Source: Loktanella sp. (lineage in GTDB: Bacteria > Pseudomonadota > Alphaproteobacteria > Rhodobacterales > Rhodobacteraceae). From it: DNA of 64,000 nt. The stretch covers positions 62,001 to 126,000 of the forward strand of contig JAFPBO010000022.1 in the NCBI GenBank assembly GCA_017390475.1, given 5' to 3'. Below the pieces are notes generated by a model that was given only the letters and a program-made list of their open reading frames with translations, made no database searches and had not been told where the DNA came from. This document shows, one piece after another, positions 1-64,000 of this stretch. Each line of letters starts with the position of its first letter. The first letter of the stretch is position 1. The translations under genes and the position numbers were made by a program.

Positions 1-1086
1 ATATTCCTGACCGCCACGCCGGGATTTGAATCTGCCCTGCTGGCCGAAACCCATGCATGTGGGTTTGCTGACGCTGCTGTCGTACAGGGCGGTGTGCAGC
101 TTATGGGTGGTTGGCCCGATGTCTGGCGCGCCAACCTGGTGCTGCGCGGTGCGACCCGCGTTCTGGCGCGGATCGGCAGTTTCATGGCCTTCCATCTGGC
201 ACAGCTGGACAAGCGAGCGCATAAATTTCCCTGGCGCGACACTTTGCGCCCCGATGTCCCCTTGCGCGTCGAGGTGACGACGAACCGCAAATCCAAGATC
301 TATCACGCCGGTGCAGCGACCCAACGGATCGAAACTGCGCTCAAGGCCAATGGCTATCAGATCAGCGCTGAGGCGGAACTGGTCCTGAAACTGCGGATCG
401 ACGACAACCGGGTGACGATCAGTATCGATACCTCGGGTGAAAGCCTGCACAAACGCGGCCATAAACAAGGCGTCGGCAAAGCGCCGATGCGCGAGACGCT
501 GGCCTCCCTGTTTCTGCGGGACTGCGGCTATCAGGGCACGGAACCCGTGCTGGACCCGATGTGCGGATCGGGGACCTTCGTCATCGAGGCCGCCGAGATT
601 GCCGCAGGGCTTCACCCCGGTCGCAGCCGCAGCTTTGCCTTTGAACGGCTCGCCAGTTTCGATTCTGTGGCTTGGGACGCGATGCGTCAGCATAACGCCC
701 AACCCACCGACCTGCATTTCTACGGCAGCGACCGTGATGCCGGTGCGATCCGGATGAGCCGCGATAATGCGGATCGCGCTGGTGTGACGGACCTGACCAC
801 ATTCGACACCTTGCCCGTCGATGCGCTGACCCGGCCCGATGGCCCGCCCGGTCTGGTGATCTGCAACCCGCCCTATGGCGACCGGATCGGCAATCCGAAA
901 CTGCTGTTCGGGCTCTATGCGTCTTTGGGCGAGACCATGAAAGCCCAGTTCGCAGGCTGGCGCGTCGGCATCGTCACCAGTGACGCAGCGCTTGCCAATG
1001 CAACCAAGTTGCCATTCAAACCCAAAGGCGCGCCGGTGCCACATGGCGGGCTGAAGGTCTGGCTGTTCCAGACCGGCAAGTTGTAA
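1..1086 (+). CDS. THUMP-domain class I SAM-dependent RNA methyltransferase, 5' end outside window
   Basis: The frame is open from base 1 and reads in with IFLTATPGFESALLAE, which resembles the extreme N-terminus of COG0116 (RlmL-type) rRNA guanine-N2 methyltransferases. Only the first few codons should be missing. The N-terminal third is the THUMP-like RNA-binding part. The catalytic part carries the SAM-binding motif DPMCGSGTFVIEAA and the catalytic NPPY motif (VICNPPYGDRIG). The expected role is m2G modification of 23S rRNA in the cytoplasm, but the target base cannot be read from the sequence. The gene ends 20 bases before a GNAT gene on the same strand. Confidence 0.85.
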   Translation: MFLTATPGFESALLAETHACGFADAAVVQGGVQLMGGWPDVWRANLVLRGATRVLARIGSFMAFHLAQLDKRAHKFPWRDTLRPDVPLRVEVTTNRKSKIYHAGAATQRIETALKANGYQISAEAELVLKLRIDDNRVTISIDTSGESLHKRGHKQGVGKAPMRETLASLFLRDCGYQGTEPVLDPMCGSGTFVIEAAEIAAGLHPGRSRSFAFERLASFDSVAWDAMRQHNAQPTDLHFYGSDRDAGAIRMSRDNADRAGVTDLTTFDTLPVDALTRPDGPPGLVICNPPYGDRIGNPKLLFGLYASLGETMKAQFAGWRVGIVTSDAALANATKLPFKPKGAPVPHGGLKVWLFQTGKL

Positions 1087-1111
1087 CATTTGGTCCCATA
1101 GGAGCATGCCG

Positions 1112-1552
1112 ATGCAAGTCACAATCCGCCCGCTGCGCGCCACAGACAAAGCCGAATGGTCCGAACTCTGGCGCGCCTATCTCGCCTTCTACGAAACGGA
1201 ACTGCCGGATCAGATCTACGATATCACCTTCGCCCGGTTGGTGGATCCAGCGGATAAGGCACAATTCGCGCTGGTGGCCGAACAGGATGGAAAGCTGATC
1301 GGTCTGGTCCATGCGATCCTGCATCCCCACAACTGGCGGATCGAGGATGTCTGCTATTTGCAAGACCTTTACGTCGCATCGGAAGGGCGCGGCACAGGAA
1401 CCGGACGCGCCTTGATCGAGGCGGTCTATGCCGCCGCTGACGCCAATGGCGCGCCTGCTGTCTATTGGCTGACACAGGATTTCAACACGCAGGCCCGGCA
1501 ACTTTATGACCGGATTGGCCATGTGACGCCGTTCATCAAGTACCAGCGTTAG
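1112..1552 (+). CDS. GNAT family N-acetyltransferase
   Basis: This is a single-domain GNAT protein of about 146 residues. The acetyl-CoA pyrophosphate-binding loop is visible as GRGTGTGRAL after the strand LQDLYV, and the C-terminal part WLTQDFNTQARQLYDRIG is the usual end of the fold. The substrate is unknown. Two in-frame ATGs lie at 1106 and 1112; the second has better spacing from the AGGAG in front of it. The gene closely follows the methyltransferase gene and may be co-transcribed. It converges on the GFA gene on the other strand. Confidence 0.8.
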   Translation: MQVTIRPLRATDKAEWSELWRAYLAFYETELPDQIYDITFARLVDPADKAQFALVAEQDGKLIGLVHAILHPHNWRIEDVCYLQDLYVASEGRGTGTGRALIEAVYAAADANGAPAVYWLTQDFNTQARQLYDRIGHVTPFIKYQR

Positions 1553-1571
1553 GTCAGGCAGGCACAATCTG

Positions 1572-1964
1572 TCATGTTGCCTCTGCATCGGTGGTGGGAT
1601 GCCACCATTTAGGGCGTGATTCTTTGTAGGAATGACTCAGCGGCTTGAGCTCTTTCAGATGTGGCTTGTCGAATGTGCCGGTCAGCAGCGCGATTACAGG
1701 CGCATCGTCAATCGCGCCAATTGAACTGCCGCAGATAGCACAGAACGCACGCGATGATTTCTCTGACGACCGGTAGGTGGTAGGCTGACCGCCCGGGCCG
1801 GTCCAGACCACCGCATCCTTGGGAAATTCCACCCAGGACGCTGTCAGGCTACCCGTATGCCGTTGGCACATGCGGCAGGAACAGGTGTGTGGAAACCCCG
1901 TTTTACCTGTTGTCTGAAACCGGATGTTGCCGCACAGGCAGCCGCCCTCAAACGTTTTGACCAT
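1572..1964 (-). CDS. GFA family protein (CENP-V/GFA zinc-binding fold)
   Basis: A 130-residue protein with the Cys pairs of the GFA fold: GGCLCGNIRF near the N-terminus, HTCSCRMCQRHTG at about 27-37 and FCAICGSS at about 74-81. These match the structural and catalytic zinc sites of the Gfa family, whose founder was described as helping glutathione react with formaldehyde. Most members have no proven substrate. It begins only a few bases after the P1 peptidase gene stops, so it is probably the last gene of the long minus-strand operon that begins at about 11.3 kb. Confidence 0.8.
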   Translation of the reverse strand: MVKTFEGGCLCGNIRFQTTGKTGFPHTCSCRMCQRHTGSLTASWVEFPKDAVVWTGPGGQPTTYRSSEKSSRAFCAICGSSIGAIDDAPVIALLTGTFDKPHLKELKPLSHSYKESRPKWWHPTTDAEAT

Positions 1965-1967
1965 TTT

Positions 1968-2984
1968 TTAACCCTTACGATAAGTCGGCAAAATATCCCC
2001 CTCTGCCGGTGTGGCCTCATAAACTGCCCGTGCAATCGCGCGGCTCAGGCAGATAGCGGCAGCGGCGTTGATGTCGCGCAGGATTTGCGGAGCGGGCGCA
2101 TCGCCTGACCCCGTCGCAACGCCAAACACCAGATCGCCATCCAGCGGTGTATGTGACGGCACAATCGCGCGGGCCATGCCGTCATGAGCCGTGACGGCCA
2201 GACGGTGGCACTGCACCTTGGTCAAATGTGCGTCGGTTGCGACAATCGCGATGGTCGTGTTCGCGCCACCTGTCGCCTGCACCTTCATCGCCTGTTCTTT
2301 CAGGCTTGGTTCCGGGCTGACCAGCCCGCCGCGTGGGTCAGGGCCTGCGCCGCCGAATTCGCTGTCGATCTCGAACGGCGCCGCCCAAAAATGCCGGTCG
2401 CCCGGTGTCGTGACACTGCCTAAAGCATTGACCACAACCAGCGCGCCTACGGTGGTGCCATCCGGCAGCACCAGCGACGCCGACCCCAACCCGCCCTTTT
2501 GCATCGCCGCCAGCGCGCCGGTGCCTGCACCTGCCGTGCCGAGTGCGACATCCGGGGTTGCTGCTTCCAGTGCCGCGCGGCCAAGCGCGCGATAGGGATT
2601 ATCGTCCCAATCCTTGGCCCCACCATTGATCAGATCAAAGATGATCGCCCCCGGCACGATCGGTATCCGCATCTGCCCGACAGCAAAACCGCGCCCCTGC
2701 GCGCGCAACCCGTCCATGACGCCGGAACAGGCATCCAGCCCGAACGCCGACCCACCCGACAACACCAAGGCATCAACCTGCTGCACGGTCTTGTCGGGCG
2801 CGAGCAGATCCGTCTCTTTCGTCCCCGGTGCGCCGCCCATGACATGTACGCTGGCGGTGAACGGTGCATCGGCGACCAGCACCGTGGTTCCGGTCTTGAT
2901 CTTATCGTTCTGCGCGTTGCCAACGCGCAGCCCTGCGACATCGGTGATCAGATTGCGGGGTCCCGGCTTAAATGCAGCGCCCAC
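1968..2984 (-). CDS. P1 family peptidase (DmpA-like aminopeptidase)
   Basis: About 338 residues matching the S58/DmpA family of self-processing N-terminal-nucleophile aminopeptidases (L-aminopeptidase/D-esterase). The conserved GGSAFGLDACSGVMDGL stretch lies near residue 85, and the GGANTTIAIVATDAH region holds the Asn-Thr pair where the family cleaves itself to free the catalytic residue. A GTG start at 2984 is preferred because GGAGG lies 6 bases upstream; it overlaps the end of the SDR gene. A longer reading from 3005 is possible. In this operon it could trim imported peptides or beta-peptide-like amides; the substrate is inferred. Confidence 0.82.
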   Translation of the reverse strand: MGAAFKPGPRNLITDVAGLRVGNAQNDKIKTGTTVLVADAPFTASVHVMGGAPGTKETDLLAPDKTVQQVDALVLSGGSAFGLDACSGVMDGLRAQGRGFAVGQMRIPIVPGAIIFDLINGGAKDWDDNPYRALGRAALEAATPDVALGTAGAGTGALAAMQKGGLGSASLVLPDGTTVGALVVVNALGSVTTPGDRHFWAAPFEIDSEFGGAGPDPRGGLVSPEPSLKEQAMKVQATGGANTTIAIVATDAHLTKVQCHRLAVTAHDGMARAIVPSHTPLDGDLVFGVATGSGDAPAPQILRDINAAAAICLSRAIARAVYEATPAEGDILPTYRKG

Positions 2985-3717
2985 CGTCCACCTCCATCGC
3001 GACACCGGTGATCATGCTGGCCTCGTCCGAGCAGAGGAAACAGGCGGCATTGCCCATATCCTCTGGCGTGGAAAACCGGCCCAAGGGGATGGTCGCAAGA
3101 AATTTGGCGCGGACTTCCGGCGTATCCTCGCCCATGAAGGACTTGAGCAAAGGCGTCTCCCCCGCCACCGGATTGATCGCATTGACCCTGATGCCATGCG
3201 GCGCCAGTTCTACCGCCATGGTCTTGGTTGCCGTGATCATCCAGCCTTTGGATGCATTATACCAGTTCAGCCGTGGCCTTGGCGACACCCCGGCGGTCGA
3301 GGCGACGTTCAGCACCACCCCGGCCTGACGCGCCTTGAAATGCGGCACAAAGGCACGGGCGGTCAGATAGACCGACTTCATATTCACCCGGAACACGCGG
3401 TCGAAATCGTCCTCGCTGACATCTTCCAGCCCGCAGGGCAAATGGGTGATGCCTGCGTTATTGACGAGAATGTCCAACGGACCAGCGGACAGGATCATCT
3501 CTGCCATATCCGCGACTGATGCCCCGTCGCCCACGTCGCAAGTGACACCAACCCCGCCGATCTCTGCCGCGATCAGTTGCGCGGCTTCTCCATTTATATC
3601 AGCGCAGAACACCCGCGCGCCTTCAACCGCGAATTTGCGCGCGATCCCCGCGCCAAAGCCAGACCCGGCCCCTGTCACCAATGCTATCTTGCCTTGCAGT
3701 CTCATCCCATCACCCAT
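2968..3717 (-). CDS. SDR family NAD(P)-dependent oxidoreductase
   Basis: A classical short-chain dehydrogenase of 249 residues. It shows the Rossmann glycine motif GAGSGFGAGIARKFA, the NNAG motif (ILVNNAGITHLP) and the catalytic YNASK. The C-terminus ends in the usual MEVDGGRCI. It overlaps the end of the aldehyde dehydrogenase gene by 8 bases and is itself overlapped by the P1 peptidase start, so the three are likely translationally coupled. Placement beside an aldehyde dehydrogenase suggests an alcohol to aldehyde to acid sequence on a carbon skeleton brought in by the neighbouring importer. Substrate unknown. A start at the fifth codon is an alternative. Confidence 0.87.
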   Translation of the reverse strand: MGDGMRLQGKIALVTGAGSGFGAGIARKFAVEGARVFCADINGEAAQLIAAEIGGVGVTCDVGDGASVADMAEMILSAGPLDILVNNAGITHLPCGLEDVSEDDFDRVFRVNMKSVYLTARAFVPHFKARQAGVVLNVASTAGVSPRPRLNWYNASKGWMITATKTMAVELAPHGIRVNAINPVAGETPLLKSFMGEDTPEVRAKFLATIPLGRFSTPEDMGNAACFLCSDEASMITGVAMEVDGGRCI

Positions 3718-5152
3718 GCCATGCGGCCACGGTTTTCAGGGTCGAGAAGCCATAAAGCGCCTCAAACCCCTTTTCGCGACCATGCCCCGATTTGCCGACA
3801 CCGCCGAAAGGCAGTTCCACACCCCCGCCAGCGCCGTAATTGTTGATAAACACCTGCCCAGCGTGCAAGGCCCGCGCCAGCCGCATCTGTCGCGCGCCAT
3901 CGCGAGTCCAGATCGCAGCGACCAGCCCATAGGCGGTGCCATTGGCGATGCGCAGCGCCTCGGCCTCGTCCTCGAACGGGATCAGCACTTGGACGGGGCC
4001 AAAGATTTCATCCTGCGCCAGCACGTGATCCGGCGGCACATCGGCGAATAACGTCGGCGCAACGTAATGGCCTGTCGCATCCGTGACGATCTGCCCCTGT
4101 GCGGCAATCGTCAGGTCAGCGCCTTGCGCGATGAAGCCGGTCACAATGTCCGTTTGCCGGGCAGAGATCAGCGGGCCAAGGTTCAGATCATCCAGCGCAG
4201 GCCCAACACGTAGCGCGTTATAGGCTTCCACCATCCGCGCGCGGACCTGATCATAGACCCCGCGCTGCACCAGAATACGGCTCGACGCCGAACAGGTTTG
4301 CCCGGCGTTCTGTACCCCGGCATTCACCAGAAACGGCAGTGCGCGGTCCAGATCGGCATCGTCGAACACGATCTGGGGCGACTTGCCGCCCAGTTCCAAG
4401 GTCACTGGGATCACGTTCTTGGCCGCTGCGGCCTGTATCGCCTCGCCCGTCCGTACTGATCCGGTAAAGGACATATGCTGCACACCCGGATGGCTGGCCA
4501 GCGCCGCTCCGGCCTCGGACCCCAAGCCTGTCACGACATTCAGCGCGCCCGCTGGCAAGCCCGCTTTCTGCGCAATGGCGGCAAAGGCGAGGGCGGTCAG
4601 GCAGGCATCCTCGGCCGGTTTCAAAACGCAAGAATTGCCCATGGCAAGTGCAGCCCCGACCGAGCGTCCGATGATCTGCATCGGGTAATTCCATGGGATG
4701 ATATGCCCGGTCACCCCATGCGGTTCGCGCAGGGTGTAGACGGTATAGCCGTCCAGATAGGGGATCGTCTCACCCATGATCTTGTCAGCGGCCCCGCCGT
4801 AGAACTCCATATAGCGCGCCAAGGCGACGGCATCGGCGCGCGCTTGGGTGAGGGGTTTGCCAACGTCCTGTGCTTCAATCCGGGCGAGGGTGTCGGTATG
4901 GTCCAACACTGCTTGACCGATGCGGGTCAGGATGCGGCCACGTTCAGTCGCCGTCATCCGCCCCCAGTCACCCGCGCGGGCGACCTGCGCCGCGGCTACA
5001 GCCGCATCGATATCCGCCGCCGTGCCGCGCGCAATCTGGGTCAGCGGATGGCCGGTGGACGGGTCCGTGATCTGGATCTTGGCATCGCTGCAAATCCAGT
5101 CCCCCCCGATCAGATTGCTCGAGGGCGGGATATCAAAGGGCATCAGCGGCAT
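3710..5152 (-). CDS. NAD(P)-dependent aldehyde dehydrogenase
   Basis: About 480 residues, the normal length for the ALDH superfamily. The general base Glu lies in LELGGKSPQIVF and the nucleophilic Cys in GQTCSASSR. The ATG at 5152 has a GGAG 7 bases upstream and is taken as the start; TTG at 5158 and ATG at 5143 are alternatives. The start lies inside the end of the ABC ATPase gene, which fits coupling. It would oxidise an aldehyde to a carboxylate in the cytoplasm. Its place after a peptide-type importer and before an SDR points to use of amino-acid- or amine-derived aldehydes, which is an inference. Confidence 0.87.
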   Translation of the reverse strand: MPLMPFDIPPSSNLIGGDWICSDAKIQITDPSTGHPLTQIARGTAADIDAAVAAAQVARAGDWGRMTATERGRILTRIGQAVLDHTDTLARIEAQDVGKPLTQARADAVALARYMEFYGGAADKIMGETIPYLDGYTVYTLREPHGVTGHIIPWNYPMQIIGRSVGAALAMGNSCVLKPAEDACLTALAFAAIAQKAGLPAGALNVVTGLGSEAGAALASHPGVQHMSFTGSVRTGEAIQAAAAKNVIPVTLELGGKSPQIVFDDADLDRALPFLVNAGVQNAGQTCSASSRILVQRGVYDQVRARMVEAYNALRVGPALDDLNLGPLISARQTDIVTGFIAQGADLTIAAQGQIVTDATGHYVAPTLFADVPPDHVLAQDEIFGPVQVLIPFEDEAEALRIANGTAYGLVAAIWTRDGARQMRLARALHAGQVFINNYGAGGGVELPFGGVGKSGHGREKGFEALYGFSTLKTVAAWHG

Positions 5153-6728
5153 GGGCAAGCTCCGGCAATTTGGGGGCGGCGGCGATCAGGCTTTGGGTAT
5201 AAGGATGCTGCGGATCGGCAAAAACAGCCTCGGTTTCACCTTGTTCCACGATTTTCCCCGCCTGCATCACCATTACCCGGTCGGTGATGGACCGCACGAC
5301 CGACAGATCATGGCTGATAAACAGATAGGCCAGCGGGCGCTTGCGACAGAGGTCTGCAATCAGATCCAGCACCTGCGCGCGGACAGAGACGTCTAGGGCC
5401 GACACCGCCTCATCAAAGATGATCAGATCAGGTTCCACGATCAGCGCGCGGGCAATGGCGAGGCGCTGGCGCTGACCGCCGGAGAATTCGTGGATATATT
5501 TGCCAGCCGCCTCTGCCGGCAGGCCGACATCGGTCAGGGCCTTGACAATGGCCTGATCCCGCGCGGCACCCTTGGGCGGATTGTCCAGCAGGAAGAACGG
5601 TTCGGTAATCAGCCGGTCCACACGATGACGCGGGTTGAAACTGCCATAGGGGTCCTGAAACACCACCTGCATTTTGCGGCGGAGCGCCAGATCAGGCTTG
5701 CCGCCTTGCAGGACAGGCGCGCCGTCGAGCGTGATACTGCCGCCCTGCACCGGCTCAAGTCCTAGAATTGCGCGCGTCAGGGTCGATTTTCCACAACCGC
5801 TTTCGCCGACCAGCCCAATGCGTTCGCCACGTCCGACTGTGAAGCTGACGTCGTCGAGGGCGCGAAACACCGGGCGCGGCCCGAACAGGGAAACACGTTT
5901 GACCGGATAATCCCGCACGACATTCTGCACCTGCAACAGCGGCTCATCCACCTGCGCCTCGGGCAATTGGACAGCATGGGTCGAGGCCGCGAACAGCGCC
6001 TTTGTATAGGGATGGCGCATATTGCGCAAAAGGTCCGCCGTGGCACTTGTTTCCACGATCCTGCCATGCTGCATCACGGCGATCTGGTCGGCGACATCGG
6101 CGACGACGGCCAGATCATGGGTGATCAGCAACATCCCCATGCCGAATTCATCCACTAGCCCTTGCAACAGCTCCAGTATCCGTGCCTGCGTGGTGACATC
6201 CAGCGCCGTCGTCGGTTCATCCGCGATCAGCAGCTTGGGCCGCATCGCAATCGCCATCGCGATCACCACGCGCTGACGCTGACCGCCGGACAGTTCATGT
6301 GGATAGCGGTGCGGGCCAACCTGCAGCCCGACACGTTCCAGCATGGCGCTCGCACGGGCGCGGGCCTCTGTCTTGGCTACTTTCTCATGCATCAGGATCG
6401 TTTCGGCCACCTGCGCGCCAATCGTTTGCACCGGGTTCAGCGCTGTCATCGGTTCCTGAAACACCATGCCCATCGTATTGCCGCGCATACCGCAAAGGGC
6501 CGCCTCCGGCGTTTGCAGAATATCGGTGCCGTCCAACATGATCTGCCCGCGTGCCGCAGCGCCTTGTGGCAGCAGGCCCATCACCGCCAAGGCGGTCATG
6601 GATTTGCCCGACCCGCTTTCTCCGGTGATCGCCGTGATCTGACCTGGGGCAATTTCCAGATCAATGCCTTGCAATACGGGCGTGCCGCCGATCTGAACCG
6701 ACAGGCCTTTGATTGATAGCAGGCTCAT
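5133..6728 (-). CDS. Dipeptide/oligopeptide ABC transporter, fused DppD-DppF-type ATPase
   Basis: 531 residues with two complete ATPase halves. Half one has Walker [11 protein letters not shown], signature LSGGQRQRV and Walker [13 protein letters not shown]. Half two has Walker [13 protein letters not shown], signature [15 protein letters not shown] and Walker [13 protein letters not shown]. Dpp/Opp systems normally use two separate subunits, so this is a natural fusion that supplies both. It overlaps the permease stop by 4 bases (ATGA). It should energise uptake with the two permeases and binding protein just upstream. Confidence 0.9.
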
Positions 6729-7540
6729 GTCCGCACCACCCGGATCTTGGGATCAAGCCAGTCGCGCAATCCGTCGCCCAGCAGGTTCAGCCCCAACACG
6801 GTCAGCAAGATCGCGAAGCCGGGGATCAGGGCCACATGCGGCGCAAGGCTGACCAAAGTCTGCGCATCCGCCAGCATTCGCCCCCAACTCGCCGTGGGCG
6901 GCTGTGCGCCAAGGCCGATGTAGGACAGGGCAGCCTCGGCCAAGATCCCGAGGCTGAACTGGATCGTTCCCTGCACGATCATCAGATTGGTGATATTGGG
7001 CAGGATATGTTCAGCCGAGATCCGCGCGGATGATTTGCCACAGACACGGGCGGCGCGGATGAAATCACGCTCCCACAAAGGTAGCGCCGCGCTGCGGGTC
7101 AGCCGTGCAAAGACGGGGATGTTGAAGATCCCGATGGCGATGATCGCATTGATCGCCGAGGGCCCGAAGACCGCCGTGATCAGGATCGCGATCACCAGCG
7201 ACGGAAAAGCGAACACCAGATCATTCCCGCGCATGATCAGATCATCGAGCAGCGACCCATGCCGTGCTGCCGCCCAGAGGCCCAAAGGCACGCCAAGTCC
7301 CATGCCGATGCCCACCGCGACCAAGGCTACGGCGATGGATGTCCGCGCGCCCATCATGATCATCGACAGGATGTCGCGACCGAAATGATCTGTGCCCAGC
7401 AGATGCGCACCGCCGGGCGTCATCAGGCGGTTGGGGATATCCAGCAGTTCGATATCGTAGGGCGTCCACAGGAAGGACAGCGCGGCAAGGGCGGTGAAAA
7501 ACAGCGTCAGACCCGCGCCGATGATCAGATTGCGCGACAT
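6725..7540 (-). CDS. ABC transporter permease, DppC/OppC type
   Basis: 271 residues with about six membrane segments. The ATPase-contacting EAA region is recognisable around FIRAARVCGKSSARISAEHILPN. The N-terminal LLGTDHFGRDILSMIMMGARTS is the signature of the DppC/OppC subfamily. It overlaps the upstream permease by one base and the downstream ATPase by 4 bases. The role is the second inner-membrane subunit of the importer. Confidence 0.9.
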   Translation of the reverse strand: MSRNLIIGAGLTLFFTALAALSFLWTPYDIELLDIPNRLMTPGGAHLLGTDHFGRDILSMIMMGARTSIAVALVAVGIGMGLGVPLGLWAAARHGSLLDDLIMRGNDLVFAFPSLVIAILITAVFGPSAINAIIAIGIFNIPVFARLTRSAALPLWERDFIRAARVCGKSSARISAEHILPNITNLMIVQGTIQFSLGILAEAALSYIGLGAQPPTASWGRMLADAQTLVSLAPHVALIPGFAILLTVLGLNLLGDGLRDWLDPKIRVVRT

Positions 7541-8484
7541 CAGGCGCGCACCCGCAGACGGGGATCAACGGCGGCATAGGTCAGATCGACGATGAAATTC
7601 ACCATGATTACGGTGAACACCAAAAGCATCACCACGCTTTCCACGACGATCAGGTCACGCGCGCTGATCGATTGAAAGATCAGCCGCCCCAGACCGGGCA
7701 GGAAGAACACCTGTTCGATGATGATGCCACCCGCCAGCAGAAAGGAGAACTGCAGTCCGATGATCGTCAGCACCGGGATCAACGCATTGCGCAGCGCGTG
7801 TCGCCAAAGCGCCTGACGGCGCGTCAGCCCCTTGGCGCGCGCGGTGCGGATGAAATCCTCGCCCAGCATATCCAGCAAGGACGACCGCATGACCCGTGCA
7901 AGGATCGCGGCTTGTGGCAGGGCAAGGGCGACGGCAGGCAAGGTCAGCGCCTTGATCGCGGCCAAGGGGTTGCCCCAGCCCGGAAACCCGCCTGCGGAAA
8001 ACCAGCGCAGATTGATCGCGAAGATCAGCACAAGGATCATCGCGAACCAGAAATTCGGGATCGCGACGCCCAGTTGCGTGGCCCCCATGATCGCGGTGTC
8101 ACCGGCGCTGCCCCGGCGGCTGGCGGCATAGATCCCGGCGGGGAAGGCGACGATGGTGGACAGGATCAGCGCATAGATCGCCAAGGGCAAAGACACCCAG
8201 ACCCGGTCTCCGATCAGATCTGCAACCGGCGTCTTATAAGTCCATGACATCCCAAAATCGCCCTGCATCATGCCGCCGACCCAAGACAGATAGCGGGCGA
8301 TCAGCGGCTGATCCAAACCCATCTCGGCCCGCAGCGCTGCGATGGTGTCAGGCCGTGCATTGACGCCCAGCATGAAGGCGGCGGGATCACCCGGGATCAC
8401 CTCCACCACCGCGAAGATCACGATGGAGGCGACGATCAGGCTGATGACAAGCGAGGCGAACCGGCCAAGGGCATAACGGATCAT
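7540..8484 (-). CDS. ABC transporter permease, DppB/OppB type
   Basis: 314 residues with the DppB architecture: the N-terminal membrane helix is followed by PGDPAAFMLG and a periplasmic segment ending DFGMSWTYKTPVADLI. The EAA loop is visible around FIRTARAKGLTRRQALWRHALRN. It forms the inner-membrane channel with the DppC-type partner encoded immediately downstream. It begins 8 bases after the binding-protein gene stops. Confidence 0.9.
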   Translation of the reverse strand: MIRYALGRFASLVISLIVASIVIFAVVEVIPGDPAAFMLGVNARPDTIAALRAEMGLDQPLIARYLSWVGGMMQGDFGMSWTYKTPVADLIGDRVWVSLPLAIYALILSTIVAFPAGIYAASRRGSAGDTAIMGATQLGVAIPNFWFAMILVLIFAINLRWFSAGGFPGWGNPLAAIKALTLPAVALALPQAAILARVMRSSLLDMLGEDFIRTARAKGLTRRQALWRHALRNALIPVLTIIGLQFSFLLAGGIIIEQVFFLPGLGRLIFQSISARDLIVVESVVMLLVFTVIMVNFIVDLTYAAVDPRLRVRA

Positions 8485-8491
8485 GCCCTGC

Positions 8492-9967
8492 TCAATTCCC
8501 CCAGGAAACGCCTGTCAGATCGACCGCAGCGGTCGGCTGGTTCACCCAAAGCCCGGTAATCTCGGCCCGTGCCACCGTCGCCACGGCCAACTGGAACAGA
8601 TAGGCGTTGACGTAATCCTCGGAGATGATCGTTTGCGCCTGAGCCAGCAGCGCAGAACGCGCCGCGGGGTCGGTGGTCGCGTTCAACTCATCCAGAACGG
8701 CTCGGAAATCGGGGTTGTCATATTGGAAATAATAATCCGGATTGGCATAGATATTGATATCCATCGGCTCGGTATGGCTGATGATGGTCAGGCCAAAGTC
8801 CTTGTTGGTGAACACTTCTTCCAGCCATTGCGCCCATTCCAGATTGGTGATCTCGGTCTCGATTCCAACTGCGCGCAGCTGGCTGGCAATGATCTCACCG
8901 CCGCGCCGGGCATAGGAGGGCGGCGGCAGTTTTAGCGTCGCTGTAAACCCATCGGCCATGCCAGCCTCTTCCAGCAGGGCGCGGGACAGGTCGGGATCGA
9001 ATTGCGAATTGGCCAGAAGATCGACGTAATCGGGGTTATGCGGCGCGAAATGGGTGCCAATTGGCGTGCCAAGCCCGAACATGGCTCCGTCGATGATCGC
9101 TTGCCGGTCAATCGCATGGGTCACGGCCTGCCGGACGAGGATGTTGTCAAAGGGGGCGACTTGGTTGTTCATCGCCAGAATTGTCTCGCCTTCAGTATTG
9201 CCGACAAGCACCTGAAACCTTGGATCAGCCTCGAATTGCGGCAGGTTTTCGGGGGCAGGGTAGCCTACGAAAACATCCACATCCTCGGCCATCATCGCCG
9301 CAAAAGCGGCGGTTGGGTCAGAAATAAATCGGAACGTCGCTGTCTCCAGCGCAGGTGCTGCGCCCCAGTAGTTTTCGTTGCGGGCCATGTCGATCCTGTC
9401 GCCCTGCGCCCAATTGGTGAAGGTGAAAGGCCCGGTGCCAATTGGATTGGTGGCGATAGTCTCGATACTTTCGGGGGCCACGATCACCGCATCACCCCAA
9501 GCCAGGTTGAACAGGAACATGCCGTTGGGCTGGGCGAGCGTGACCTGCACGGTCAGTGGGTCGATCACGGTGACATCGGCGATATCTTCAAACAGCACCT
9601 TTTGCGCATTGGTGCTGTCCTCGGCCCGGGCGCGGTCAAGGCTGAATTTCACATCCTCGGCGTCCATCGTGGTGCCGTCGTGAAAGGTCACACCAGCGGC
9701 AAGGTTGAATGTGTAGACGAGCCCATCGTCAGAGATATCCCAGCTTTGCGCCAGTCCACGCACGACCGCGCCATCGGCGTCAAACCGGGTCAGCCCTTCG
9801 AACACATTGGCGTAAAGCACGGAATCGACTGCCTGCGCGGCACCGCTTGTCGGGTCAAGGTTCGGTGGCTCAAGCTGGATCGCGACGGTGATACTGTCCT
9901 GCGCCAAAGCACCAGAGGCGCAAAGCACGATGGCAGTCGAAGCGGCAAGGCGTTTGAAATGATGCAT
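8492..9967 (-). CDS. ABC transporter substrate-binding protein, SBP_bac_5 family
   Basis: 491 residues with a signal peptide (LAASTAIVLCASGALAQ, cleaved after about residue 22), so periplasmic. The body matches family 5 solute-binding proteins for peptides, nickel or opines (QLEPPNLDPTSGAAQ near the N-terminus; GLVYTFNLAAGVTFHDG near 85-101). The bound ligand cannot be read from sequence. It is the first gene of the importer set. An 80-base gap with an 18-base palindrome separates it from the peptidase gene upstream. Confidence 0.88.
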   Translation of the reverse strand: MHHFKRLAASTAIVLCASGALAQDSITVAIQLEPPNLDPTSGAAQAVDSVLYANVFEGLTRFDADGAVVRGLAQSWDISDDGLVYTFNLAAGVTFHDGTTMDAEDVKFSLDRARAEDSTNAQKVLFEDIADVTVIDPLTVQVTLAQPNGMFLFNLAWGDAVIVAPESIETIATNPIGTGPFTFTNWAQGDRIDMARNENYWGAAPALETATFRFISDPTAAFAAMMAEDVDVFVGYPAPENLPQFEADPRFQVLVGNTEGETILAMNNQVAPFDNILVRQAVTHAIDRQAIIDGAMFGLGTPIGTHFAPHNPDYVDLLANSQFDPDLSRALLEEAGMADGFTATLKLPPPSYARRGGEIIASQLRAVGIETEITNLEWAQWLEEVFTNKDFGLTIISHTEPMDINIYANPDYYFQYDNPDFRAVLDELNATTDPAARSALLAQAQTIISEDYVNAYLFQLAVATVARAEITGLWVNQPTAAVDLTGVSWGN

Positions 9968-10029
9968 GATAGCCCCCTGTTGTTATGCGTAGTGTTCACC
10001 CAGCCTCGGGTGTAATGCAAGTGTGGTGT

Positions 10030-10047
10030 GGCGGGGTGAACCCCGCC
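10030..10047. repeat. Short perfect palindrome (REP-like) after the M20 peptidase gene
   Basis: The 8-base arms GGCGGGGT and ACCCCGCC flank a 2-base loop, directly after the TAG stop of the M20 gene (10048-10050, minus strand). This GC palindrome in a short gap looks like the dispersed intergenic palindromes common in Rhodobacteraceae. It has no T-tract on the minus strand, so it is more likely an mRNA-stabilising hairpin between the peptidase and binding-protein genes than a terminator. Confidence 0.55.
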
Positions 10048-11328
10048 CTACGGCATCAATATCTGTGCCAGCCCCCGCGCCATGACCTGCGCGCTGTCGA
10101 CCATGTCATCGACGCCGATATATTCATCTGGCTTATGCGCCAGTTCCAGCAGCCCCGGCCCATAGGCGATGCAATTTTTCAGCTTGCCGATGCGGTCGAT
10201 GTGTTTCTGGTCATAGGTCCCGGGGCTGGCCACGAATTCCGCAGGGCGCCCCAGAACCTTTTCGATCTGTTCGGCAATTACCTGCACCACCGGCGCGTTG
10301 CGGTCGGTCATGCTGGGCAGAACCATGTTGATTTCGCGCAGGTCATACTCAAAACGGTCGCGGCTGGCTTTGAGGTCTTCGAGCAGCGCTGTCACCTCGC
10401 CGCGCACATCATCGATACTCTCTTCGGCCAGAAAGCGGCGGTCAATCACGATCCGGCAACTGTCGGGAACGCAATGGGCGGGCAGGCTGGTGTCGTCATC
10501 CGCCTGTTCCGGCTGGCCACCATGGATGGAATTGATATTCATGGTCGAGGATCGCGCGCCATCAGGCACCACCGGCATATCGGTATGCCGCGCGGCCATG
10601 GCAGGGTAGAGCGTGGTTTCAAAGGCATTCAGCACCGCCCCCATATGCCGCACCGCGCAATCCCCCAGAAACGGCATCGCGCCATGCGCGATTTCGCCGT
10701 GGGTTGCGATCTCGGCCCACCAGCCGCCGCGATGGCCCAGACAGACGCGGTCTTTATGCAAGGGCTCGGGGATGATGACATGCTGCACGCGGGCGGGGTC
10801 GAAATGGCCCTTTTCAGCCAGATAGGCGACGCCTCCATAGCCGCCGGATTCTTCATCCGCTGTGCCGGAAATCTCGATCGCACCGGCGAAATCGGGATGG
10901 ATGGCGATAAACGCTTCTGCGGCGATGATCGACGCAGCCAGCCCGCCTTTCATATCGCAGGCACCCCGCCCGTAGATTTTACCATCAATCAGCGCGCCGC
11001 CGAAGGGGTCCTGGATCCAGCCCTGGCCGACTTCGACCACGTCGATGTGGCTGTTGAAATGCACACAGTCGCCGGTGTGGGTGCCTTCCCGGCGCGCCAC
11101 AATGTTCCAGCGCGGATATTTTTCGCTATCCCCCGGCGTGCCATGGGCGCGGATCAATTCGGTCACGAAACCCGACTTTCGTAGCCGCCGGTCCAGATAA
11201 TCGCAGATGTCACGATAAAGCGCGCCCGGCGGGTTCAGCGTCGGGATGCGGATCAGGTCTTGGGTAAGCGCAATCAGGTCGTCGCGCCGGTCGGTGATAG
11301 CATCCATCAATGCGGTTTGGTCAGTCAT
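10048..11328 (-). CDS. M20 family peptidase/deacylase (ArgE/DapE type)
   Basis: 426 residues from the ATG at 11328; the frame extends upstream, but the protein from this ATG aligns with normal family length. Metal-site motifs are HFNSHIDVVEVGQGW (first His and bridging Asp), GRGACDMKGGLAA and the GTADEESGG pair of acidic residues. These zinc enzymes remove an N-acyl group or cleave a terminal amide. The gene heads the minus-strand uptake operon and is divergent from a hydantoinase-type gene, which suggests work on an imported N-acylated or cyclic amide. Exact substrate unknown. Confidence 0.87.
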   Translation of the reverse strand: MTDQTALMDAITDRRDDLIALTQDLIRIPTLNPPGALYRDICDYLDRRLRKSGFVTELIRAHGTPGDSEKYPRWNIVARREGTHTGDCVHFNSHIDVVEVGQGWIQDPFGGALIDGKIYGRGACDMKGGLAASIIAAEAFIAIHPDFAGAIEISGTADEESGGYGGVAYLAEKGHFDPARVQHVIIPEPLHKDRVCLGHRGGWWAEIATHGEIAHGAMPFLGDCAVRHMGAVLNAFETTLYPAMAARHTDMPVVPDGARSSTMNINSIHGGQPEQADDDTSLPAHCVPDSCRIVIDRRFLAEESIDDVRGEVTALLEDLKASRDRFEYDLREINMVLPSMTDRNAPVVQVIAEQIEKVLGRPAEFVASPGTYDQKHIDRIGKLKNCIAYGPGLLELAHKPDEYIGVDDMVDSAQVMARGLAQILMP

Positions 11329-11434
11329 GCCCAGACTAAAGTCTAAGCCGGATGATCGTGCAAGGGGTATGAAAAACATTGCAATTGCCGGGCTGGCTTC
11401 GTTTAGCTGACGTGTGATCCGCAAAAGGTGTCAG

Positions 11435-13438
11435 ATGGCTTACTTACTGGGTGTTGATACGGGCGGGACCTACACCGATGCCGTGGTGCTGGATGATATC
11501 GCGCAGTGTGTTGTGGCATCGGCCAAAGCGCTGACGTCGCGTCCTGATCTGGCGCTGGGCGTGGGTGCGGCGATTGATGCGGCCTTGGCGCAATCGGGTG
11601 TTGCGGCAGGTGATATCGCAATGGTGTCGCTGTCCACTACGCTCGCCACCAACGCGCTGGTCGAAGGGCAGGGCGGGCGCATCGCGCTGGTATTCATCGG
11701 GTTTGACGCTGCTGAACTGAGCCGCGCCGGGTTGCCTGATGCTTTGCGCGGCGATCCGGTAATTGCCTTGGCCGGTGGCCATAATCACGCGGGGAGCGAG
11801 GCGGCACCGTGCGATCTGGCGGGTTTGCGTGATGCCCTGTCGGCGCTTGACGCAGGTATCACCGGGTTCGCCGTTGCCGCCAGCTTTGCCACGCGCAATC
11901 CGGCGCATGAGATTGCTGCACGTGACATGATCCGCGCTTTGACGGGCCTGCCGGTGACCTGTTCGCATGAACTCTCTTCTGCCTTGGGTGGTCCAAAACG
12001 TGCGCTCACGGCGGTGCTGAATGCGCGTCTGATCGGGATGATTGATGGTCTGATCACCGCCTGCGAAAACCATCTGACAAAATGCGGCATCGGCGCGAGG
12101 CTGATGGTCGTACGCGGTGATGGCGCGCTGGTATCAGCGGCGGCCGCACGGGAAAAACCGATTGAGACGATCCTTAGCGGTCCTGCCGCATCTGTCGCGG
12201 GGGCCAGTTGGTTGACGGGGCAGGCCGATGCGCTGATCAGTGATATCGGCGGCACTACAACCGATATCTGCCTTTTGCGCGATGGTCGCCCTATGATCGA
12301 CCCGGCTGGCGCGCGTGTCGGGCCGTTTCGGACGATGGTCGAAGCGGTGGCGATGCGCACTTCCGGCCTTGGCGGCGACAGCGAGGTGCATGTGACCGAC
12401 GAGCTGGAGGCTGGCCTGTACCTAGGGCCAAGGCGGCTGATGCCAATCGCGCTTGCCGCCCGGCAATTTCCCGAGCTGGTGCATCAGGTACTGGATCGCG
12501 CCTTGGCAACAGGTGTGCCTGCCGCTGATGGCGGGCAATTCGTGCTGCCATTATGGGCGCGGATGCCAGCAGGGCTTGATCCGCGTGAACTGGCGGTGGC
12601 GCAACGGCTCGCTGATGGCCCTATGCGTTTGGGGCAGGCGGTGCAGACCCGGATGGAAGCCCCGGCGCTGGGCCGGTTGGTCGGGCGCGGGTTGGTGATG
12701 CTGGCTGGGGTGACCCCGTCCGATGCGGCGCATGTGCTGGGGCTGCAGGAGGGCTGGGACAAGGATGCCGCGGCCAAGGCGCTGACGCTGTTTGCCCGTA
12801 GGCGCACAGCTGCCGGAAAACAGATCGCGGTGGCTGCCGAAGGGCTGGCGCAAATGATCATCGACCAACTGACCACGCAGACCGTTGATTGCCTCCTGCA
12901 AGCCGCCTTTGCCGAAGATGGGCACGACTGGTCTGACCCGGCCGCACTGGCGCAGCATCCGCTGACCATGGCCGGATTGGACCGGCACCGAGGCATCCTG
13001 CGGATCGACATGGCGCTGGCGCTGCCGGTGATCGGGCTCGGGGCCTCTGCCCATGCTTATTACGGCGCTGTGGGTGAAAAGCTGGGTACCAGAATGCTCG
13101 TGCCGGACCACGCGGATGTCGCCAATGCGATTGGCGCTGTAGTGGGGCAGGTGCAGATGCAGGCTTCCGGCAGCGTGACCTGCCCGGGCGCAGGGGCGTT
13201 CAAAGTGCATCTGCCGGGCAATGTGCGAACCTATACCAGCCGCGATGCCGCGCTGACGGCGATCCGCGAAGCCTTGACCGGACAGGCCAGTGCTGCCGCC
13301 CGCGCCGCTGGCGTCGATGACATCAGCCTGCACATCGACGAAGACATCACCGAGGTTGATGTCGAAGGCCAACCCATGTTCATAGAGGCCAAGGTCAAGG
13401 TCACCGCCCAGGGCCGTCCGCGGATCGCTGTGGGATAG
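11435..13438 (+). CDS. Hydantoinase/oxoprolinase family protein (HyuA-like ATPase)
   Basis: About 667 residues. Two ASKHA-type phosphate motifs typical of HyuA/OplAH are visible: GVDTGGTYTDAVVLDD at the N-terminus and ISDIGGTTTDICLL near residue 273. Family members hydrolyse cyclic amides such as hydantoins or 5-oxoproline, or act in acetone carboxylase-like complexes, using ATP. The usual HyuB partner is absent here. The ATG at 11435 with AAAAGGTG 7 bases upstream is preferred over the longer frame from 11414. It diverges from the peptidase-transporter operon across a gap of about 107 bases that could hold shared control. Confidence 0.85.
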   Translation: MAYLLGVDTGGTYTDAVVLDDIAQCVVASAKALTSRPDLALGVGAAIDAALAQSGVAAGDIAMVSLSTTLATNALVEGQGGRIALVFIGFDAAELSRAGLPDALRGDPVIALAGGHNHAGSEAAPCDLAGLRDALSALDAGITGFAVAASFATRNPAHEIAARDMIRALTGLPVTCSHELSSALGGPKRALTAVLNARLIGMIDGLITACENHLTKCGIGARLMVVRGDGALVSAAAAREKPIETILSGPAASVAGASWLTGQADALISDIGGTTTDICLLRDGRPMIDPAGARVGPFRTMVEAVAMRTSGLGGDSEVHVTDELEAGLYLGPRRLMPIALAARQFPELVHQVLDRALATGVPAADGGQFVLPLWARMPAGLDPRELAVAQRLADGPMRLGQAVQTRMEAPALGRLVGRGLVMLAGVTPSDAAHVLGLQEGWDKDAAAKALTLFARRRTAAGKQIAVAAEGLAQMIIDQLTTQTVDCLLQAAFAEDGHDWSDPAALAQHPLTMAGLDRHRGILRIDMALALPVIGLGASAHAYYGAVGEKLGTRMLVPDHADVANAIGAVVGQVQMQASGSVTCPGAGAFKVHLPGNVRTYTSRDAALTAIREALTGQASAAARAAGVDDISLHIDEDITEVDVEGQPMFIEAKVKVTAQGRPRIAVG

Positions 13439-13519
13439 TTTCGGACGCTCACTTTCCTGTCAGCCCATTGCAGGGCGATCGGTGATCACCGACAACTGTG
13501 CAACACTCAGGATTGCATC

Positions 13520-14128
13520 ATGCTTGACCGTCACCTTCGCCCGCTGATCGACCCGCCGCTGAACCGGATCGGGCACAGCCTTGCCGCCCGTGGGGTATCG
13601 GCGAATGCGGTGACACTGACGGGGCTGGGTCTGGGGTTGCTGGCGGCTGTCGTAATCTGGCTGGGTGCGCCGTTGCTGGCGCTGATCCCGCTGCTGGCCA
13701 GCCGTCTGGCCGACGGGTTGGACGGTGCAGTGGCACGCGCCACGCAGAAGACCGATTTCGGCGGCTATCTGGATATCGCAGCGGATTTTTTGTTCTATGG
13801 CGCGATCCCGCTGGCCTTTGTGCTGGCTGATCCCGTGAAGAATGGCGCGGCAGGGGCATTCCTGCTGGCGTCGTTCTATTTCAACGGTACCAGCTTTCTG
13901 GGTTATGCCATTCTGGCAGAAAAGCATGGGCATAAGACGTTGGTACAGGGGCAAAAGTCGCTTTATTATTCCAACGGTATTCTGGAAGGCACCGAGACAA
14001 TCGTATTTTTCGTGCTGTTGTGCCTGTTTGAAACTTTTTTCGCGCCATTGGCGTGGATTTTCGGAAGTCTCTGCTTTCTGACCGCTGGCTTGCGGATATA
14101 CGCGGCCTCGCGCATTTATGTGAACTAA
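13520..14128 (+). CDS. CDP-alcohol phosphatidyltransferase family membrane protein (YnjF-like)
   Basis: 202 residues with several membrane helices. The CDP-alcohol phosphotransferase motif D-x2-D-G-x2-A-R-x8-G-x3-D-x3-D is intact, running from ADGLDGAVAR through GGYLDIAAD near residues 63-89. The family condenses a CDP-activated lipid or alcohol with a second alcohol. It lies 12 bases before the three-gene ABC importer. Escherichia coli ynjF is likewise linked to ynjBCD, so the association is conserved although its meaning is unknown. The substrate is not predictable. Confidence 0.8.
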   Translation: MLDRHLRPLIDPPLNRIGHSLAARGVSANAVTLTGLGLGLLAAVVIWLGAPLLALIPLLASRLADGLDGAVARATQKTDFGGYLDIAADFLFYGAIPLAFVLADPVKNGAAGAFLLASFYFNGTSFLGYAILAEKHGHKTLVQGQKSLYYSNGILEGTETIVFFVLLCLFETFFAPLAWIFGSLCFLTAGLRIYAASRIYVN

Positions 14129-14140
14129 AGGAAAACGCTG

Positions 14141-15340
14141 ATGAAACATCTTGCTCTCCTCGCCGCCTTGTTGGCACCGATACCTGCTCTGGCCGATGTC
14201 GACCCAGCAGACTGGGACGCGGTGACGGCACAGGCCGAAGGCCAGACCGTGTTCTGGAACGCCTGGGGCGGATCGACTACGACCAATGATTTCATCGCCT
14301 GGGTCGGGTCCCGCGTGGCGGAGGATTACGGCGTCACCCTTGAACACGTGAAACTGACCGATACCGCCGATGCCGTGACCCGGGTGCTGTCGGAAAAGCA
14401 AGCAGGTCAGGATGACCGCGGCGCGATTGATCTGATCTGGATCAACGGTCCCAATTTTGCCGCGATGAAAGGCGCCGACCTGCTGTTCGGCCCTTATGCC
14501 GAGGAATTGCCGAACTGGGCATTGGTCGATTTTGAAAACAAATCCGTGCAGACTGATTTCACCGTGCCCGTCGAAGGACTTGAAAGCCCATGGGCGATGG
14601 CGCAGGTTGTTTTCGTGCATGATGCAGCGCGGATGCCCGACCGGTTGGGCTCAATGGAGGCGCTGCTGGATTGGGTGCAGACAAATCCCGGGCGGTTCAG
14701 CTATCCGCAGCCACCGGATTTTCTGGGCACGACATTCCTCAAGCAGGTGTTGATCGACATTCTGCCCGACGCATCTGTCCTCGCCGAACCTGCGACGGAC
14801 GTGAATTATGACATGGTCACAGAACCGCTCTGGGCCTATCTCGACGAGCTGACACCGTATTTGTGGCGCGAAGGCCGCGCCTATCCGGCCACTGGCACGG
14901 CGATGTTCCCGCTGATTGCGGATGGCGAAATTGACCTGTCTATTTCCTTTAGCCCCGGTGCGGCCTCGACCGCGATCGCCAACAGCGAATTGCCGGACAC
15001 GGTGCGGACCTTCGTTCTGGATAACGGCACCATCGGTAACGCGTCTTTCGTGGCGATCCCCTATAATTCGGGTGCCAAGGCCGGTGCCATGGTCGTCGCC
15101 AATTTCCTGATGTCGCCCGAGGCTCAGGCGCGCGCGCAGGACCCTGAGATCTTGGGCTATGGCACGGTGTTGGCAATGGACAAATTGGCCGCAGATGACC
15201 GCGCCCTGTTCGATGCGCTGGATCTGGGCATCGCAACTTTGGCGCCTGCCGAACTGGGCAGCGTGCAGGCTGAACCACACCCAAGCTGGATGACCCGGAT
15301 CAGCGACGATTGGGTCGCCCGCTACGGCATCGCGCAGTAA
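14141..15340 (+). CDS. ABC transporter substrate-binding protein, YnjB family
   Basis: 399 residues with a clear signal peptide (MKHLALLAALLAPIPALA), hence periplasmic. The body has the YnjB/type-2 periplasmic binding protein style of extracellular solute-binding proteins (FWNAWGGSTTTNDFIAWVG near the N-terminus). Candidate ligands for the family include thiamine-like, iron or phosphonate-type molecules, but none is established. An AAGGAAAA precedes the ATG. It is followed 9 bases later by the double permease. Confidence 0.82.
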   Translation: MKHLALLAALLAPIPALADVDPADWDAVTAQAEGQTVFWNAWGGSTTTNDFIAWVGSRVAEDYGVTLEHVKLTDTADAVTRVLSEKQAGQDDRGAIDLIWINGPNFAAMKGADLLFGPYAEELPNWALVDFENKSVQTDFTVPVEGLESPWAMAQVVFVHDAARMPDRLGSMEALLDWVQTNPGRFSYPQPPDFLGTTFLKQVLIDILPDASVLAEPATDVNYDMVTEPLWAYLDELTPYLWREGRAYPATGTAMFPLIADGEIDLSISFSPGAASTAIANSELPDTVRTFVLDNGTIGNASFVAIPYNSGAKAGAMVVANFLMSPEAQARAQDPEILGYGTVLAMDKLAADDRALFDALDLGIATLAPAELGSVQAEPHPSWMTRISDDWVARYGIAQ

Positions 15341-15349
15341 ACGCCGGTC

Positions 15350-17044
15350 ATGTCCCGCCGCCGCCTGTTGCCGCTGCTGCCGGCTCTGACATTGCTTGCA
15401 ATGCTGGGGCCGGTGGTGGCGGGGTTGTGGGGCACCTTTCTGCCTGCTTTCGGACATCTGCCAGCGGCGGGGCTGACCGGGCCGTCACTTGACCCGTTCC
15501 GCGACCTGTTCGGTTGGGCCGGGCTGCCGCGCGCTGCGATGCTGTCGGTCGGAACGGGAGTCCTGGCCACGGTGATATCGCTGGCGATTGTCATGCTGGT
15601 CACTGCGGGTTGGTCGGGCACCAAGCCATTCCGTGCGCTTGAGCGGCTGTTGTCACCTTTGCTGGCGGTGCCGCATGCCGCTGCGGCCTTTGGGCTGGCG
15701 TTTCTGATCGCACCTTCAGGCTGGTTGGCGCGGATCGCGTCACCGGCGCTGACCGGCTGGGACAGACCGCCTGACCTGCTGATCGTGCAGGATAGCTGGG
15801 GGCTGACGATGACAGCCGGGCTGATTGTGAAAGAGGTGCCGTTCCTGCTGCTGATCACGCTGGCCGCACTGGGTCAGGCCGATGCGCAGCGCAGCGTCCG
15901 TGTGGCGCAGGCGCTGGGTTACGGGCGGCTGACCGGCTGGCTCAAGACCGTGTTTCCAAGGGTTTATGCGCAGATCAGACCGCCGGTCTATGTGGTGCTG
16001 GCCTATGCGATGTCGGTGGTGGATGTCGCGGTCATCCTGGGACCGAATACGCCGCCATCTCTGTCGGTGCAGATTGTGAAATGGATGTCGCATCCTGATC
16101 TGTCGATGCGGTTGGAAGCGGCGGCAGGGGCTTTGTTGCAACTGGCATTGGTGATCGGGGCGCTGGTGGTCTGGCGCCTGGGGGAAATCGGCGTTGCCGC
16201 GCTTGGGCGCAGATGGATCGCGTCGGGCGCGCGCGGAAGGGCTGATCCTGTCGTCGCCGGGCTGGCGCTGCTGGCGGGGTCTGTGTCGGCGCTGGCGGTG
16301 TTTCTGGGGCTTGTGGTGATGGCGATCTGGTCCTTTGCCGGGTTCTGGAGCTTTCCCGACGCACTGCCCAATGACATGACGTTCAAGAACTGGGCGCGCT
16401 TTGGCCCCGGTACGTTAAAGGCGCTGGGCCAGACCGCCTTGATCGCGGTCACGGTCGCGCTGGCCGGGCTGATCCTGACCATCGGCTGTCTGGAGGCTGA
16501 ATACCGCCACAACATCCGCGTCAGCCAGCGCGCGGTCTGGCTGCTGTATCTGCCACTGCTGATCCCGCAGACCGCGTTTCTGCCGGGCTTGCAGACGCTG
16601 ATGCTGAATATCGGGGCTGATGTGGGGCGGGTGCCGGTGATGCTCGCGCATCTTGTCTTTGTGCTGCCCTATGTTTTCTTGTCATTGGCCGACCCGTTTC
16701 GTGCTTGGGATGCACGGATGGGGGTGATTGCTGCTGCGTTAGGAGCCGGCCCTGACCGGATTTTATGGCGTGTGCGTCTGCCGATGTTGCTGCGCCCGAT
16801 CCTGACGGCGCTTGCGGTCGGGCTGGCGGTATCTGTCGGGCAATATCTGCCAACACTGCTGATCGGCGGTGGCCGGGTCGCCACCCTGACGACCGAGGCG
16901 GTGGCGCTTGCCTCTGGCGGCGACAGGCGGGCGATTGGCGTTTATGGGCTGATGCAGACCGGGGCGGCACTGGTGCCTTTTGCACTGGCCCTGCTGATCC
17001 CGGCACTGGTCTGGCGGAACAGGAAAGGATTGCGACATGGATAA
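15350..17044 (+). CDS. ABC transporter permease, double-length (YnjC-like)
   Basis: 564 residues with roughly twelve hydrophobic segments in two repeated halves, each with an EAA-type cytoplasmic loop (VRVAQALGYGRLTGWLKTVF in half one; ALGAGPDRILWRVRLPMLL in half two). Tandem permeases of this sort are usual in the ferric/thiamine (FbpB/ThiP-like) importers. It overlaps the ATPase start by 8 bases, which supports one operon with the binding protein. Confidence 0.87.
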   Translation: MSRRRLLPLLPALTLLAMLGPVVAGLWGTFLPAFGHLPAAGLTGPSLDPFRDLFGWAGLPRAAMLSVGTGVLATVISLAIVMLVTAGWSGTKPFRALERLLSPLLAVPHAAAAFGLAFLIAPSGWLARIASPALTGWDRPPDLLIVQDSWGLTMTAGLIVKEVPFLLLITLAALGQADAQRSVRVAQALGYGRLTGWLKTVFPRVYAQIRPPVYVVLAYAMSVVDVAVILGPNTPPSLSVQIVKWMSHPDLSMRLEAAAGALLQLALVIGALVVWRLGEIGVAALGRRWIASGARGRADPVVAGLALLAGSVSALAVFLGLVVMAIWSFAGFWSFPDALPNDMTFKNWARFGPGTLKALGQTALIAVTVALAGLILTIGCLEAEYRHNIRVSQRAVWLLYLPLLIPQTAFLPGLQTLMLNIGADVGRVPVMLAHLVFVLPYVFLSLADPFRAWDARMGVIAAALGAGPDRILWRVRLPMLLRPILTALAVGLAVSVGQYLPTLLIGGGRVATLTTEAVALASGGDRRAIGVYGLMQTGAALVPFALALLIPALVWRNRKGLRHG

Positions 17045-17672
17045 AGGATTGTCGCTGCGCGATGTGGTGATCTTGAAACAAGGCGCACCGCTGGTCCGGG
17101 TGCATCATGATGTGGCCCCAGGGGAGGTGCTGACCGTGATGGGGCCGTCAGGTGTGGGCAAATCCACCTTACTGGCCTTCGTCACCGGTACGCTGGCGAC
17201 CGATTTCCGGGCCGAAGGGGCGGTCTGGCTGGACGGGCATGACATCACCCAATCCGCACCACATCAGCGCCGGGTGGGTATCCTGTTTCAGGACGACCTA
17301 TTGTTCCCGCATCTGTCTGTCGGCGCCAACCTGGCCTTTGGTCTGCCACCGGGTGGCAGCAGGGCGGAGCGGCAGGCAAGGATTGATGCGGCCCTGTCCG
17401 AGGTCGGGCTAAAGGGCTTTGCGCCGCGTGATCCGTCGACCCTGTCCGGTGGTCAGAAAGCCCGCGTTGCCCTGATGCGGATGCTGCTATCCGAGCCTTG
17501 CGCCCTGCTGCTGGATGAACCGTTTTCCCGCCTCGACGCGGCCCTGCGCGCCCAAGTGCGCGAGATGGTTTTCGACCGCGCCCGTGCCCGCGCCTTGCCG
17601 GTGCTGTTGGTGACCCATGATGCGGATGATGCCGCCGCTGCGGGTGGCGCGATCATCACGCTGGGCGATTGA
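17037..17672 (+). CDS. ABC transporter ATP-binding protein (YnjD-like)
   Basis: 211 residues, a minimal ATPase subunit. Walker A is GPSGVGKSTLL, the signature is LSGGQKARVALMRML, Walker B is ALLLDEPFSRLD and the switch His is in LLVTHDADDA. No C-terminal regulatory domain is present, which matches YnjD. It completes the importer and converges with the VOC protein gene 9 bases later. Confidence 0.88.
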   Translation: MDKGLSLRDVVILKQGAPLVRVHHDVAPGEVLTVMGPSGVGKSTLLAFVTGTLATDFRAEGAVWLDGHDITQSAPHQRRVGILFQDDLLFPHLSVGANLAFGLPPGGSRAERQARIDAALSEVGLKGFAPRDPSTLSGGQKARVALMRMLLSEPCALLLDEPFSRLDAALRAQVREMVFDRARARALPVLLVTHDADDAAAAGGAIITLGD

Positions 17673-17681
17673 CTGCGCCTG

Positions 17682-18017
17682 TCAGTTGTCGGACCAGACG
17701 CCCATTGCCGTGCCGCCGGGTTCGCGGAATTCAAAGCGCTTGCCACCGGGGAAATCGAAAATCTCTTTCGTGATCTGCGCCCCTGCCGACGTCACTTGAT
17801 CATAGGCGGCTTGCAGGTCGTCTGCGCGCAGAATGATCAGCGGCGCCTTGGTCGCGTCGCGTTCAATCCCGCCGCCGGTGCCTGCGCCCCGAATATCGCG
17901 GTAATCGGGGCCATAGTCGATGAAATCCCAGCCAAAGGCCTGCGCGAAAAACCCTTGTGTTGCGTCAAGCTGCGGACTGCAGAATTCGATATAGTCGATT
18001 TTCAGGGCCTCGGTCAT
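17682..18017 (-). CDS. VOC family protein (glyoxalase/bleomycin-resistance fold)
   Basis: 111 residues from the ATG at 18017, which has AAAGGA 8 bases upstream; a longer frame from 18044 lacks such a site. The N-terminal YIEFCSPQLDATQGFFAQAFGW and the C-terminal FPGGKRFEFREPGGTAMGVW are typical of VOC modules. The reaction is unknown. It lies downstream of crtC on the same strand with a gap of about 60 bases and might be on the carotenoid transcript, but it is not a known photosynthesis gene. Confidence 0.78.
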   Translation of the reverse strand: MTEALKIDYIEFCSPQLDATQGFFAQAFGWDFIDYGPDYRDIRGAGTGGGIERDATKAPLIILRADDLQAAYDQVTSAGAQITKEIFDFPGGKRFEFREPGGTAMGVWSDN

Positions 18018-18078
18018 GGCGAATCCTTTGTTGGTATGCCCCATAATGTTCGCATTATGTTCTTGCTAGTCAAGCGCC

Positions 18079-19041
18079 TTAAAAGGTCCATTTGCTGCGT
18101 CTTGGCACCCGAAACGCCAGCATCGGCTTGATCAAAGGCGACGCATAGCGGTCCAGATCCAGCGTTTCATGCACGCCGGTCACGACCTCTCCATCCAATT
18201 GGGTCTGCACGGCAGAGCGTGAATAGAACGGCGCATCCAGCATCCCAAGCACCTGTTTGGGCACAATGCCGGGATCAGCGCGCGTTTTGCGTTTTATCCG
18301 CCAGCCCGAGGTTTTGAACGATACGGGTGGCGGCGCGCTGGCAATGCTGGCGCGCCCGTTATGGTCAAAGGCAATCGCGGTTTCGAGGGTTGATCCATCG
18401 CGGCGGGTCGCGTCATAGATGCAGGTCGTCCCTGACTTGGTCGGATATCTGCCCCATGTCCAGAATTTGAAATCATCCTCCAGCGGCCTCGTCCCAAAAT
18501 TCGCATCGAAATAGCCATGGCCGGACCATTGCCAGCCCTTTGCCGCCAGATCGACTTTGATATCGGATGAGGGTGCGAAGGGTCGCCAGATATGCGCGCC
18601 ATCCTGCGTTAGCGGCAGTTCCACCGATGTCAGCGCGCGCGGCGTGATCGCGATCTGACCCTGTACCCGGCTGATCACAGGCAGGCCGCTGATCTCATTG
18701 ATATCAATCACCAGCTCGCGACCATTCCAATGCATCGACGATGGACCGACCTGCAACGTATCGGCGCTGGTGCGCAGCGCCTGACGCCCGCGGTCGGTCA
18801 TTGTGAATCGCCCGCCGGGGCCATAGGTCGCGACATTGATGCAGCAATGATTGGCCGGATCGCCGCGCCCGGACCACGCATACCAAGGCGAAAACACCGA
18901 GCCTATGAAACCGATGACGCTGACCGCTTTGGTGCCGCAGGCGCTGATCCCGTCGATATACCACCAGGCATAGCCGCCGGGCGGGATGTCGAGCGCGAAG
19001 CAAGGTCGCTCAAGATCGCCGCGGCCGCGTGCTGACCGCAA
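18079..19041 (-). CDS. crtC: CrtC, acyclic carotenoid 1,2-hydratase (hydroxyneurosporene synthase)
   Basis: The body matches CrtC: the diagnostic PPGGYAWWYIDGIS followed by GFIGSVFSPWYAWSGRGDP sits at the N-terminus of the homologous part. The enzyme adds water across the terminal double bond of neurosporene or lycopene in the spheroidene/spirilloxanthin pathway. No ATG or GTG lies in frame near the expected start; TTG at 19041 is the only conventional alternative and gives about 320 residues. It would overlap the end of crtD by about 139 bases. The frame stays open to 19398, but that region has shadow-like composition. Product assignment is firm and the start is not. Confidence 0.85.
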   Translation of the reverse strand: MRSARGRGDLERPCFALDIPPGGYAWWYIDGISACGTKAVSVIGFIGSVFSPWYAWSGRGDPANHCCINVATYGPGGRFTMTDRGRQALRTSADTLQVGPSSMHWNGRELVIDINEISGLPVISRVQGQIAITPRALTSVELPLTQDGAHIWRPFAPSSDIKVDLAAKGWQWSGHGYFDANFGTRPLEDDFKFWTWGRYPTKSGTTCIYDATRRDGSTLETAIAFDHNGRASIASAPPPVSFKTSGWRIKRKTRADPGIVPKQVLGMLDAPFYSRSAVQTQLDGEVVTGVHETLDLDRYASPLIKPMLAFRVPRRSKWTF

Positions 19042-20465
19042 AGTGTCGCCATCGGCACGCCCGCCCCTGGATGCACCCCGCCCCCCGCCAGATAGAGGCC
19101 CGGCATCGCCGTGCGCACCGTCGGGCGTTTGAGCGCTGCTGTCATCCCATGCGGGCTGCGCCCGTAAAGTGAACCGAGGCTCGCCGGAAACAGCGCGTCG
19201 AAGCCCGCCGGTGTGGTCAAAGTGTCTGGTCCCGGTTGCGGGCTGAAGGTCAGGCCGAACTGGCGGAAGCGGTTGAAAATCACTGTCTGACATTGGGCTT
19301 TTTCCTTTTCCGCATCGCGCAGGACGGCAGGGGCGTTCATGATGATCTCGAAGCGTTGCAGCGCATTGGGGGCAACCTCGCCATGATCCTGTGCGCATAT
19401 ATACAAGGACGCATCGCCCGGCATTTGGTTGCGTGCCAGGGCCGCAAATTCCGCCTTTGGGTCGTGGCCGAAAAACACCGTATGATGTGCCAGATCGATA
19501 CCATGCGGGATTGCCGCGAAAGCATGCACATAGGCGGACAGGCTGCGGGGTTCCGTTCCGCTGGTCTTGACCATCGGCTGCGGGCCTTCACCCAACAGCC
19601 CCGTGGCTAAGGCCCTTGGGTCGCCGTTGAACAACACAATGTCACCGGCAAAATGCCCCTTGGTGGTTTCCACACCGCTGATCTGCCCACCTTGCTTTGT
19701 GATCCGCAGGGCACGGGTGTCGTAGTGGAACTGTACGCCGTGCCTTGCGGCTAGCGCGGCAATCGCCTGTGCCAGTTGCTGCATCCCGCCGGCGACGGTC
19801 CAGACACCCTGCGCCTCGGCCTGCCAGATGAGCGACAGGATCGCGGGGGATTGATAGGGCGAACCGCCGACGTAGGTTGCGTAACGCCCGAAAAGCTGCG
19901 CCAACCGCGGATCGCTGAAGCTGGACCGCAACATCCCCGCCAGCGACCGATGCGGGGCCATATCGGCGATAATTTGCGGTTGACGCAAGACTGTGCGCGC
20001 GACGGCCATCTGGTCTGGTGCGGCGCTTTGCATCATCGGCGCGTCAAAGGCATCGAACAGCCGTTTGGCGCGGGCGGAGAAGGCGGTGAATTCGGCAGCG
20101 GCCTTGGGGCCAAAGGCTGCGTGAACATTGGCAAGGCTCGCCTCTGGGTCGGCCATCAGGTCAAGGCTGGCACCATCATCCCAGAAATGCCGCGCCAGCG
20201 TTTGCAGCGGTGTCAGCGTGACATGATCTGCCAGATCCGCGCCAACATCGGCGAAAAGCTTGTCGAAAACGCCGCGCATCGTCAGCACGGTTGGTCCGGC
20301 ATCCACTGGCCCGGCGGCTGAGGGCACTTGCCGCATCTTGCCGCCTGGTGCGCCGTGCATATCGACCAAAATCACATCGCATCCCGCATGACCCAGCCGC
20401 AAAGCTGCGGCCAGCCCGGCGATGCCCGCGCCGATGATCACGATCTTTGCTTGGGCTGCGGTCAC
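18903..20465 (-). CDS. crtD: CrtD, methoxyneurosporene/hydroxyneurosporene 3,4-desaturase
   Basis: 520 residues, an FAD-dependent CrtI-type desaturase. The dinucleotide-binding motif VIIGAGIAGLAAAL is followed by an acidic residue in VILVDMHG, and the C-terminal flavin motif is GLYLAGGGVHPGAGVPMA. It introduces the 3,4 double bond in the hydroxylated or methoxylated carotenoid, between CrtC and CrtF or after CrtF. The C-terminus runs into the crtC reading frame. The gene diverges from crtE across an 89-base gap with two PpsR-type palindromes, so redox/oxygen repression of both directions is likely. Confidence 0.92.
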   Translation of the reverse strand: MTAAQAKIVIIGAGIAGLAAALRLGHAGCDVILVDMHGAPGGKMRQVPSAAGPVDAGPTVLTMRGVFDKLFADVGADLADHVTLTPLQTLARHFWDDGASLDLMADPEASLANVHAAFGPKAAAEFTAFSARAKRLFDAFDAPMMQSAAPDQMAVARTVLRQPQIIADMAPHRSLAGMLRSSFSDPRLAQLFGRYATYVGGSPYQSPAILSLIWQAEAQGVWTVAGGMQQLAQAIAALAARHGVQFHYDTRALRITKQGGQISGVETTKGHFAGDIVLFNGDPRALATGLLGEGPQPMVKTSGTEPRSLSAYVHAFAAIPHGIDLAHHTVFFGHDPKAEFAALARNQMPGDASLYICAQDHGEVAPNALQRFEIIMNAPAVLRDAEKEKAQCQTVIFNRFRQFGLTFSPQPGPDTLTTPAGFDALFPASLGSLYGRSPHGMTAALKRPTVRTAMPGLYLAGGGVHPGAGVPMATLCGQHAAAAILSDLASRSTSRPAAMPGGISTGSAPAAPKRSASSVS

Positions 20466-20483
20466 TTAGCGGCGGTCCTCAAC

Positions 20484-20527
20484 TGTATCGTTTGATTTAC
20501 ATTGACATATGTAAACTAAAATAGACA
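20484..20527. promoter_or_regulatory. Two PpsR/CrtJ-type palindromes and crtE promoter in the crtD-crtE gap
   Basis: Two exact TGT-N12-ACA motifs are present, at 20484-20501 and 20510-20527. Between them is a TTGACA -35 hexamer (20503-20508), 17 bases before CAGTAT at 20526-20531, facing crtE. The second palindrome therefore fills the promoter spacer. PpsR/CrtJ represses bch, crt and puc promoters of Rhodobacter aerobically by binding such paired sites. The layout predicts joint repression of crtDC and crtEF. The ppsR gene is not in the window. Confidence 0.75.
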
Positions 20528-20554
20528 GTATGGAAGGCAGATAGGACATATGCC

Positions 20555-21436
20555 ATGAAAATTGCCGACCGGATCGAAACGACCATGTCTGCCGCTATCG
20601 CGCAGGGACAAGGCGGGCTGGCCCCGCCAAAACTGGCCGCCGCGCTGAATTACGCGGTGACACCGGGCGGTGCGCGGATCCGGCCGACGATTCTGCTGTC
20701 GGTCGCGATGGCCTGTGGTGATGATCAACCGTGCCTGACGAATGCGGCGGCTGTGGCGCTGGAACTGGTGCATTGCGCCTCTCTCGTCCACGACGATCTG
20801 CCCTGTTTTGACGATGCTGATATGCGTCGGGGCAAGCCTGCGCTGCATCGTGCCTATTCCGAACCGCTTGCCGTTCTGACGGGCGATAGTCTGATCATCA
20901 TGGGGTTTCACGTGCTGACACGCGCGGCGAGCGCTTCACCCGCGCGGGCGATTGCACTGCTCGATATCCTTGGCACCCGCAGCGGGATGCCCTTTGGCAT
21001 CTGCGCCGGGCAAGGCTGGGAAAGCGAACGCCAGTTTGATCTGTCCGCCTATCATCAGGCCAAAACCGGCGCTTTGTTCATCGCCGCGACCCAGATGGGT
21101 GCTGTGGCTGCCGGGCAAGAGGCAGAGCCTTGGGGTGAACTTGGTGCGCGTCTGGGCGAGGCGTTTCAAGTCGCCGACGATCTGCGCGATGCGCTTTGTG
21201 ATGAGGCGGCGCTGGGCAAACCTGCTGGGCAGGACGATCTGCACGGGCGGCCCAATGCAGTTGCTGCCTATGGCGTGCGTGGCGCTGTGCAGCGCTTTGA
21301 CGATATTCTGGCCGGTGCGATTTCCTCGATCCCCGCTTGCCCGGGCGAGGCCGCTTTGGCCCAGATGGTCCGCGCCTATGCTGACAGGCTGGTGCCTGCC
21401 GGGGCGCGCGAAAGCCGGACTGTGCCGGGTGAATAA
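20555..21436 (+). CDS. crtE: CrtE, geranylgeranyl diphosphate synthase
   Basis: 293 residues of the polyprenyl synthetase family. The first Asp-rich motif is [14 protein letters not shown], with the two-residue insertion of bacterial GGPP/FPP synthases, and the second is VADDLRDAL. It condenses IPP with allylic diphosphates to GGPP, feeding both carotenoids and the bacteriochlorophyll phytyl tail. Its TAA stop overlaps the crtF ATG (TAATG), so the pair is translationally coupled. Confidence 0.93.
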
Positions 21437-22575
21437 TGACGGATGCGGCTGTGACTTTACCGGGTTCTGCGCCCGCATCTGAGCAGCGCAAGGCGTCACG
21501 CCTGACGCGTCTGGTCGCCAATCCTTCCTTTCAGAAATGGGCCGCGAAGTTCCCGCTGACCCGGCCTTTCGTCCGGTCCGAAGGGCAGGCGATGTTCGAT
21601 CTGGTTGCCGGGTTTTGCCATTCGCAAGTGCTCTATGCTTTGGTCGCGCTGGATATTCCCCGCAAATTACTGGCCCATGAAATGCCGCTCGCATCCCTTG
21701 CGCATCAGGGGCGTATGGTGCCAGAGCGGATGGCGGTGCTGCTGTCGGCTGCGGTGTCTTTGGGGCTGATAAAGCAGCGCAAATCAGGGCTTTATGCGCT
21801 GACAATGCGCGGTGCGGCGCTTGCCGGTGTGCCGGGCCTTGAGGGCATGATCGCGCATCATGATGTGCTTTATCGTGACCTCGCCGATCCGGTAGCATTC
21901 TTTCGGGGTGAGGTGGAGACGGAGCTGGCCGCCTTCTGGCCCTATGTCTTTGGCGCAGGCGGCGCGACTGATCCCGCCACTACCGCGCAATATTCCCGCC
22001 TGATGGCTGACAGCCAGTTGCTGGTCGCCGATGACACGCTCGCCGCCGTGGATTTTCGGGGTGTGGAGCGGCTGATGGATGTCGGCGGCGGGACGGGCGC
22101 GTTTCTGACGGCTGTCGGTGCGGCATATCCCAAGCTCAACCTGACCCTGTTCGATCTGCCCGCCGTCGTGCCTGCCGCACAGGACAGATTCGCAACCGCT
22201 GGTATGGCTGACCGCACGCAGATCGTGCCGGGGTCATTCCGCGATCAGCCGCTGCCGCAGGGTGCGGATATGATCAGCCTGATCCGCGTGCTTTACGATC
22301 ACAGCGACGACACTGTGGCAGATTTGCTTGCCGCCGTTCATGCGTCGCTGCCACCTGGCGGGCGCATCCTGATTTCGGAACCGATGACCGGCGGTGCCAA
22401 GCCCCAGCGCGCCGGTGATGCTTACTTTGCCCTCTATTGCATGGCGATGCGTACCGGGCGCGCGCGGTCGGCAGATCAGATCACAGTACTGATGCGCAAG
22501 GCGGGGTTCAGCAATATCCGCGCGCCGCGCGCCGCGCGTCCTTTCATTACCTCTGTGATCGAGGGTGTAAGGTAA
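21436..22575 (+). CDS. crtF: CrtF, hydroxyneurosporene O-methyltransferase
   Basis: 379 residues. The C-terminal methyltransferase half carries the SAM motif [16 protein letters not shown] and the later [10 protein letters not shown] strand typical of dimeric O-methyltransferases, and the N-terminal half is the dimerisation domain. It methylates the C1 hydroxyl made by CrtC, giving the methoxy end of spheroidene-type carotenoids. It follows crtE with a one-base overlap. The first PpsR-type palindrome of the bchC promoter overlaps its stop codon. Confidence 0.92.
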
Positions 22576-22630
22576 AGTTTACACATGTGGTGTCTAAATG
22601 AATTGACACACGTCGCCAAAAAGTTACACT
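22566..22630 (+). promoter_or_regulatory. bchC promoter with two PpsR/CrtJ-type palindromes
   Basis: Exact TGT-N12-ACA motifs lie at 22566-22583 and 22591-22608. The right arm of the second overlaps TTGACA (22603-22608), which is 16 bases before TACACT (22625-22630). This makes a sigma-70 promoter with the repressor sites over and upstream of the -35. The arrangement is the one known for the Rhodobacter bchC operon. It should start the bchCXYZ-puf superoperon transcript. Confidence 0.78.
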
Positions 22631-22693
22631 GAACATAACAAGACGTGCTGCACAGAGGTCACTCCGACCAGACGCAGCGCAAGGGGAGAGACC

Positions 22694-23632
22694 GTGCAAA
22701 CAACCGCCGTCATATTATCAGCGCCCCGCCAACTGGGACTTGATACGGTGGGAATCACGCCACCCGCGCATGACGATGTCGTTGTCGACATCCGCTATTC
22801 CGGCATTTCCACCGGGACAGAGAAATTGTTCTGGTCCGGTGAGATGCCGCCGTTTCCCGGCATGGGCTATCCTTTGATCCCCGGCTATGAGGCTGCGGGC
22901 GAGATCGTCGAAGCAGGCCGCGACAGCGGTTATCGCGTCGGTGAACATGTCTTTGTCCCCGGCGCAAATTGCTATGAAGGGGCGTTTGGCCTGTTCGGTG
23001 CTGCCGCCCAGACCATCGTGACCAAAGCATCCCGCGTCACACGCATCGACCGTGGCCTCGGGGCTGGCGGTGCGCTCCTGGCGCTGGCCGCAACCGCGCG
23101 GCACGCGATGGCTGGCCCGAATAAATCAGTGCCCGACCTGATCATCGGACATGGTGTTCTGGGCCGCTTGCTCGCGCGCCTGACCATCGCCGCTGGCGCG
23201 CCTGCGCCGACCGTCTGGGAAATCGACCCGATCCGCATGAGTGGCGCTGACGGTTATCAGGTGCTGACACCGGAAACCGACACGCGCCGCGATTATACAT
23301 CCATCTACGACGCATCCGGCCGTGGCGATCTTCTCAACGATTGGATCGGCCGGATCGCCAAAGGCGGCGAGATTGTTCTGGCGGGTTTCTACACCGCACC
23401 GCTGCAATTCGCCTTTCCGCCCGCTTTCATGAAAGAGGCGCGGTTCCGCATCAGCGCGGAATGGACCGCTGACGATATGACCGCCACCCGCGCCTTGGCC
23501 GAAAACGGCACACTGATGCTGGGTGATCTGATCACACACGAACAATCCGCCGCAACCGCGCCCGCCGCCTATGAGACGGCGTTCAGCGATCCGGCCTGCC
23601 TGAAAATGATTTTGAACTGGGGAACCGCATGA
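22694..23632 (+). CDS. bchC: BchC, 3-hydroxyethyl bacteriochlorophyllide a dehydrogenase
   Basis: 312 residues, a zinc-less medium-chain-dehydrogenase-like protein. [28 protein letters not shown] at the N-terminus and the nucleotide-binding [12 protein letters not shown] near residue 155 are characteristic. It oxidises the 3-hydroxyethyl group to acetyl late in bacteriochlorophyll a synthesis. GTG is the apparent start (22694) after an AGGGGAG. It overlaps bchX by 4 bases. Confidence 0.93.
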
Positions 23633-24633
23633 AAGATGAAATTCCAAACCTGAAGGATTTCGATCAGCGTCTACGCGATGAAGCCCATGAGGAACCAACG
23701 CTGGAAGTGCAGCAGGGCGAACCCACATCCAAAACCCAGATCATCGCGATTTATGGCAAAGGCGGGATCGGCAAGTCGTTCACACTTGCAAATTTATCCC
23801 ACATGATGGCCGAAATGGGCAAGCGCGTCTTGCTGATCGGCTGTGATCCGAAATCAGATACCACAAGCCTGTTGTTTGGCGGGAAAGCCTGTCCGACGAT
23901 CATCGAAACCTCTGCCAAGAAGAAACTGGCCGGTGAAGAAGTCGCCATCGGCGATGTCTGTTTCAAACGCGGCGGTGTTTTCGCGATGGAACTCGGCGGG
24001 CCAGAGGTTGGCCGTGGTTGCGGTGGTCGCGGGATCATCCACGGGTTTGAGTTGCTCGAAAAGCTCGGGTTCCATGATTGGGATTTCGACTATGTCCTGC
24101 TCGATTTCCTGGGCGACGTGGTCTGCGGCGGCTTCGGCCTGCCGATTGCCCGCGATATGGCGCAGAAAGTGATCTTGGTCGCGTCCAACGATCTACAGTC
24201 GCTTTATGTCGCCAATAACGTCTGCTCTGCTGTGGAATATTTCCGCAAAATGGGCGGCAATGTCGGTGTCGCGGGTCTGGTGATTAACAAAGACGATGGC
24301 ACCGGAGAGGCGCAGGCCTTTGCCGAAGCCGTCAAGATCCCGGTGCTGGCCGCGATCCCGCAGAATGATGATCTGCGCAAGAAATCGGCGAATTATCAGA
24401 TCGTTGGCAGCTATGACAGCGAATGGGGTCCGATGTTTGCCGGTCTCGCCGATGCGGTTGGGATTGCGCCACCTGTGCGCCCGACACCGCTGGATCAGGA
24501 CGGTCTGCTGGCTCTGTTCGACAGCAAGGATACAGGCGGTGACTACAAACTGGTTCCTGCCACTGACGTCGACATGCGCGGCAAGAATGCCGCCCCGAAA
24601 GAGACGCTGGAGGTCATTTATGATGACGCCTGA
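23629..24633 (+). CDS. bchX: BchX, chlorophyllide reductase iron protein
   Basis: 334 residues, NifH-like. The P-loop is [16 protein letters not shown], and the two Cys ligands of the shared [4Fe-4S] cluster are in [13 protein letters not shown] and GDVVCGGFG. As an ATP-driven electron donor it works with BchY and BchZ to reduce ring B of chlorophyllide. A 46-codon open frame begins inside its last codons and leads into bchY, an arrangement I do not recognise as standard. Confidence 0.95.
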
Positions 24634-24760
24634 GTCAACCCGCCAAGTTCGCGAAGAAGTGCGCCTGATGCTGGCCATAGCCCGCCCCGACCAATTGCAA
24701 CGGCTGCTCGCCGATATCGCCCGCGTTCCGGTGAAGGAGGAGCAGAAATATGACGCTTGA
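24620..24760 (+). CDS. Putative 46-residue protein wedged between bchX and bchY
   Basis: The ATG at 24620 follows CTGGAGGTC (GGAGG 6-7 bases upstream), inside the 3' end of bchX. The frame ends at TGA 24758-24760, 11 bases inside bchY. The predicted peptide is charged and helical (RQVREEVRLMLAIARP, then QLQRLLADIARVPVKEE). Good ribosome site, overlap with both neighbours and exact filling of the gap suggest it is translated and couples bchX to bchY translation. I do not recognise the family. It could be a leader that only keeps ribosomes on the mRNA. Confidence 0.55.
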   Translation: MMTPESTRQVREEVRLMLAIARPDQLQRLLADIARVPVKEEQKYDA

Positions 24761-26336
24761 TCACCAGAGCCAAGGCTATGAAGTCGGCTACGACGAAGCC
24801 GGACAGGTCCGCATCATCGAAGGCGCAGAACGTGCCACAACGCCGGAAGTCGCAGAAACGACGCTGGCTGGCGGCTGTGCCTCTGGTGGCACGATGCAGG
24901 AGGCGGCGCGCGCGGCGGGCAAATCCGATATTCTGGACCAATATGCCAAGGACTATCCGCAAGGACCACATGATCAGCCACAATCCATGTGTCCTGCCTT
25001 TGGGTCTTTGCGCGTCGGCCTCAGAATGAAACGTGTGGCTACTGTTCTGTCAGGCTCGGCGTGTTGTGTGTATGGCCTCACGTTCGTTTCTCATTTTTAC
25101 GGTGCCCGCCGGTCGGTTGGCTATGTGCCGTTCAATTCCGAAAGCCTTGTGACAGGTAAGCTGTTCGAGGATATCCGCGAAAGCGTCCATGAAATGGCCG
25201 ACCCCGACCGCTATGACGCGATTGTGGTGACAAATCTTTGTGTGCCGACCGCCTCTGGCGTACCGCTGCGGTTGCTGCCGCGTGAAATCAACGGTGTGCG
25301 GATTGTCGGCATCGATGTCCCCGGTTTTGGCATCCCGACACATGCAGAGGCCAAGGATGTGCTGGCCGGGGCGATGCTGAATTACGCCCGCGAAGAGATC
25401 AAGGCTGGCCCCGTCGCCCGTCCCGTTGGTGGCAAATCCGACCGTCCGAGCGTGGCGCTGCTGGGCGAGATGTTTCCGGCCGATCCGATGATGATCGGCG
25501 CGATGCTGGCCCCGATGGGTCTGGCCGTCGGTCCCGTCGTCCCAACCCGTGAATGGCGCGAGCTTTATGCCGCCCTCGATTGCGGCGTCGTCGCGGCGAT
25601 CCATCCGTTTTATACTGCCTCCGTGCGGGAATTTCAGGCCGCTGGCCGCAAGGTCGTGGGCTCTGCGCCTGTTGGCTATCACGGTACCGCCGCGTGGCTG
25701 GCTGCGATTGGTGAGGCCTATGATGTGCCTGCTGCGCAGATCGCTGCCGCACAAAACGCCTTCCTGCCCGCGATTACTGCGGCCCTTGGTGGTGCGCAGA
25801 TCAAAGGAACTGTGACTGTATCGGGCTATGAAGGGTCTGAATTACTGGTCGCGCGGTTGTTGATCGAAAGCGGCGCGGATGTGCCCTATGTCGGCACCGC
25901 CTGTCCGAAAACGCCCTGGTCCGCCGAGGATGCCGCCTGGCTGGAAAGCCGCGGTGTGAAGGTCAAATATCGCGCGTCTTTGGAAGATGATCTGGCCGCT
26001 GTCGATGCGATCAACCCTGATCTGGCGATTGGCACCACGCCTGTCGTCCAGCACGCCAAGGAACGCGGCATTCCCGCGCTTTACTTCACCAATCTGATTT
26101 CGGCGCGACCTTTGATGGGGCCAGCTGGTGCCGGATCACTGGCGCAGGTCGTGAATGCGGCGATTGCGGGCAAAGAGAAAATGGACACGATGCGCGCCTT
26201 TTTTGAAGGTGTGGGTCACGGCGATACCGCCGGTGTCTGGGAAGGGTCGCCCAATCTGCGCCCCGATTTCCGCGCGGCGCATCAGAAAAAGCTCGACAAG
26301 CAGGCGCGTGCGGCTGCGGCGGAGCAGATGATATGA
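24750..26336 (+). CDS. bchY: BchY, chlorophyllide a reductase subunit Y
   Basis: 528 residues, NifD/BchN-like. Candidate cluster-ligand Cys lie in [23 protein letters not shown] and GSACCVYG within the first 110 residues. With BchZ it forms the catalytic component that reduces the C7=C8 bond of chlorophyllide a. The start is set by GGAGGAG at 24738 and the clear family N-terminus. It is separated from bchZ by 85 bases that contain a palindromic repeat rather than the usual tight junction. Confidence 0.94.
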
Positions 26337-26357
26337 TGGTGTTTTGCGGATATGTTG

Positions 26358-26400
26358 CAGGGGGCGCTGCCCCCGCTTCGCTCCCCCGGGATATTTTTAC
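26358..26400. repeat. REP-like intergenic element between bchY and bchZ
   Basis: A hairpin with arms GGGGGC and GCCCCC (around 26360-26375) is followed by CTCCCCCGGGATATTTTT. I recognise this pattern as a type of short dispersed element seen between genes in Rhodobacteraceae; copy number cannot be tested here. It supplies most of the bchY-bchZ gap, so it probably inserted into an operon that was originally compact. The bchZ ribosome site lies just beyond it (GGAAGGTCT before ATG 26422). Confidence 0.6.
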
Positions 26401-26421
26401 TCGGAAGATGGAAGGTCTGTC

Positions 26422-27882
26422 ATGCTGATCATGGATCATGACCGTGCGGGCGGATATTGGGGTGCGGTCTACGCCTTCTGTGCTGTCAAAGGATTGCAGG
26501 TCGTCATCGACGGGCCTGTTGGCTGTGAAAACCTGCCGGTGACGTCGGTGCTGCATTATACTGATGGTTTGCCGCCGCATGAATTGCCGATTGTTGTCAC
26601 CGGGCTGGGTGAGACCGAGATGGGTGAAGGCACCGAAGTCGCGATGAAACGCGCTTGGGATGTGCTTGATCCGGCTTTGCCTGCGGTCGTGGTGACAGGG
26701 TCGATTGCCGAGATGATCGGGGGTGGCGTCACACCGCAAGGCACCAATATCCAGCGGTTCCTGCCGCGCACGATTGATGAAGATCAATGGGAAGCCGCGG
26801 ATCGTGCGATGACCTGGATCTTTACCGAATTCGGCATGACCAAGGGCCGGATGCCGCCCGAAAAGAAACGTGTTGAGGGTGATGCACCGCGCGTGAATAT
26901 CCTTGGGCCGATGTATGGCGCGTTCAACATGCCATCCGATCTGGCCGAAATCCGGCGCTTGATCGAAGGGATCGGCGCAGAGGTCAATATGGTGATGCCG
27001 CTGGGCGCCCATGTCGCCGAGATGCGCAATCTGGTGAATGCGGATGTGAATATCTGCATGTATCGCGAATTTGGCCGGGGCCTGTGTGAGGTGCTGAACA
27101 AGCCCTATCTGCAAGCGCCGTTTGGAATCGATTCCACCACGAAATTCCTGCGCAAGCTGGGCGAGCTGACCGGTCTGGACCCGGAACCATTCATCGAGCG
27201 GGAGAAGCATTCGACGATCAAACCCGTCTGGGATCTGTGGCGCTCGGTCACGCAGGATTTCTTTGCCACGGCGGAATTCGCTATTGTTGCAAACGAAACC
27301 TATGCCCGTGGTATCCGGCATTATCTTGAGGGCGATCTGGGCTTTCCCTGCGCCTTTGCCGTCGCGCGGTGTCGTGGCAAGAAGACCGATAATGACGAGG
27401 TCCGCCGTCTGCTGCACAGCAAACGCCCGCTGATCGTCATGGGGTCGATCAATGAGAAAATGTATCTGGCCGAAATGAAGGCCGGACATGGGCCAAGCCC
27501 GGTGTTTATCCCCGCGAGTTTCCCCGGTGCCGCGATAAGGCGCGCCACAGGCACGCCGTTCATGGGCTATGCCGGCGCGACCTATGTGCTGCAAGAGGTC
27601 TGCAACGGGTTGTTCGACGCCCTTTTCCATATCCTGCCTTTGGGCACCGATATGGATGCAACCGATGCCACGCTGACACCGTTGCGCCGCGACTTCCCCT
27701 GGGATGCCGATGCGCAGGCCAAGCTGGATGAGATCGTGGCGACCCACCCGATCCTGACACGCATTTCTGCGGCGAAATCTCTGCGCGACGCCGCAGAGCG
27801 CGCCGCACTCGACGCCGGCAACGACAGGGTTGTGCTGGAAACCGTCGAGACTCTGCAACCATCCCCTGGAGGACGCAAATGA
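26422..27882 (+). CDS. bchZ: BchZ, chlorophyllide a reductase subunit Z
   Basis: 486 residues from the ATG at 26422, where the conserved N-terminus [16 protein letters not shown] begins; the longer frame from 26344 reads through the repeat element and is rejected. A cluster-ligand Cys is in [13 protein letters not shown]. It pairs with BchY as the catalytic component of chlorophyllide reductase. It overlaps pufQ by 4 bases, so puf genes are on the same superoperon transcript as in Rhodobacter. Confidence 0.94.
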
Positions 27883-28103
27883 CTGATTTTACCACAGACG
27901 CCCCGATTGTCCGGAGCCGGAACGCAGCCCCCAAACGCGAATACTACGCCTATTTCGGGGTGATCTTTCTGGCGACACTGCCGCTGGCGATCCTGACATG
28001 GGTACTGTTCGCGGCACGCCGGATGGAGCTGCCCGAACATGGGCCTATTTCCAAGGCCTGGACCCAGGCCCGCATCATTACGCCGCACATCTTTAACGGA
28101 TGA
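27879..28103 (+). CDS. pufQ: PufQ
   Basis: 74 residues with one membrane helix ([22 protein letters not shown]) after a basic N-terminal segment, and an amphipathic C-terminus ([11 protein letters not shown]). PufQ of Rhodobacter is needed for full bacteriochlorophyll formation and for coupling it to complex assembly. Position between bchZ (4-base overlap) and pufB confirms the assignment, which length alone would not. Confidence 0.88.
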
Positions 28104-28120
28104 AACGCTGGCGCGACATT

Positions 28121-28169
28121 TGCCCTGAAAAGGGCATCGAGACATTCGTCATTCCCCCCCGGGATGACG
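28121..28169 (+). other. Hairpins in the pufQ-pufB spacer
   Basis: A 6-bp stem TGCCCT/AGGGCA with a GAAA tetraloop lies at 28121-28136. A second imperfect stem with CGTCAT/TGACG arms spans about 28147-28169. The 147-base spacer has no other gene. In Rhodobacter the pufQ-pufB segment is where the long transcript is cut to release the stable pufBA(LM) mRNA. These stems are candidates for the 5' stabilising structure. Confidence 0.5.
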
Positions 28170-28250
28170 GATTGGGGCAGAGGACGAGCTTCTGTCGTAA
28201 CCCGGCCGCGGGGGGTGCGCGGCGTCAGTATTTATTTTTGGAGACAAAAC

Positions 28251-28406
28251 ATGGCTGACAAATCTGACCTTTCTTTCACAGGTCTCACTGATGAGCAGGC
28301 CCAAGAGCTGCACGCAGTATATATGAGCGGCTTCACGATCTTCACGATCGTCGCAGTCGTCGCGCATATCCTGACGTACATCAAGCTTCCTTGGTTCAGC
28401 TGGTAA
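28251..28406 (+). CDS. pufB: PufB, light-harvesting 1 beta subunit
   Basis: 51 residues. The LHI beta pattern is clear: [17 protein letters not shown] leads into the single helix containing the bacteriochlorophyll-ligand His ([16 protein letters not shown]). GGAG stands 7 bases before the ATG. Sits in the inner membrane ring around the reaction centre with PufA. Confidence 0.95.
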
Positions 28407-28423
28407 GAGAAGGAATACACACA

Positions 28424-28576
28424 ATGGCACAATTTTACAAAATCTGGCTGATCTTCGATCCACGCCGCGTTTTCGTGGCACAGGGCGTGTTTCTTTTCCT
28501 GCTTGCAGCGATGATTCACCTCGTCCTGCTCAGCAATGAAAGCACAAACTGGTTCCAGCGCGCCTTTGGCGGCTGA
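28424..28576 (+). CDS. pufA: PufA, light-harvesting 1 alpha subunit
   Basis: 50 residues. The N-terminal [20 protein letters not shown] and the His of [10 protein letters not shown] (bacteriochlorophyll ligand) are the standard LHI alpha features. The start follows AAGGAATACAC. It ends 126 bases before pufL, and a strong hairpin fills part of this gap. Confidence 0.95.
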
Positions 28577-28602
28577 TCAGCGCTTTTCGCAAAATATCGC
28601 TA

Positions 28603-28625
28603 CGGGCGGGACGCTGATCCGCCCG
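28603..28625 (+). other. Hairpin in the pufA-pufL intercistronic region
   Basis: A perfect 7-bp stem CGGGCGG/CCGCCCG with a 9-base loop lies 26 bases after the pufA stop. It has no T-tract. In Rhodobacter a stem-loop at this place protects pufBA from 3' decay and gives the excess of light-harvesting over reaction-centre mRNA; the same role is inferred here. Confidence 0.7.
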
Positions 28626-28702
28626 CGGCAAACATCGACATTCACGATCACAGGGCGCACCCGAACGGGGCTGCAGGGCCTGTAGACATATGGAGTATGA
28701 AG

Positions 28703-29536
28703 ATGGCACAGCTCAGCTTCGAAAGAAAATACCGGGTCCGTGGCGGGACCTTGGTAGGCGGAGATCTGTTCGACTTCTGGGTGGGGCCATTTTACGTTGG
28801 CTTCTTTGGAGTCGTGACGTTCTTTTTCGCCGTCCTTGGGACGATATTGATTTTTTATGGGGCCAGCCAAGGCCCGACCTGGAACCCGTGGTTGATTTCC
28901 ATCAACCCGCCGCCACTGGAATACGGCCTTGGGGCCGCGCCGTTGCTTGATGGTGGCTTGTGGCAGATCATCACGATCTGTGCGGTTGGCGCTTTCGTCG
29001 GCTGGATGATGCGCGAAGTCGAGATCTGCCGCAAGCTGGGCATCGGCTATCATGTGCCATTCGCGTTTGGCGTTGCAATTTTCGCCTATGTCACGCTGGT
29101 CATTATCCGCCCTGCGTTGATGGGTGCCTGGGGGCATGGATTTCCTTACGGAATTTTCAGCCACCTCGATTGGGTGAATAACGTGGGCTATGCCTACGGC
29201 AACTTCCACTACAATCCGGCGCATATGGTCGCGATCAGTTTCTTCTGGATCACGGCGGTTGCCTTGGCGCTGCACGGGTCGCTGGTTCTGTCCGCGGTCA
29301 ACCCGTCAAAAGGCTCCAAGACTATCGCATCACCCGACCATGAAGACACCTACTTCCGTGATCTGATCGGTTATTCGATCGGGCCGCTCGGTATCCACCG
29401 CCTGGGCCTGTTTCTGGCGCTGATGGCTGGTTTCTGGAGCGCGGTCTGTATCGTGATTTCCGGCACGATCTGGTTCGAAGAATGGATCGTCTGGTGGGAT
29501 TGGTACTATGAACTGCCTTGGTGGGTAGACCTGTAG
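28703..29536 (+). CDS. pufL: PufL, photosynthetic reaction centre L subunit
   Basis: 277 residues from the ATG at 28703, where the family N-terminus [17 protein letters not shown] begins and GGAG lies 7 bases upstream; an ATG two codons earlier is less likely. Five membrane helices. Special-pair/bacteriochlorophyll His are in [11 protein letters not shown]; the iron-ligand His are in LALHGSLVL and LGIHRLGLF. Type II reaction centre, inner membrane. Confidence 0.96.
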
Positions 29537-29549
29537 GAGGGTATGAAAA

Positions 29550-30476
29550 ATGGCTGAATATCAGAATATCTTCACACAAGTTCAGGTTCAGGGCCCCGCC
29601 GAGATGGGGGTGGTGGCAGATCCCACCACGATGAGCGAACGCACCAAAAGCGCGCGTTTCTCGACCCTGTTCGGCTTGTTTGGTAACGCACAGGTAGGTC
29701 CCGTTCATCTTGGGTCCTATGGATTGGTCGCCGTCATCGGCTTTGCGGCATGGTTTTTCATCATCGGGATGAATTTCTGGGCGCAGGTTGATTACAGCCC
29801 CGGTCTGTTCTTCCGGGATCTGTTCTGGCTGTCGCTGGAACCACCGGGACCACAATATGGCCTGGGCTTTGCACCACTGGCCGAAGGCGGATGGTGGCTG
29901 ATCGCCAGCTTCTTTTTTCTGGTCGGTTGCTGCGCCTGGTGGGTCCGGACCTATAACCGCGCCAGGGCGCTGGGGATGGGCCTGCATGTTGCATATGCCT
30001 TTGCCGCGTTGCTCTGGTTGATCTTTGTACTGAACCTGATCCGTCCGATCCTGCTGGGATCATGGAGCGAGGCCGTGCCTTACGGTATCTTTTCGCATCT
30101 GGACTGGACCAACCTGTTCTCGATCACGCATGGCAACCTGTTCTATAACCCGTTCCACGCGCTTTCGATTGCTTTCCTTTATGGCTCGGCTCTGCTGTTT
30201 GCCATGCATGGGGCGACGATACTGGCCGTCAGCCGCTTTGGCGGTGAACGCGAGATCGAACAGATCGTGGACCGTGGCACGGCATCTGAACGGGCCGCCT
30301 TGTTCTGGCGCTGGACCATGGGCTTTAACGCCACCATGGAAGGTATCCATCGTTGGGCCTGGTGGTTCGCTGTTCTGACACCGCTGACCGGCGGGATCGG
30401 GATCCTGCTGTCCGGCACCGTCGTGGACAACTGGTTTGTCTGGGCACAAATCCACGGCTATGCGCCGTTAGACTGA
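29550..30476 (+). CDS. pufM: PufM, photosynthetic reaction centre M subunit
   Basis: 308 residues. The M-subunit pattern is complete: iron-ligand His in [10 protein letters not shown] and GIHRWAWWF, the iron-ligand Glu in GGEREIEQI, and the special-pair His in [18 protein letters not shown] stands before the ATG, 13 bases after pufL. No cytochrome subunit gene (pufC) follows; the next gene is pufX-like. The reaction centre must therefore be re-reduced by a soluble or anchored cytochrome encoded elsewhere. Confidence 0.96.
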
Positions 30477-30484
30477 GGAGAGAG

Positions 30485-30763
30485 ATGATGAAAAACGACA
30501 ACATCCTCGACATGAGCAACAAAAGCAGGTTGTCCGCTGACGTGACTTTCCTGATGCTCAAGGGGGCGGGTTACGCAGCCATCGTGGTGATTGCGATCTG
30601 GTTCTTTATTGCGGCCTTTGCCTTGATCGGCCGCGCCCTGCCAGAAGAGGCCCGGATGGCGGCTGACCCGATCAACCGGCCAGCACCGGCCGTGGAAATG
30701 GTCGTCGAACCAGCGGCAGATGCGCCGGTGGCCGATGAAACTGCCCCGGTCGTTGCTGACTGA
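30485..30763 (+). CDS. pufX: PufX-like core-complex protein
   Basis: 92 residues. A short polar N-terminus precedes FLMLKGAGYAAIVVIAIWFF, which mirrors the PufX helix entry (MMKGAGWAGGVFF in Rhodobacter), then GRALPEEARMA corresponds to the GRMLP segment. The tail of about 40 residues is rich in Pro, Ala, Val and Glu (APAVEMVVEPAADAPVADE) and is longer than in Rhodobacter PufX. PufX opens the LH1 ring for quinone exchange and, in some species, dimerises the core. Position after pufM and before dxs supports the call. GAGGAGAG precedes the ATG. Confidence 0.83.
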   Translation: MMKNDNILDMSNKSRLSADVTFLMLKGAGYAAIVVIAIWFFIAAFALIGRALPEEARMAADPINRPAPAVEMVVEPAADAPVADETAPVVAD

Positions 30764-30772
30764 TAAACTATT

Positions 30773-30805
30773 GGATCAGGCAAATTGCGACGCCTTGCCT
30801 GATCC
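30773..30805 (+). terminator. Stem-loop 3' of pufX
   Basis: A perfect 11-bp stem GGATCAGGCAA/TTGCCTGATCC with an 11-base loop starts 9 bases after the pufX stop. It is not followed by a T-run, so it is more likely a 3' mRNA stabiliser or processing site for the puf transcript than a complete intrinsic terminator. The second, T-tailed hairpin lies about 85 bases further on. Confidence 0.65.
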
Positions 30806-30890
30806 TTCGCTGTCGGATCACCTTTCCCTGGTCGGTCCGTCATTGGGGCCCAAAACCCCAGTTCCCTTCCTGTTGGCTACAGGAGACTAG

Positions 30891-30927
30891 CGTCGCAAGC
30901 GGGTCACCCCACTTGCGACGTTTTTTT
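30891..30927 (+). terminator. Intrinsic terminator between pufX and dxs, 17 bases before the dxs start
   Basis: Arms CGTCGCAAG (30891-30899) and CTTGCGACG (30912-30920) form a 9-bp core stem, followed at once by TTTTTTT (30921-30927). It is a textbook rho-independent terminator for the puf transcript. The dxs ATG is at 30945, which leaves almost no room for a separate promoter, so dxs either depends on read-through or has a promoter inside the puf 3' region and is attenuated here. Confidence 0.82.
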
Positions 30928-30944
30928 ATAGCAAAGGTGCCGTC

Positions 30945-32879
30945 ATGACAAATCGCCCAATAACCCCGTTCCTGGATTCCATCGCTGGTCCTGCCGATTT
31001 GCGACGGATGAATGACACCGCCCTTGCAAATCTGGCCGACGATCTGCGCGCGGAAGTGATCTCTGCGGTATCGGAAACCGGTGGCCATTTGGGGTCGTCG
31101 CTGGGTGTGGTTGAACTGACCGTCGCCATTCACGCTGTATTTGATACGCCGCGTGATAAACTGATTTTTGATGTGGGCCACCAATGTTATCCACATAAGG
31201 TCCTGACCGGCAGGCGCGACCGTATCCGCACCCTGCGCCAGGAAGGCGGCTTATCCGGTTTCACCAAACGCGCCGAAAGCGAATATGACCCTTTCGGTGC
31301 GGCGCATTCCAGCACCTCGATTTCTGCTGCCCTTGGATTCACCGTGGGCCGCGATCTGGGCATGCCGACAGGTGACGCGATTGCCGTGATCGGCGACGGA
31401 TCGATCAGCGCGGGCATGGCCTATGAGGCAATGAACAACGCAGGGTCCGAAGGACGGCGGCTGTTCGTGATCCTTAATGACAACGAAATGTCAATTGCCC
31501 CGCCTGTAGGGGCGATGTCGAAATATCTGTCTGGCCTCTATGCCTCGCCTTTGGGCGACCTGCACAAGATGGCGGAAGGGTTTGAATCCGTTCTGCCCGG
31601 TCCGATCCGCGATCATGCCCGCCGCGCGCGGCAGTTGGTGACAGGTGTGCAATCGGGCAATGCCGGCACCTTGTTCGAAAGCCTTGGCTTTTCCTACATT
31701 GGCCCGATTGACGGCCACGACATGTCGCAGCTTTTACCGGTTCTACGCGCGGCCAAGACCCGTGCTACCGGCCCCGTGCTGATCCATGTCTGCACCAAGA
31801 AGGGCAAAGGCTATGCGCCCGCCGAACAAAGCGCCGATAAATACCACGGTGTTGCCAAGTTCAATGTGGCCAGCGGGGAACAGGCCAAATCGCGCCCCAA
31901 TGCGCCCAGCTATACCAAGATTTTCGGCACCGCCCTGACGGTTGAGGCGCAGCACGACCCACGCATCGTCGCCGTGACTGCCGCCATGCCGAACGGCACC
32001 GGCGTTGACATCATGGGCCAGAGGTTCAAGAACCGTGTGTTTGACGTGGGTATCGCGGAACAGCATGGCGTGACCTTTGCCGCAGGTATGGCAGCCAGCG
32101 GGCTGAAACCGTTCTGCGCAATCTATTCGACCTTTCTGCAACGTGGCTATGACCAGATCGTTCATGATGTGGCGCTTCAAAACCTGCCCGTGCGTTTCGC
32201 GATTGACCGCGCCGGGCTGGTGGGTGCCGATGGGCCGACCCATGCCGGATCGTTCGACATCGGATATCTGTCGGCTTTGCCCAATATGGTCGTCATGGCT
32301 GCGGGTGACGAGCTGGAACTGATGCATATGGTCCGCACTGCGGCCGATTACGACGCAGGTCCCATCGCGTTCCGTTATCCCCGCGGGGAAGGTGTCGGTT
32401 TGGCCCTGCCCGAACGCGGCGAGATCATCGAAATCGGCAAAGGCCGAATCCTGCAGGAAGGCAGCGACATCGCGCTTTTGTCCTTTGGCGCGCATCTGGA
32501 TGAATGCCGCAAAGCTGCCCGTCAGCTAGAGGCACAAGGCCTCACCGTCACCATCGCTGACGCGCGTTTTGCCAAACCGCTTGATCGCGCGCTGATCCGA
32601 CAGTTGCTGCGGCATCACAAGGCGCTGGTCACGGTGGAACAGGGCGCGCAGGGTGGCTTTGGTGCCATGGTCCTGCATGATCTGGCCAATGACGGCCTGC
32701 TTGACGGTCGCTGCCAGATCCGCACGATGACGCTACCAGACCGGTTTATCGACCACGCCGCCCCTGACGTGATGTATGCCGAGGCCGGGCTGACGGCGGT
32801 GGATATTGCTGCAACCGCGATGCAGGCGGCAAATGTCGGTTTTCGCAAGAACTCTGCGCCAAAGATACCTTTGCAATAG
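30945..32879 (+). CDS. dxs: 1-deoxy-D-xylulose-5-phosphate synthase
   Basis: 644 residues, full length. The thiamine diphosphate motif is [16 protein letters not shown], and the pyrimidine-binding region includes [18 protein letters not shown]. The enzyme condenses pyruvate and glyceraldehyde 3-phosphate as the first step of the MEP isoprenoid pathway, supplying carotenoid and phytyl chains. Location directly after pufX matches Rhodobacter. AAAGGTG is the ribosome site. Its expression must pass the terminator just upstream. Confidence 0.95.
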
Positions 32880-32963
32880 GGGGCAGGGCAGAGAAAAGTC
32901 GCCTGCCGTTGAAACCTTTTTGATCCTAATTACTTGGTATGGGGCAACCAAGGAGAAACCGAG

Positions 32964-33221
32964 ATGAAGAATACGTTCCTCTACGGCGCTGTCGCCGCCG
33001 TCCTGACCGCCACACCGCTGTTGGCAGATATGCCACCACCCGACAATGCGTTACCACTGTCAGAGATTGTCGCGATGATTGAACAATCGGATGACATTCG
33101 CTGGATTGACGAGATTGACTGGGACGACGACGGCTATTGGGAAGTGGAATACTACACTGTCGATAACCGCCGCGTCTCTGCCAAGATTGACCCGGTGTCG
33201 GGGCAAACGCTGGCCCGGTAA
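32964..33221 (+). CDS. Small secreted PepSY-like protein
   Basis: 85 residues with a signal peptide (TFLYGAVAAVLTATPLLA). The mature part fits a single PepSY-type repeat: LSEIVAMIEQSDDIRWIDEIDWDDDGYWEVEYYT followed by KIDPVSGQTL. It is very acidic and periplasmic. PepSY modules are often linked to peptidase control or metal/redox membrane systems. The start at 32964 follows AAGGAG. No close partner is evident; the neighbour on the right is on the other strand. Confidence 0.7.
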   Translation: MKNTFLYGAVAAVLTATPLLADMPPPDNALPLSEIVAMIEQSDDIRWIDEIDWDDDGYWEVEYYTVDNRRVSAKIDPVSGQTLAR

Positions 33222-33264
33222 CGTGGCAGGGTGACGGGGCGGGCAATGACCGCCCCAGACTTTC

Positions 33265-34341
33265 CTATTCGTGACGATTACCAAGCGCATCATCGGGCAT
33301 GCCGGTGTAAAGCGCGCTGTCTTTGTACCATCCAACCAGAAACCGCACGATCACGCCCATCACCGCCGCCAATGGCACAGCCACAATCGCGCCGATAAAG
33401 CCGAACAAGGTGCCAAAGGCGGTTACGGCAAAGATCATCCAGACCGGATGTAGATTGACAGCACTGCCCACCATGCGCGGGACCATGATCTCGCTTTCCA
33501 CGAATAGGCCCACGGCATAGATCGCGCCGACAGCGGCGATCCAGATCGGGTCATCCCAGAATTGCCAGATCGCAGCTCCCATGCCTAATGACGTGCCGAT
33601 GAACATGCCGACATAGGGGATGAATGACACCGCCCCGGTGACGACCCCGACAATCAGCGCGAATGGCAGCCCGATCAGCGTCAAGGCAGTGCTGTAATAT
33701 CCCATCAAAATCACGCAAACCAGTGACTGCCCTCGGATATAGCCCGACAGCGTTGTGTCGATATCGCGGGCAAGACGACGCCAGGTCGGGGCGCTGGGAC
33801 GTGGCAACAGGTTATCGACGGTCTTGATCAGTTTGGGAAAATCGATCAGCAGATAGACTGTCACTACCGGCATCACGACCCAGAACAGCAGGATTGAGAG
33901 CAAGCCGGACAGGCCCTGTGCCAGTGTGCCAACCTGATTAGCCAGATTTTCGCGTGCCCATTCGATCAGATTTTGCGGTTCGACCTCGGCATCCTGCATC
34001 GGGGCGGCGACGGCCTCTGGCAGGAAGTCCTCGATCCAAACTTGCGCTTCTTCGATGCTGTCGGGCAGGGCGTCGAATAGCTCCCCGGCCTGCGCTACGA
34101 TAATCGGAACCAGCGTGGCGATCATCGCCAGCAGCGCGCCGAAAGTGACCAGCGCCACTAGCAGGGCCGCCCAGCCGCGCGCCATGCCCTTTGCCACCAG
34201 TTTGCGCACGATTGGTTCAAGGAAATAGGCCAGCACGAAAGCAATCACAAAGGGCAGCAGCATCGGGGCCAGTAACCACAACAAAAGGCCAGCCAGAATG
34301 GCCAAACCGGCCCAGGCAAAGATCATCCAGGAAAGGCGCAT
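33265..34341 (-). CDS. AI-2E family transporter (PerM-like)
   Basis: 358 residues with about eight membrane helices and the central periplasmic/cytoplasmic loop of the family. The signature SFIPYVGMFIGTSLGMG and the final GAIVAVPLAAVMGVIVRF are typical of AI-2E/PerM permeases. Transport substrate unknown; some members are Na+/H+ antiporters or autoinducer exporters. It lies 24 bases downstream of the small cox-operon membrane protein, so it may be on the same transcript. Confidence 0.82.
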   Translation of the reverse strand: MRLSWMIFAWAGLAILAGLLLWLLAPMLLPFVIAFVLAYFLEPIVRKLVAKGMARGWAALLVALVTFGALLAMIATLVPIIVAQAGELFDALPDSIEEAQVWIEDFLPEAVAAPMQDAEVEPQNLIEWARENLANQVGTLAQGLSGLLSILLFWVVMPVVTVYLLIDFPKLIKTVDNLLPRPSAPTWRRLARDIDTTLSGYIRGQSLVCVILMGYYSTALTLIGLPFALIVGVVTGAVSFIPYVGMFIGTSLGMGAAIWQFWDDPIWIAAVGAIYAVGLFVESEIMVPRMVGSAVNLHPVWMIFAVTAFGTLFGFIGAIVAVPLAAVMGVIVRFLVGWYKDSALYTGMPDDALGNRHE

Positions 34342-34365
34342 TGACGGTTCCTTTTGGGTAGCAGA

Positions 34366-34665
34366 CTAGCAGCTGGTTGAAATGGCGACCGGAAAGAGTG
34401 TGAAAGCCGTGGCTACCAGCCCGATCCATGCGCCGTAGTACGGCCAGCGCTGGCTTAGCGCGGGACCTTCCGGCAAGGCTCTGAACAAGGGCACAAAGGC
34501 CGCAAGACCCAGACCCCAGGCGACGATCAGCAACAGCCTTGCGCCTTGCCCCAAGCCTTCGGGGCCGGGCACGCTGGCGCAGACGACACCATGCAGCCCA
34601 TAGACCAGCGTAAAGGTTGCCGCCCAGATCATCGGTCCGGCCAGTGTCAGGGCAAGCCATCTCAT
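34366..34665 (-). CDS. 99-residue membrane protein at the end of the cox operon
   Basis: From the ATG at 34665, which overlaps the coxA-C stop as ATGA, the protein has three hydrophobic segments (LTLAGPMIWAATFTLVYGLHG, LLLIVAWGLGLAAFVPLF, YYGAWIGLVATAFTLFPVA). The longer frame from 34740 is rejected. The coupling and size suggest a small accessory subunit or assembly factor of the oxidase. I do not recognise a named family. Confidence 0.65.
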   Translation of the reverse strand: MRWLALTLAGPMIWAATFTLVYGLHGVVCASVPGPEGLGQGARLLLIVAWGLGLAAFVPLFRALPEGPALSQRWPYYGAWIGLVATAFTLFPVAISTSC

Positions 34666-37193
34666 GCCAGCACCTGTGCCGTCAGAATGATCATTGCCAG
34701 TACTGCGGTGGCGGCTGTGAACCCTTGCCACGCCCGCCAACCCGGATGCGCGCCACGCGTCAGGCCATCAATCTCACCGCGTGCATGTTGGTTGGCTACA
34801 AAAGCCGCCATGCCGGTGGCTACGATCATATGCAGCGCGACATAACCCGCCACCACGGCGCGCAACGCGTCACGGGTGTGCAATGTCGGGTCATCCATCT
34901 GGGTTAGCGTAAGCCAGACCAGCACGATCAAAGCAACGCCGTTCAAAGCCACACCCAGCATCGCCGCCCCGCGCGTTGCCCCTGTTGAGGCCCAGGCGGC
35001 GCTGATCAATGCGACCGCCATGATCCCCATGCCGATCAGGGTGGCCAGATTCTCTGCCCCGGCAATTCCTGGTGCTGGCCCTTGTGTGACCACCGACAAA
35101 AACGCCAGACCAAAGATCAAGGATGCAAAAAGTGTGCCATCCGCCACCAGCAGGGCATTCAACCCGCTTTGCGCAAGGCTTTGCCGCGCGCGGTGATGTA
35201 TAGGTAAAGTCGTTCCCGGCGCAACCTCGACCGGCGCCAGATCACCCTCGGGCGCCATGCCGCGCGCCCAGAGCCAGATGAAAGCCGCGACCGGGATCAG
35301 GGCGAAAGCCGCGACCAGATACAGGCTGGCCAGCATCAGTAGGACAAAGGCGCAAATACTGGCCGACAGCACCAGCGGCAGCGCTGTATTCCCCGGAAGG
35401 ATCGCGACATGATCCGGGGCGGCACCTATGGCACGGGTCACCAACAACTCGCGCCTGTTGCGTGGCGCGCCGGGCAAGGTACCTTCGCCACGCGCCAGCG
35501 GCATAATGACATCGCGTGCGGGCCTGTCCAGATGCTGCAGCGTCGGCAAAGAGGCGTAATTGTAGTTCGGCGACGGGATCGGCATTGCCCATTCCAATGT
35601 GGGCGCTTCCCATGGATCGCGTTTTTCGCGTTTGCCCAAGGTGATGTGCAACAGCAGATCCAGTGCGAACATCGCAAAGCCGATAGTCAGCACAAAGCCA
35701 AAGACAGAACTGGTCAGATTCAGCCAGACCCATTCAGGATTGTCCGGATAGACATCAACCCGGCGCGGCATGCCCAGCAGACCGGTCAGATGCATGATAA
35801 AGAACGTGCCGTGAAAGCCGATCAGGATGACCCAGAACGCCGTTTCACCCAGTCCCTTGATCCGCGATTTTCCGGTGATCAGCGGCATCCAATAGGTCAC
35901 TGCCGCCATCATTGGAAAGACGAAGCCGCCGATCAGTACGTAATGCAGATGCGCCGTGACAAAGGCGGTATCATGCGCCTGCCAGTTGAACGGAACGATC
36001 GCCAGCATTACGCCGGTCAATCCACCCATCACGAAAGTCAGGAAGAACCCAAGGATGTGATACATCGGCAGATGCAATTGTGGCTGGCCTTTCCACATCG
36101 TCCCGATCCATGCAAAGACCTGCACCGCCGTCGGCACCGCCACCAGGACCGAAGCGGCTGAGAAAAAAGCCAGCGCCATATGCGGTATGCCCACAGTGAA
36201 CATGTGATGGACCCATAGTCCAAAGGACAGGAAGACAAGACCAAGGACAGCGGCAACAATCGCGCCATAGCCAAGGATTTTCGTCCGGCACATCACTGGA
36301 ATGATCATTGACATTGCCCCCGCAGCGGGCAGAAAGATGATGTAAACCTCTGGATGACCAAACAGCCAGAACAGATGCTGCCACAAAAGCGGATCACCCC
36401 CGCGCGCAACGTCGAAGAAAGGCCAGTCAAAGGCGCGTTCCAGTTCCAGCAGGATGGACCCGGCGATCAGCGGCGGGAAACCCACCAACATCATCGCGCT
36501 GGTGCCCAGCATGTACCAAGCGAAGAGCGGCATCTCTGTCAGCTTCATACCTGGTGCGCGCTGGCGCAGGATGGTCACGGTAATCTCGACTGCTGCGGCG
36601 ATTGCGGAAATTTCGACAAATGTCACCCCCAGCAGCCAGACATCGGCATTGATACCGGGGCTGTGGGCGGCGCTCGACAGCGGGGTATACATGAACCAGC
36701 CGTCACGCGGGGCAACGCCGAATAGCAGCGCTGTCAACATAATCAGCCCGCCAAACAAGTAACACCAATAGCCAAGCGCGGTCAGCCGGGGGAACGCCAT
36801 GTCGCGAGTACCCAGCAGTTTGGGCAACAGCCAGATCGCCAGCCCTTCCAACATCGGGATCGCGAAAAGGAACATCATGATGCTGCCATGCATCGTGAAA
36901 ATCTGGTTGTAGATCTCGGTATCCAGAAACGCACCATTGTGGGTGGCCAGCTGTGCCCGGATCAGCATCGACAGAATGCCGCCGATCGCAAAGAAGACGA
37001 AAGCCGTCGCCATGAACCGCAGGCCCAATGTGCTGTGGCTGACGGCGGTGATCTGACCCCAGATGCCTTTGTCATTGGCCCAGACCCGCGACAATTCACG
37101 GTGCAGGCGCAAGGCGCGTTGTGGCGGATTGCGCGGGATATCGGTACTGCGGCTGCTTTCCTGCTCTGCGGCCGTAAAGGTCGTGTCACTCAT
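34662..37193 (-). CDS. Cytochrome c oxidase, fused subunits I and III
   Basis: 843 residues. Residues 1 to about 540 are subunit I: heme a His in FTMHGSIMMF (102) and HLHYVL (417), CuB His and cross-link Tyr in FGHPEVYII (280-284), CuB His pair in WVHHMFTVG (329-330), heme a3 His at 415. The proton-entry Asp (D131) and E282 are kept. The position of the K-channel lysine is Gln 358 (VPTAVQVFAW) and the Asn pair after D131 is Thr-Ala (FPRLTALG). Residues about 640-843 are subunit III-like helices. Inner-membrane terminal oxidase; ATGA overlaps on both sides. Confidence 0.9.
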   Translation of the reverse strand: MSDTTFTAAEQESSRSTDIPRNPPQRALRLHRELSRVWANDKGIWGQITAVSHSTLGLRFMATAFVFFAIGGILSMLIRAQLATHNGAFLDTEIYNQIFTMHGSIMMFLFAIPMLEGLAIWLLPKLLGTRDMAFPRLTALGYWCYLFGGLIMLTALLFGVAPRDGWFMYTPLSSAAHSPGINADVWLLGVTFVEISAIAAAVEITVTILRQRAPGMKLTEMPLFAWYMLGTSAMMLVGFPPLIAGSILLELERAFDWPFFDVARGGDPLLWQHLFWLFGHPEVYIIFLPAAGAMSMIIPVMCRTKILGYGAIVAAVLGLVFLSFGLWVHHMFTVGIPHMALAFFSAASVLVAVPTAVQVFAWIGTMWKGQPQLHLPMYHILGFFLTFVMGGLTGVMLAIVPFNWQAHDTAFVTAHLHYVLIGGFVFPMMAAVTYWMPLITGKSRIKGLGETAFWVILIGFHGTFFIMHLTGLLGMPRRVDVYPDNPEWVWLNLTSSVFGFVLTIGFAMFALDLLLHITLGKREKRDPWEAPTLEWAMPIPSPNYNYASLPTLQHLDRPARDVIMPLARGEGTLPGAPRNRRELLVTRAIGAAPDHVAILPGNTALPLVLSASICAFVLLMLASLYLVAAFALIPVAAFIWLWARGMAPEGDLAPVEVAPGTTLPIHHRARQSLAQSGLNALLVADGTLFASLIFGLAFLSVVTQGPAPGIAGAENLATLIGMGIMAVALISAAWASTGATRGAAMLGVALNGVALIVLVWLTLTQMDDPTLHTRDALRAVVAGYVALHMIVATGMAAFVANQHARGEIDGLTRGAHPGWRAWQGFTAATAVLAMIILTAQVLA

Positions 37194-37846
37194 TGCTCTG
37201 TCTCGCTCGGATCAGGGGGCCAGTCGGCATGCGCTTGCACGGAAAACCGCATGCCCGCATGGTCCAGCCCGCAGAATTCGGCGCAAAGCCCTTCATACGT
37301 GCCCGGCATATCCGCCTGCAGTCGGGTGCGGTTGGTGCGGCCGGGGATCGCATCCATCTTGCCAGCCAGTCGCGGCACCCAGAAGGAATGGATCACATCC
37401 TGCGAGGTGATCAGCACATCAACCGGCCGGCCCGCAGGGATATGCAACAGATCGGTCGTTTCAACTACGCTGCCGTCCGGTGTTTCATAAGCAAAAGCCC
37501 AGCCCCATTGAAACGCATGAGCGCGCACGGTGACTGCGTCATCATTGCGCGGCTGGATGCGTTCACCGACCCAGAGCCCTGCGCCCAAAAGCAAGGTCAG
37601 AACGACCATCGAAAACCACAGCCCCATGCCATGTGTCCAGACCCTTGGTCGCGTTTCTGACGGGCGGCGAAAACCCAAAGCGATCAGCACGACCACCATG
37701 GCGGTGATTAGACCGGCGCCCACCAGCATAACCCACCACAGCCAGGCAATATCTGTCGCTACCGGCCCGGCGGGGGCCAATGCTGATAGCGGCGTGTCGC
37801 AACCAGCGACCAGCAGGGTGGGGGCTAGGAAAACAGCGCGCTTCAT
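37190..37846 (-). CDS. coxB: Cytochrome c oxidase subunit II
   Basis: About 218 residues from the ATG at 37846, which overlaps the upstream stop as ATGA. A lipobox-like VAGC lies near residue 16, so it may be a lipoprotein. Two membrane helices follow (WLWWVMLVGAGLITAMVVVLIALG and WFSMVVLTLLLGAGLWVG). The CuA site is complete: His in VIHSFWVP and CAEFCGLDHAGM. It takes electrons from cytochrome c. No fused cytochrome c domain is present. Confidence 0.88.
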   Translation of the reverse strand: MKRAVFLAPTLLVAGCDTPLSALAPAGPVATDIAWLWWVMLVGAGLITAMVVVLIALGFRRPSETRPRVWTHGMGLWFSMVVLTLLLGAGLWVGERIQPRNDDAVTVRAHAFQWGWAFAYETPDGSVVETTDLLHIPAGRPVDVLITSQDVIHSFWVPRLAGKMDAIPGRTNRTRLQADMPGTYEGLCAEFCGLDHAGMRFSVQAHADWPPDPSETEQ

Positions 37847-38349
37847 AGTGGGTCCCATCGTGATGGCAGTTGGTTGCCGCGCGGCTCCTGCATGAAATCG
37901 GGAAAAATCGCGCTGATATCCTGTAGCCCCGGCTTGGCCAGCACCAGAAACAGTACCAGCCCGATCAGCGGGATGATCCCCAGCAGGGCCAGCCCGACAG
38001 GCGGCAGTCGAAAGGTTCCGCGGCCTTCGCCGGCCTGCACGATCAGATGGCCCAGCCAGATGTGCAGCAGCACCATACTCGCGACCGCAATCAGCTTGGC
38101 CATCATCCAGACATCCAGCACCTCCAATGCGAAAATCAGCACTGTACCGCTGCTGACCGCAATCACGGCAGCGGGTGAAAGGGCGCAGGTATAGCTGTAA
38201 TGTGTCAGCCAGCGGAATTCGGTGAAACCGGCCTGTGTTTTAATCTCGTCCCGACGGCCATAGATATGCATCATGACAGGCAGCAAAATCAGCCCTGCGC
38301 ACCAGGCCGACAGCGCCGTAATATGTAGCGCCTTGACGATGGCGATCAT
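37843..38349 (-). CDS. CopD/HemJ-like integral membrane protein
   Basis: 168 residues from the ATG at 38349 (ATGA overlap with the ctaG stop); the frame upstream of it is non-coding in character. It has four or five helices with conserved His in KALHITALSAWCAGL and VLLHIWLGHLIV, as in CopD-type copper import proteins and the HemJ-like UPF0093 group. In an oxidase operon, copper delivery or heme handling is the likely job. The exact family needs a profile search. Confidence 0.65.
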   Translation of the reverse strand: MIAIVKALHITALSAWCAGLILLPVMMHIYGRRDEIKTQAGFTEFRWLTHYSYTCALSPAAVIAVSSGTVLIFALEVLDVWMMAKLIAVASMVLLHIWLGHLIVQAGEGRGTFRLPPVGLALLGIIPLIGLVLFLVLAKPGLQDISAIFPDFMQEPRGNQLPSRWDPL

Positions 38350-39062
38350 GCGCGCAGCCCTTCGCGGAACAGCCGCCAGGCAAGCAGAGCAGCAACAATC
38401 GCGACAGGTACCATTCCCGGCACCCACATGATCAGCCCGGCCAGTTGCTGATCTTCCAGCGCGCTAAGCCCGAAACGTTCTGCATGCGCCAGATGTTCAA
38501 GGTAGAATGGGTATTGCGCAAATGTCAAAAGCGCGCCCAACAGGCCCATCTGCCCGACCAGACCCACCAGCCAAACAATTGCCCGGTGATCGCGCGCCTG
38601 CAGCACGGCTGACCAAAGCGCCCAAGCCGACAGGATGAGGGCAAGCTGAAGCAGCCAGTAAACCGCCACTGACTCCCATGCGGCGCTATAGGCGGCGGGC
38701 ATGTGCCACAGCCACAACACTGCTGACAGGGCGGCAAAGGCAGGCACGATCGCGACCCGGACCAGTGGAAAGGCAATCGCGAGCGCGGGCGCCAGTGCGC
38801 CGAACACGACCAGATGGTGAATTGTGCGGGCGGAAAACAAGGCTACGCTCATCGCGCAGAGGGGCGAGACAAAGGCGACTACCGTCGCAAACCCCACCAG
38901 GGCAAAGGCTTTTTGCCGTTTTCGGTCGCTGTTGCGCAAGGCAATAGTGCCGCTGGCAAAGGTGACCAGCAAAGCCAAGATCAGAAACGGGTCAAGGTTC
39001 CAAGCCCAAAGCCAGTCGGCGGGGGTTGGCGCGGGGCCACAATAAGGCATCTGGTTTTGCAT
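38346..39062 (-). CDS. ctaG: CtaG-type cytochrome c oxidase assembly protein (caa3_CtaG family)
   Basis: About 238 residues from MQNQMPYCGPAP at 39062. Seven helices with the His motifs TIHHLVVFG and LWLWHMPAAYSAAW that mark the Bacillus-type CtaG family, distinct from Cox11. The family is needed for CuA/CuB assembly of caa3 oxidases. It is the first gene of the five-gene oxidase operon and has an EcfG-type promoter match 25 bases upstream. The longer frame to 39170 would run through that promoter and is rejected. Confidence 0.8.
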   Translation of the reverse strand: MQNQMPYCGPAPTPADWLWAWNLDPFLILALLVTFASGTIALRNSDRKRQKAFALVGFATVVAFVSPLCAMSVALFSARTIHHLVVFGALAPALAIAFPLVRVAIVPAFAALSAVLWLWHMPAAYSAAWESVAVYWLLQLALILSAWALWSAVLQARDHRAIVWLVGLVGQMGLLGALLTFAQYPFYLEHLAHAERFGLSALEDQQLAGLIMWVPGMVPVAIVAALLAWRLFREGLRA

Positions 39063-39086
39063 ATCACTGTCCACGGCTAACTCGAT

Positions 39087-39112
39087 AACGCAACGAGGCG
39101 TGCCATGGTTCC
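39087..39112 (-). promoter_or_regulatory. EcfG-type promoter upstream of the ctaG-cox operon
   Basis: On the minus strand GGAAC (39112-39108) is followed after 17 bases by CGTT (39090-39087). The general stress sigma consensus in alphaproteobacteria is GGAAC-N16/17-CGTT. The -10 end lies 24 bases before the ctaG ATG, a sensible leader. The other matches here have 16-base spacers, so this one is slightly different. Confidence 0.6.
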
Positions 39113-39194
39113 ACGGCGCGCCAGATTTTTTGATAAAGCCCAAAGCGAAAGGCGCCGACCCTAAGGTCAACGCCCTGTTTTGTTGCTGACGGTA

Positions 39195-39272
39195 TTAAAA
39201 GATACCGAACAGGAACAAAAGAATGATAATTGGAATCGGGATGCCGATCAGCCATAGCAGAATACCGCGCAT
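39195..39272 (-). CDS. 25-residue hydrophobic peptide
   Basis: The ATG at 39272 has AAAGGAA 8 bases upstream and opens a 25-codon frame that is one membrane segment (MRGILLWLIGIPIPIIILLF then a short LFGIF end). I recall similar tiny proteins with an IPIPII core in other proteobacteria but cannot name a family. It has its own EcfG-type promoter 48 bases upstream and no partner gene. Likely a small membrane stress protein. Confidence 0.6.
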   Translation of the reverse strand: MRGILLWLIGIPIPIIILLFLFGIF

Positions 39273-39319
39273 TTTATTTCCTTTCACGATCAAATCGTTT
39301 GCAATGTATCTGGTCAATA

Positions 39320-39344
39320 AACGCACGATTTGAAAAAAGGTTCC
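39320..39344 (-). promoter_or_regulatory. EcfG-type promoter for the 25-residue peptide gene
   Basis: GGAAC (39344-39340), a 16-base spacer and CGTT (39323-39320) on the minus strand. The only gene downstream before other elements is the tiny hydrophobic peptide. Confidence 0.7.
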
Positions 39345-39382
39345 TGCAGTATACGCAGAATAATCGTCTGGCAAAACAGGAA

Positions 39383-39404
39383 AGGCCCGCCGTGTGGCGG
39401 GCCT
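39383..39404 (-). terminator. Terminator after the PRC-barrel gene
   Basis: Arms AGGCCCGCC and GGCGGGCCT pair perfectly (9 bp) round a 4-base loop, 22 bases after the PRC-barrel stop. On the minus strand short T-runs follow (TTTCCTGTTTT). This separates it from the peptide gene promoter. Confidence 0.75.
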
Positions 39405-39425
39405 CATGTTCAGGAAGAAAGCAGA

Positions 39426-40343
39426 TTAGCCTTCATATTCTGGCATCGCTTCCAGTTGTTCCTGTGTCGCGCTGACCTGCACGCGCACGTCGTCGCTTTC
39501 AGGGTTCCACATCACATCAACATCGTTGATGTCCAGCGCCACGGTATAGGATCCAAGACCCAGGAAACCGCCCACATCCATCACCGCATGGGTGACCTCA
39601 CCGCCGTCGCCCAGTACCAGATCATCGACTGTCGCGATATTGTCGCCTGTGGTGTCATAGACATTGGCACCCAACAGCCGGTCGGCCGTCAGTTCAGTCG
39701 CCGGGATCGGCGCATAGCCGTCCATGGCGTCATCGGCTGCGGTATCATTCATCGCGGTGTCGCCAGCCGGCGCTGTCATCGGATCAGCTGTCGGCGTCAT
39801 TGCGCCGTCATTGTAGTTACGCGATTCAAAGCCAGTTGTCAGCTGTGTCTCGTCCCATTCGGCCAGGTTTTCCAGCTCTTCACGGGTCATTGTCGCTACC
39901 ACGGAGAAGTCATCCAGATCTTCGGCTGTGGTTTCGTCAGAAACGAAGTACAGATCTTCCAGATCAACCATCACAGTGCGTGCGCCGATGCCCAAGAAGC
40001 CACCGATGTCCAGCAGGACACCGCGCAATTCGCCGTCTTGGGTTAGGACAACGTCATCGATGTTACCGACATTATCCCAGTTGTCGCGGCCAGCGGTGAA
40101 GGTCGCATCGCTTTCCCAGCGCAGGCTCCGGTCGGTCGCCACTGTTTCGTTCAGCGCACGTGCCTCTTCGGTATCAAGCGTATAGAGGCTTTTGCCGGTG
40201 AAGTCGCTGACAAGAAACGCGGGCACATTCGCGCCGGTCTGGGTCATTTCAACATCAGCGCCGGGGGCTGTGCCCTCTGTCTGGGCAAAAGCGCCCATTG
40301 AGGTTGCAGCAACAAGTGCGGTCGTCAGCATAAGCTTTTTCAT
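39426..40343 (-). CDS. Secreted protein with two PRC-barrel domains
   Basis: 305 residues. A signal peptide (MKKLMLTTALVAATSMGAFA) precedes two related PRC-barrel units. The first is around residues 40-130 (DFTGKSLYTLD to GARTVMVDLEDLYFV), the second around 210-290 (LLGANVYDTTGDNIATVDDLVLGDGG to GSYTVALDINDVDV). Both contain the GGFLG(I/L)G(A/S) turn. An acidic, Ala-Met-rich linker lies between them. Soluble PRC-barrel proteins of this sort are common but uncharacterised in Rhodobacteraceae. GGAG precedes the ATG and an EcfG-type promoter lies upstream, so it is probably a stress-induced envelope protein. Confidence 0.82.
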   Translation of the reverse strand: MKKLMLTTALVAATSMGAFAQTEGTAPGADVEMTQTGANVPAFLVSDFTGKSLYTLDTEEARALNETVATDRSLRWESDATFTAGRDNWDNVGNIDDVVLTQDGELRGVLLDIGGFLGIGARTVMVDLEDLYFVSDETTAEDLDDFSVVATMTREELENLAEWDETQLTTGFESRNYNDGAMTPTADPMTAPAGDTAMNDTAADDAMDGYAPIPATELTADRLLGANVYDTTGDNIATVDDLVLGDGGEVTHAVMDVGGFLGLGSYTVALDINDVDVMWNPESDDVRVQVSATQEQLEAMPEYEG

Positions 40344-40390
40344 AATCGTCTCCTAAGTTCAGTCAGCCATTTCGGCGGCTCTGATAATGA

Positions 40391-40415
40391 AACGCTGGTC
40401 TGTCGAAACTGTTCC
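40391..40415 (-). promoter_or_regulatory. EcfG-type promoter for the PRC-barrel gene
   Basis: GGAAC (40415-40411), a 16-base spacer and CGTT (40394-40391) on the minus strand, 47 bases before the start codon. The leader between contains the GGAG ribosome site. Confidence 0.75.
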
Positions 40416-40478
40416 TGAATTAATACCTTCCGTAGAGTAATTCGATTATTTTCTGATTAAAATTACTGAAATGAAAAA

Positions 40479-40501
40479 GCCCCCACCGAAAAGGTGGGGG
40501 C
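40479..40501 (-). terminator. Intrinsic terminator after the 72-residue protein gene
   Basis: Arms GCCCCCACC and GGTGGGGGC form a perfect 9-bp stem with a 5-base loop; read on the minus strand it is followed by CTTTTTC. It ends the transcript of the two small genes at 40.5-41.0 kb. Confidence 0.85.
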
Positions 40502-40526
40502 ATTATTGTCGCGAACTAATCGGGTA

Positions 40527-40745
40527 TCAGCGCCGTTCACGCGACCTTTCGCGCGCTGGTTTGTCGCCGACATCATCCAGCGCACCGGATGGCGCCTGAT
40601 CCGTATGTTCGATCTTTTGCATACCGGGATTGGGCGTCTGGTCCGTTGGATAGTTTGGCTCTGTCGCGTTTTCGTTCTTCAGCTTCAGCGCCTTTTTTGA
40701 CAGGTCTTCCTGCGATGGCGTATCTGATTTCTTCGCGTTGGTCAT
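40527..40745 (-). CDS. 72-residue hydrophilic protein
   Basis: From the ATG at 40745 with AAGAAGGGGG upstream. The protein is highly charged and lacks hydrophobic segments (TNAKKSDTPSQEDLSKKALK at the start, ARERSRERR at the end), with PNYPTDQTPNPGM in the middle. It looks intrinsically disordered, like many small stress-induced proteins. No family recognised. It lies 41 bases after the PLDc_N-like gene and shares its stress promoter and the terminator that follows. Confidence 0.6.
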   Translation of the reverse strand: MTNAKKSDTPSQEDLSKKALKLKNENATEPNYPTDQTPNPGMQKIEHTDQAPSGALDDVGDKPARERSRERR

Positions 40746-40786
40746 GGTGACCCCCTTCTTCTGAATGATGTGGTCAGTGCTGATGC

Positions 40787-40966
40787 TCAGGCCTTCTTGG
40801 GCCCGGCCAGAAACCAGATGATCAGGCCAACAACCGGGAATACCAGCACCAACAGGATCCACAGAACCTTATAGCCCTGCGTCGCAGTCGACCCGAGGAT
40901 CGAAACCGCCGCCCAGACCACCAAAGCGAGGTGGATAAGTCCGAGTAAACCTGTGTAATTCGTCAT
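40787..40966 (-). CDS. Small membrane protein with PLDc_N-like (phospholipase D N-terminal) domain
   Basis: 59 residues from the ATG at 40966. Two membrane segments (LLGLIHLALVVWAAVSILGS and VLWILLVLVFPVVGLIIWFL) with the W(I/V)(L)(L)V(L)VFPVVGLIIWFLAGP pattern of the stand-alone PLDc_N family. Function unknown. An EcfG-type promoter lies 36 bases upstream. Confidence 0.75.
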   Translation of the reverse strand: MTNYTGLLGLIHLALVVWAAVSILGSTATQGYKVLWILLVLVFPVVGLIIWFLAGPKKA

Positions 40967-41001
40967 TGTACCTACATCCTTGTGTATCTCGTTATTTTGG
41001 C

Positions 41002-41026
41002 AACGCGCCACCGCCGGTTTTGTTCC
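41002..41026 (-). promoter_or_regulatory. EcfG-type promoter for the PLDc_N-like and 72-residue protein genes
   Basis: GGAAC (41026-41022), a 16-base spacer and CGTT (41005-41002) on the minus strand. It lies in the gap after the gdhA stop and directs transcription of the two small genes. Confidence 0.75.
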
Positions 41027-41041
41027 CGATAAATGAACGGC

Positions 41042-42394
41042 CTAGATGGCCCCACCATCGACGACAGCCTGCGCCAGTTTGCGATATCCCGCGACATTGG
41101 CGGCCCGGCGATAGTCGATCTGGCCGGTTTCGGTACAGCAGCTGCTACGCTCTGCCTTCAGTCGCGCATGGATATCGCACATGATATCATGCAAGGCCTG
41201 ATCCACCCGCGCGGGCGACCAGCGGTCAAAGCTGGCGTTTTGCTGCATTTCCAGGCCCGACACCGCCACGCCGCCGGCATTGGCGGCCTTGCCGGGTGCC
41301 TGGGTGACCCCCATTTTGCTCAGATGCGCCTCGGCCTGCGCGGTCAGGGGCATGTTCGCGCCTTCGGCCAGAAACCGGCAACCGCTGTCGGCAAGGGCTT
41401 TGGCATCCGCCAGTTCGACCTCGTTCTGGGTGGCACAGGGCAGAGCAATATCGGGATCCATGCCCCATGGCCGCGTGTTTTCCAGAAAGGTCACGCCCAG
41501 ATCTTTGGCCGGTGTATAGGCCTGGTCGTCGCTGGCCCCCAATACCCAGTCCAGAGCGTCATGGTTAAACCCGTCGGCAGCGTGCCATGTGCCTGCGCGC
41601 CCGGACAGAGTAATCACCTTTGCGCCCATCTGCATCGCTTTGCGCGCCGCATGGCTGGATACATTGCCGCGCCCGGATATAGCGAGACGTTTGCCGTCGA
41701 AATCCTCGCCCTGTTCCGCCAGCATGGCGGCCGTGAAATAGATCAGGCCATATCCTGTTGCCTCTGCCCGGACATCGCTGCCGCCCAGTGGTAAGGGCTT
41801 GCCGGTCATCGCCCCGCCCCAACGGCGGGCATATTGCATCCAGGCGCGCTGCATCAGGCCGATTTCAACGCCACTGACGCCGATATCGCCAGCAGGCACA
41901 TCACGGTCCGGGCCGATATGGGCCGAAAGCTCCGCCATGAAGGCCAGCACGAACCGTTCAATTTCGGCCATAGAACGACCTGCAGGGTCAAAATCTGCGC
42001 CACCTTTGGCAGCGCCGAGTGGCAGCCCGGTCAATGCATTCTTGAATGCCTGTTCAAAGGCCAGAAATTTCAGCACAGAGCGCGACAGCCCCGGCACCCA
42101 GCGCAACCCGCCCTTGTAAGGGCCAAGCAGGTTGGAATGCTGCACGCGCCAGCCCTGATTGATCTGCACATCGCCCGCGTCATCGCGCCACGTGATGCGG
42201 AAACTGATGATCCGGTCGGCCTCGCACAGCCGTTCCAGCGCGCGGGCGGCGGTAAAAGCATGGCTGGCTTTCTCGATCGTCAGGACATCGCTGGCGACTT
42301 CTTTGACAGCTTGCAGAAATTCATCGTCGCCACGATGACGCGGGGTGATTTGATCCATGAACTGATCAAGCAGGGCGGTGGTACGCGTGGTCAT
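41042..42394 (-). CDS. gdhA: Glutamate dehydrogenase (Glu/Leu/Phe/Val dehydrogenase family)
   Basis: 450 residues from the ATG at 42394; the frame runs further upstream over a coupled small ORF and is trimmed. The catalytic region GPYKGGLRWVPG and the active-site GAAKGGADFDP lysine motif are intact, and the nucleotide fold starts at LAISGRGNVSSHAARKAMQ. Length and the NADP-type pattern suggest a hexameric, NADP-linked anabolic enzyme making glutamate from 2-oxoglutarate and ammonia. It could be on the nepR-kinase transcript, since all genes from 46.4 kb down are closely spaced. Confidence 0.9.
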   Translation of the reverse strand: MTTRTTALLDQFMDQITPRHRGDDEFLQAVKEVASDVLTIEKASHAFTAARALERLCEADRIISFRITWRDDAGDVQINQGWRVQHSNLLGPYKGGLRWVPGLSRSVLKFLAFEQAFKNALTGLPLGAAKGGADFDPAGRSMAEIERFVLAFMAELSAHIGPDRDVPAGDIGVSGVEIGLMQRAWMQYARRWGGAMTGKPLPLGGSDVRAEATGYGLIYFTAAMLAEQGEDFDGKRLAISGRGNVSSHAARKAMQMGAKVITLSGRAGTWHAADGFNHDALDWVLGASDDQAYTPAKDLGVTFLENTRPWGMDPDIALPCATQNEVELADAKALADSGCRFLAEGANMPLTAQAEAHLSKMGVTQAPGKAANAGGVAVSGLEMQQNASFDRWSPARVDQALHDIMCDIHARLKAERSSCCTETGQIDYRRAANVAGYRKLAQAVVDGGAI

Positions 42395-42417
42395 AATTAT
42401 CCTTTCAGAGCATGGAG

Positions 42418-42510
42418 TCAGGCCAGCGAGAGCGCCAACCAGCCCGCCAACACAATAGCCAGCAAGGTCAGGGAAATCGCGAGGATCAGGGCAAGTTTCG
42501 GGCGCATCAT
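42418..42510 (-). CDS. 30-residue membrane peptide coupled to the oxidoreductase gene
   Basis: The ATG at 42510 overlaps the stop of the upstream oxidoreductase as TGATG. The 30 codons encode one basic-ended membrane helix (MMRPKLALILAISLTLLAIV then LAGWLALSLA). The stop is 23 bases before gdhA. Stop-start overlap is the main reason to believe it is translated. No family recognised. Confidence 0.45.
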   Translation of the reverse strand: MMRPKLALILAISLTLLAIVLAGWLALSLA

Positions 42511-43895
42511 CAGACCAGTTCAAAAATTTCGTAATCGATATGCGACGCTGAAACCCCCAAAGAGCCAAGATCCGCGGTCACCCCAGCGATCATCGGCCCC
42601 GGACCACACAGCAGATGCGGCCAGTCGCGGGTCTGTGCAGGCAGGTGCCGTGCCAGCGTTTTGTCATCGATCCGGCCGGTTTCGCCGTCCCAGTCATTCG
42701 GCGGTTCATCCAGCACATGCACCAATGTCAGATTGAGCCTGCTTTTCATGTCTGACAATTCGTCGCGGAAACTGGCCTCATCCCATGACGGATTGCCATA
42801 GATCAGGATGATCGGCCGTTTGTCGCCGCGCGCGTCGAGCGCATGCAGGTTCGACAGGATCGGCGTGATGCCGACGCCGCCTGCAATCATGACAAAGCCT
42901 TCGGCTTCGGCCAACCGGTCGATGGAGAAAGCACCATAAGGGCCATCGACATAGGCACGCGCGCCTACTGGCGTTTTGGCCAATACGCTGCTGTGATCGC
43001 CCAGCGGTTTGATTGAGAATGCGATATTGGGGCCTTTTTCCGGTGCCGTCGAGATGGTGAACGGATGTTCGATCAGCGAATAAGGCGACCTTTCCACTTT
43101 GAGCCATGCAAACTGGCCGGGTTTCCAGCGGTGCAAGCCGCGCCCCTCCGGTGCCAGTTCCAGCCGGTGAACACCGCCATATTCTGCGGTATTGGCGACA
43201 ACGCGCCAAGGATTGCGCGCCTGCATGCTGGGCCGCAAAAGATGCGTGTAGGCCAATACTCCGATGAACCCAGCAGTAACCCCCAGCCACAACCAGCGTT
43301 TGGCTGGTGTATCGGTCAGATTGCCGACGCCCAGCACATGCGCGACTGCAGCGGTCATGCCGACCAGCGCCAGCGTCAGATGCAGGGCGCGCCACCATTC
43401 ATGGCGCAGATGCAGCCGTTTGCGGAATTCCGAAGTCACGATCAGTCCCAGAAAGCAACCCATCGCGAGGCGGCCTGCGGTCAGCTCCCAGCGTGCCTCC
43501 AGAGGGTTCAGCACACCAAGTGCAGGTTGGTGAAACACATAAATCAGCGCGAAATGCCCCAGCACAAGCAGGACAGCGCCCCAGCTGAGATAGCGATGCG
43601 CCAGATAGACGATATCTGCGCCGAAAGGATGGGTGATCCACCGCAGGCGACCGGTCATTGCGAATTGCAGGGCGAGAAGAGCCAGCGCACCAAAGCCAAG
43701 GCCCATGCTGAAATCCCAGATCAGCCCGCCTGATGGTGGGCGCTCTCCGGTTGACAGGATGGCAAAGGGCACCACAACAGCCAAAACACCCAGCAGAACA
43801 ATTGCTACGCCATGGGCTAGCACGGTATACGGTCGGTCATGGTCAGGTTGCCGTGCCTTAGCGGTGTCGGCGGGCGTCTGGACTGTGTCGTTCAT
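42510..43895 (-). CDS. Ferric reductase-like transmembrane oxidoreductase with FAD/NAD(P) domain
   Basis: 461 residues. The N-terminal 240 residues hold about six helices with heme-ligand-type His (GHFALIYVFHQ, HLRHEWWRALHLTLALVG), as in ferric reductase/NOX b-type membrane domains. The C-terminal part is ferredoxin-NADP reductase-like: the FAD site is around YSLIEHPFTIS and the NAD(P) site is EGFVMIAGGVGITPILSNL, ending in IDYEIFELV. It would move electrons from NAD(P)H across or into the membrane. Substrate unknown. It lies 44 bases after the DUF2231 gene. Confidence 0.82.
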   Translation of the reverse strand: MNDTVQTPADTAKARQPDHDRPYTVLAHGVAIVLLGVLAVVVPFAILSTGERPPSGGLIWDFSMGLGFGALALLALQFAMTGRLRWITHPFGADIVYLAHRYLSWGAVLLVLGHFALIYVFHQPALGVLNPLEARWELTAGRLAMGCFLGLIVTSEFRKRLHLRHEWWRALHLTLALVGMTAAVAHVLGVGNLTDTPAKRWLWLGVTAGFIGVLAYTHLLRPSMQARNPWRVVANTAEYGGVHRLELAPEGRGLHRWKPGQFAWLKVERSPYSLIEHPFTISTAPEKGPNIAFSIKPLGDHSSVLAKTPVGARAYVDGPYGAFSIDRLAEAEGFVMIAGGVGITPILSNLHALDARGDKRPIILIYGNPSWDEASFRDELSDMKSRLNLTLVHVLDEPPNDWDGETGRIDDKTLARHLPAQTRDWPHLLCGPGPMIAGVTADLGSLGVSASHIDYEIFELV

Positions 43896-43903
43896 GACCC
43901 GTC

Positions 43904-43928
43904 AACCCGCGACACAGGCCTTTGTTCC
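43904..43928 (-). promoter_or_regulatory. Weak EcfG-type match before the oxidoreductase gene
   Basis: GGAAC (43928-43924), 16 bases, then GGTT (43907-43904) instead of CGTT. Transcription would start almost at the start codon. It is listed because of its setting; it could be chance. Confidence 0.3.
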
Positions 43929-43939
43929 GGTGTCGGGGA

Positions 43940-44440
43940 TTATTCGGGCCGTTTGGTGCCGATCTGATAGTCGAACACGAGTTTCCCGCCGTGCCAACCG
44001 GTGACGGCGGTAAGCCCAGCGGCCACCAGCGACATCAACAGGCCAAGCGGCAGCACCGCTGCCTCGTAATCGCCGATGCGCCAAGCCCAGTTCATACCCA
44101 GGATCGAAAGCAACATCACCGCCAGAATGAAATGGGTCCAGCTGGCGGCGCGGTTGCGGATGCCTTTTACGACCAGCAGCTCTACTGTGCCGGTGATGCC
44201 CGCGGTCACGCCGATCAGAAATGCGCCAAAGGCCGCCCAGCCCGCCGCGCGCGGCCAGAACGCATCGCCGGTCCACCAATACAGCAGATCCGCGCCGAGT
44301 ACTGACATCGTCAAGGCAATCGGAAAGGCGACCAGCATCGCATGCAGCGGGTGACCGGCAATCGCGATGCGGGATTCGGTCGCATGCAGCGCGCGGTTTT
44401 CTTCGACCGGGTCCGTCAGTTCTGTTTTCGACTTGGTCAT
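43940..44440 (-). CDS. DUF2231 domain membrane protein
   Basis: 166 residues with four helices and the DUF2231 N-terminal His motif (IAGHPLHAMLVAFPIALTMSVLGADLLYW). C-terminal LTAVTGWHGGKLVFDYQIGT carries a second conserved His. Members are often near heme or electron-transfer genes and are thought to be membrane redox-associated, which fits the ferric-reductase-like neighbour. It starts 4 bases after the kinase gene stops, with GGTGACTCC as ribosome site. Confidence 0.8.
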   Translation of the reverse strand: MTKSKTELTDPVEENRALHATESRIAIAGHPLHAMLVAFPIALTMSVLGADLLYWWTGDAFWPRAAGWAAFGAFLIGVTAGITGTVELLVVKGIRNRAASWTHFILAVMLLSILGMNWAWRIGDYEAAVLPLGLLMSLVAAGLTAVTGWHGGKLVFDYQIGTKRPE

Positions 44441-44444
44441 GGAG

Positions 44445-46199
44445 TCACCTTTTGGATGGGGCCTGCGGCGGCAGCGGCCCGGTTGGGGGATGCGCCGCGT
44501 TCATCCCGGCATCATCGACGTGCAACCGGATTTCCCAACCCGGACCGGCTTCATCATTGACCGGGCCCACGTCCAGCCTGGCACCGATCTGCATCGCAAA
44601 GGCGGTCATCAATTCGCTGCCCAGTCCTTTGCTGATTGTCTCGGCACGCTGTTCAGACAGCGAATTGCGGATCCGCAATTCGACGGCACCGTCATTGGCG
44701 CTTATACTTGCGACAACCCTTGGCGCATCGCTGCCAGTGGTGGGCGTAGCGTATTTCAGCGCATTGGTCAGCGCCTCTGCAAATAACATCGCGGCGGGAA
44801 TGATCTTGTCGGTGGGCAGGGCCACGGGCTGAAAATGCGTCTCGATGTCCAGCTTGCTGCGATCCGCACCCGCCATCGCCAGCGTATCCTGCAGAATGCT
44901 GTCCAGAAAAGCCGTCGCGTCGATATCGGACACCCGGCTTTCCTCGTAAAGCGCGCGGTGGATCGAGGCCAGCGCGCGGACCCGCGCCTGCACCCCCTTG
45001 AGGATGGCACGGGCTTCGGGGTCGGTCATCCGGCGCATCTGCAGGTTGAGGATCGAGGCGATCAGTTGCAGGTTGTTTTTCACCCGATGGTGGACCTCCA
45101 TCAGCAGCACGGTCTTTTCACGCAAAGCTTCTTCCAGCTCGGTCTCATCACGGCGGATCAGCCGGGCCATTTTGGAAAAGGTGGAATCGATCTCGCGCAG
45201 TTCCGACGGGGCGTCGGTGGGCAGGCGGGCGAAATCGCCCCGATCCCCCAGTGCAAAGCGGCGTAGCTGCGCATTGATCTGCCGCAGGTGGCGGACAACA
45301 AGGTAATGTATCGACAGCATCAGCACCCCGACAGAGGCGATCCACATTGCCACGGGCAGGAACAAGCGGGTGAAATCCGGTCGCAGCAGCGCCCCGACAC
45401 TGTCAGGCCCCCAACTGCCTAATGCAAAAAGCTGACCGGGAATCAGCGTCGCAACGGTAAAAACACGGTCTGAGCCAGACAGGCTGGTGCCGTCGAACAC
45501 ACCTTCGCCCTGTGCAATAAGCTGCTGCAATTCAGCCTCTGCCGGAAGCAGTTCAGCGGCGGCGGGATCGTTGGAATAGGTCAGCGTATGACCGCGGTCA
45601 TTGACCAGATAGACGATTTTTGGATCAGTATTGGGATTTGGCCTGGTTGCGATCAGGTCCAACGTGCTGCGCAGCACTGAAATTGTCAGAAGGCCCAGCA
45701 AGGTTTCGCCGTCATATACCGGGCGATTGATCAGTACCACCGGCATACCCGTCACGCGACCGGATTCCTGAAACCGGAAACTGGCCCGTGGCCGGGCCAT
45801 GCTTTGCTCGAAATTCGCGCTGCCACCAACATTCGTGCCACTGCCTTCCGAAGCGCAAAGCATCAGGCCATCTGGCTGAATAAACCCGGCGAAGGCGAAA
45901 AAGGTGGAAGCGGTGACATAGTCGCTCAGAAAGGTTGAACATGTTTCAGGATCACCCAGACGGTCAACCACGCGGGGGGCCAGGCTGGCCGCTTCTTGGG
46001 CGACGCTGGCCAGCAGCGCGCGCTGGCCGGTGGTGGCATCGACGGTCCGGGCAATCAGTTGGGATTGATTGGCCGCGACCTGCGTTCGCCAACTGGTGTA
46101 TTCGGAATATAGCGCCAAAGACCCGAGCGGCACGATTGCCAGCGTCAGGATCACCGCAAGGCGGGCGGCGAGTTTGTTGCTGAAAATCTGCTTAGGCAC
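44445..46199 (-). CDS. Sensor histidine kinase, HisKA_2 family, with periplasmic sensor domain
   Basis: 584 residues from GTG at 46199. TM1 is at about 10-30, followed by a periplasmic dCache-like sensor of about 240 residues, TM2 near 280-302 and a HAMP-like linker. The phospho-acceptor region is MEVHHRVKNNLQLIASILNLQ, the HisKA_2 form used by PhyR-type kinases. The ATPase domain lies near the C-terminus (AALTNALKYA type at 470-480; SLSEQRAETISKGLGSELM). It is 53 bases after nepR in the same direction. It is the obvious candidate kinase for PhyR; the signal is unknown. Confidence 0.85.
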   Translation of the reverse strand: MPKQIFSNKLAARLAVILTLAIVPLGSLALYSEYTSWRTQVAANQSQLIARTVDATTGQRALLASVAQEAASLAPRVVDRLGDPETCSTFLSDYVTASTFFAFAGFIQPDGLMLCASEGSGTNVGGSANFEQSMARPRASFRFQESGRVTGMPVVLINRPVYDGETLLGLLTISVLRSTLDLIATRPNPNTDPKIVYLVNDRGHTLTYSNDPAAAELLPAEAELQQLIAQGEGVFDGTSLSGSDRVFTVATLIPGQLFALGSWGPDSVGALLRPDFTRLFLPVAMWIASVGVLMLSIHYLVVRHLRQINAQLRRFALGDRGDFARLPTDAPSELREIDSTFSKMARLIRRDETELEEALREKTVLLMEVHHRVKNNLQLIASILNLQMRRMTDPEARAILKGVQARVRALASIHRALYEESRVSDIDATAFLDSILQDTLAMAGADRSKLDIETHFQPVALPTDKIIPAAMLFAEALTNALKYATPTTGSDAPRVVASISANDGAVELRIRNSLSEQRAETISKGLGSELMTAFAMQIGARLDVGPVNDEAGPGWEIRLHVDDAGMNAAHPPTGPLPPQAPSKR

Positions 46200-46252
46200 G
46201 CTGTGCTAACATCCTTTCGGCTGTCGCCTGCGCGGCGCCGGACCCGTTTTCG

Positions 46253-46435
46253 TTATCGGTCTGATCGCGATTGCGCCTCTTTGCTGCGCAAGGCATCCAG
46301 CAATTGCGTGAGGCTTTCGGGCAAAGCACTGGATGCTTCGTCAGCATAAAGCCGTTTGAGGTTTTCATCGATCTGGCGTGCGAGTTCCCGTGGCACCTCT
46401 GCTCTTGACCGTTCATTTTTACCATTCATCATCAT
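46253..46435 (-). CDS. nepR: NepR family anti-sigma factor
   Basis: 60 residues with the NepR core: ELARQIDENLKRLYADEASS then LPESLTQLLDALRSKE, two helices that grip EcfG or PhyR. NepR holds EcfG inactive until phosphorylated PhyR takes it away. Several ATGs are clustered at the start (46435, 46432). In most alphaproteobacteria ecfG follows nepR; here the next gene is a histidine kinase and no sigma gene is visible. It has its own EcfG-type promoter. Confidence 0.82.
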   Translation of the reverse strand: MMMNGKNERSRAEVPRELARQIDENLKRLYADEASSALPESLTQLLDALRSKEAQSRSDR

Positions 46436-46510
46436 CTCGACCCGTTTTTATCTTGCCATCATGCTATGTCCCATCTGCCTTCGCAACATCAGAGAAATCA
46501 TATATATCCG

Positions 46511-46542
46511 GGAACCAAACGCCGTGGGTCGCGTTAGGTTCC
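46511..46542. promoter_or_regulatory. Overlapping divergent EcfG-type promoters between phyR and nepR
   Basis: Plus strand: GGAAC 46511-46515, 16 bases, CGTT 46532-46535, facing phyR. Minus strand: GGAAC 46542-46538, 16 bases, CGTT 46521-46518, facing nepR. The two promoters share 18 bases and form a near-perfect palindrome (arms GGAACCAAACG and CGTTAGGTTCC, one mismatch). One polymerase on either strand would block the other. Confidence 0.85.
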
Positions 46543-46636
46543 CGTTCTGCGAAGATTTTCTATGACCTTTCGCAGCTGACAAACAATGTAACGGTGGAGA
46601 AGAAACAGCGTGAAGCAAGCCGTATTGGGAGAAGAA

Positions 46637-47431
46637 ATGTCGATGTCTTTACAGGTCGCTAAGGAATTGCCTTTCCTGCGTCGCTACGCACGCGCGCTGA
46701 CCGGATCACAACAAAGCGGTGACCGCTATGCCGCCGCCACATTAGAAGCCATTTTAGAAGATCGCGCCTTGCTTGACATGGGCATGTCGCCGAAGCTGGC
46801 GCTGTTTAAGGCATTCCATTCCGTCTGGGAAACCACTGGCGCGCCGGTCGGCACAGGCCCGGTTGATGGGATCGAAGGACGTGCGCAGAAACTGCTGGCC
46901 GGTCTGACGCCGAACACGCGCGAAACATTGTTGCTGCGCGCGCTAGAAGAGTTTTCCTATGCCGATATCGCCCAGATCATCGCCGTCAGCGAAGACGAGG
47001 CGTGCGAATTGCTGGCAATCGCCTACCGCGAAATGTCGAAATCGGTTCAGGGCCGGATCCAGATCATCGAAGACGAACCGCTGATCGCGCTCGATATCAA
47101 GAGTATCGTTACCGAGATGGGCCATGACGTGACGGGCATTGCGCGCACCCATACAGAGGCTGTCGCACTGGGCAGCCGTGAACGCCCTGATCTGATTTTG
47201 GCTGATATCCATCTTGCCGACAACTCATCGGGTGTGGATGCCGTGGTGGAATTGCTGCGTGAATATCCCGATACGCCGGTGATTTTCATCACCGCTTATC
47301 CAGAACGTCTGTTGACCGGTGAAAAGCCTGAGCCCGCGTTCCTCATCCCCAAACCCTTTGACGAAGAACAGGTGCGCTCTGCTGTGTCGCAAGCGATGTT
47401 CTTTGCCTCTACACAGACGTTGAACGCCTGA
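46637..47431 (+). CDS. phyR: PhyR, general stress response regulator (sigma-like plus receiver domain)
   Basis: About 264 residues from the ATG at 46637 (GGGAG 6 bases upstream); GTG at 46610 is an alternative. The N-terminal half is the ECF-sigma-like mimic (LPFLRRYARALTGSQQSGDRY; ALEEFSYADIAQIIAVSEDEAC as the region 4-like helix-turn-helix). The C-terminal receiver starts at IQIIEDEPLIALDIK, with the phosphorylated Asp in LILADIHLAD and the Lys in LIPKPFDEEQV. Phosphorylated PhyR sequesters NepR. It diverges from nepR and has its own terminator. Confidence 0.93.
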   Translation: MSMSLQVAKELPFLRRYARALTGSQQSGDRYAAATLEAILEDRALLDMGMSPKLALFKAFHSVWETTGAPVGTGPVDGIEGRAQKLLAGLTPNTRETLLLRALEEFSYADIAQIIAVSEDEACELLAIAYREMSKSVQGRIQIIEDEPLIALDIKSIVTEMGHDVTGIARTHTEAVALGSRERPDLILADIHLADNSSGVDAVVELLREYPDTPVIFITAYPERLLTGEKPEPAFLIPKPFDEEQVRSAVSQAMFFASTQTLNA

Positions 47432-47458
47432 TCTGTAAACGTCTGAAGTAACCTGAAA

Positions 47459-47486
47459 AACCCGCGCACTGCGCGGGTTTTTGTTT
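47459..47486 (+). terminator. Intrinsic terminator after phyR
   Basis: Arms AACCCGCGC and GCGCGGGTT with a 3-base loop, followed by TTTTGTTTT, 28 bases after the phyR stop. It separates phyR from the next stress promoter 17 bases later. Confidence 0.9.
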
Positions 47487-47502
47487 TGGCTCGATCTGTC
47501 CC

Positions 47503-47527
47503 GGAACCTTTGCCGGGTTTGACCGTT
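47503..47527 (+). promoter_or_regulatory. EcfG-type promoter for the DUF1328/DUF2383 pair
   Basis: GGAAC (47503-47507), 16 bases, CGTT (47524-47527). It is 47 bases before the DUF1328 start and directly follows the phyR terminator. Confidence 0.78.
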
Positions 47528-47574
47528 CTTTTAGCAATGGTTGCTTAGCAACGTTCTATTCGAAAGGAAAAAAT

Positions 47575-47748
47575 ATGCTTGGATGGGCTTTAACATTTCT
47601 GATCGTGGCACTGGTCGCGGCAGCACTTGGTTTCTCTGGTATCGCCGGTGCGGCCTCGTCGATCGCACAGATCCTGTTCGTCATCTTCCTGGTGCTGTTC
47701 GTCGTGGCGATGATCGCTCGCGCCGTCCGCGGTCAGCCCCCGGTCTGA
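47575..47748 (+). CDS. DUF1328 small membrane protein
   Basis: 57 residues, two hydrophobic segments ([20 protein letters not shown] and [19 protein letters not shown]) joined by SGIAGAASS, and a basic tail. This is the DUF1328/YtjA pattern, a widespread small membrane protein family often induced by stress. AAAGGAAAAA lies before the ATG. The gene is followed 25 bases later by the DUF2383 gene. Confidence 0.85.
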
Positions 47749-47773
47749 TCACCCTCATTGAAGGAGCATCCCG

Positions 47774-48271
47774 ATGCATCCCACCGACTACAAAAACCTG
47801 AACCCGCAACTGGCCGCTGACAGCGCGCTGCAGCCTGATGATCCAAAGCCGCAGCCAGATGATGAACGGCTGGACCTGATCGCCAAGGTGCATACCGGCG
47901 TGCTGGACACGATCAGCGGATTTGACACGCTGGTTGAAAAGGCCGAACCGTCCTTCAAGCCCGCAGCACAAGCATTTCTGACGATGCATAGTCGGCATGA
48001 AGGTGTGCTGGCGGCCTATCTGGCGCAGGCGGGGCGTGTCCCGGATGAAGACGGATCGTTCTTTGGTACCATCAACCGCGCCGTCATTACGGCGCGGTCG
48101 TGGTTCGACGATATTGACAGCGAAGTCATGGACCGCGTGGCAGAAGGCGAAGAGCAGTTGCTGGAAACCTATGCCGAGGCACGCAATACCGGGCAGACCA
48201 TCGAAGCCAATGCGATGCTGACCGAGCAGATGACAGAAATCACAGCGCTATTGGTCGAACACGGCACCTGA
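47774..48271 (+). CDS. DUF2383 (PA2169-like) four-helix protein
   Basis: 165 residues, all helical. KVHTGVLDTISGFDTLVEKAEPSFK and the C-terminal DRVAEGEEQLLETYAEA are typical of the PA2169/DUF2383 family, which has a ferritin-like helical bundle with conserved acidic/His positions and no known activity. AAGGAG precedes the ATG. Shares the stress promoter with the DUF1328 gene. Stops exactly where the convergent kinase gene ends. Confidence 0.75.
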   Translation: MHPTDYKNLNPQLAADSALQPDDPKPQPDDERLDLIAKVHTGVLDTISGFDTLVEKAEPSFKPAAQAFLTMHSRHEGVLAAYLAQAGRVPDEDGSFFGTINRAVITARSWFDDIDSEVMDRVAEGEEQLLETYAEARNTGQTIEANAMLTEQMTEITALLVEHGT

Positions 48272-49729
48272 TCATGCAGGCCGGGCCTGTCGCGGGCCCG
48301 GCTGTTTTGGATGGGATTGCGGCGCATCCGTCGCCAGCATCGCCGCAACCGGACATTCTAGTGTCCAGATCACGCCGGACGTTTCAAACCTGATCTTTGT
48401 TGTGGCACCCAGCGCCATCGCCAACATATCCTCCAACACGACAGTGCCGAAACCGGTATCGTCCGGCGCGATCACTTGTGGTCCGCCACTTTCCCGCCAT
48501 GTCAGGGTAAAGAGATCGCCCGTGATCTGCCAGTTGACGTCGATCTGCCCGGTAGTATTGGACAGCGCCCCATACTTCCCGGCGTTGGTAGCAAGTTCAT
48601 AAACCGCCATGCCCAGACTTTGCGCCACGTCCGATGATACCCGCATCGGCGGGCCAGCGACACGCAGGCGGCTGCCGGTGAGGCTGGCGAAATAGGTCAG
48701 CTGCGTCTGGATCAGCGCCGCCAGTTCGGGGCTGTCGTCGGGGGAATTGACCAGTAGATCCTGACAGCTGGCCAAGGCCCGCAGTCTTGCGCCGAAATCC
48801 CGCACGAACTGATCCACATCATAGGGTCGCATCTGCCGAAGGATGGATTGCACCACCGCCAGCAGGTTCTTGGACCGGTGATTGACCTCGCGCATCACAA
48901 AGGCCAACTGCTCTTCGCTGCGTTTTCGGTCCGAAATATCTAGTCCGGACGGTACCAGCAGTTCGACATTCCCGTCATCATCCAGCACAGGCGACAACAT
49001 GAAATCAATCGGCATCAGCGCGCCGTCTACCATCCGTATCACGGTGTCGTATCGCTGTTCCTCGCCAGTCGCAGCCAGCGTAATCGCGGCCTGCAATTCA
49101 GCCATGATGACCGGGTCATGCGACCACCAGAAGCAATCCCAGAACTTCTTGCCGATCACATCGGCCCGGCTTAGACCGCCAGCGGCCAAGGCAGGTTTAT
49201 TGGCTTCAATCAGGGTGCCATCGGGCTGCATGACGCCGATCAGCGCAACGGTATTGTCCAGAATCTGACGCAGCCTTGTTTCGCTGGCGCGCAGGCTTTT
49301 TTCCGCGATTACGCGTTCAGTAATATCAATGAAAATGCCGGTCACCCCGGCATAGCAGCCTGCCGCATCCGACACCGCGGCAAACGATCCGCTGACATGA
49401 AACACGCTGTTGTCGTCACGACAAAAGGCCAGTTCGGTCGCGATATGCGGCGTGCCCGATTCCAAAGCCACCATCGCAGTAGCAAAGCTATCGGCGCTGG
49501 CCGGGGCGATCAGATCGGATAGCGGCTGTGGCACAACTATCGCAGCTTCCGCACCGCGCAAAGCCTGCCAGCGCGGATTGGCAAAGCGGATGACACCTTC
49601 TGCATCCACCTCGATGATGGCGGCGGGGGATATATTGACCAACCGGTGCAACAGCGCAAATTGCATGTCACCTTGCTGATCGTTTGCTAGCAAAGTGGAA
49701 CCCGCAGCCGAGGGCTTATCAGGAAGCAT
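48272..49729 (-). CDS. PAS-domain sensor histidine kinase, HWE family
   Basis: About 485 residues from the ATG at 49729 (GAGG 8 bases upstream; GTG at 49747 is possible). There are no membrane helices, so it is cytoplasmic. Two PAS modules (VNISPAAIIEVDAEGVIRFANP; LDNTVALIGVMQPDGTLIEAN) precede the acceptor EVNHRSKNLLAVVQSIL. The ATPase carries AVYELATNAGKYGAL and the HWE-type LTWRESGGP. HWE/HisKA_2 kinases commonly feed PhyR, so with the nepR-linked kinase this is a second candidate input. No EcfG-type site lies upstream. Confidence 0.85.
   Translation of the reverse strand: MLPDKPSAAGSTLLANDQQGDMQFALLHRLVNISPAAIIEVDAEGVIRFANPRWQALRGAEAAIVVPQPLSDLIAPASADSFATAMVALESGTPHIATELAFCRDDNSVFHVSGSFAAVSDAAGCYAGVTGIFIDITERVIAEKSLRASETRLRQILDNTVALIGVMQPDGTLIEANKPALAAGGLSRADVIGKKFWDCFWWSHDPVIMAELQAAITLAATGEEQRYDTVIRMVDGALMPIDFMLSPVLDDDGNVELLVPSGLDISDRKRSEEQLAFVMREVNHRSKNLLAVVQSILRQMRPYDVDQFVRDFGARLRALASCQDLLVNSPDDSPELAALIQTQLTYFASLTGSRLRVAGPPMRVSSDVAQSLGMAVYELATNAGKYGALSNTTGQIDVNWQITGDLFTLTWRESGGPQVIAPDDTGFGTVVLEDMLAMALGATTKIRFETSGVIWTLECPVAAMLATDAPQSHPKQPGPRQARPA
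48280..48308 (+). terminator. Terminator of the DUF1328/DUF2383 transcript, inside the kinase 3' end
   Basis: Arms GCCGGGCC and GGCCCGGC (8 bp) with a 7-base loop, followed by TGTTTT, 9 bases after the DUF2383 stop. It overlaps the last codons of the convergent kinase gene. Confidence 0.65.
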
Positions 49730-49896
49730 GGATAAATCCTCAAGCACAGAAGTGACGTCGCGCCATGATTGTTTCCGGCGAGGAAAAGTTCAACCAGTAT
49801 TGTTGTGCTAAACGCCATGACGTTGCTGCCAAGTTGTTGTTTTATTGACATCGGTATGGCGGAAAATCGCCATAGCAGGTTTAGACCCGGCAGCCG

Positions 49897-49921
49897 GGAA
49901 CTTTTCAACGTTGGCGGCGTT
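49897..49921 (+). promoter_or_regulatory. EcfG-type promoter for the AI-2E family transporter gene
   Basis: GGAAC (49897-49901), 16 bases, CGTT (49918-49921), 36 bases before the TTG start at 49957. It is the only clear element in the 227-base gap between the divergent kinase and transporter genes. Confidence 0.75.
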
Positions 49922-49956
49922 TCAATAGGCTAGCTGAAATCCAACTGGAGAATATT

Positions 49957-51102
49957 TTGTCCGATCGCCCGCCCGCCGACAGCAGGCCCCGGCGCACCGA
50001 ACCCGGTGCGCCCATGGTCCCTTCCGGCAATTTCCTGATTGCACCTGCTTTGACGGGGATTTTGGTTATCCTGAGCCTTGGCGCGGTACATTATGCCAAG
50101 CAGTTCTTGCTGCCTGTCGTGCTGGCGCTTCTGTTGTTCTTCGTCTTCATGCCGCTACAGCGCCGTCTGCAGCGTCTTGGGGTCAATGGCCATCTTGTGG
50201 CCTTGCTGCTCGTCTCTGGCCTGCTGGTCGGGATCGGGGCGATCTTTTTCCTGCTCAGCGGCCCGGTGGTCGAGGTCGCGGAAAACCTGCCCACGATCAT
50301 GAGCGATATCGCCCTGCGGCTCGAAGGGGCGCGCGATGCCATGCTCGCCGCAGGCGAAAGCCTGCGTAGCACCGCCACCACAGAAATTCCTGATCTGCGC
50401 ATCGCGGCCCAATCAGAAGACGAAGACAGCGGTGACCTGCTGGAAGGCGACATGTTGCTCAGCACGGCTGGCAGCGTGCTGATCTATCTGTCAGAGGCAC
50501 CGGCAGTTGTGGCGCAATTGTTTTTTGCCGTGATCCTGCTATTCTTTCTGCTGTCTTCCAGCGACGTGATCTATCTGAAAGTGATCCAGAGCTTTGACGG
50601 ATTCGGCGACAAACGCACCGCGCTGGCTGCCCTTCACGAGGTCGAACAAAAGCTCGGCGGCTATCTGGGCACCGTCACCTTGATCAATACGGGGCTTGGG
50701 GTCTGTATCGGTCTGGCCATGTGGGGGCTGGGCATGCCAGTGCCGCTGTTGTTTGCGGTCCTGGCCTTTGTACTGAATTTCATTCCCTTCATCGGCGCGG
50801 TCATGGGAGTTGTCCTGTCCGGTGCGGTGGCGCTGCTGTGGTTTGACACGGTGTTTCAGGTAGCCATGGTGGCGGGGGTCTATCTGTTGCTGACCGCGCT
50901 GGAAGGTCAGCTAGTCACACCAGCCATGCTGGCGCGCAGGCTGCAGATGAATACCGCGCTGGTGGTGCTGTGTATCGCATTCTGGGCCTGGATGTGGTCG
51001 TTCATGGGAATGGTGATCGCTGTGCCGATGTTGGTCGCATTCCGGGTCATGGCTGAACAGATCCCCAGCTGGCGCAAATTTGCAAATCTGCTCTCGGCCT
51101 GA
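49957..51102 (+). CDS. AI-2E family transporter (PerM-like)
   Basis: 381 residues, about eight helices. Family marks are FFVFMPLQRRLQRLGVNG near residue 70 and FVLNFIPFIGAVMGVVLSG near 270. TTG at 49957 has CTGGAG 7 bases upstream and is the best start. A hydrophilic insert rich in acidic residues (SEDEDSGDLLEGD) lies in the central loop. Substrate unknown. The promoter upstream suggests that it is stress-induced, unlike the paralogue at 33.3 kb, which has no such site. Confidence 0.82.
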   Translation: MSDRPPADSRPRRTEPGAPMVPSGNFLIAPALTGILVILSLGAVHYAKQFLLPVVLALLLFFVFMPLQRRLQRLGVNGHLVALLLVSGLLVGIGAIFFLLSGPVVEVAENLPTIMSDIALRLEGARDAMLAAGESLRSTATTEIPDLRIAAQSEDEDSGDLLEGDMLLSTAGSVLIYLSEAPAVVAQLFFAVILLFFLLSSSDVIYLKVIQSFDGFGDKRTALAALHEVEQKLGGYLGTVTLINTGLGVCIGLAMWGLGMPVPLLFAVLAFVLNFIPFIGAVMGVVLSGAVALLWFDTVFQVAMVAGVYLLLTALEGQLVTPAMLARRLQMNTALVVLCIAFWAWMWSFMGMVIAVPMLVAFRVMAEQIPSWRKFANLLSA

Positions 51103-51132
51103 CAGAAAATCGCGGCAGTAGTCATTTTTGCG

Positions 51133-51157
51133 GGAACAATCTTTGGTGGTTCGCGTT
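51133..51157 (+). promoter_or_regulatory. EcfG-type promoter for the PQQ dehydrogenase gene
   Basis: GGAAC (51133-51137), 16 bases, CGTT (51154-51157), 75 bases before the start. A second GGAAC at 51166 has CGCT at the right distance and is not counted. Confidence 0.72.
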
Positions 51158-51232
51158 GGACAGTTGGAACCTTGTATTTCGCGCTACGCTTTGGTGTAGC
51201 GCAAAACCGGTCCACGGCTACAGGAGATGCGC

Positions 51233-53683
51233 ATGATCCGCCAAACCACCCCCGTCGTCATCGTACAACGGGCCCATATGAACTTGTTTGCCAAGATTAT
51301 TATCTGGGGACTAGCGGCCTCGCAACTGGGGCTGGGTATGAACCTGATCTGGCTTGGCGGACAGATCGCATGGACTGGTGGTGGCCTGTATTATCTGGTC
51401 GCCGGTTTGATCATTGTCTTGGGCGCTGTGGGGCTGGCGCTTGATTGGTTGCGGACGGGGCTTGCCGCCAGTGCCCTGTTGCTGGTGGTCACGCTGGTCT
51501 GGTCGCTCATCGAGATTGCCGGCAATGGCTGGCTAGTGTCCTGGCCGTTTGATCTGGCCGGGCGGATCGCAGTGCCGGGGCTGCTGTTCGCTGTCCTGCT
51601 GCTCACTATTCTTTTCGGCACCCGGCAGGCTGCGGCACCGGGCTGGTTCCGGCCCGTGGGCGGGGTCGGTGTCATTGCCGCGATGGCACTTGCCGCAGCG
51701 CTGGTCGGCTGGGCCTGGGAACGCGAAACGTCCCCGGCAGAGACTGACGTGATCGCCGATATCTTTCCGGGCCACAATTCGGAACAGGAATGGACGGCGT
51801 TCGGCGGGTCACCGCTGGGCGCGGCTTATTCCCCCGCCACACAGATCAACCGCGCCAATATCGGCACCATTGAAGAAGTTTGGCGTATGCAGACCGGTGA
51901 TCTGCCGCCCAATGACCGGGTGTCCTATTCTGCGCAGAACACGCCGATCTATGTTGAAAACCGGCTGTTTACCTGTACCCCGTCCAACCGGGTGATGGCG
52001 CTTGATCCAGCAAGTGGCGAAACGCTTTGGAGCTTTGATCCAGAGGTTGATCCCGGTGTCATGGAATCCCTGTTTTCGACCGCTTGCCGAGCCGTGGCGC
52101 ATCACCGACAGGACGGAGCAGCTGGCAGCTGTGCCGCGCAGATCTTTGTCACTACGGTCGACAGTCGTCTGATCGCGCTGGATGCAGAAACCGGTGCCAT
52201 TTGTCCCGGCTTTGGCAATCAGGGCAGTGTCAATCTGGCGGCCGGACTGGGGATGCAGGAAACCGGTCTGGCCTCTTCGACCTCTGGTCCGGCGGTGATC
52301 GGCGATCTGATCGTGATCGGACAACAAGTCAGCGACAATCAGCGCCGCGATGCGCCATCGGGCGTGGTACGCGCCTATGAGGCCACCACCGGCGATCTGG
52401 TCTGGGCCTGGGACGCCTTGCGTCAAGGGTTTGCCAGCACCCCGCTGGCAGAGGACGAAATTTATCCCCGCGGCACGCCCAATGTGTGGAACATCATCTC
52501 GGGTGATCCGGACGCCGGGCTGATCTATGTCGGCACTGGCAATTCCGCCAATGATCACTGGGGCGGCACCAGAACCGAGGAAGAGGACCGTTTCACAGCC
52601 GCTATCGTCGCGATTGATGCTGCAACAGGTGAAACCGTCTGGGATTTTGCAACTGTGATCCACGATCTGTGGGACTATGATCTGGGGGCGCAACCGGCCC
52701 TGATGGACCTGACGATTGACGGTGAAACCCAGCGAGTTGTCGTGCAGGGCACCAAGCAAGGATCGATCCACGTACTGGACGCCGCCACCGGCGAACACCT
52801 GCAGCCTGTGGCGATGCAGCCAGCGCCGCAGGGTGCCTTGCCCGGCGACTGGACCGCCGCAGCGCAGCCGCTGGCCAATGCTTATCCAAATTTCGCAGGT
52901 TACATCGGGCCAGAGCCGGAAGTGCTGAACCACACCCAGACCTGGGGTGTCGCGATGGTGGATGCAGCCATCTGCCGCCGCGATTTCCTGCGCATAGATT
53001 ATCAGGGCATCTATACGCCACCATCGGAAAATCCGCATGGGATGTTGTTGCATCCTGGCACCGTCGGCGGAATCAACTGGGGCGGCGTCGGTCTTGACCT
53101 CGGACGGCAGATCCTGATCACTAATCATTCACGGCTGCCCAATGTCGTCACCATGCATCCGCGTGACGAAGTCGATGACCTGCCTGTCGGTATGGGCGGC
53201 GCGCGGCCGGATCAGGAAATCGCGCCACATTGGCTGTCGCCATGGGGTGTGACGCGGCCGATGTGGCTGTCGGCACTGGGCGCGCCCTGCATTGCGCCGC
53301 CTTGGGGTTTTGTCGCGGCCACTGATCTGGCCAGCGGTGCGCTGCTGTGGTCGCAGCCTCTGGGTACCGGTTTTGATGCTGGACCGCTTGGGCTGCCGAC
53401 TTTTCTGCGGATTCCGCTGGGCACGGTCAATCTGGGCGGGCCATTGGTGACTGGTAGCGGCGTTACCTTTATCGCCGCGGCACAGGACAATTACCTGCGC
53501 GGCTATGAAACCGAAACCGGGCGGTTGATCTGGTCTGCAAGACTGCCCGCAGGCGGCCAGGCATCACCGATGACCTATGTCCATGACGGGCGGCAATATG
53601 TAGTGATCGTCGCCGCAGGCCATGCCCAGCTAGAGACTGAAATCGGTGACTACGTGATCGCCTATTCCCACCCGGTTGACTGA
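51233..53683 (+). CDS. Membrane-bound PQQ-dependent dehydrogenase, glucose/quinate/shikimate family
   Basis: About 816 residues. The N-terminal 145 residues have about five helices that anchor it and bind ubiquinone; the rest is the periplasmic beta-propeller. WTAFGGSPLGAAYSPATQINRANI starts the propeller, and FDLAWPFDL-like helices precede it. The WDFATVIHDLWDYDLGAQPAL segment is typical of the glucose dehydrogenase branch. It oxidises a sugar or polyol to a lactone or keto product and feeds electrons to quinone. The start at 51233 has AGGAG 6 bases upstream. No PQQ synthesis genes are in the window. Confidence 0.88.
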   Translation: MIRQTTPVVIVQRAHMNLFAKIIIWGLAASQLGLGMNLIWLGGQIAWTGGGLYYLVAGLIIVLGAVGLALDWLRTGLAASALLLVVTLVWSLIEIAGNGWLVSWPFDLAGRIAVPGLLFAVLLLTILFGTRQAAAPGWFRPVGGVGVIAAMALAAALVGWAWERETSPAETDVIADIFPGHNSEQEWTAFGGSPLGAAYSPATQINRANIGTIEEVWRMQTGDLPPNDRVSYSAQNTPIYVENRLFTCTPSNRVMALDPASGETLWSFDPEVDPGVMESLFSTACRAVAHHRQDGAAGSCAAQIFVTTVDSRLIALDAETGAICPGFGNQGSVNLAAGLGMQETGLASSTSGPAVIGDLIVIGQQVSDNQRRDAPSGVVRAYEATTGDLVWAWDALRQGFASTPLAEDEIYPRGTPNVWNIISGDPDAGLIYVGTGNSANDHWGGTRTEEEDRFTAAIVAIDAATGETVWDFATVIHDLWDYDLGAQPALMDLTIDGETQRVVVQGTKQGSIHVLDAATGEHLQPVAMQPAPQGALPGDWTAAAQPLANAYPNFAGYIGPEPEVLNHTQTWGVAMVDAAICRRDFLRIDYQGIYTPPSENPHGMLLHPGTVGGINWGGVGLDLGRQILITNHSRLPNVVTMHPRDEVDDLPVGMGGARPDQEIAPHWLSPWGVTRPMWLSALGAPCIAPPWGFVAATDLASGALLWSQPLGTGFDAGPLGLPTFLRIPLGTVNLGGPLVTGSGVTFIAAAQDNYLRGYETETGRLIWSARLPAGGQASPMTYVHDGRQYVVIVAAGHAQLETEIGDYVIAYSHPVD

Positions 53684-53699
53684 ATCCAGCCGCCCGCTG

Positions 53700-54989
53700 T
53701 CAGACGCTTGCGGGCAGCTGATCACGCGCATCGGCTTGTGCTACCTGCTGCGCGATCGCGCGGATCTCATCCTTCTCGGATTGCAGGCTCAGCTGGGCCT
53801 CGGCCCGTTCCAGCGCTTCTTTGGATTGGGTCTGCGCTGCGGTGGCAAATATCTCGGTCCGGGCGCGCGCCAGATCAAGCAAGATCGATTGCAGAACATG
53901 CTGCACCTCGACCATTCCCGCACCGTCGCGGGCAATCGGGCGGATCAGGTCGCGCAGGAAGTCGGCCGGCTCCAACCCCGGCATCCAGATGCGATCATGG
54001 ACAACATCGGGTGACGGGCGGGTGTCCCAACACATCAGGATACGCAAGGACCGGCGCAACACGTCAATCGCAGTGCCCGGGTCATTCACCGCCGGTGACA
54101 GAGCACGGATAGCAGTCTCCGATAACATGATCATTCCGAATTGCGGATCCTGTTGAATGGTCCGGGCCGCACCAAGCGTAAAGCAACAGTTCAGCTCTTG
54201 CAGAGCCTCGCTGTTCGGCTGCCCCGCATGAGCCCGGACATAAGCGAGCGGACGGCTCGCGCAAACAAACTGTCCCGGTATGCGGTCGATGTGCAGATCA
54301 ATATTCAGCGCTGCGGCGCATTCTTGCAGCTCGGCTGTGTCGATGTGCTGCACAAATCCCACCTGATCCGCATGCAATGCGATCATACTGCTGCGGTCAT
54401 GCTTTGACGGATCCAGCGGATGACAATCCAGAAACGGATGCGCAAGACGGCGTTTGAGCGCGCTCTCTGCGGCCGTTTCTATCCGGCCCAGCGTGTCCGG
54501 GATGCGACCAAAACTGCGCAGCAGGTTAACCCAGCGGATGAATGCGACGTAGATCAGGATGATGACGCCAATCGTCACCGCCAACAGGATGATCCGTCCA
54601 CCGTTTTCATAAATACCGATCTGCAGTGCGATTATCCCAACGAGCGAAAAACTGAACGCACCCAGAAAGGTCGCCAGAGCATTCTGCGATACGCCGTCTT
54701 CAAGCAAGAGCGCGGTGGCACGCGGCGTTGCTCCATTGGCCGCGCCGGAGATGGCATTGGCCATGATCCCCAGTGAGAACGTGGCGACGGTCAACATCGA
54801 GGTGGCGATAATTTCCAAGACCGTTTCGACGGCATCTGCCCCCAGATCTGCCTCTAGGGCTGGTGGAATGAAATCGCGAAACCACACAGCAGCCAATGCG
54901 GTCGCAACGGCCAAGAGGGAATAGATCGTGACCTTGATCCAGATCTCTGAAAGCAGGATCTGCAGGCGGAATAAAAACGCGGATTTCAA
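53700..54989 (-). CDS. DUF2254 domain membrane protein
   Basis: 429 residues with about four helices in the first 160 residues (including TIYSLLAVATALAAVWF and IILLAVTIGVIILIYVAFIRW), then a long soluble C-terminal half. It matches DUF2254: STLTVATFSLGIM-like segment and LSPAVNDPGTAIDVLRRSL near 300. Function unknown; possibly a channel-like protein. It converges on the PQQ dehydrogenase gene with 16 bases between. No stress promoter was found upstream. Confidence 0.8.
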   Translation of the reverse strand: MKSAFLFRLQILLSEIWIKVTIYSLLAVATALAAVWFRDFIPPALEADLGADAVETVLEIIATSMLTVATFSLGIMANAISGAANGATPRATALLLEDGVSQNALATFLGAFSFSLVGIIALQIGIYENGGRIILLAVTIGVIILIYVAFIRWVNLLRSFGRIPDTLGRIETAAESALKRRLAHPFLDCHPLDPSKHDRSSMIALHADQVGFVQHIDTAELQECAAALNIDLHIDRIPGQFVCASRPLAYVRAHAGQPNSEALQELNCCFTLGAARTIQQDPQFGMIMLSETAIRALSPAVNDPGTAIDVLRRSLRILMCWDTRPSPDVVHDRIWMPGLEPADFLRDLIRPIARDGAGMVEVQHVLQSILLDLARARTEIFATAAQTQSKEALERAEAQLSLQSEKDEIRAIAQQVAQADARDQLPASV

Positions 54990-55272
54990 TATGGCTCTCC
55001 CTCATCACGGCACAAATCTCCGCCTACGACGTTATCTTTCCGTGCGTGCAGCTATGCAATGGAGTTTCCGTCGCATGGATGCTGCCGCAGTTAAAGATCT
55101 TGCGACCAGGTCCGCAGATGCCCGGGGCATCTTCGCCGACTAGCGGTTTCCTTATATTGGTCCGCCTCTGCGTCGCGATTTATACATTCAACCAACCAGC
55201 TGCCCGCCATGACCGGTGAAGCTGAACCCGGCAACCAAGTGGGTGAGTGTAAAAGATGCCGATGGAATTGAC

Positions 55273-55878
55273 ATGAAAACGCAAATCTCAAGATTGATTG
55301 TACCCGCTCTAGTCGGGTTTCTGGCTAGCTGTGGCGGTGGTTCCGGCAGTGCGCCTGTGCCGTCGTCTGTCCCCGATCTGCCACCGCCAAGCTTTGCTGA
55401 ACTTGAACAGCAGACTGTGTCACTGTTCCAGAATTACACCCTGCAAGATATCAATGACCCTGCGGTCCTGCCGGTGACCGGATCCGTTATCTATACCGGT
55501 GGCATGCAATTGGAGAACCTAAGCGGTGGCTTTCAACTGGCGGGTCAGATGCAGCTGAATGTAGACTTTATGACTGACAGCCTGTCGGGTAACGTCCGCA
55601 ATCTGGTCGACACGCAAGAAACACGATACAATGGGATGATCACTATCGGTGTTGGGCAGATTGATCGGATGACAGTTCCCGCAAATAACGAGCGCACATT
55701 TTCCGCGCCGCTGACAGGCAATGTGGCATCCAACATGGGTGCGATCAATGTCGACGGGACGATGGAGGGGTATTTCTTAGGACCTGATCAGGAATCTGCC
55801 GCTGGCTTTGTGACAGGCACGTTTGCGTCATCCACTGAATCCGCATCTCTGACCGGTGGCTTCATCGGAACGCGGTGA
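55273..55878 (+). CDS. Putative outer-membrane lipoprotein
   Basis: 201 residues from the ATG at 55273. A lipoprotein signal (ISRLIVPALVGFLASC) ends at Cys 18 followed by Gly and Ser, so it should be lipidated. The mature part is Gly/Thr/Ser-rich with alternating hydrophobic residues, ending in ASLTGGFIGTR. This is the pattern of small beta-barrel-like or transferrin-binding-protein-B-like lipoproteins of Rhodobacteraceae. No specific function can be given. Base composition is less GC-rich than its left neighbours. Confidence 0.6.
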   Translation: MKTQISRLIVPALVGFLASCGGGSGSAPVPSSVPDLPPPSFAELEQQTVSLFQNYTLQDINDPAVLPVTGSVIYTGGMQLENLSGGFQLAGQMQLNVDFMTDSLSGNVRNLVDTQETRYNGMITIGVGQIDRMTVPANNERTFSAPLTGNVASNMGAINVDGTMEGYFLGPDQESAAGFVTGTFASSTESASLTGGFIGTR

Positions 55879-56489
55879 TGTCGGCCTTGAGCGAAGGATC
55901 TGAAAACAACCTGATAGCGCGCTGGTGACCCCGGCAGAATTCGAACCCGCAACCTGCCACTTTAGATGAGCCATGGTATCCTGTTGATCCATGGTGCCGT
56001 CAGGCATTGATATATCAAACCGGTAGGAGTGCGGCACATCAAATTGCAGGTGCAATGGGTCATATTCGCGATGATCACGCCGTATATCAAAGGATCGACT
56101 TTGATCGACGGACGTGCAGAAATACCAATCTACTACGCGAATCTTGGTAGCATACGCCAGGATCATTTATAGCTTTGGACGATCCAGTTATTTCAGGTGG
56201 GCAGACATGATATGGCCATTTCGGTGGAACCCGAGCATTCGTTGAGTGACGATATTTGAACAAGACATTTTGGGCAGGTCTTGTCACAAGGCTGGCAAAC
56301 GCGGGATCGATGACATCACCGGTCTGATTAGCGAACATGCCGATATGATCGACAAGACGGACGAGCTAACCAGCCCCATGCTTCGTGAAAAAGACGGTCT
56401 TGGCCTGAATGTTGACCATTGCGGTGCTGCGCTGGTCATCTGTTCAAAGCGACGCTAACAATGGTCTGTGACAATACGGGATGTGACCA
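55879..56489. other. Decayed 610-base region without a convincing gene
   Basis: The stretch is less GC-rich than the rest of the window and has no frame with recognisable protein. Short frames exist (minus 55828-56166 and 56087-56338, plus 56246-56458), but they have no ribosome sites, no family match that I recognise and unusual composition. A tRNA-like relic occupies its left end. Together this looks like the remains of an integrated element or of deleted genes. Confidence 0.5.
55923..55973 (-). pseudogene. tRNA relic, resembling tRNA-Arg(CCU) with its middle deleted
   Basis: On the minus strand the segment ends CGGGGTCACCA after GGGTTCGAATTCTGC, that is acceptor, T-arm and CCA of a tRNA. 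Upstream are the variable loop AGGTT, an anticodon 3' arm and CTAA, then directly GGCTCA, the start of a D-arm. About 20 bases of D-arm and anticodon 5' arm are missing. From memory it is closest to alphaproteobacterial tRNA-Arg(CCU). It could be a decayed gene or the attachment-site scar of an integrated element. Confidence 0.5.
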
Positions 56490-57515
56490 TTGGCAAACGA
56501 TAACAGACGCCCCCTGACCCTGCGCGATGTCTCGGAAGCATCCGGCGTCAGCGAAATGACGGTCAGCCGTGTATTGCGCAACAAGGGCGACGTCAGCGCG
56601 GCAACCCGGCAAAAGGTGCAGGATGCTGCGAAACGGCTCGGCTATGTCCCCAACAAGATCGCTGGCTCGCTGGCTTCGTCGCATGTCAATCTGGTGGCGG
56701 TGATCATCCCCTCGCTGGGGAATATGGTCTTTCCGGAGGTGCTGGCAGGTATCTCTGAGGTGTTGGAAGACACCGAATTGCAGCCCGTCGTCGGGGTCAC
56801 CGATTACCTGCCAGAGAAAGAAGAGAAAGTCCTCTTTGAGATGCTGTCATGGCGTCCGTCCGGCGTGATTATCGCCGGGCTGGAACATTCCGAGGCGTCC
56901 CGCGCCATGTTGCGCCAATCTGGCATTCCCGTGGTCGAGATCATGGATACCGACGGCGAACCGATTGACACCTGTGTCGGCATTTCGCACCGCCGCGCCG
57001 GGCGCAAGATGGCCGAGGAAATCATCGCCGCAGGCTATAAACGCATCGGATTCATGGGCACCAAAATGCCGCTGGATCACCGCGCCCGCAAACGGTTTGA
57101 AGGATTCACCCGTACTTTAGCCAAGGCCGGGATCGAAATTGCGGATCAGGAATTTTACTCTGGCGGTTCAGCCTTGGCCAAAGGGCGCGAGATGACGGCA
57201 AAAATGATAGCGCGCAGCCCTGATCTGGATTTTCTATATTATTCTAATGACATGATCGGTGCGGGTGGCCTGCTCTATCTCTTGGAACAGGGCATTGATA
57301 TCCCGGGCCGTATCGGGCTGGCGGCATTCAACGGGGTCGAACTGCTGGACGGTTTGCCGCGGCAGCTGGCGACGATGGATGCCTGCCGCCGTGAAATCGG
57401 GGTCAAGGCTGCACAGATCATCGCAGCGCGCAATGCGGGGCTTGATACAGAGGATGGGACAATCATCACGCTCAGCCCGAAACTGACGGCTGGCGATACG
57501 TTGCGCCGGTCCTAA
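56490..57515 (+). CDS. LacI family transcriptional regulator (GntR-of-gluconate branch)
   Basis: 341 residues. The LacI helix-turn-helix and hinge are clear: TLRDVSEASGVSEMTVSRVLR and VPNKIAGSLASSHVNLVAVI. The effector domain is of the sugar-binding type. TTG at 56490 is the only start that gives the full domain. The best match in style is the gluconate-repressor branch. No sugar catabolism or transport genes adjoin it, so the target operon is not visible and may have been lost with the neighbouring decayed DNA. Confidence 0.85.
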   Translation: MANDNRRPLTLRDVSEASGVSEMTVSRVLRNKGDVSAATRQKVQDAAKRLGYVPNKIAGSLASSHVNLVAVIIPSLGNMVFPEVLAGISEVLEDTELQPVVGVTDYLPEKEEKVLFEMLSWRPSGVIIAGLEHSEASRAMLRQSGIPVVEIMDTDGEPIDTCVGISHRRAGRKMAEEIIAAGYKRIGFMGTKMPLDHRARKRFEGFTRTLAKAGIEIADQEFYSGGSALAKGREMTAKMIARSPDLDFLYYSNDMIGAGGLLYLLEQGIDIPGRIGLAAFNGVELLDGLPRQLATMDACRREIGVKAAQIIAARNAGLDTEDGTIITLSPKLTAGDTLRRS

Positions 57516-58210
57516 ACCATCCGGATCACGTTCTTGTCGATCGCCAGCATATAGCCTTTGCGGGCGATATTCTTGATCAGCAATTCGCTGACGAGTTGAT
57601 TGCCCAATGTATCGCGCAGGCGTTTGATGCGGGTGGCGCCCGCCGCCTCGTCACAATCGGATGCATCACGGCCGGAAATCACGCCCTCGATCTCGGCGCC
57701 GGACAGGACTTCGTCATCCATCCTTGCCTCTGCCAGCACAGACAGGGTTTCAATCGCGGCATCTGTCAGCTTGAATTCAAAATCGTTCAGATAGACCGAT
57801 TTCTGGTCACGGCTGATTAGCAGTGAATTCACCTCGATCCCTTGCCGTTCGATCCGGCTCATGCGGCGGTTCAGCGCGATCAGCATCACCAGAAAGGCGA
57901 CAGCCGCGATCAGCAGTGCAGTCGCAAAGATCAGCAGCACGAAGATTACGAAACGATAGGATGCCAGCGTGTCGGAAAACGCCGTGCCGGACTGGGCCAG
58001 AATTTCCAGCAGCTTGATCTCGGCATAGCCGGTCAGCATGTCGTTTTCGATGAACAGCCGTTCAACCCGCGCATTGAAGGCATTGGCATCTGGCAGGTTG
58101 ATGAAAAGCAGAACAGCCGCGATGGCCAGAATGACGACAATGGCGACAATGCCTGCCACCACTATCTTATTACCGATTTCGCGCGACTCAGTAGCGGAGG
58201 TAGAACTCAC
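57512..58210 (-). CDS. Membrane-anchored winged-helix protein (ToxR-like, inverted order)
   Basis: About 232 residues from GTG at 58210 with AGGGA 9 bases upstream; the frame is open to 58264. Two helices (IVVAGIVAIVVILAIAAVLLF and FVIFVLLIFATALLIAAVAFLVMLIAL) flank a periplasmic stretch of about 55 residues. The C-terminal part resembles an OmpR-type winged helix: FKLTDAAIETLSVLAEAR, then RIKRLRDTLGNQL and NIARKGYMLAID. DNA-binding and sensor parts are in the reverse order to ToxR/CadC. It overlaps the small periplasmic protein gene upstream and converges on the LacI gene. Confidence 0.7.
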   Translation of the reverse strand: MSSTSATESREIGNKIVVAGIVAIVVILAIAAVLLFINLPDANAFNARVERLFIENDMLTGYAEIKLLEILAQSGTAFSDTLASYRFVIFVLLIFATALLIAAVAFLVMLIALNRRMSRIERQGIEVNSLLISRDQKSVYLNDFEFKLTDAAIETLSVLAEARMDDEVLSGAEIEGVISGRDASDCDEAAGATRIKRLRDTLGNQLVSELLIKNIARKGYMLAIDKNVIRMV

Positions 58211-58469
58211 CGGCGCTGTCCCTTCGTTCTTCCAAGCCGGAACCGTCAAAGACGCCCAGCACATTCAACAATTGCCAACCATCGCGGCCAAGCGAGTCGC
58301 GCAGCTGCGCCTCGGCTCCGGCCACGCTGCAGTCACCACGGACTTCGGTCACACCGTAATGCAGCCGCAGGGGGTTGTCCTGCTTGGCTTTATAATCAGC
58401 ATAACACGCAGCCTGCGCGATAGTTCCGGACAGACAAAAGATCAGAAAGGAAAAACAAAGGTGTTTCAT
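58188..58469 (-). CDS. Small periplasmic protein of unknown function
   Basis: 93 residues from the ATG at 58469. A signal peptide (MKHLCFSFLIFCLSGTIAQA) precedes ACYADYKAKQDNPLRLHYGV and GDGWQLL-like and GEFYLRY segments. Two Cys in the mature part (ACYAD, GDCSV) could form a disulfide. The gene overlaps the membrane-anchored winged-helix gene by about 23 bases, so the two are probably functionally linked, perhaps as sensor partner and regulator. Family not recognised by name. Confidence 0.65.
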   Translation of the reverse strand: MKHLCFSFLIFCLSGTIAQAACYADYKAKQDNPLRLHYGVTEVRGDCSVAGAEAQLRDSLGRDGWQLLNVLGVFDGSGLEERRDSAGEFYLRY

Positions 58470-58627
58470 GATTCCAGTCTGACCCGATGACCTTGTGATA
58501 TTCAATAGCATCTTTTGATACCGTGCCGGCAATCGCTTAGCCATCCATTTTGTGGCGCAACTCTCGCATCGGATGGAAAAACCGGCCATTGCCGCGCGGG
58601 CCTTGCCCCGGTTGCCGCGTCACTTTT

Positions 58628-58666
58628 GGGGCAGGGAGTCATATCAGGTGCTCTGCCCCTTTTTTC
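58628..58666 (+). terminator. Orphan intrinsic terminator upstream of rnhB
   Basis: Arms GGGGCAG (58628-58634) and CTGCCCC (58653-58659) followed by TTTTTT, on the plus strand. No plus-strand gene ends before it: the preceding genes run the other way. It may end a short RNA made from the 58.47-58.63 kb gap or act as a leader attenuator for rnhB, which starts 35 bases later. Confidence 0.6.
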
Positions 58667-58700
58667 TTGCACTGTTGGGCACGGTCTGGTCACTGACCGT

Positions 58701-59333
58701 ATGACACAGCCTGATTTTTCATTCGAGGAGTCCGCCACTGCCCGTGGCATGATCCGCATCGCTGGTGTCGATGAGGTCGGGCGTGGCCCGCTGGCAGGCC
58801 CGGTTGTGGCCGCCGCTGTGGTGCTGGATGCCACGCGTATCCCTAAGGGTCTGAATGACAGCAAGAAATTGTCGCTGGCCCGTCGCGACGCCTTGTTTGA
58901 CCAGATCATGGCCAGTGCCGATGTCTGCATCGCGCAAGCGAGTGTGGAGGAGATCGACAGCCACAACATCCTGCGCGCGTCCCATATCGCGATGGTCCGC
59001 GCGATTGCGGGCCTGTCCATGCTGCCCGATCACGTGCTGATCGATGGCAACATGATTCCGCGCGACCTGAGCCTGTCGGCAGAGCCGATTGTGAAAGGCG
59101 ATGCGCGCAGCCTGTCGATTGCCGCTGCCTCTATCGTGGCCAAGGTGTGGCGCGACCGCCACATGGTGGATTTAGCGCAACAGTTTCCGGGCTACGGCTG
59201 GGAAGCGAACGCCGGTTACCCGACGCCAGCGCATAAATCGGCGTTGATGGCCCTTGGTGTGACCCCACACCATAGGCGTTCCTTCAAACCCGTGCACAAT
59301 ATCTTGTATCAAGATAAATTCGTAAGTGATTGA
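58701..59333 (+). CDS. rnhB: Ribonuclease HII
   Basis: 210 residues from the ATG at 58701; the frame runs upstream through the terminator hairpin and is trimmed. Catalytic residues are in [14 protein letters not shown] (Asp-Glu), [15 protein letters not shown] and [12 protein letters not shown], and the final acidic cluster is in [17 protein letters not shown]. It removes ribonucleotides and RNA primers from DNA. The ccrM gene follows 87 bases later; rnhB-ccrM linkage is common in alphaproteobacteria. Confidence 0.93.
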
Positions 59334-59376
59334 TTCAATAAAGGTTTTGACAGCGAATCGCCTGTGACTCACATTA
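59332..59376 (+). promoter_or_regulatory. ccrM promoter region with three GANTC sites
   Basis: GATTC (59332-59336), GAATC (59355-59359) and GACTC (59366-59370) lie within 39 bases. A TTGACA at 59347-59352 with an ACATTA 18 bases later (59371-59376) would place the last two between -35 and -10. GANTC is the CcrM target, so the methylase could sense its own product. The first site overlaps the rnhB stop codon. Confidence 0.7.
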
Positions 59377-59420
59377 GCATCAACCAAGAGCGGATAATTC
59401 GCCGGGTGTATGAGGCATAA

Positions 59421-60530
<1,110 letters not shown>

Positions 60531-60605
60531 CCTAGACCAAACCTGTGACCGCCGGTGCCAGCGGCGGACCCTGCCAGAGTGGCAGGGGCCGCTGGCGCGA
60601 ACTTA

Positions 60606-60635
60606 CCCCGTCATCGCAGGATGGCGGGGCTTTTT
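60606..60635 (+). terminator. Intrinsic terminator after ccrM
   Basis: Arms CCCCGTCATC and GATGGCGGGG pair over 10 bp (one G-T) round a GCAG loop, followed by CTTTTT. It lies 75 bases after the ccrM stop, before the convergent monooxygenase gene. Confidence 0.85.
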
Positions 60636-60649
60636 GTTCCCGATCGGCA

Positions 60650-60943
60650 TCATGCCAGTCCGGTCACTTCAAACTCCCGTTTGATATGCGCCGTCGCCTG
60701 CCACCAGTCTGATGCGCCTGTGCGCAGTTGGTGAAACTCAAACGCCGCCTGATCGGCAAAGCATTCCGCGACGCGCCAGACCAGGGGGTCATCTGTGGCC
60801 GACACGTCAAAGGACCTGCACCCAGCCTCTTGTCTGGTCAGGCGGATATGCTCCGGCAGGTGCCGTCTGACGATTTCTGCATCCTGATCCGAGGTGCAGA
60901 TCAACTTGCCGGTCAGGTGTATCTCTGTCTGTTGCATCGTCAT
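60650..60943 (-). CDS. Antibiotic biosynthesis monooxygenase (ABM) fold protein, putative quinol monooxygenase
   Basis: 97 residues. Length and the ferredoxin-like pattern HLPEHIRLTRQEAGCRSFDV, CFADQAAFEFHQ fit the ABM family. Members oxidise quinols, degrade heme or have no known reaction. Substrate unknown. It is separated from alkB by 21 bases on the same strand and is probably co-transcribed. Confidence 0.78.
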   Translation of the reverse strand: MTMQQTEIHLTGKLICTSDQDAEIVRRHLPEHIRLTRQEAGCRSFDVSATDDPLVWRVAECFADQAAFEFHQLRTGASDWWQATAHIKREFEVTGLA

Positions 60944-60964
60944 TTCCGTCCATCGCCCGGTTCG

Positions 60965-62107
60965 CTAAAGCGGCATCGGATTAGCTGCTTTTTTGTAAAG
61001 TTGCCAATTGGCAACTTCGGGATAAAACGTTTTGCGCCAATGCTTTATCCTCGGATGCATGACTCTGCGCCAGACAGGCGGAACCAGCGCCATCATCGTC
61101 ATCACAGGATAGCCGTGGGGCAGTTGCGGTGCCTCATCCTCGGCATAGGTTTGCAGCAGGGGGAACCGCCGGTCGGGTTTGTAATGATGGTCGGAATGGC
61201 GCTGCAAATTGATCAGCAGCCAATTGGATGCGCGTTGCGAGGCGTTCCACGAATGGCGCGGTTTGACATGTTCGTATTTGCCGTCACCCAGATGTTTGCG
61301 GGTCAGCCCGTAATGTTCGACGTAATTCACCAGCTCCAGTTGGAAAATCGCCCAGAACGCCTGAGTGGCGAATAGAAACACGCCCCAGGTGCCGCCGATC
61401 AGTGCCGCAAGCGTAAGAAATCCCAGTTGCAAAGCCAGATAGCGCCAGAATGGGTTAGAGATGTGCCAGGCCGGCAATTCCTTGCGCGCCAGCATAGCTG
61501 CTTCTGCCCGCAGCGCAGATCTGAAACATTGGTGCAGCACCCGCAGAAAGAATCTGTAAAACCCTTCGCCATAGCGCGCGGTAACCGGATCGCGTGGTGT
61601 GGCGACATAGCGGTGATGCACCAGCATATGTTCCGACCGGAAATGCGAATACAGCACCGAGGCTAGCAGAATATCTGCCAGCCAACGCTCCGCCTTCGGT
61701 TTCTGATGCATCAGTTCGTGCGCATAGGTAATCCCGATGGTGCCAGACAGAATGCCCAGCCCGGCAAACAGCGCCCATTGTTCCACCCGGTCCAGATGGC
61801 CTGTCGTGGTGACATAATACAGAATGCCAAAGATCGTCACCAGTTGCAGCGGTGCCCAGATCAGCGTGACCAGCCGGTGCCAGAACAACGCCTGTTCCGG
61901 GATGTCCGGGTCTGGGTTGGATTTGTCCAATCCGACGACGTAATCCAGCCCGGAAAACAACCACCATGCCGACAGTGGCAGCAGGATGATGGTCCAGCCG
62001 CCCTGCGTCGCGACGAACACTGCCAGCGGGATCAGCCCCAGCGAGAGCCAGAACGGCAAAGCTGCGGATAATTTACCGTGCCGTTGCAGGCCGGTGGCCG
62101 TCGTCAT
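60965..62107 (-). CDS. alkB: AlkB-type alkane 1-monooxygenase/fatty-acid hydroxylase-like membrane di-iron enzyme
   Basis: 380 residues from the ATG at 62107. Six helices. The four His boxes are present: HELMHQ, SEHMLVHHRYVATPRD, NYVEHYGL and LQRHSDHHY. The second box differs from the usual EHNRGHH form. The family inserts oxygen at the terminal carbon of medium-length alkanes using rubredoxin; no rubredoxin gene adjoins. Use on alkanes or on other hydrophobic chains cannot be settled from sequence. The ABM protein gene follows. Confidence 0.82.
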   Translation of the reverse strand: MTTATGLQRHGKLSAALPFWLSLGLIPLAVFVATQGGWTIILLPLSAWWLFSGLDYVVGLDKSNPDPDIPEQALFWHRLVTLIWAPLQLVTIFGILYYVTTTGHLDRVEQWALFAGLGILSGTIGITYAHELMHQKPKAERWLADILLASVLYSHFRSEHMLVHHRYVATPRDPVTARYGEGFYRFFLRVLHQCFRSALRAEAAMLARKELPAWHISNPFWRYLALQLGFLTLAALIGGTWGVFLFATQAFWAIFQLELVNYVEHYGLTRKHLGDGKYEHVKPRHSWNASQRASNWLLINLQRHSDHHYKPDRRFPLLQTYAEDEAPQLPHGYPVMTMMALVPPVWRRVMHPRIKHWRKTFYPEVANWQLYKKAANPMPL

Positions 62108-62164
62108 CACTTGCGTCCTTGTACTGCAGAGGTTGTAAAATGATAGCGCCGATTCCGGCACCGC

Positions 62165-63217
62165 TCAATCATTCTGCAACATCACCGCTACCAAATCGTA
62201 AACCTTACGCATCGCCGTGGGCAGCGCCGCTGGGCTGAAATCCTGCTTTGCTACAAAATCCCCCCGTTGCGGCGGTGCGTCCAGTGGAACTTGGGCCACC
62301 ATGATCTGCAGATGCAGGTGGAAATGGGTAAAAGTATGGCGCGCCTCGGCCTCAAGCGTGACCCAATCGGCGGGCAGTGGCGGCGCGGGGGTCGGGTCCT
62401 CTGACCAATCCGATCCGGGCCAGCCGAGCATCCCGCCGAGCAAGCCGGACTCAGGCCGCGTTTCCAGCAGGATCGCGCCATCGGCACGCTGCACGACATA
62501 GGCGATGCCGCGTCTGGTCGGGACCTTCTTTTTCGGCATCTTGCGCGGCAGAACTTGGGCCGTTCCCGCGATACGCGCCGCACAGGGGCCCCGCCACGGA
62601 CAGATCCCGCAGGCCGGGTTGCGCGGTGTGCAAATCGTGGCACCCAGATCCATCACTGCTTGTGCATAGTCACCGGCACGAAGGGCAGGCGTCAGCGCAC
62701 GGGCGCGGTCGGTCAGTTCTGGTTTCGCCGCAGGCAGCGGCGCGTGAATATCGAACATCCGTGCCATGACCCGTTCGACATTGCCATCGACCACGACCTG
62801 CGGCTGGTCAAAGGCAATCGCAGCAATTGCCGCCGCCGTATAGGGGCCGATGCCGGGCAGGGTCAGCAAGGTCGCATGGTCCGACGGAAACTGCCCGCCG
62901 TGATCCGCCATCACAACTCGCGCGCATTTCAGCAGGTTGCGGGCGCGGGCGTAGTAGCCAAGCCCTGCCCAGGCGGCCATGACATCGGCATCATCGGCTG
63001 CGGCCAGCGCCTGCACATCGGGCCAGAGCGTCGTGAACTTGCGATGATAATCGCGCACGGCGGCGACGGTGGTTTGCTGCAACATCACCTCTGACAACCA
63101 GATCGCATAGGGATCGGGCAAAACGCCAGCCTTGCGGTCGGCGGGCGGCACCCGCCATGGCATGGTGCGGGCGTGGATGTCATACCATGCCAGTAAGTCT
63201 GAACTCAGGTCCTGCAA
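62165..63217 (-). CDS. mutY: A/G-specific adenine glycosylase
   Basis: 350 residues from TTG at 63217, which has GGAAGAGG 7 bases upstream; the longer frame from 63292 would run into the divergent gene. The helix-hairpin-helix-GPD core is LLTLPGIGPYTAAAIAAIAFDQPQVVVDGNVERV, the [4Fe-4S] ligands are CTPRNPACGICPWRGPC, and a NUDIX-like C-terminal domain (LETRPESGLLGGMLGWPG) recognises 8-oxoguanine. It removes A opposite 8-oxoG. Divergent from the DUF721 gene. Confidence 0.92.
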   Translation of the reverse strand: MQDLSSDLLAWYDIHARTMPWRVPPADRKAGVLPDPYAIWLSEVMLQQTTVAAVRDYHRKFTTLWPDVQALAAADDADVMAAWAGLGYYARARNLLKCARVVMADHGGQFPSDHATLLTLPGIGPYTAAAIAAIAFDQPQVVVDGNVERVMARMFDIHAPLPAAKPELTDRARALTPALRAGDYAQAVMDLGATICTPRNPACGICPWRGPCAARIAGTAQVLPRKMPKKKVPTRRGIAYVVQRADGAILLETRPESGLLGGMLGWPGSDWSEDPTPAPPLPADWVTLEAEARHTFTHFHLHLQIMVAQVPLDAPPQRGDFVAKQDFSPAALPTAMRKVYDLVAVMLQND

Positions 63218-63279
63218 TGTTTCGCCTCTTCCAACAGCACCGGCTTGGCGCTGACCTGCTGATAAGGTAAAGCGAGGAC

Positions 63280-63789
63280 ATGAAACAGCCACGTCCCAAA
63301 GGCACGACTTACGGTTTTTCGCGCGCCGCCGCGCTGATGCAGACCCGCATCCGTACGGCCAGCGAACAGCGCGGCTTTGCCGTGACCCGTCTGCTCACCC
63401 ATTGGGCCGAGGTGGTGGGCGAAGCCACAGCGCAGATCGCGACCCCCGTCAACGTCAGCTATGGCCGTGGCGGGATGGGCGCGACGCTGACCCTGCTGAC
63501 CACAGGCGCGCAGGCCCCGATGCTGGAGATGCAAAAGGAGCAGATCCGGGACAAGGTGAATGCTTGCTATGGCTATCGCGCGATCGCCCGTGTGCGGATC
63601 ACACAGACAGCGCCGACGGGTTTTGCCGATGGAAGGGTGGCCTTTACCCCCGCACCCAAGGCTGTAACGCAACCCAGCGCAGACGTGATTTGCAAAGCCG
63701 ACGCCATATCTGAAAATATAGCAAGCGAAGATCTGAGGGCGGCTTTGGCCCGCTTGGGTGCCAATGTCCTTGCCAAACAGAAGAATTGA
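63280..63789 (+). CDS. DUF721 (DciA-like) protein
   Basis: 169 residues. The DUF721 core is LLTHWAEVVGEATAQIATPVNV followed by LLTTGAQAPMLEMQKEQIRDKVNACYGY. DciA of this family recruits the replicative helicase in bacteria without DnaC. The gene has AGCGAGG upstream, is divergent from mutY and is followed 12 bases later by the DsbA-like gene, an order seen in related Rhodobacteraceae as I recall. Confidence 0.82.
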   Translation: MKQPRPKGTTYGFSRAAALMQTRIRTASEQRGFAVTRLLTHWAEVVGEATAQIATPVNVSYGRGGMGATLTLLTTGAQAPMLEMQKEQIRDKVNACYGYRAIARVRITQTAPTGFADGRVAFTPAPKAVTQPSADVICKADAISENIASEDLRAALARLGANVLAKQKN

Positions 63790-63801
63790 ACAGAGGTAGA
63801 T

Positions 63802-64000
63802 ATGAAACGCAGAACGCTTTTGGCCGCTGGTGGCGGTGCCGCCCTGATCGCTGGTGCCGGTTGGTTTTCAAGCCGTCCTGATCCGGTGACGGGCTTGCTG
63901 CCAGGTGCCGCCAGCGCACAATCCAGCGATGCCGCCGCGCCTGAAATCATGGAGATGGTGCTGGGTAACCCCGATGCAGCGGTAGAGGTGATTGAATATG
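63802..64000 (+). CDS. DsbA family thioredoxin-like protein, 3' end outside window
   Basis: The visible 66 codons start MKRRTLLAAGGGAALIAGAG, a twin-Arg-free signal sequence, and reach EMVLGNPDAAVEVIEY, the beginning of the DsbA-like thioredoxin fold. The catalytic CxxC lies beyond the end. Expected to be periplasmic thiol oxidase. AGAGGTAG precedes the ATG. Confidence 0.75.
   Translation, partial: MKRRTLLAAGGGAALIAGAGWFSSRPDPVTGLLPGAASAQSSDAAAPEIMEMVLGNPDAAVEVIEY

Follow-up and report, generated by a model that had tools for sequence, protein, structure and literature searches.

The window, a 64,000-nucleotide stretch of a Loktanella sp. genome, contains a divergently oriented pair of regulatory genes. 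On the plus strand, phyR (46610..47431) encodes an anti-anti-sigma factor with a sigma-like and a receiver domain (PF22029, PF00072 and PF22233) that matches the NCBIfam PhyR model NF006623 with 340 bits against a cut-off of 240. On the minus strand, nepR (46253..46435) encodes a 60-residue anti-sigma factor recognized by the Pfam NepR profile PF18557 (34.2 bits, cut-off 25.7) and by none in NCBIfam. Downstream of nepR, domain profiles identify a HisKA_2/HWE sensor kinase with a dCache-like region (44445..46199, minus strand), which resembles PhyK with a dCache match below its cut-off and an NCBIfam PhyK score of 194 bits, below the cut-off of 750. A second kinase, of the PAS-HWE type (PF07536, PF08448), lies at 48272..49747 on the minus strand. 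The gap of about 53 bp between nepR and the sensor kinase (46200..46252, minus strand) is, according to the locus comparison, the site of ecfG in nine relatives; no match to sigma-70 region 2 was found in the window.

Further genes surround these regulators. On the plus strand, a small DUF1328 membrane protein (47575..47748, PF07043) and a DUF2383 protein (47774..48271, PF09537) follow a predicted EcfG-type promoter at 47503..47527 that would serve the former and probably also the latter, and similar promoters, predicted like all those listed here from motif and conservation, precede genes for an AI-2E family transporter (promoter 49897..49921, gene 49957..51102, PF01594) and a PQQ dehydrogenase of the glucose/alcohol type (promoter 51133..51157, gene 51227..53683, PF01011). 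On the minus strand, domain matches identify a DUF2231 membrane protein (43940..44440), a ferric reductase/FAD-NAD oxidoreductase (42510..43895) and a Glu/Leu dehydrogenase (41042..42568) whose true start is probably inside the open reading frame. These are followed by a small PLDc_N membrane protein (40787..40966, PF13396; promoter 41002..41026), a hydrophilic protein of 72 residues with no Pfam match (40527..40745), a double PRC-barrel protein with a signal-like N-terminus (39426..40343, two stretches of PF05239; promoter 40391..40415) and a hydrophobic peptide of 25 residues that is kept in two relatives (39195..39272; promoter 39320..39344). The last promoter on this strand (39087..39112) precedes a row of CtaG, UPF0093, COX2 and COX1 terminal oxidase genes (34662..39062, domain matches), which is probably an operon.

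The original prediction saw in this region an unusual cluster of unlinked regulon members. It holds instead PhyR, NepR and two HWE/HisKA_2 kinases, that is, the regulators' own locus, and since the promoter sites and a similar gene grouping recur at phyR in relatives (gene order is similar, with gaps, in L109–L117 and L119 as far as the contigs extend), the members are not unlinked. The island is a general stress response (GSR) regulatory locus surrounded by effectors, with PhyR, a nepR divergent from phyR, an HWE/HisKA_2 kinase and, judging by sequence and conservation, EcfG-type promoters on both divergent units; an ecfG gene in the nepR operon is missing.

The nine predicted sites of the form GGAAC-N16/17-CGTT were recovered at the expected positions and strands, eight with a 16-base spacer and one (39087–39112) with 17, and their −10 boxes lie 24–82 nt before the start codon used. 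Nine such sites in 12 kb compare with about 0.2 expected by chance, and all remaining spacings from 10 to 23 together yield a single match in the island. The window has one more exact match, its tenth, at 1878–1902; in 100 dinucleotide-shuffled versions of the window the matches averaged 0.83 and never exceeded 4. The scan of the whole genome (4.13 Mb, 56 contigs) that had been proposed as a check returned 68 exact matches (43 N16 and 25 N17, their intergenic or coding status judged roughly by ORF cover), nine of them in the island (binomial P ~7e-13). Genome-wide, the 68 N16/17 matches stand against 57 for N12/13 and 30 for N19/20, so that enrichment from the exact motif alone is weak and, because other spacings give similar counts, many matches outside the island are probably noise. 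We therefore rely on local density, on spacing specificity in relatives and on footprints. Twenty phyR loci of the same genus (392 kb) contain 90 sites, 65 N16 and 25 N17, whereas any other spacing between 10 and 23 gives 0–7; four of these loci are nearly free of sites (none in L089 and L093, one each in L082 and L094). Sites do not clearly cluster at second-paralog phyR loci (two N16 and five N17 in 164 kb).

Conservation of the sites was assessed as the best score within 220 nt upstream of orthologous genes, a measure by which single 8/9 matches can arise by chance, as the controls show. All 44 upstream regions orthologous to those of the nine promoter genes scored at least 8/9, at no more than 22 nt from the distance seen in the window; this count omits one spurious match to the 25-residue peptide (L109, 30% identity, wrong strand) and the ferric reductase gene, counted apart. 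Among control regions, taken at the same loci from genes with no promoter in the window, 5 of 36 reached that score, with five HWE rows resembling cross-hits to the other kinase and nine EcfG rows (one scoring 8/9) omitted. At the orthologous loci the promoter boxes are retained and the spacer sequences drift. That the nine sites are fortuitous hits of a short motif in intergenic sequence has negligible probability: genome-wide counts of the same order at other spacings would favor it, but it is contradicted by the local enrichment, the specific spacing in relatives and, above all, the conservation of the upstream regions. Fixed spacing, conservation and the presence of PhyR and NepR together bear out the assignment to the EcfG type, and on these sequence criteria we conclude that the nine sites are real EcfG-type promoters. 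A candidate absent from the first list, GGAAC-N16-GGTT at 43904–43928 on the minus strand, 8 nt before the ferric reductase-like gene, is likely a further promoter, all six orthologous upstream regions scoring at least 8/9.

Two of the nine sites, the plus-strand promoter of phyR (46511–46535) and the minus-strand promoter of nepR and the kinase (46518–46542), overlap and form a 32-base palindrome (46511..46542), GGAAC-N2-AACG-N10-CGTT-N2-GTTCC. A relaxed version of this pattern was found in 61 of 394 genomes of the family (62 copies), against two genomes for a reversed-pattern control. Each copy was checked, and all 62, two of which belong to the genome of the window, are located between phyR and nepR and/or ecfG. 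Because the relaxed pattern requires an AAC–GTT distance of 12, at least some cases of an offset-6 form of the overlapping pair, seen at 14 loci, escape it, and the 61 of 394 genomes are a minimum; the survey of overlapping pairs includes L105 and L124 in part and leaves an offset-7 pair in L121 uncounted. PF22029 matches occur in 260 of the 394 genomes, 247 of them over the cut-off, the weak ones being possibly ordinary ECF sigma factors. The overlapping pair is mostly absent from second-paralog phyR loci. As an element between phyR and nepR, the palindrome is conserved in many genera of the family. In a sample of 385 genomes of the class, five of them from the family, it was detected in one of the 380 non-family genomes (G636). 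The 3-kb locus around that copy encodes a small response regulator that matches only the receiver portion of PhyR (query residues 152–266), at 27–28%, and neither NepR nor EcfG was found there; with no phyR at the site, it was rejected as a true out-of-family case and is regarded as a chance match, two genomes being matched by the reversed control as well.

Within the palindrome the −10 boxes are 10 bp apart and the start sites are predicted to lie about 31 bp apart. The arrangement suggests an EcfG promoter that works in both directions but in only one at a time. Being an inverted repeat next to a regulatory gene, the palindrome could also be the operator of a dimeric regulator and not two overlapping promoters, a reading that we consider very improbable: both halves are complete EcfG promoters with the optimal spacing of 16 bp, the 8 bp in the center vary and are no more self-complementary than shuffled sequence (20–26% versus 26–30%, 35 copies), and all the family copies are situated where phyR and nepR or ecfG diverge. 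A known parallel is provided by bidirectional sigma-70 promoters of Escherichia coli, which share a −10 element and commonly start 10, 18 or 23 bp apart, 18 bp being the most frequent distance according to the accessible text of PMC12825309. Both use one short symmetrical element for divergent transcription, and in E. coli the polymerases compete; unlike the sigma-70 type, the palindrome has separate −10 boxes, each near the −35 element of the other promoter, and presumably serves an ECF sigma factor, so it departs from that type in both the shared element and the start distances. Overlapping or palindromic phyR/nepR promoters are not reported in the accessible portions of PMC4814048, PMC7083833, PMC12825309, PMC6599016, PMC8103513 and PMC5830050, subscription papers being outside this scope.

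Among the ten syntenic loci (L109–L117 and L119), nine have ecfG between nepR and the kinase; it was not found at this position in the window's genome or in the exception, the Loktanella metagenome-assembled genome (MAG) L109. These nine ecfG genes group together (SH-aLRT 99), and the window's genome contributes no member to the group. The syntenic island also occurs in the cultured relatives Natronohydrobacter thiooxidans and Pararhodobacter sp. SW119. Retention of ecfG in the syntenic group points to loss here, and the island appears to have lost its own ecfG; a sigma factor would therefore act in trans. It would most likely be supplied by a second, complete locus on contig C3, where the canonical phyR/nepR-ecfG arrangement is present with ecfG, phyR, a kinase and a NepR match (36 residues, 47%), and whose sigma factor passes the NCBIfam PRK12546 cut-off. 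The genome encodes three further EcfG-like sigma factors, on C24, C1 and C11 (with 49%, 46% and 44% identity to the C3 EcfG), and each of them is a possible sigma factor for the island. That it is served by the C1 or C24 factor and not by C3, the GSR loci being partly insulated circuits, seems to us unlikely. The C1 gene has its own GGAAC-N16-CGTT site, and orthologs of the C1 and C24 factors are present in L109, the only other genome found to lack the island ecfG, in which no C3-type ecfG was found (this MAG may be incomplete). However, the two factors are just 46–49% identical to the C3 EcfG, the C1 factor scores 167 bits against the PRK12546 cut-off of 270, tblastn finds no NepR or PhyR in the surrounding 12-kb and 8-kb stretches, and both GSR loci carry the phyR/nepR palindrome.

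The island does lie beside the photosynthesis genes in the window, as originally described, but this adjacency is not kept in relatives. PufM, judged in 9 of 11 relatives' genomes (G060, represented by L109 on a short contig, and G063 were left out), is elsewhere in seven, about 0.66 Mb from phyR in G029, about 0.3 Mb in G033 and on another contig than the phyR/ecfG locus in G007, G011, G018, G062 and G064, and was not found in G061 and G065. On these positions relative to phyR or ecfG we rejected a conserved link to photosynthesis, and the nearness therefore looks incidental. A plasmid origin of contig C9 is not supported either, a RepC search giving matches on C12 and C19 only.

Taken together, we think it highly probable that the island is the cell's second GSR locus, that its own ecfG was lost, that a sigma factor acting in trans reads its at least nine promoters, and that phyR and nepR share the palindrome. 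By analogy with the partner switch described in other species, stress would lead the nearby HWE/HisKA_2 kinases to phosphorylate PhyR, which would bind NepR and free an EcfG-family sigma factor, arriving in trans and most likely from the C3 locus. The resulting polymerase would read the at least nine promoters, and the outputs would be phyR, nepR with its kinase, the terminal oxidase genes, the PQQ dehydrogenase and small envelope proteins. As phyR and nepR share one palindrome, a polymerase bound in one direction should exclude the opposite one, and synthesis of PhyR and NepR would be tied to a single site.

The canonical locus, in which phyR diverges from an operon led by nepR, a kinase adjoins and both units depend on EcfG (as given in the accessible parts of PMC4814048 and PMC8103513), has the same divergent layout, adjacent kinase and EcfG-type promoters on both units; here, in contrast, ecfG is missing, at least nine promoters occupy 12 kb and the divergent promoters overlap as a palindrome. 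In Methylobacterium extorquens AM1 none of the six ecfG genes is at the phyR locus (PMC4814048, in part), and in Sphingopyxis granuli nepR1 is found apart from the ecfG locus, divergent from a second phyR (PMC7083833, in part). Those are other paralog sets, whereas here the syntenic relatives, in which ecfG is retained, point to loss. The presence of two NepR and two PhyR proteins in a single cell recalls the RsiA1/A2–RsiB1/B2 proteins of Sinorhizobium meliloti, likewise two of each per cell (PMC8103513, in part). In Rhodobacter sphaeroides, PhyR is described as playing no major part in the GSR, and transcription of nepR-like/ecfG has been mapped to a start opposite the coding region of phyR (PMC5830050, in part), so that neither the palindrome nor a role of PhyR is universal in the family.

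It is possible, and we suggest it tentatively, that the palindrome is a family-wide exclusive two-way promoter that ties PhyR to NepR at any level of sigma factor. Its retention here after loss of the sigma gene would mean that the positive loop on the sigma factor is cut at the island and runs through another locus. The PhyR-to-NepR ratio should set the threshold of the partner switch, and how cells hold that ratio is a design question that a conserved promoter choosing one direction per firing event would make directly testable. The oxidase genes, PQQ dehydrogenase, 25-residue peptide, DUF1328 and PLDc_N proteins become candidate outputs of the stress response in the family. In the island, a stress regulon crowds around the genes that control it and the partner switch lacks a sigma gene of its own, an arrangement that may help to explain the multiple phyR, nepR and ecfG paralogs in many Alphaproteobacteria.

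All nine GGAAC-N16/17-CGTT sites assigned by the original prediction to a 12-kb island of the window (39087-51157) are present exactly as it stated, and a tenth exact match lies at position 1878. Shuffles of the window contain a mean of 0.83 matches per 64 kb, and the island, which makes up 0.29% of the genome, holds 9 of the 68 genome-wide exact matches, so that chance fails to explain the nine sites. Only spacings of 16 and 17 are populated in the island, apart from a single N12 match that coincides with the 39087 site. The reading of the sites as promoters of the general stress sigma factor EcfG is supported.

That prediction had named the small effector proteins of the island and overlooked its regulators, namely NepR (46253-46435, Pfam only), PhyR (46610-47431, Pfam and NCBIfam), a HisKA_2 kinase (44445-46199, Pfam) that includes a dCache-like region and a PAS-HWE kinase (48272-49747, Pfam). 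EcfG-type promoters precede phyR, nepR-kinase, DUF1328-DUF2383 and the genes for an AI-2E family transporter, a PQQ dehydrogenase, PLDc_N, a PRC-barrel protein, a 25-aa hydrophobic peptide and CtaG; a GGAAC-N16-GGTT sequence ahead of a ferric-reductase-like gene is probably a further promoter. CtaG is the first in a minus-strand terminal oxidase row with UPF0093, COX2 and COX1 (34662-39062), kept with its promoter in two related loci, L113 and L114, and representing a respiratory branch that may be linked to the stress response. The 25-aa peptide, MRGILLWLIGIPIPIIILLFLFGIF (39195-39272, minus strand), has its own promoter and is 96% identical in L113 and 84% in L114; an NCBIfam scan gave no match to it, and a motif scan of the other phyR loci examined revealed no further peptides like it.

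A protein search of genome contigs yielded 22 related loci. Gene order is common, with some gaps and to the extent of their contigs, to L109-L117 and L119 of the Rhodobacteraceae, in which PhyR identity is 79-89%; many isolate names in this group presumably point to saline or soda lakes. The promoter boxes are kept in the syntenic loci at no more than 22 nt from the gene distance seen in the window, while the spacers differ. A score of at least 8/9 was reached in 44 of 44 upstream regions of the nine promoter genes in these relatives, compared with 5 of 36 upstream regions of control genes at those loci (sORF72 1/2, GDH 1/5, DUF2231 3/8, HK1 0/10, DUF2383 0/7, HWE 0/3, DUF2254 0/1). Across 20 same-genus phyR loci (392 kb), there are 65 N16 and 25 N17 sites, whereas no other spacing between 10 and 23 exceeds the range 0-7; these counts indicate that site clustering at phyR is a trait of the island's lineage, with exceptions, as 4 of the 20 loci have none or one site and second-paralog phyR loci show little clustering. 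PhyR itself is patchy in one genus, with a full-length match in 22 of 36 genomes (two matches in seven of these, three in one) and none in 14, among which G034 has pieces and some are incomplete assemblies.

In nine relatives (L110-L117, L119), ecfG lies between nepR and the kinase, and these ecfG genes form one well-supported group; in the window and L109, ecfG is absent from this position and a short gap is found instead. A second locus of the source genome, on contig C3, combines phyR, ecfG, a kinase and a NepR match with its own EcfG-type sites, and contigs C24, C1 and C11 each encode a further, more distant EcfG-like sigma factor. The most parsimonious reading of these sequences is that ecfG was lost from the island once a resident EcfG could serve the island genes. 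Around the C3 locus (L042, 8112-12747) there is a second, smaller cluster of four sites: phyR and a gene that we take to be DUF883-like are each preceded by one, and the other two lie on the minus strand close to a PRC-barrel-like gene. The phyR/nepR promoters of the C3 locus make up the relaxed palindrome described below. On C1, one EcfG-like gene (L045, 6212-6803), with a GGAAC-N16-CGTT site directly ahead and a product that shares 93.5% identity with its counterpart in the Loktanella MAG containing L109, possibly encodes a self-amplifying accessory sigma factor. As at the island, phyR/nepR are reported to lie apart from ecfG in Methylobacterium extorquens (PMC4814048) and Sphingopyxis granuli (PMC7083833).

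The phyR and nepR promoters of the island overlap by 18 bp, producing the palindrome GGAAC-N2-AACG-N10-CGTT-N2-GTTCC. At 32 of 51 phyR-centred loci, selected independently of promoter overlap, both promoters score at least 8/9 at an offset of 7 bp (17 loci), 6 bp (14) or 8 bp (1). Of 394 family genomes, 40 contain the exact pattern, with no hit to the reversed-pattern control among the matches listed, and 61 contain a relaxed pattern with the AAC-GTT distance fixed at 12 (reversed control, 2 genomes). Each of the 62 relaxed copies is flanked by phyR on one side and by nepR and/or ecfG on the other, 30 having been placed by tblastn on exact-pattern loci, 4 + 26 at further loci and 2 in the source genome. 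Among the 385 genomes of a class sample, the palindrome matched only the source genome and one other, where there is no phyR at the site. Divergent EcfG sites were also seen at a -9 bp offset (L076, L077, L087) and at -33 to -40 bp (L077, L080, L083, L084, L085, L087, L120), and the regulon may commonly use two-way EcfG promoters.

Comparison of 35 copies of the palindrome shows a central 8 bp that varies and lacks self-complementarity, and the flanks keep the promoter letters alone, pattern-fixed positions being conserved by construction. We therefore read the palindrome as two superimposed EcfG promoters rather than an operator. Its geometry, together with the analogy of sigma-70 bidirectional promoters (PMC12825309), suggests that polymerase on one promoter would exclude the other; unlike the palindrome, those sigma-70 promoters have a common -10 element.

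The regulon members had been called unlinked and their cluster unusual, neither of which is supported. The island is a locus of known kind in a new variant, and the parts that merit pursuit are the palindromic promoter and a partner switch without its own sigma gene.
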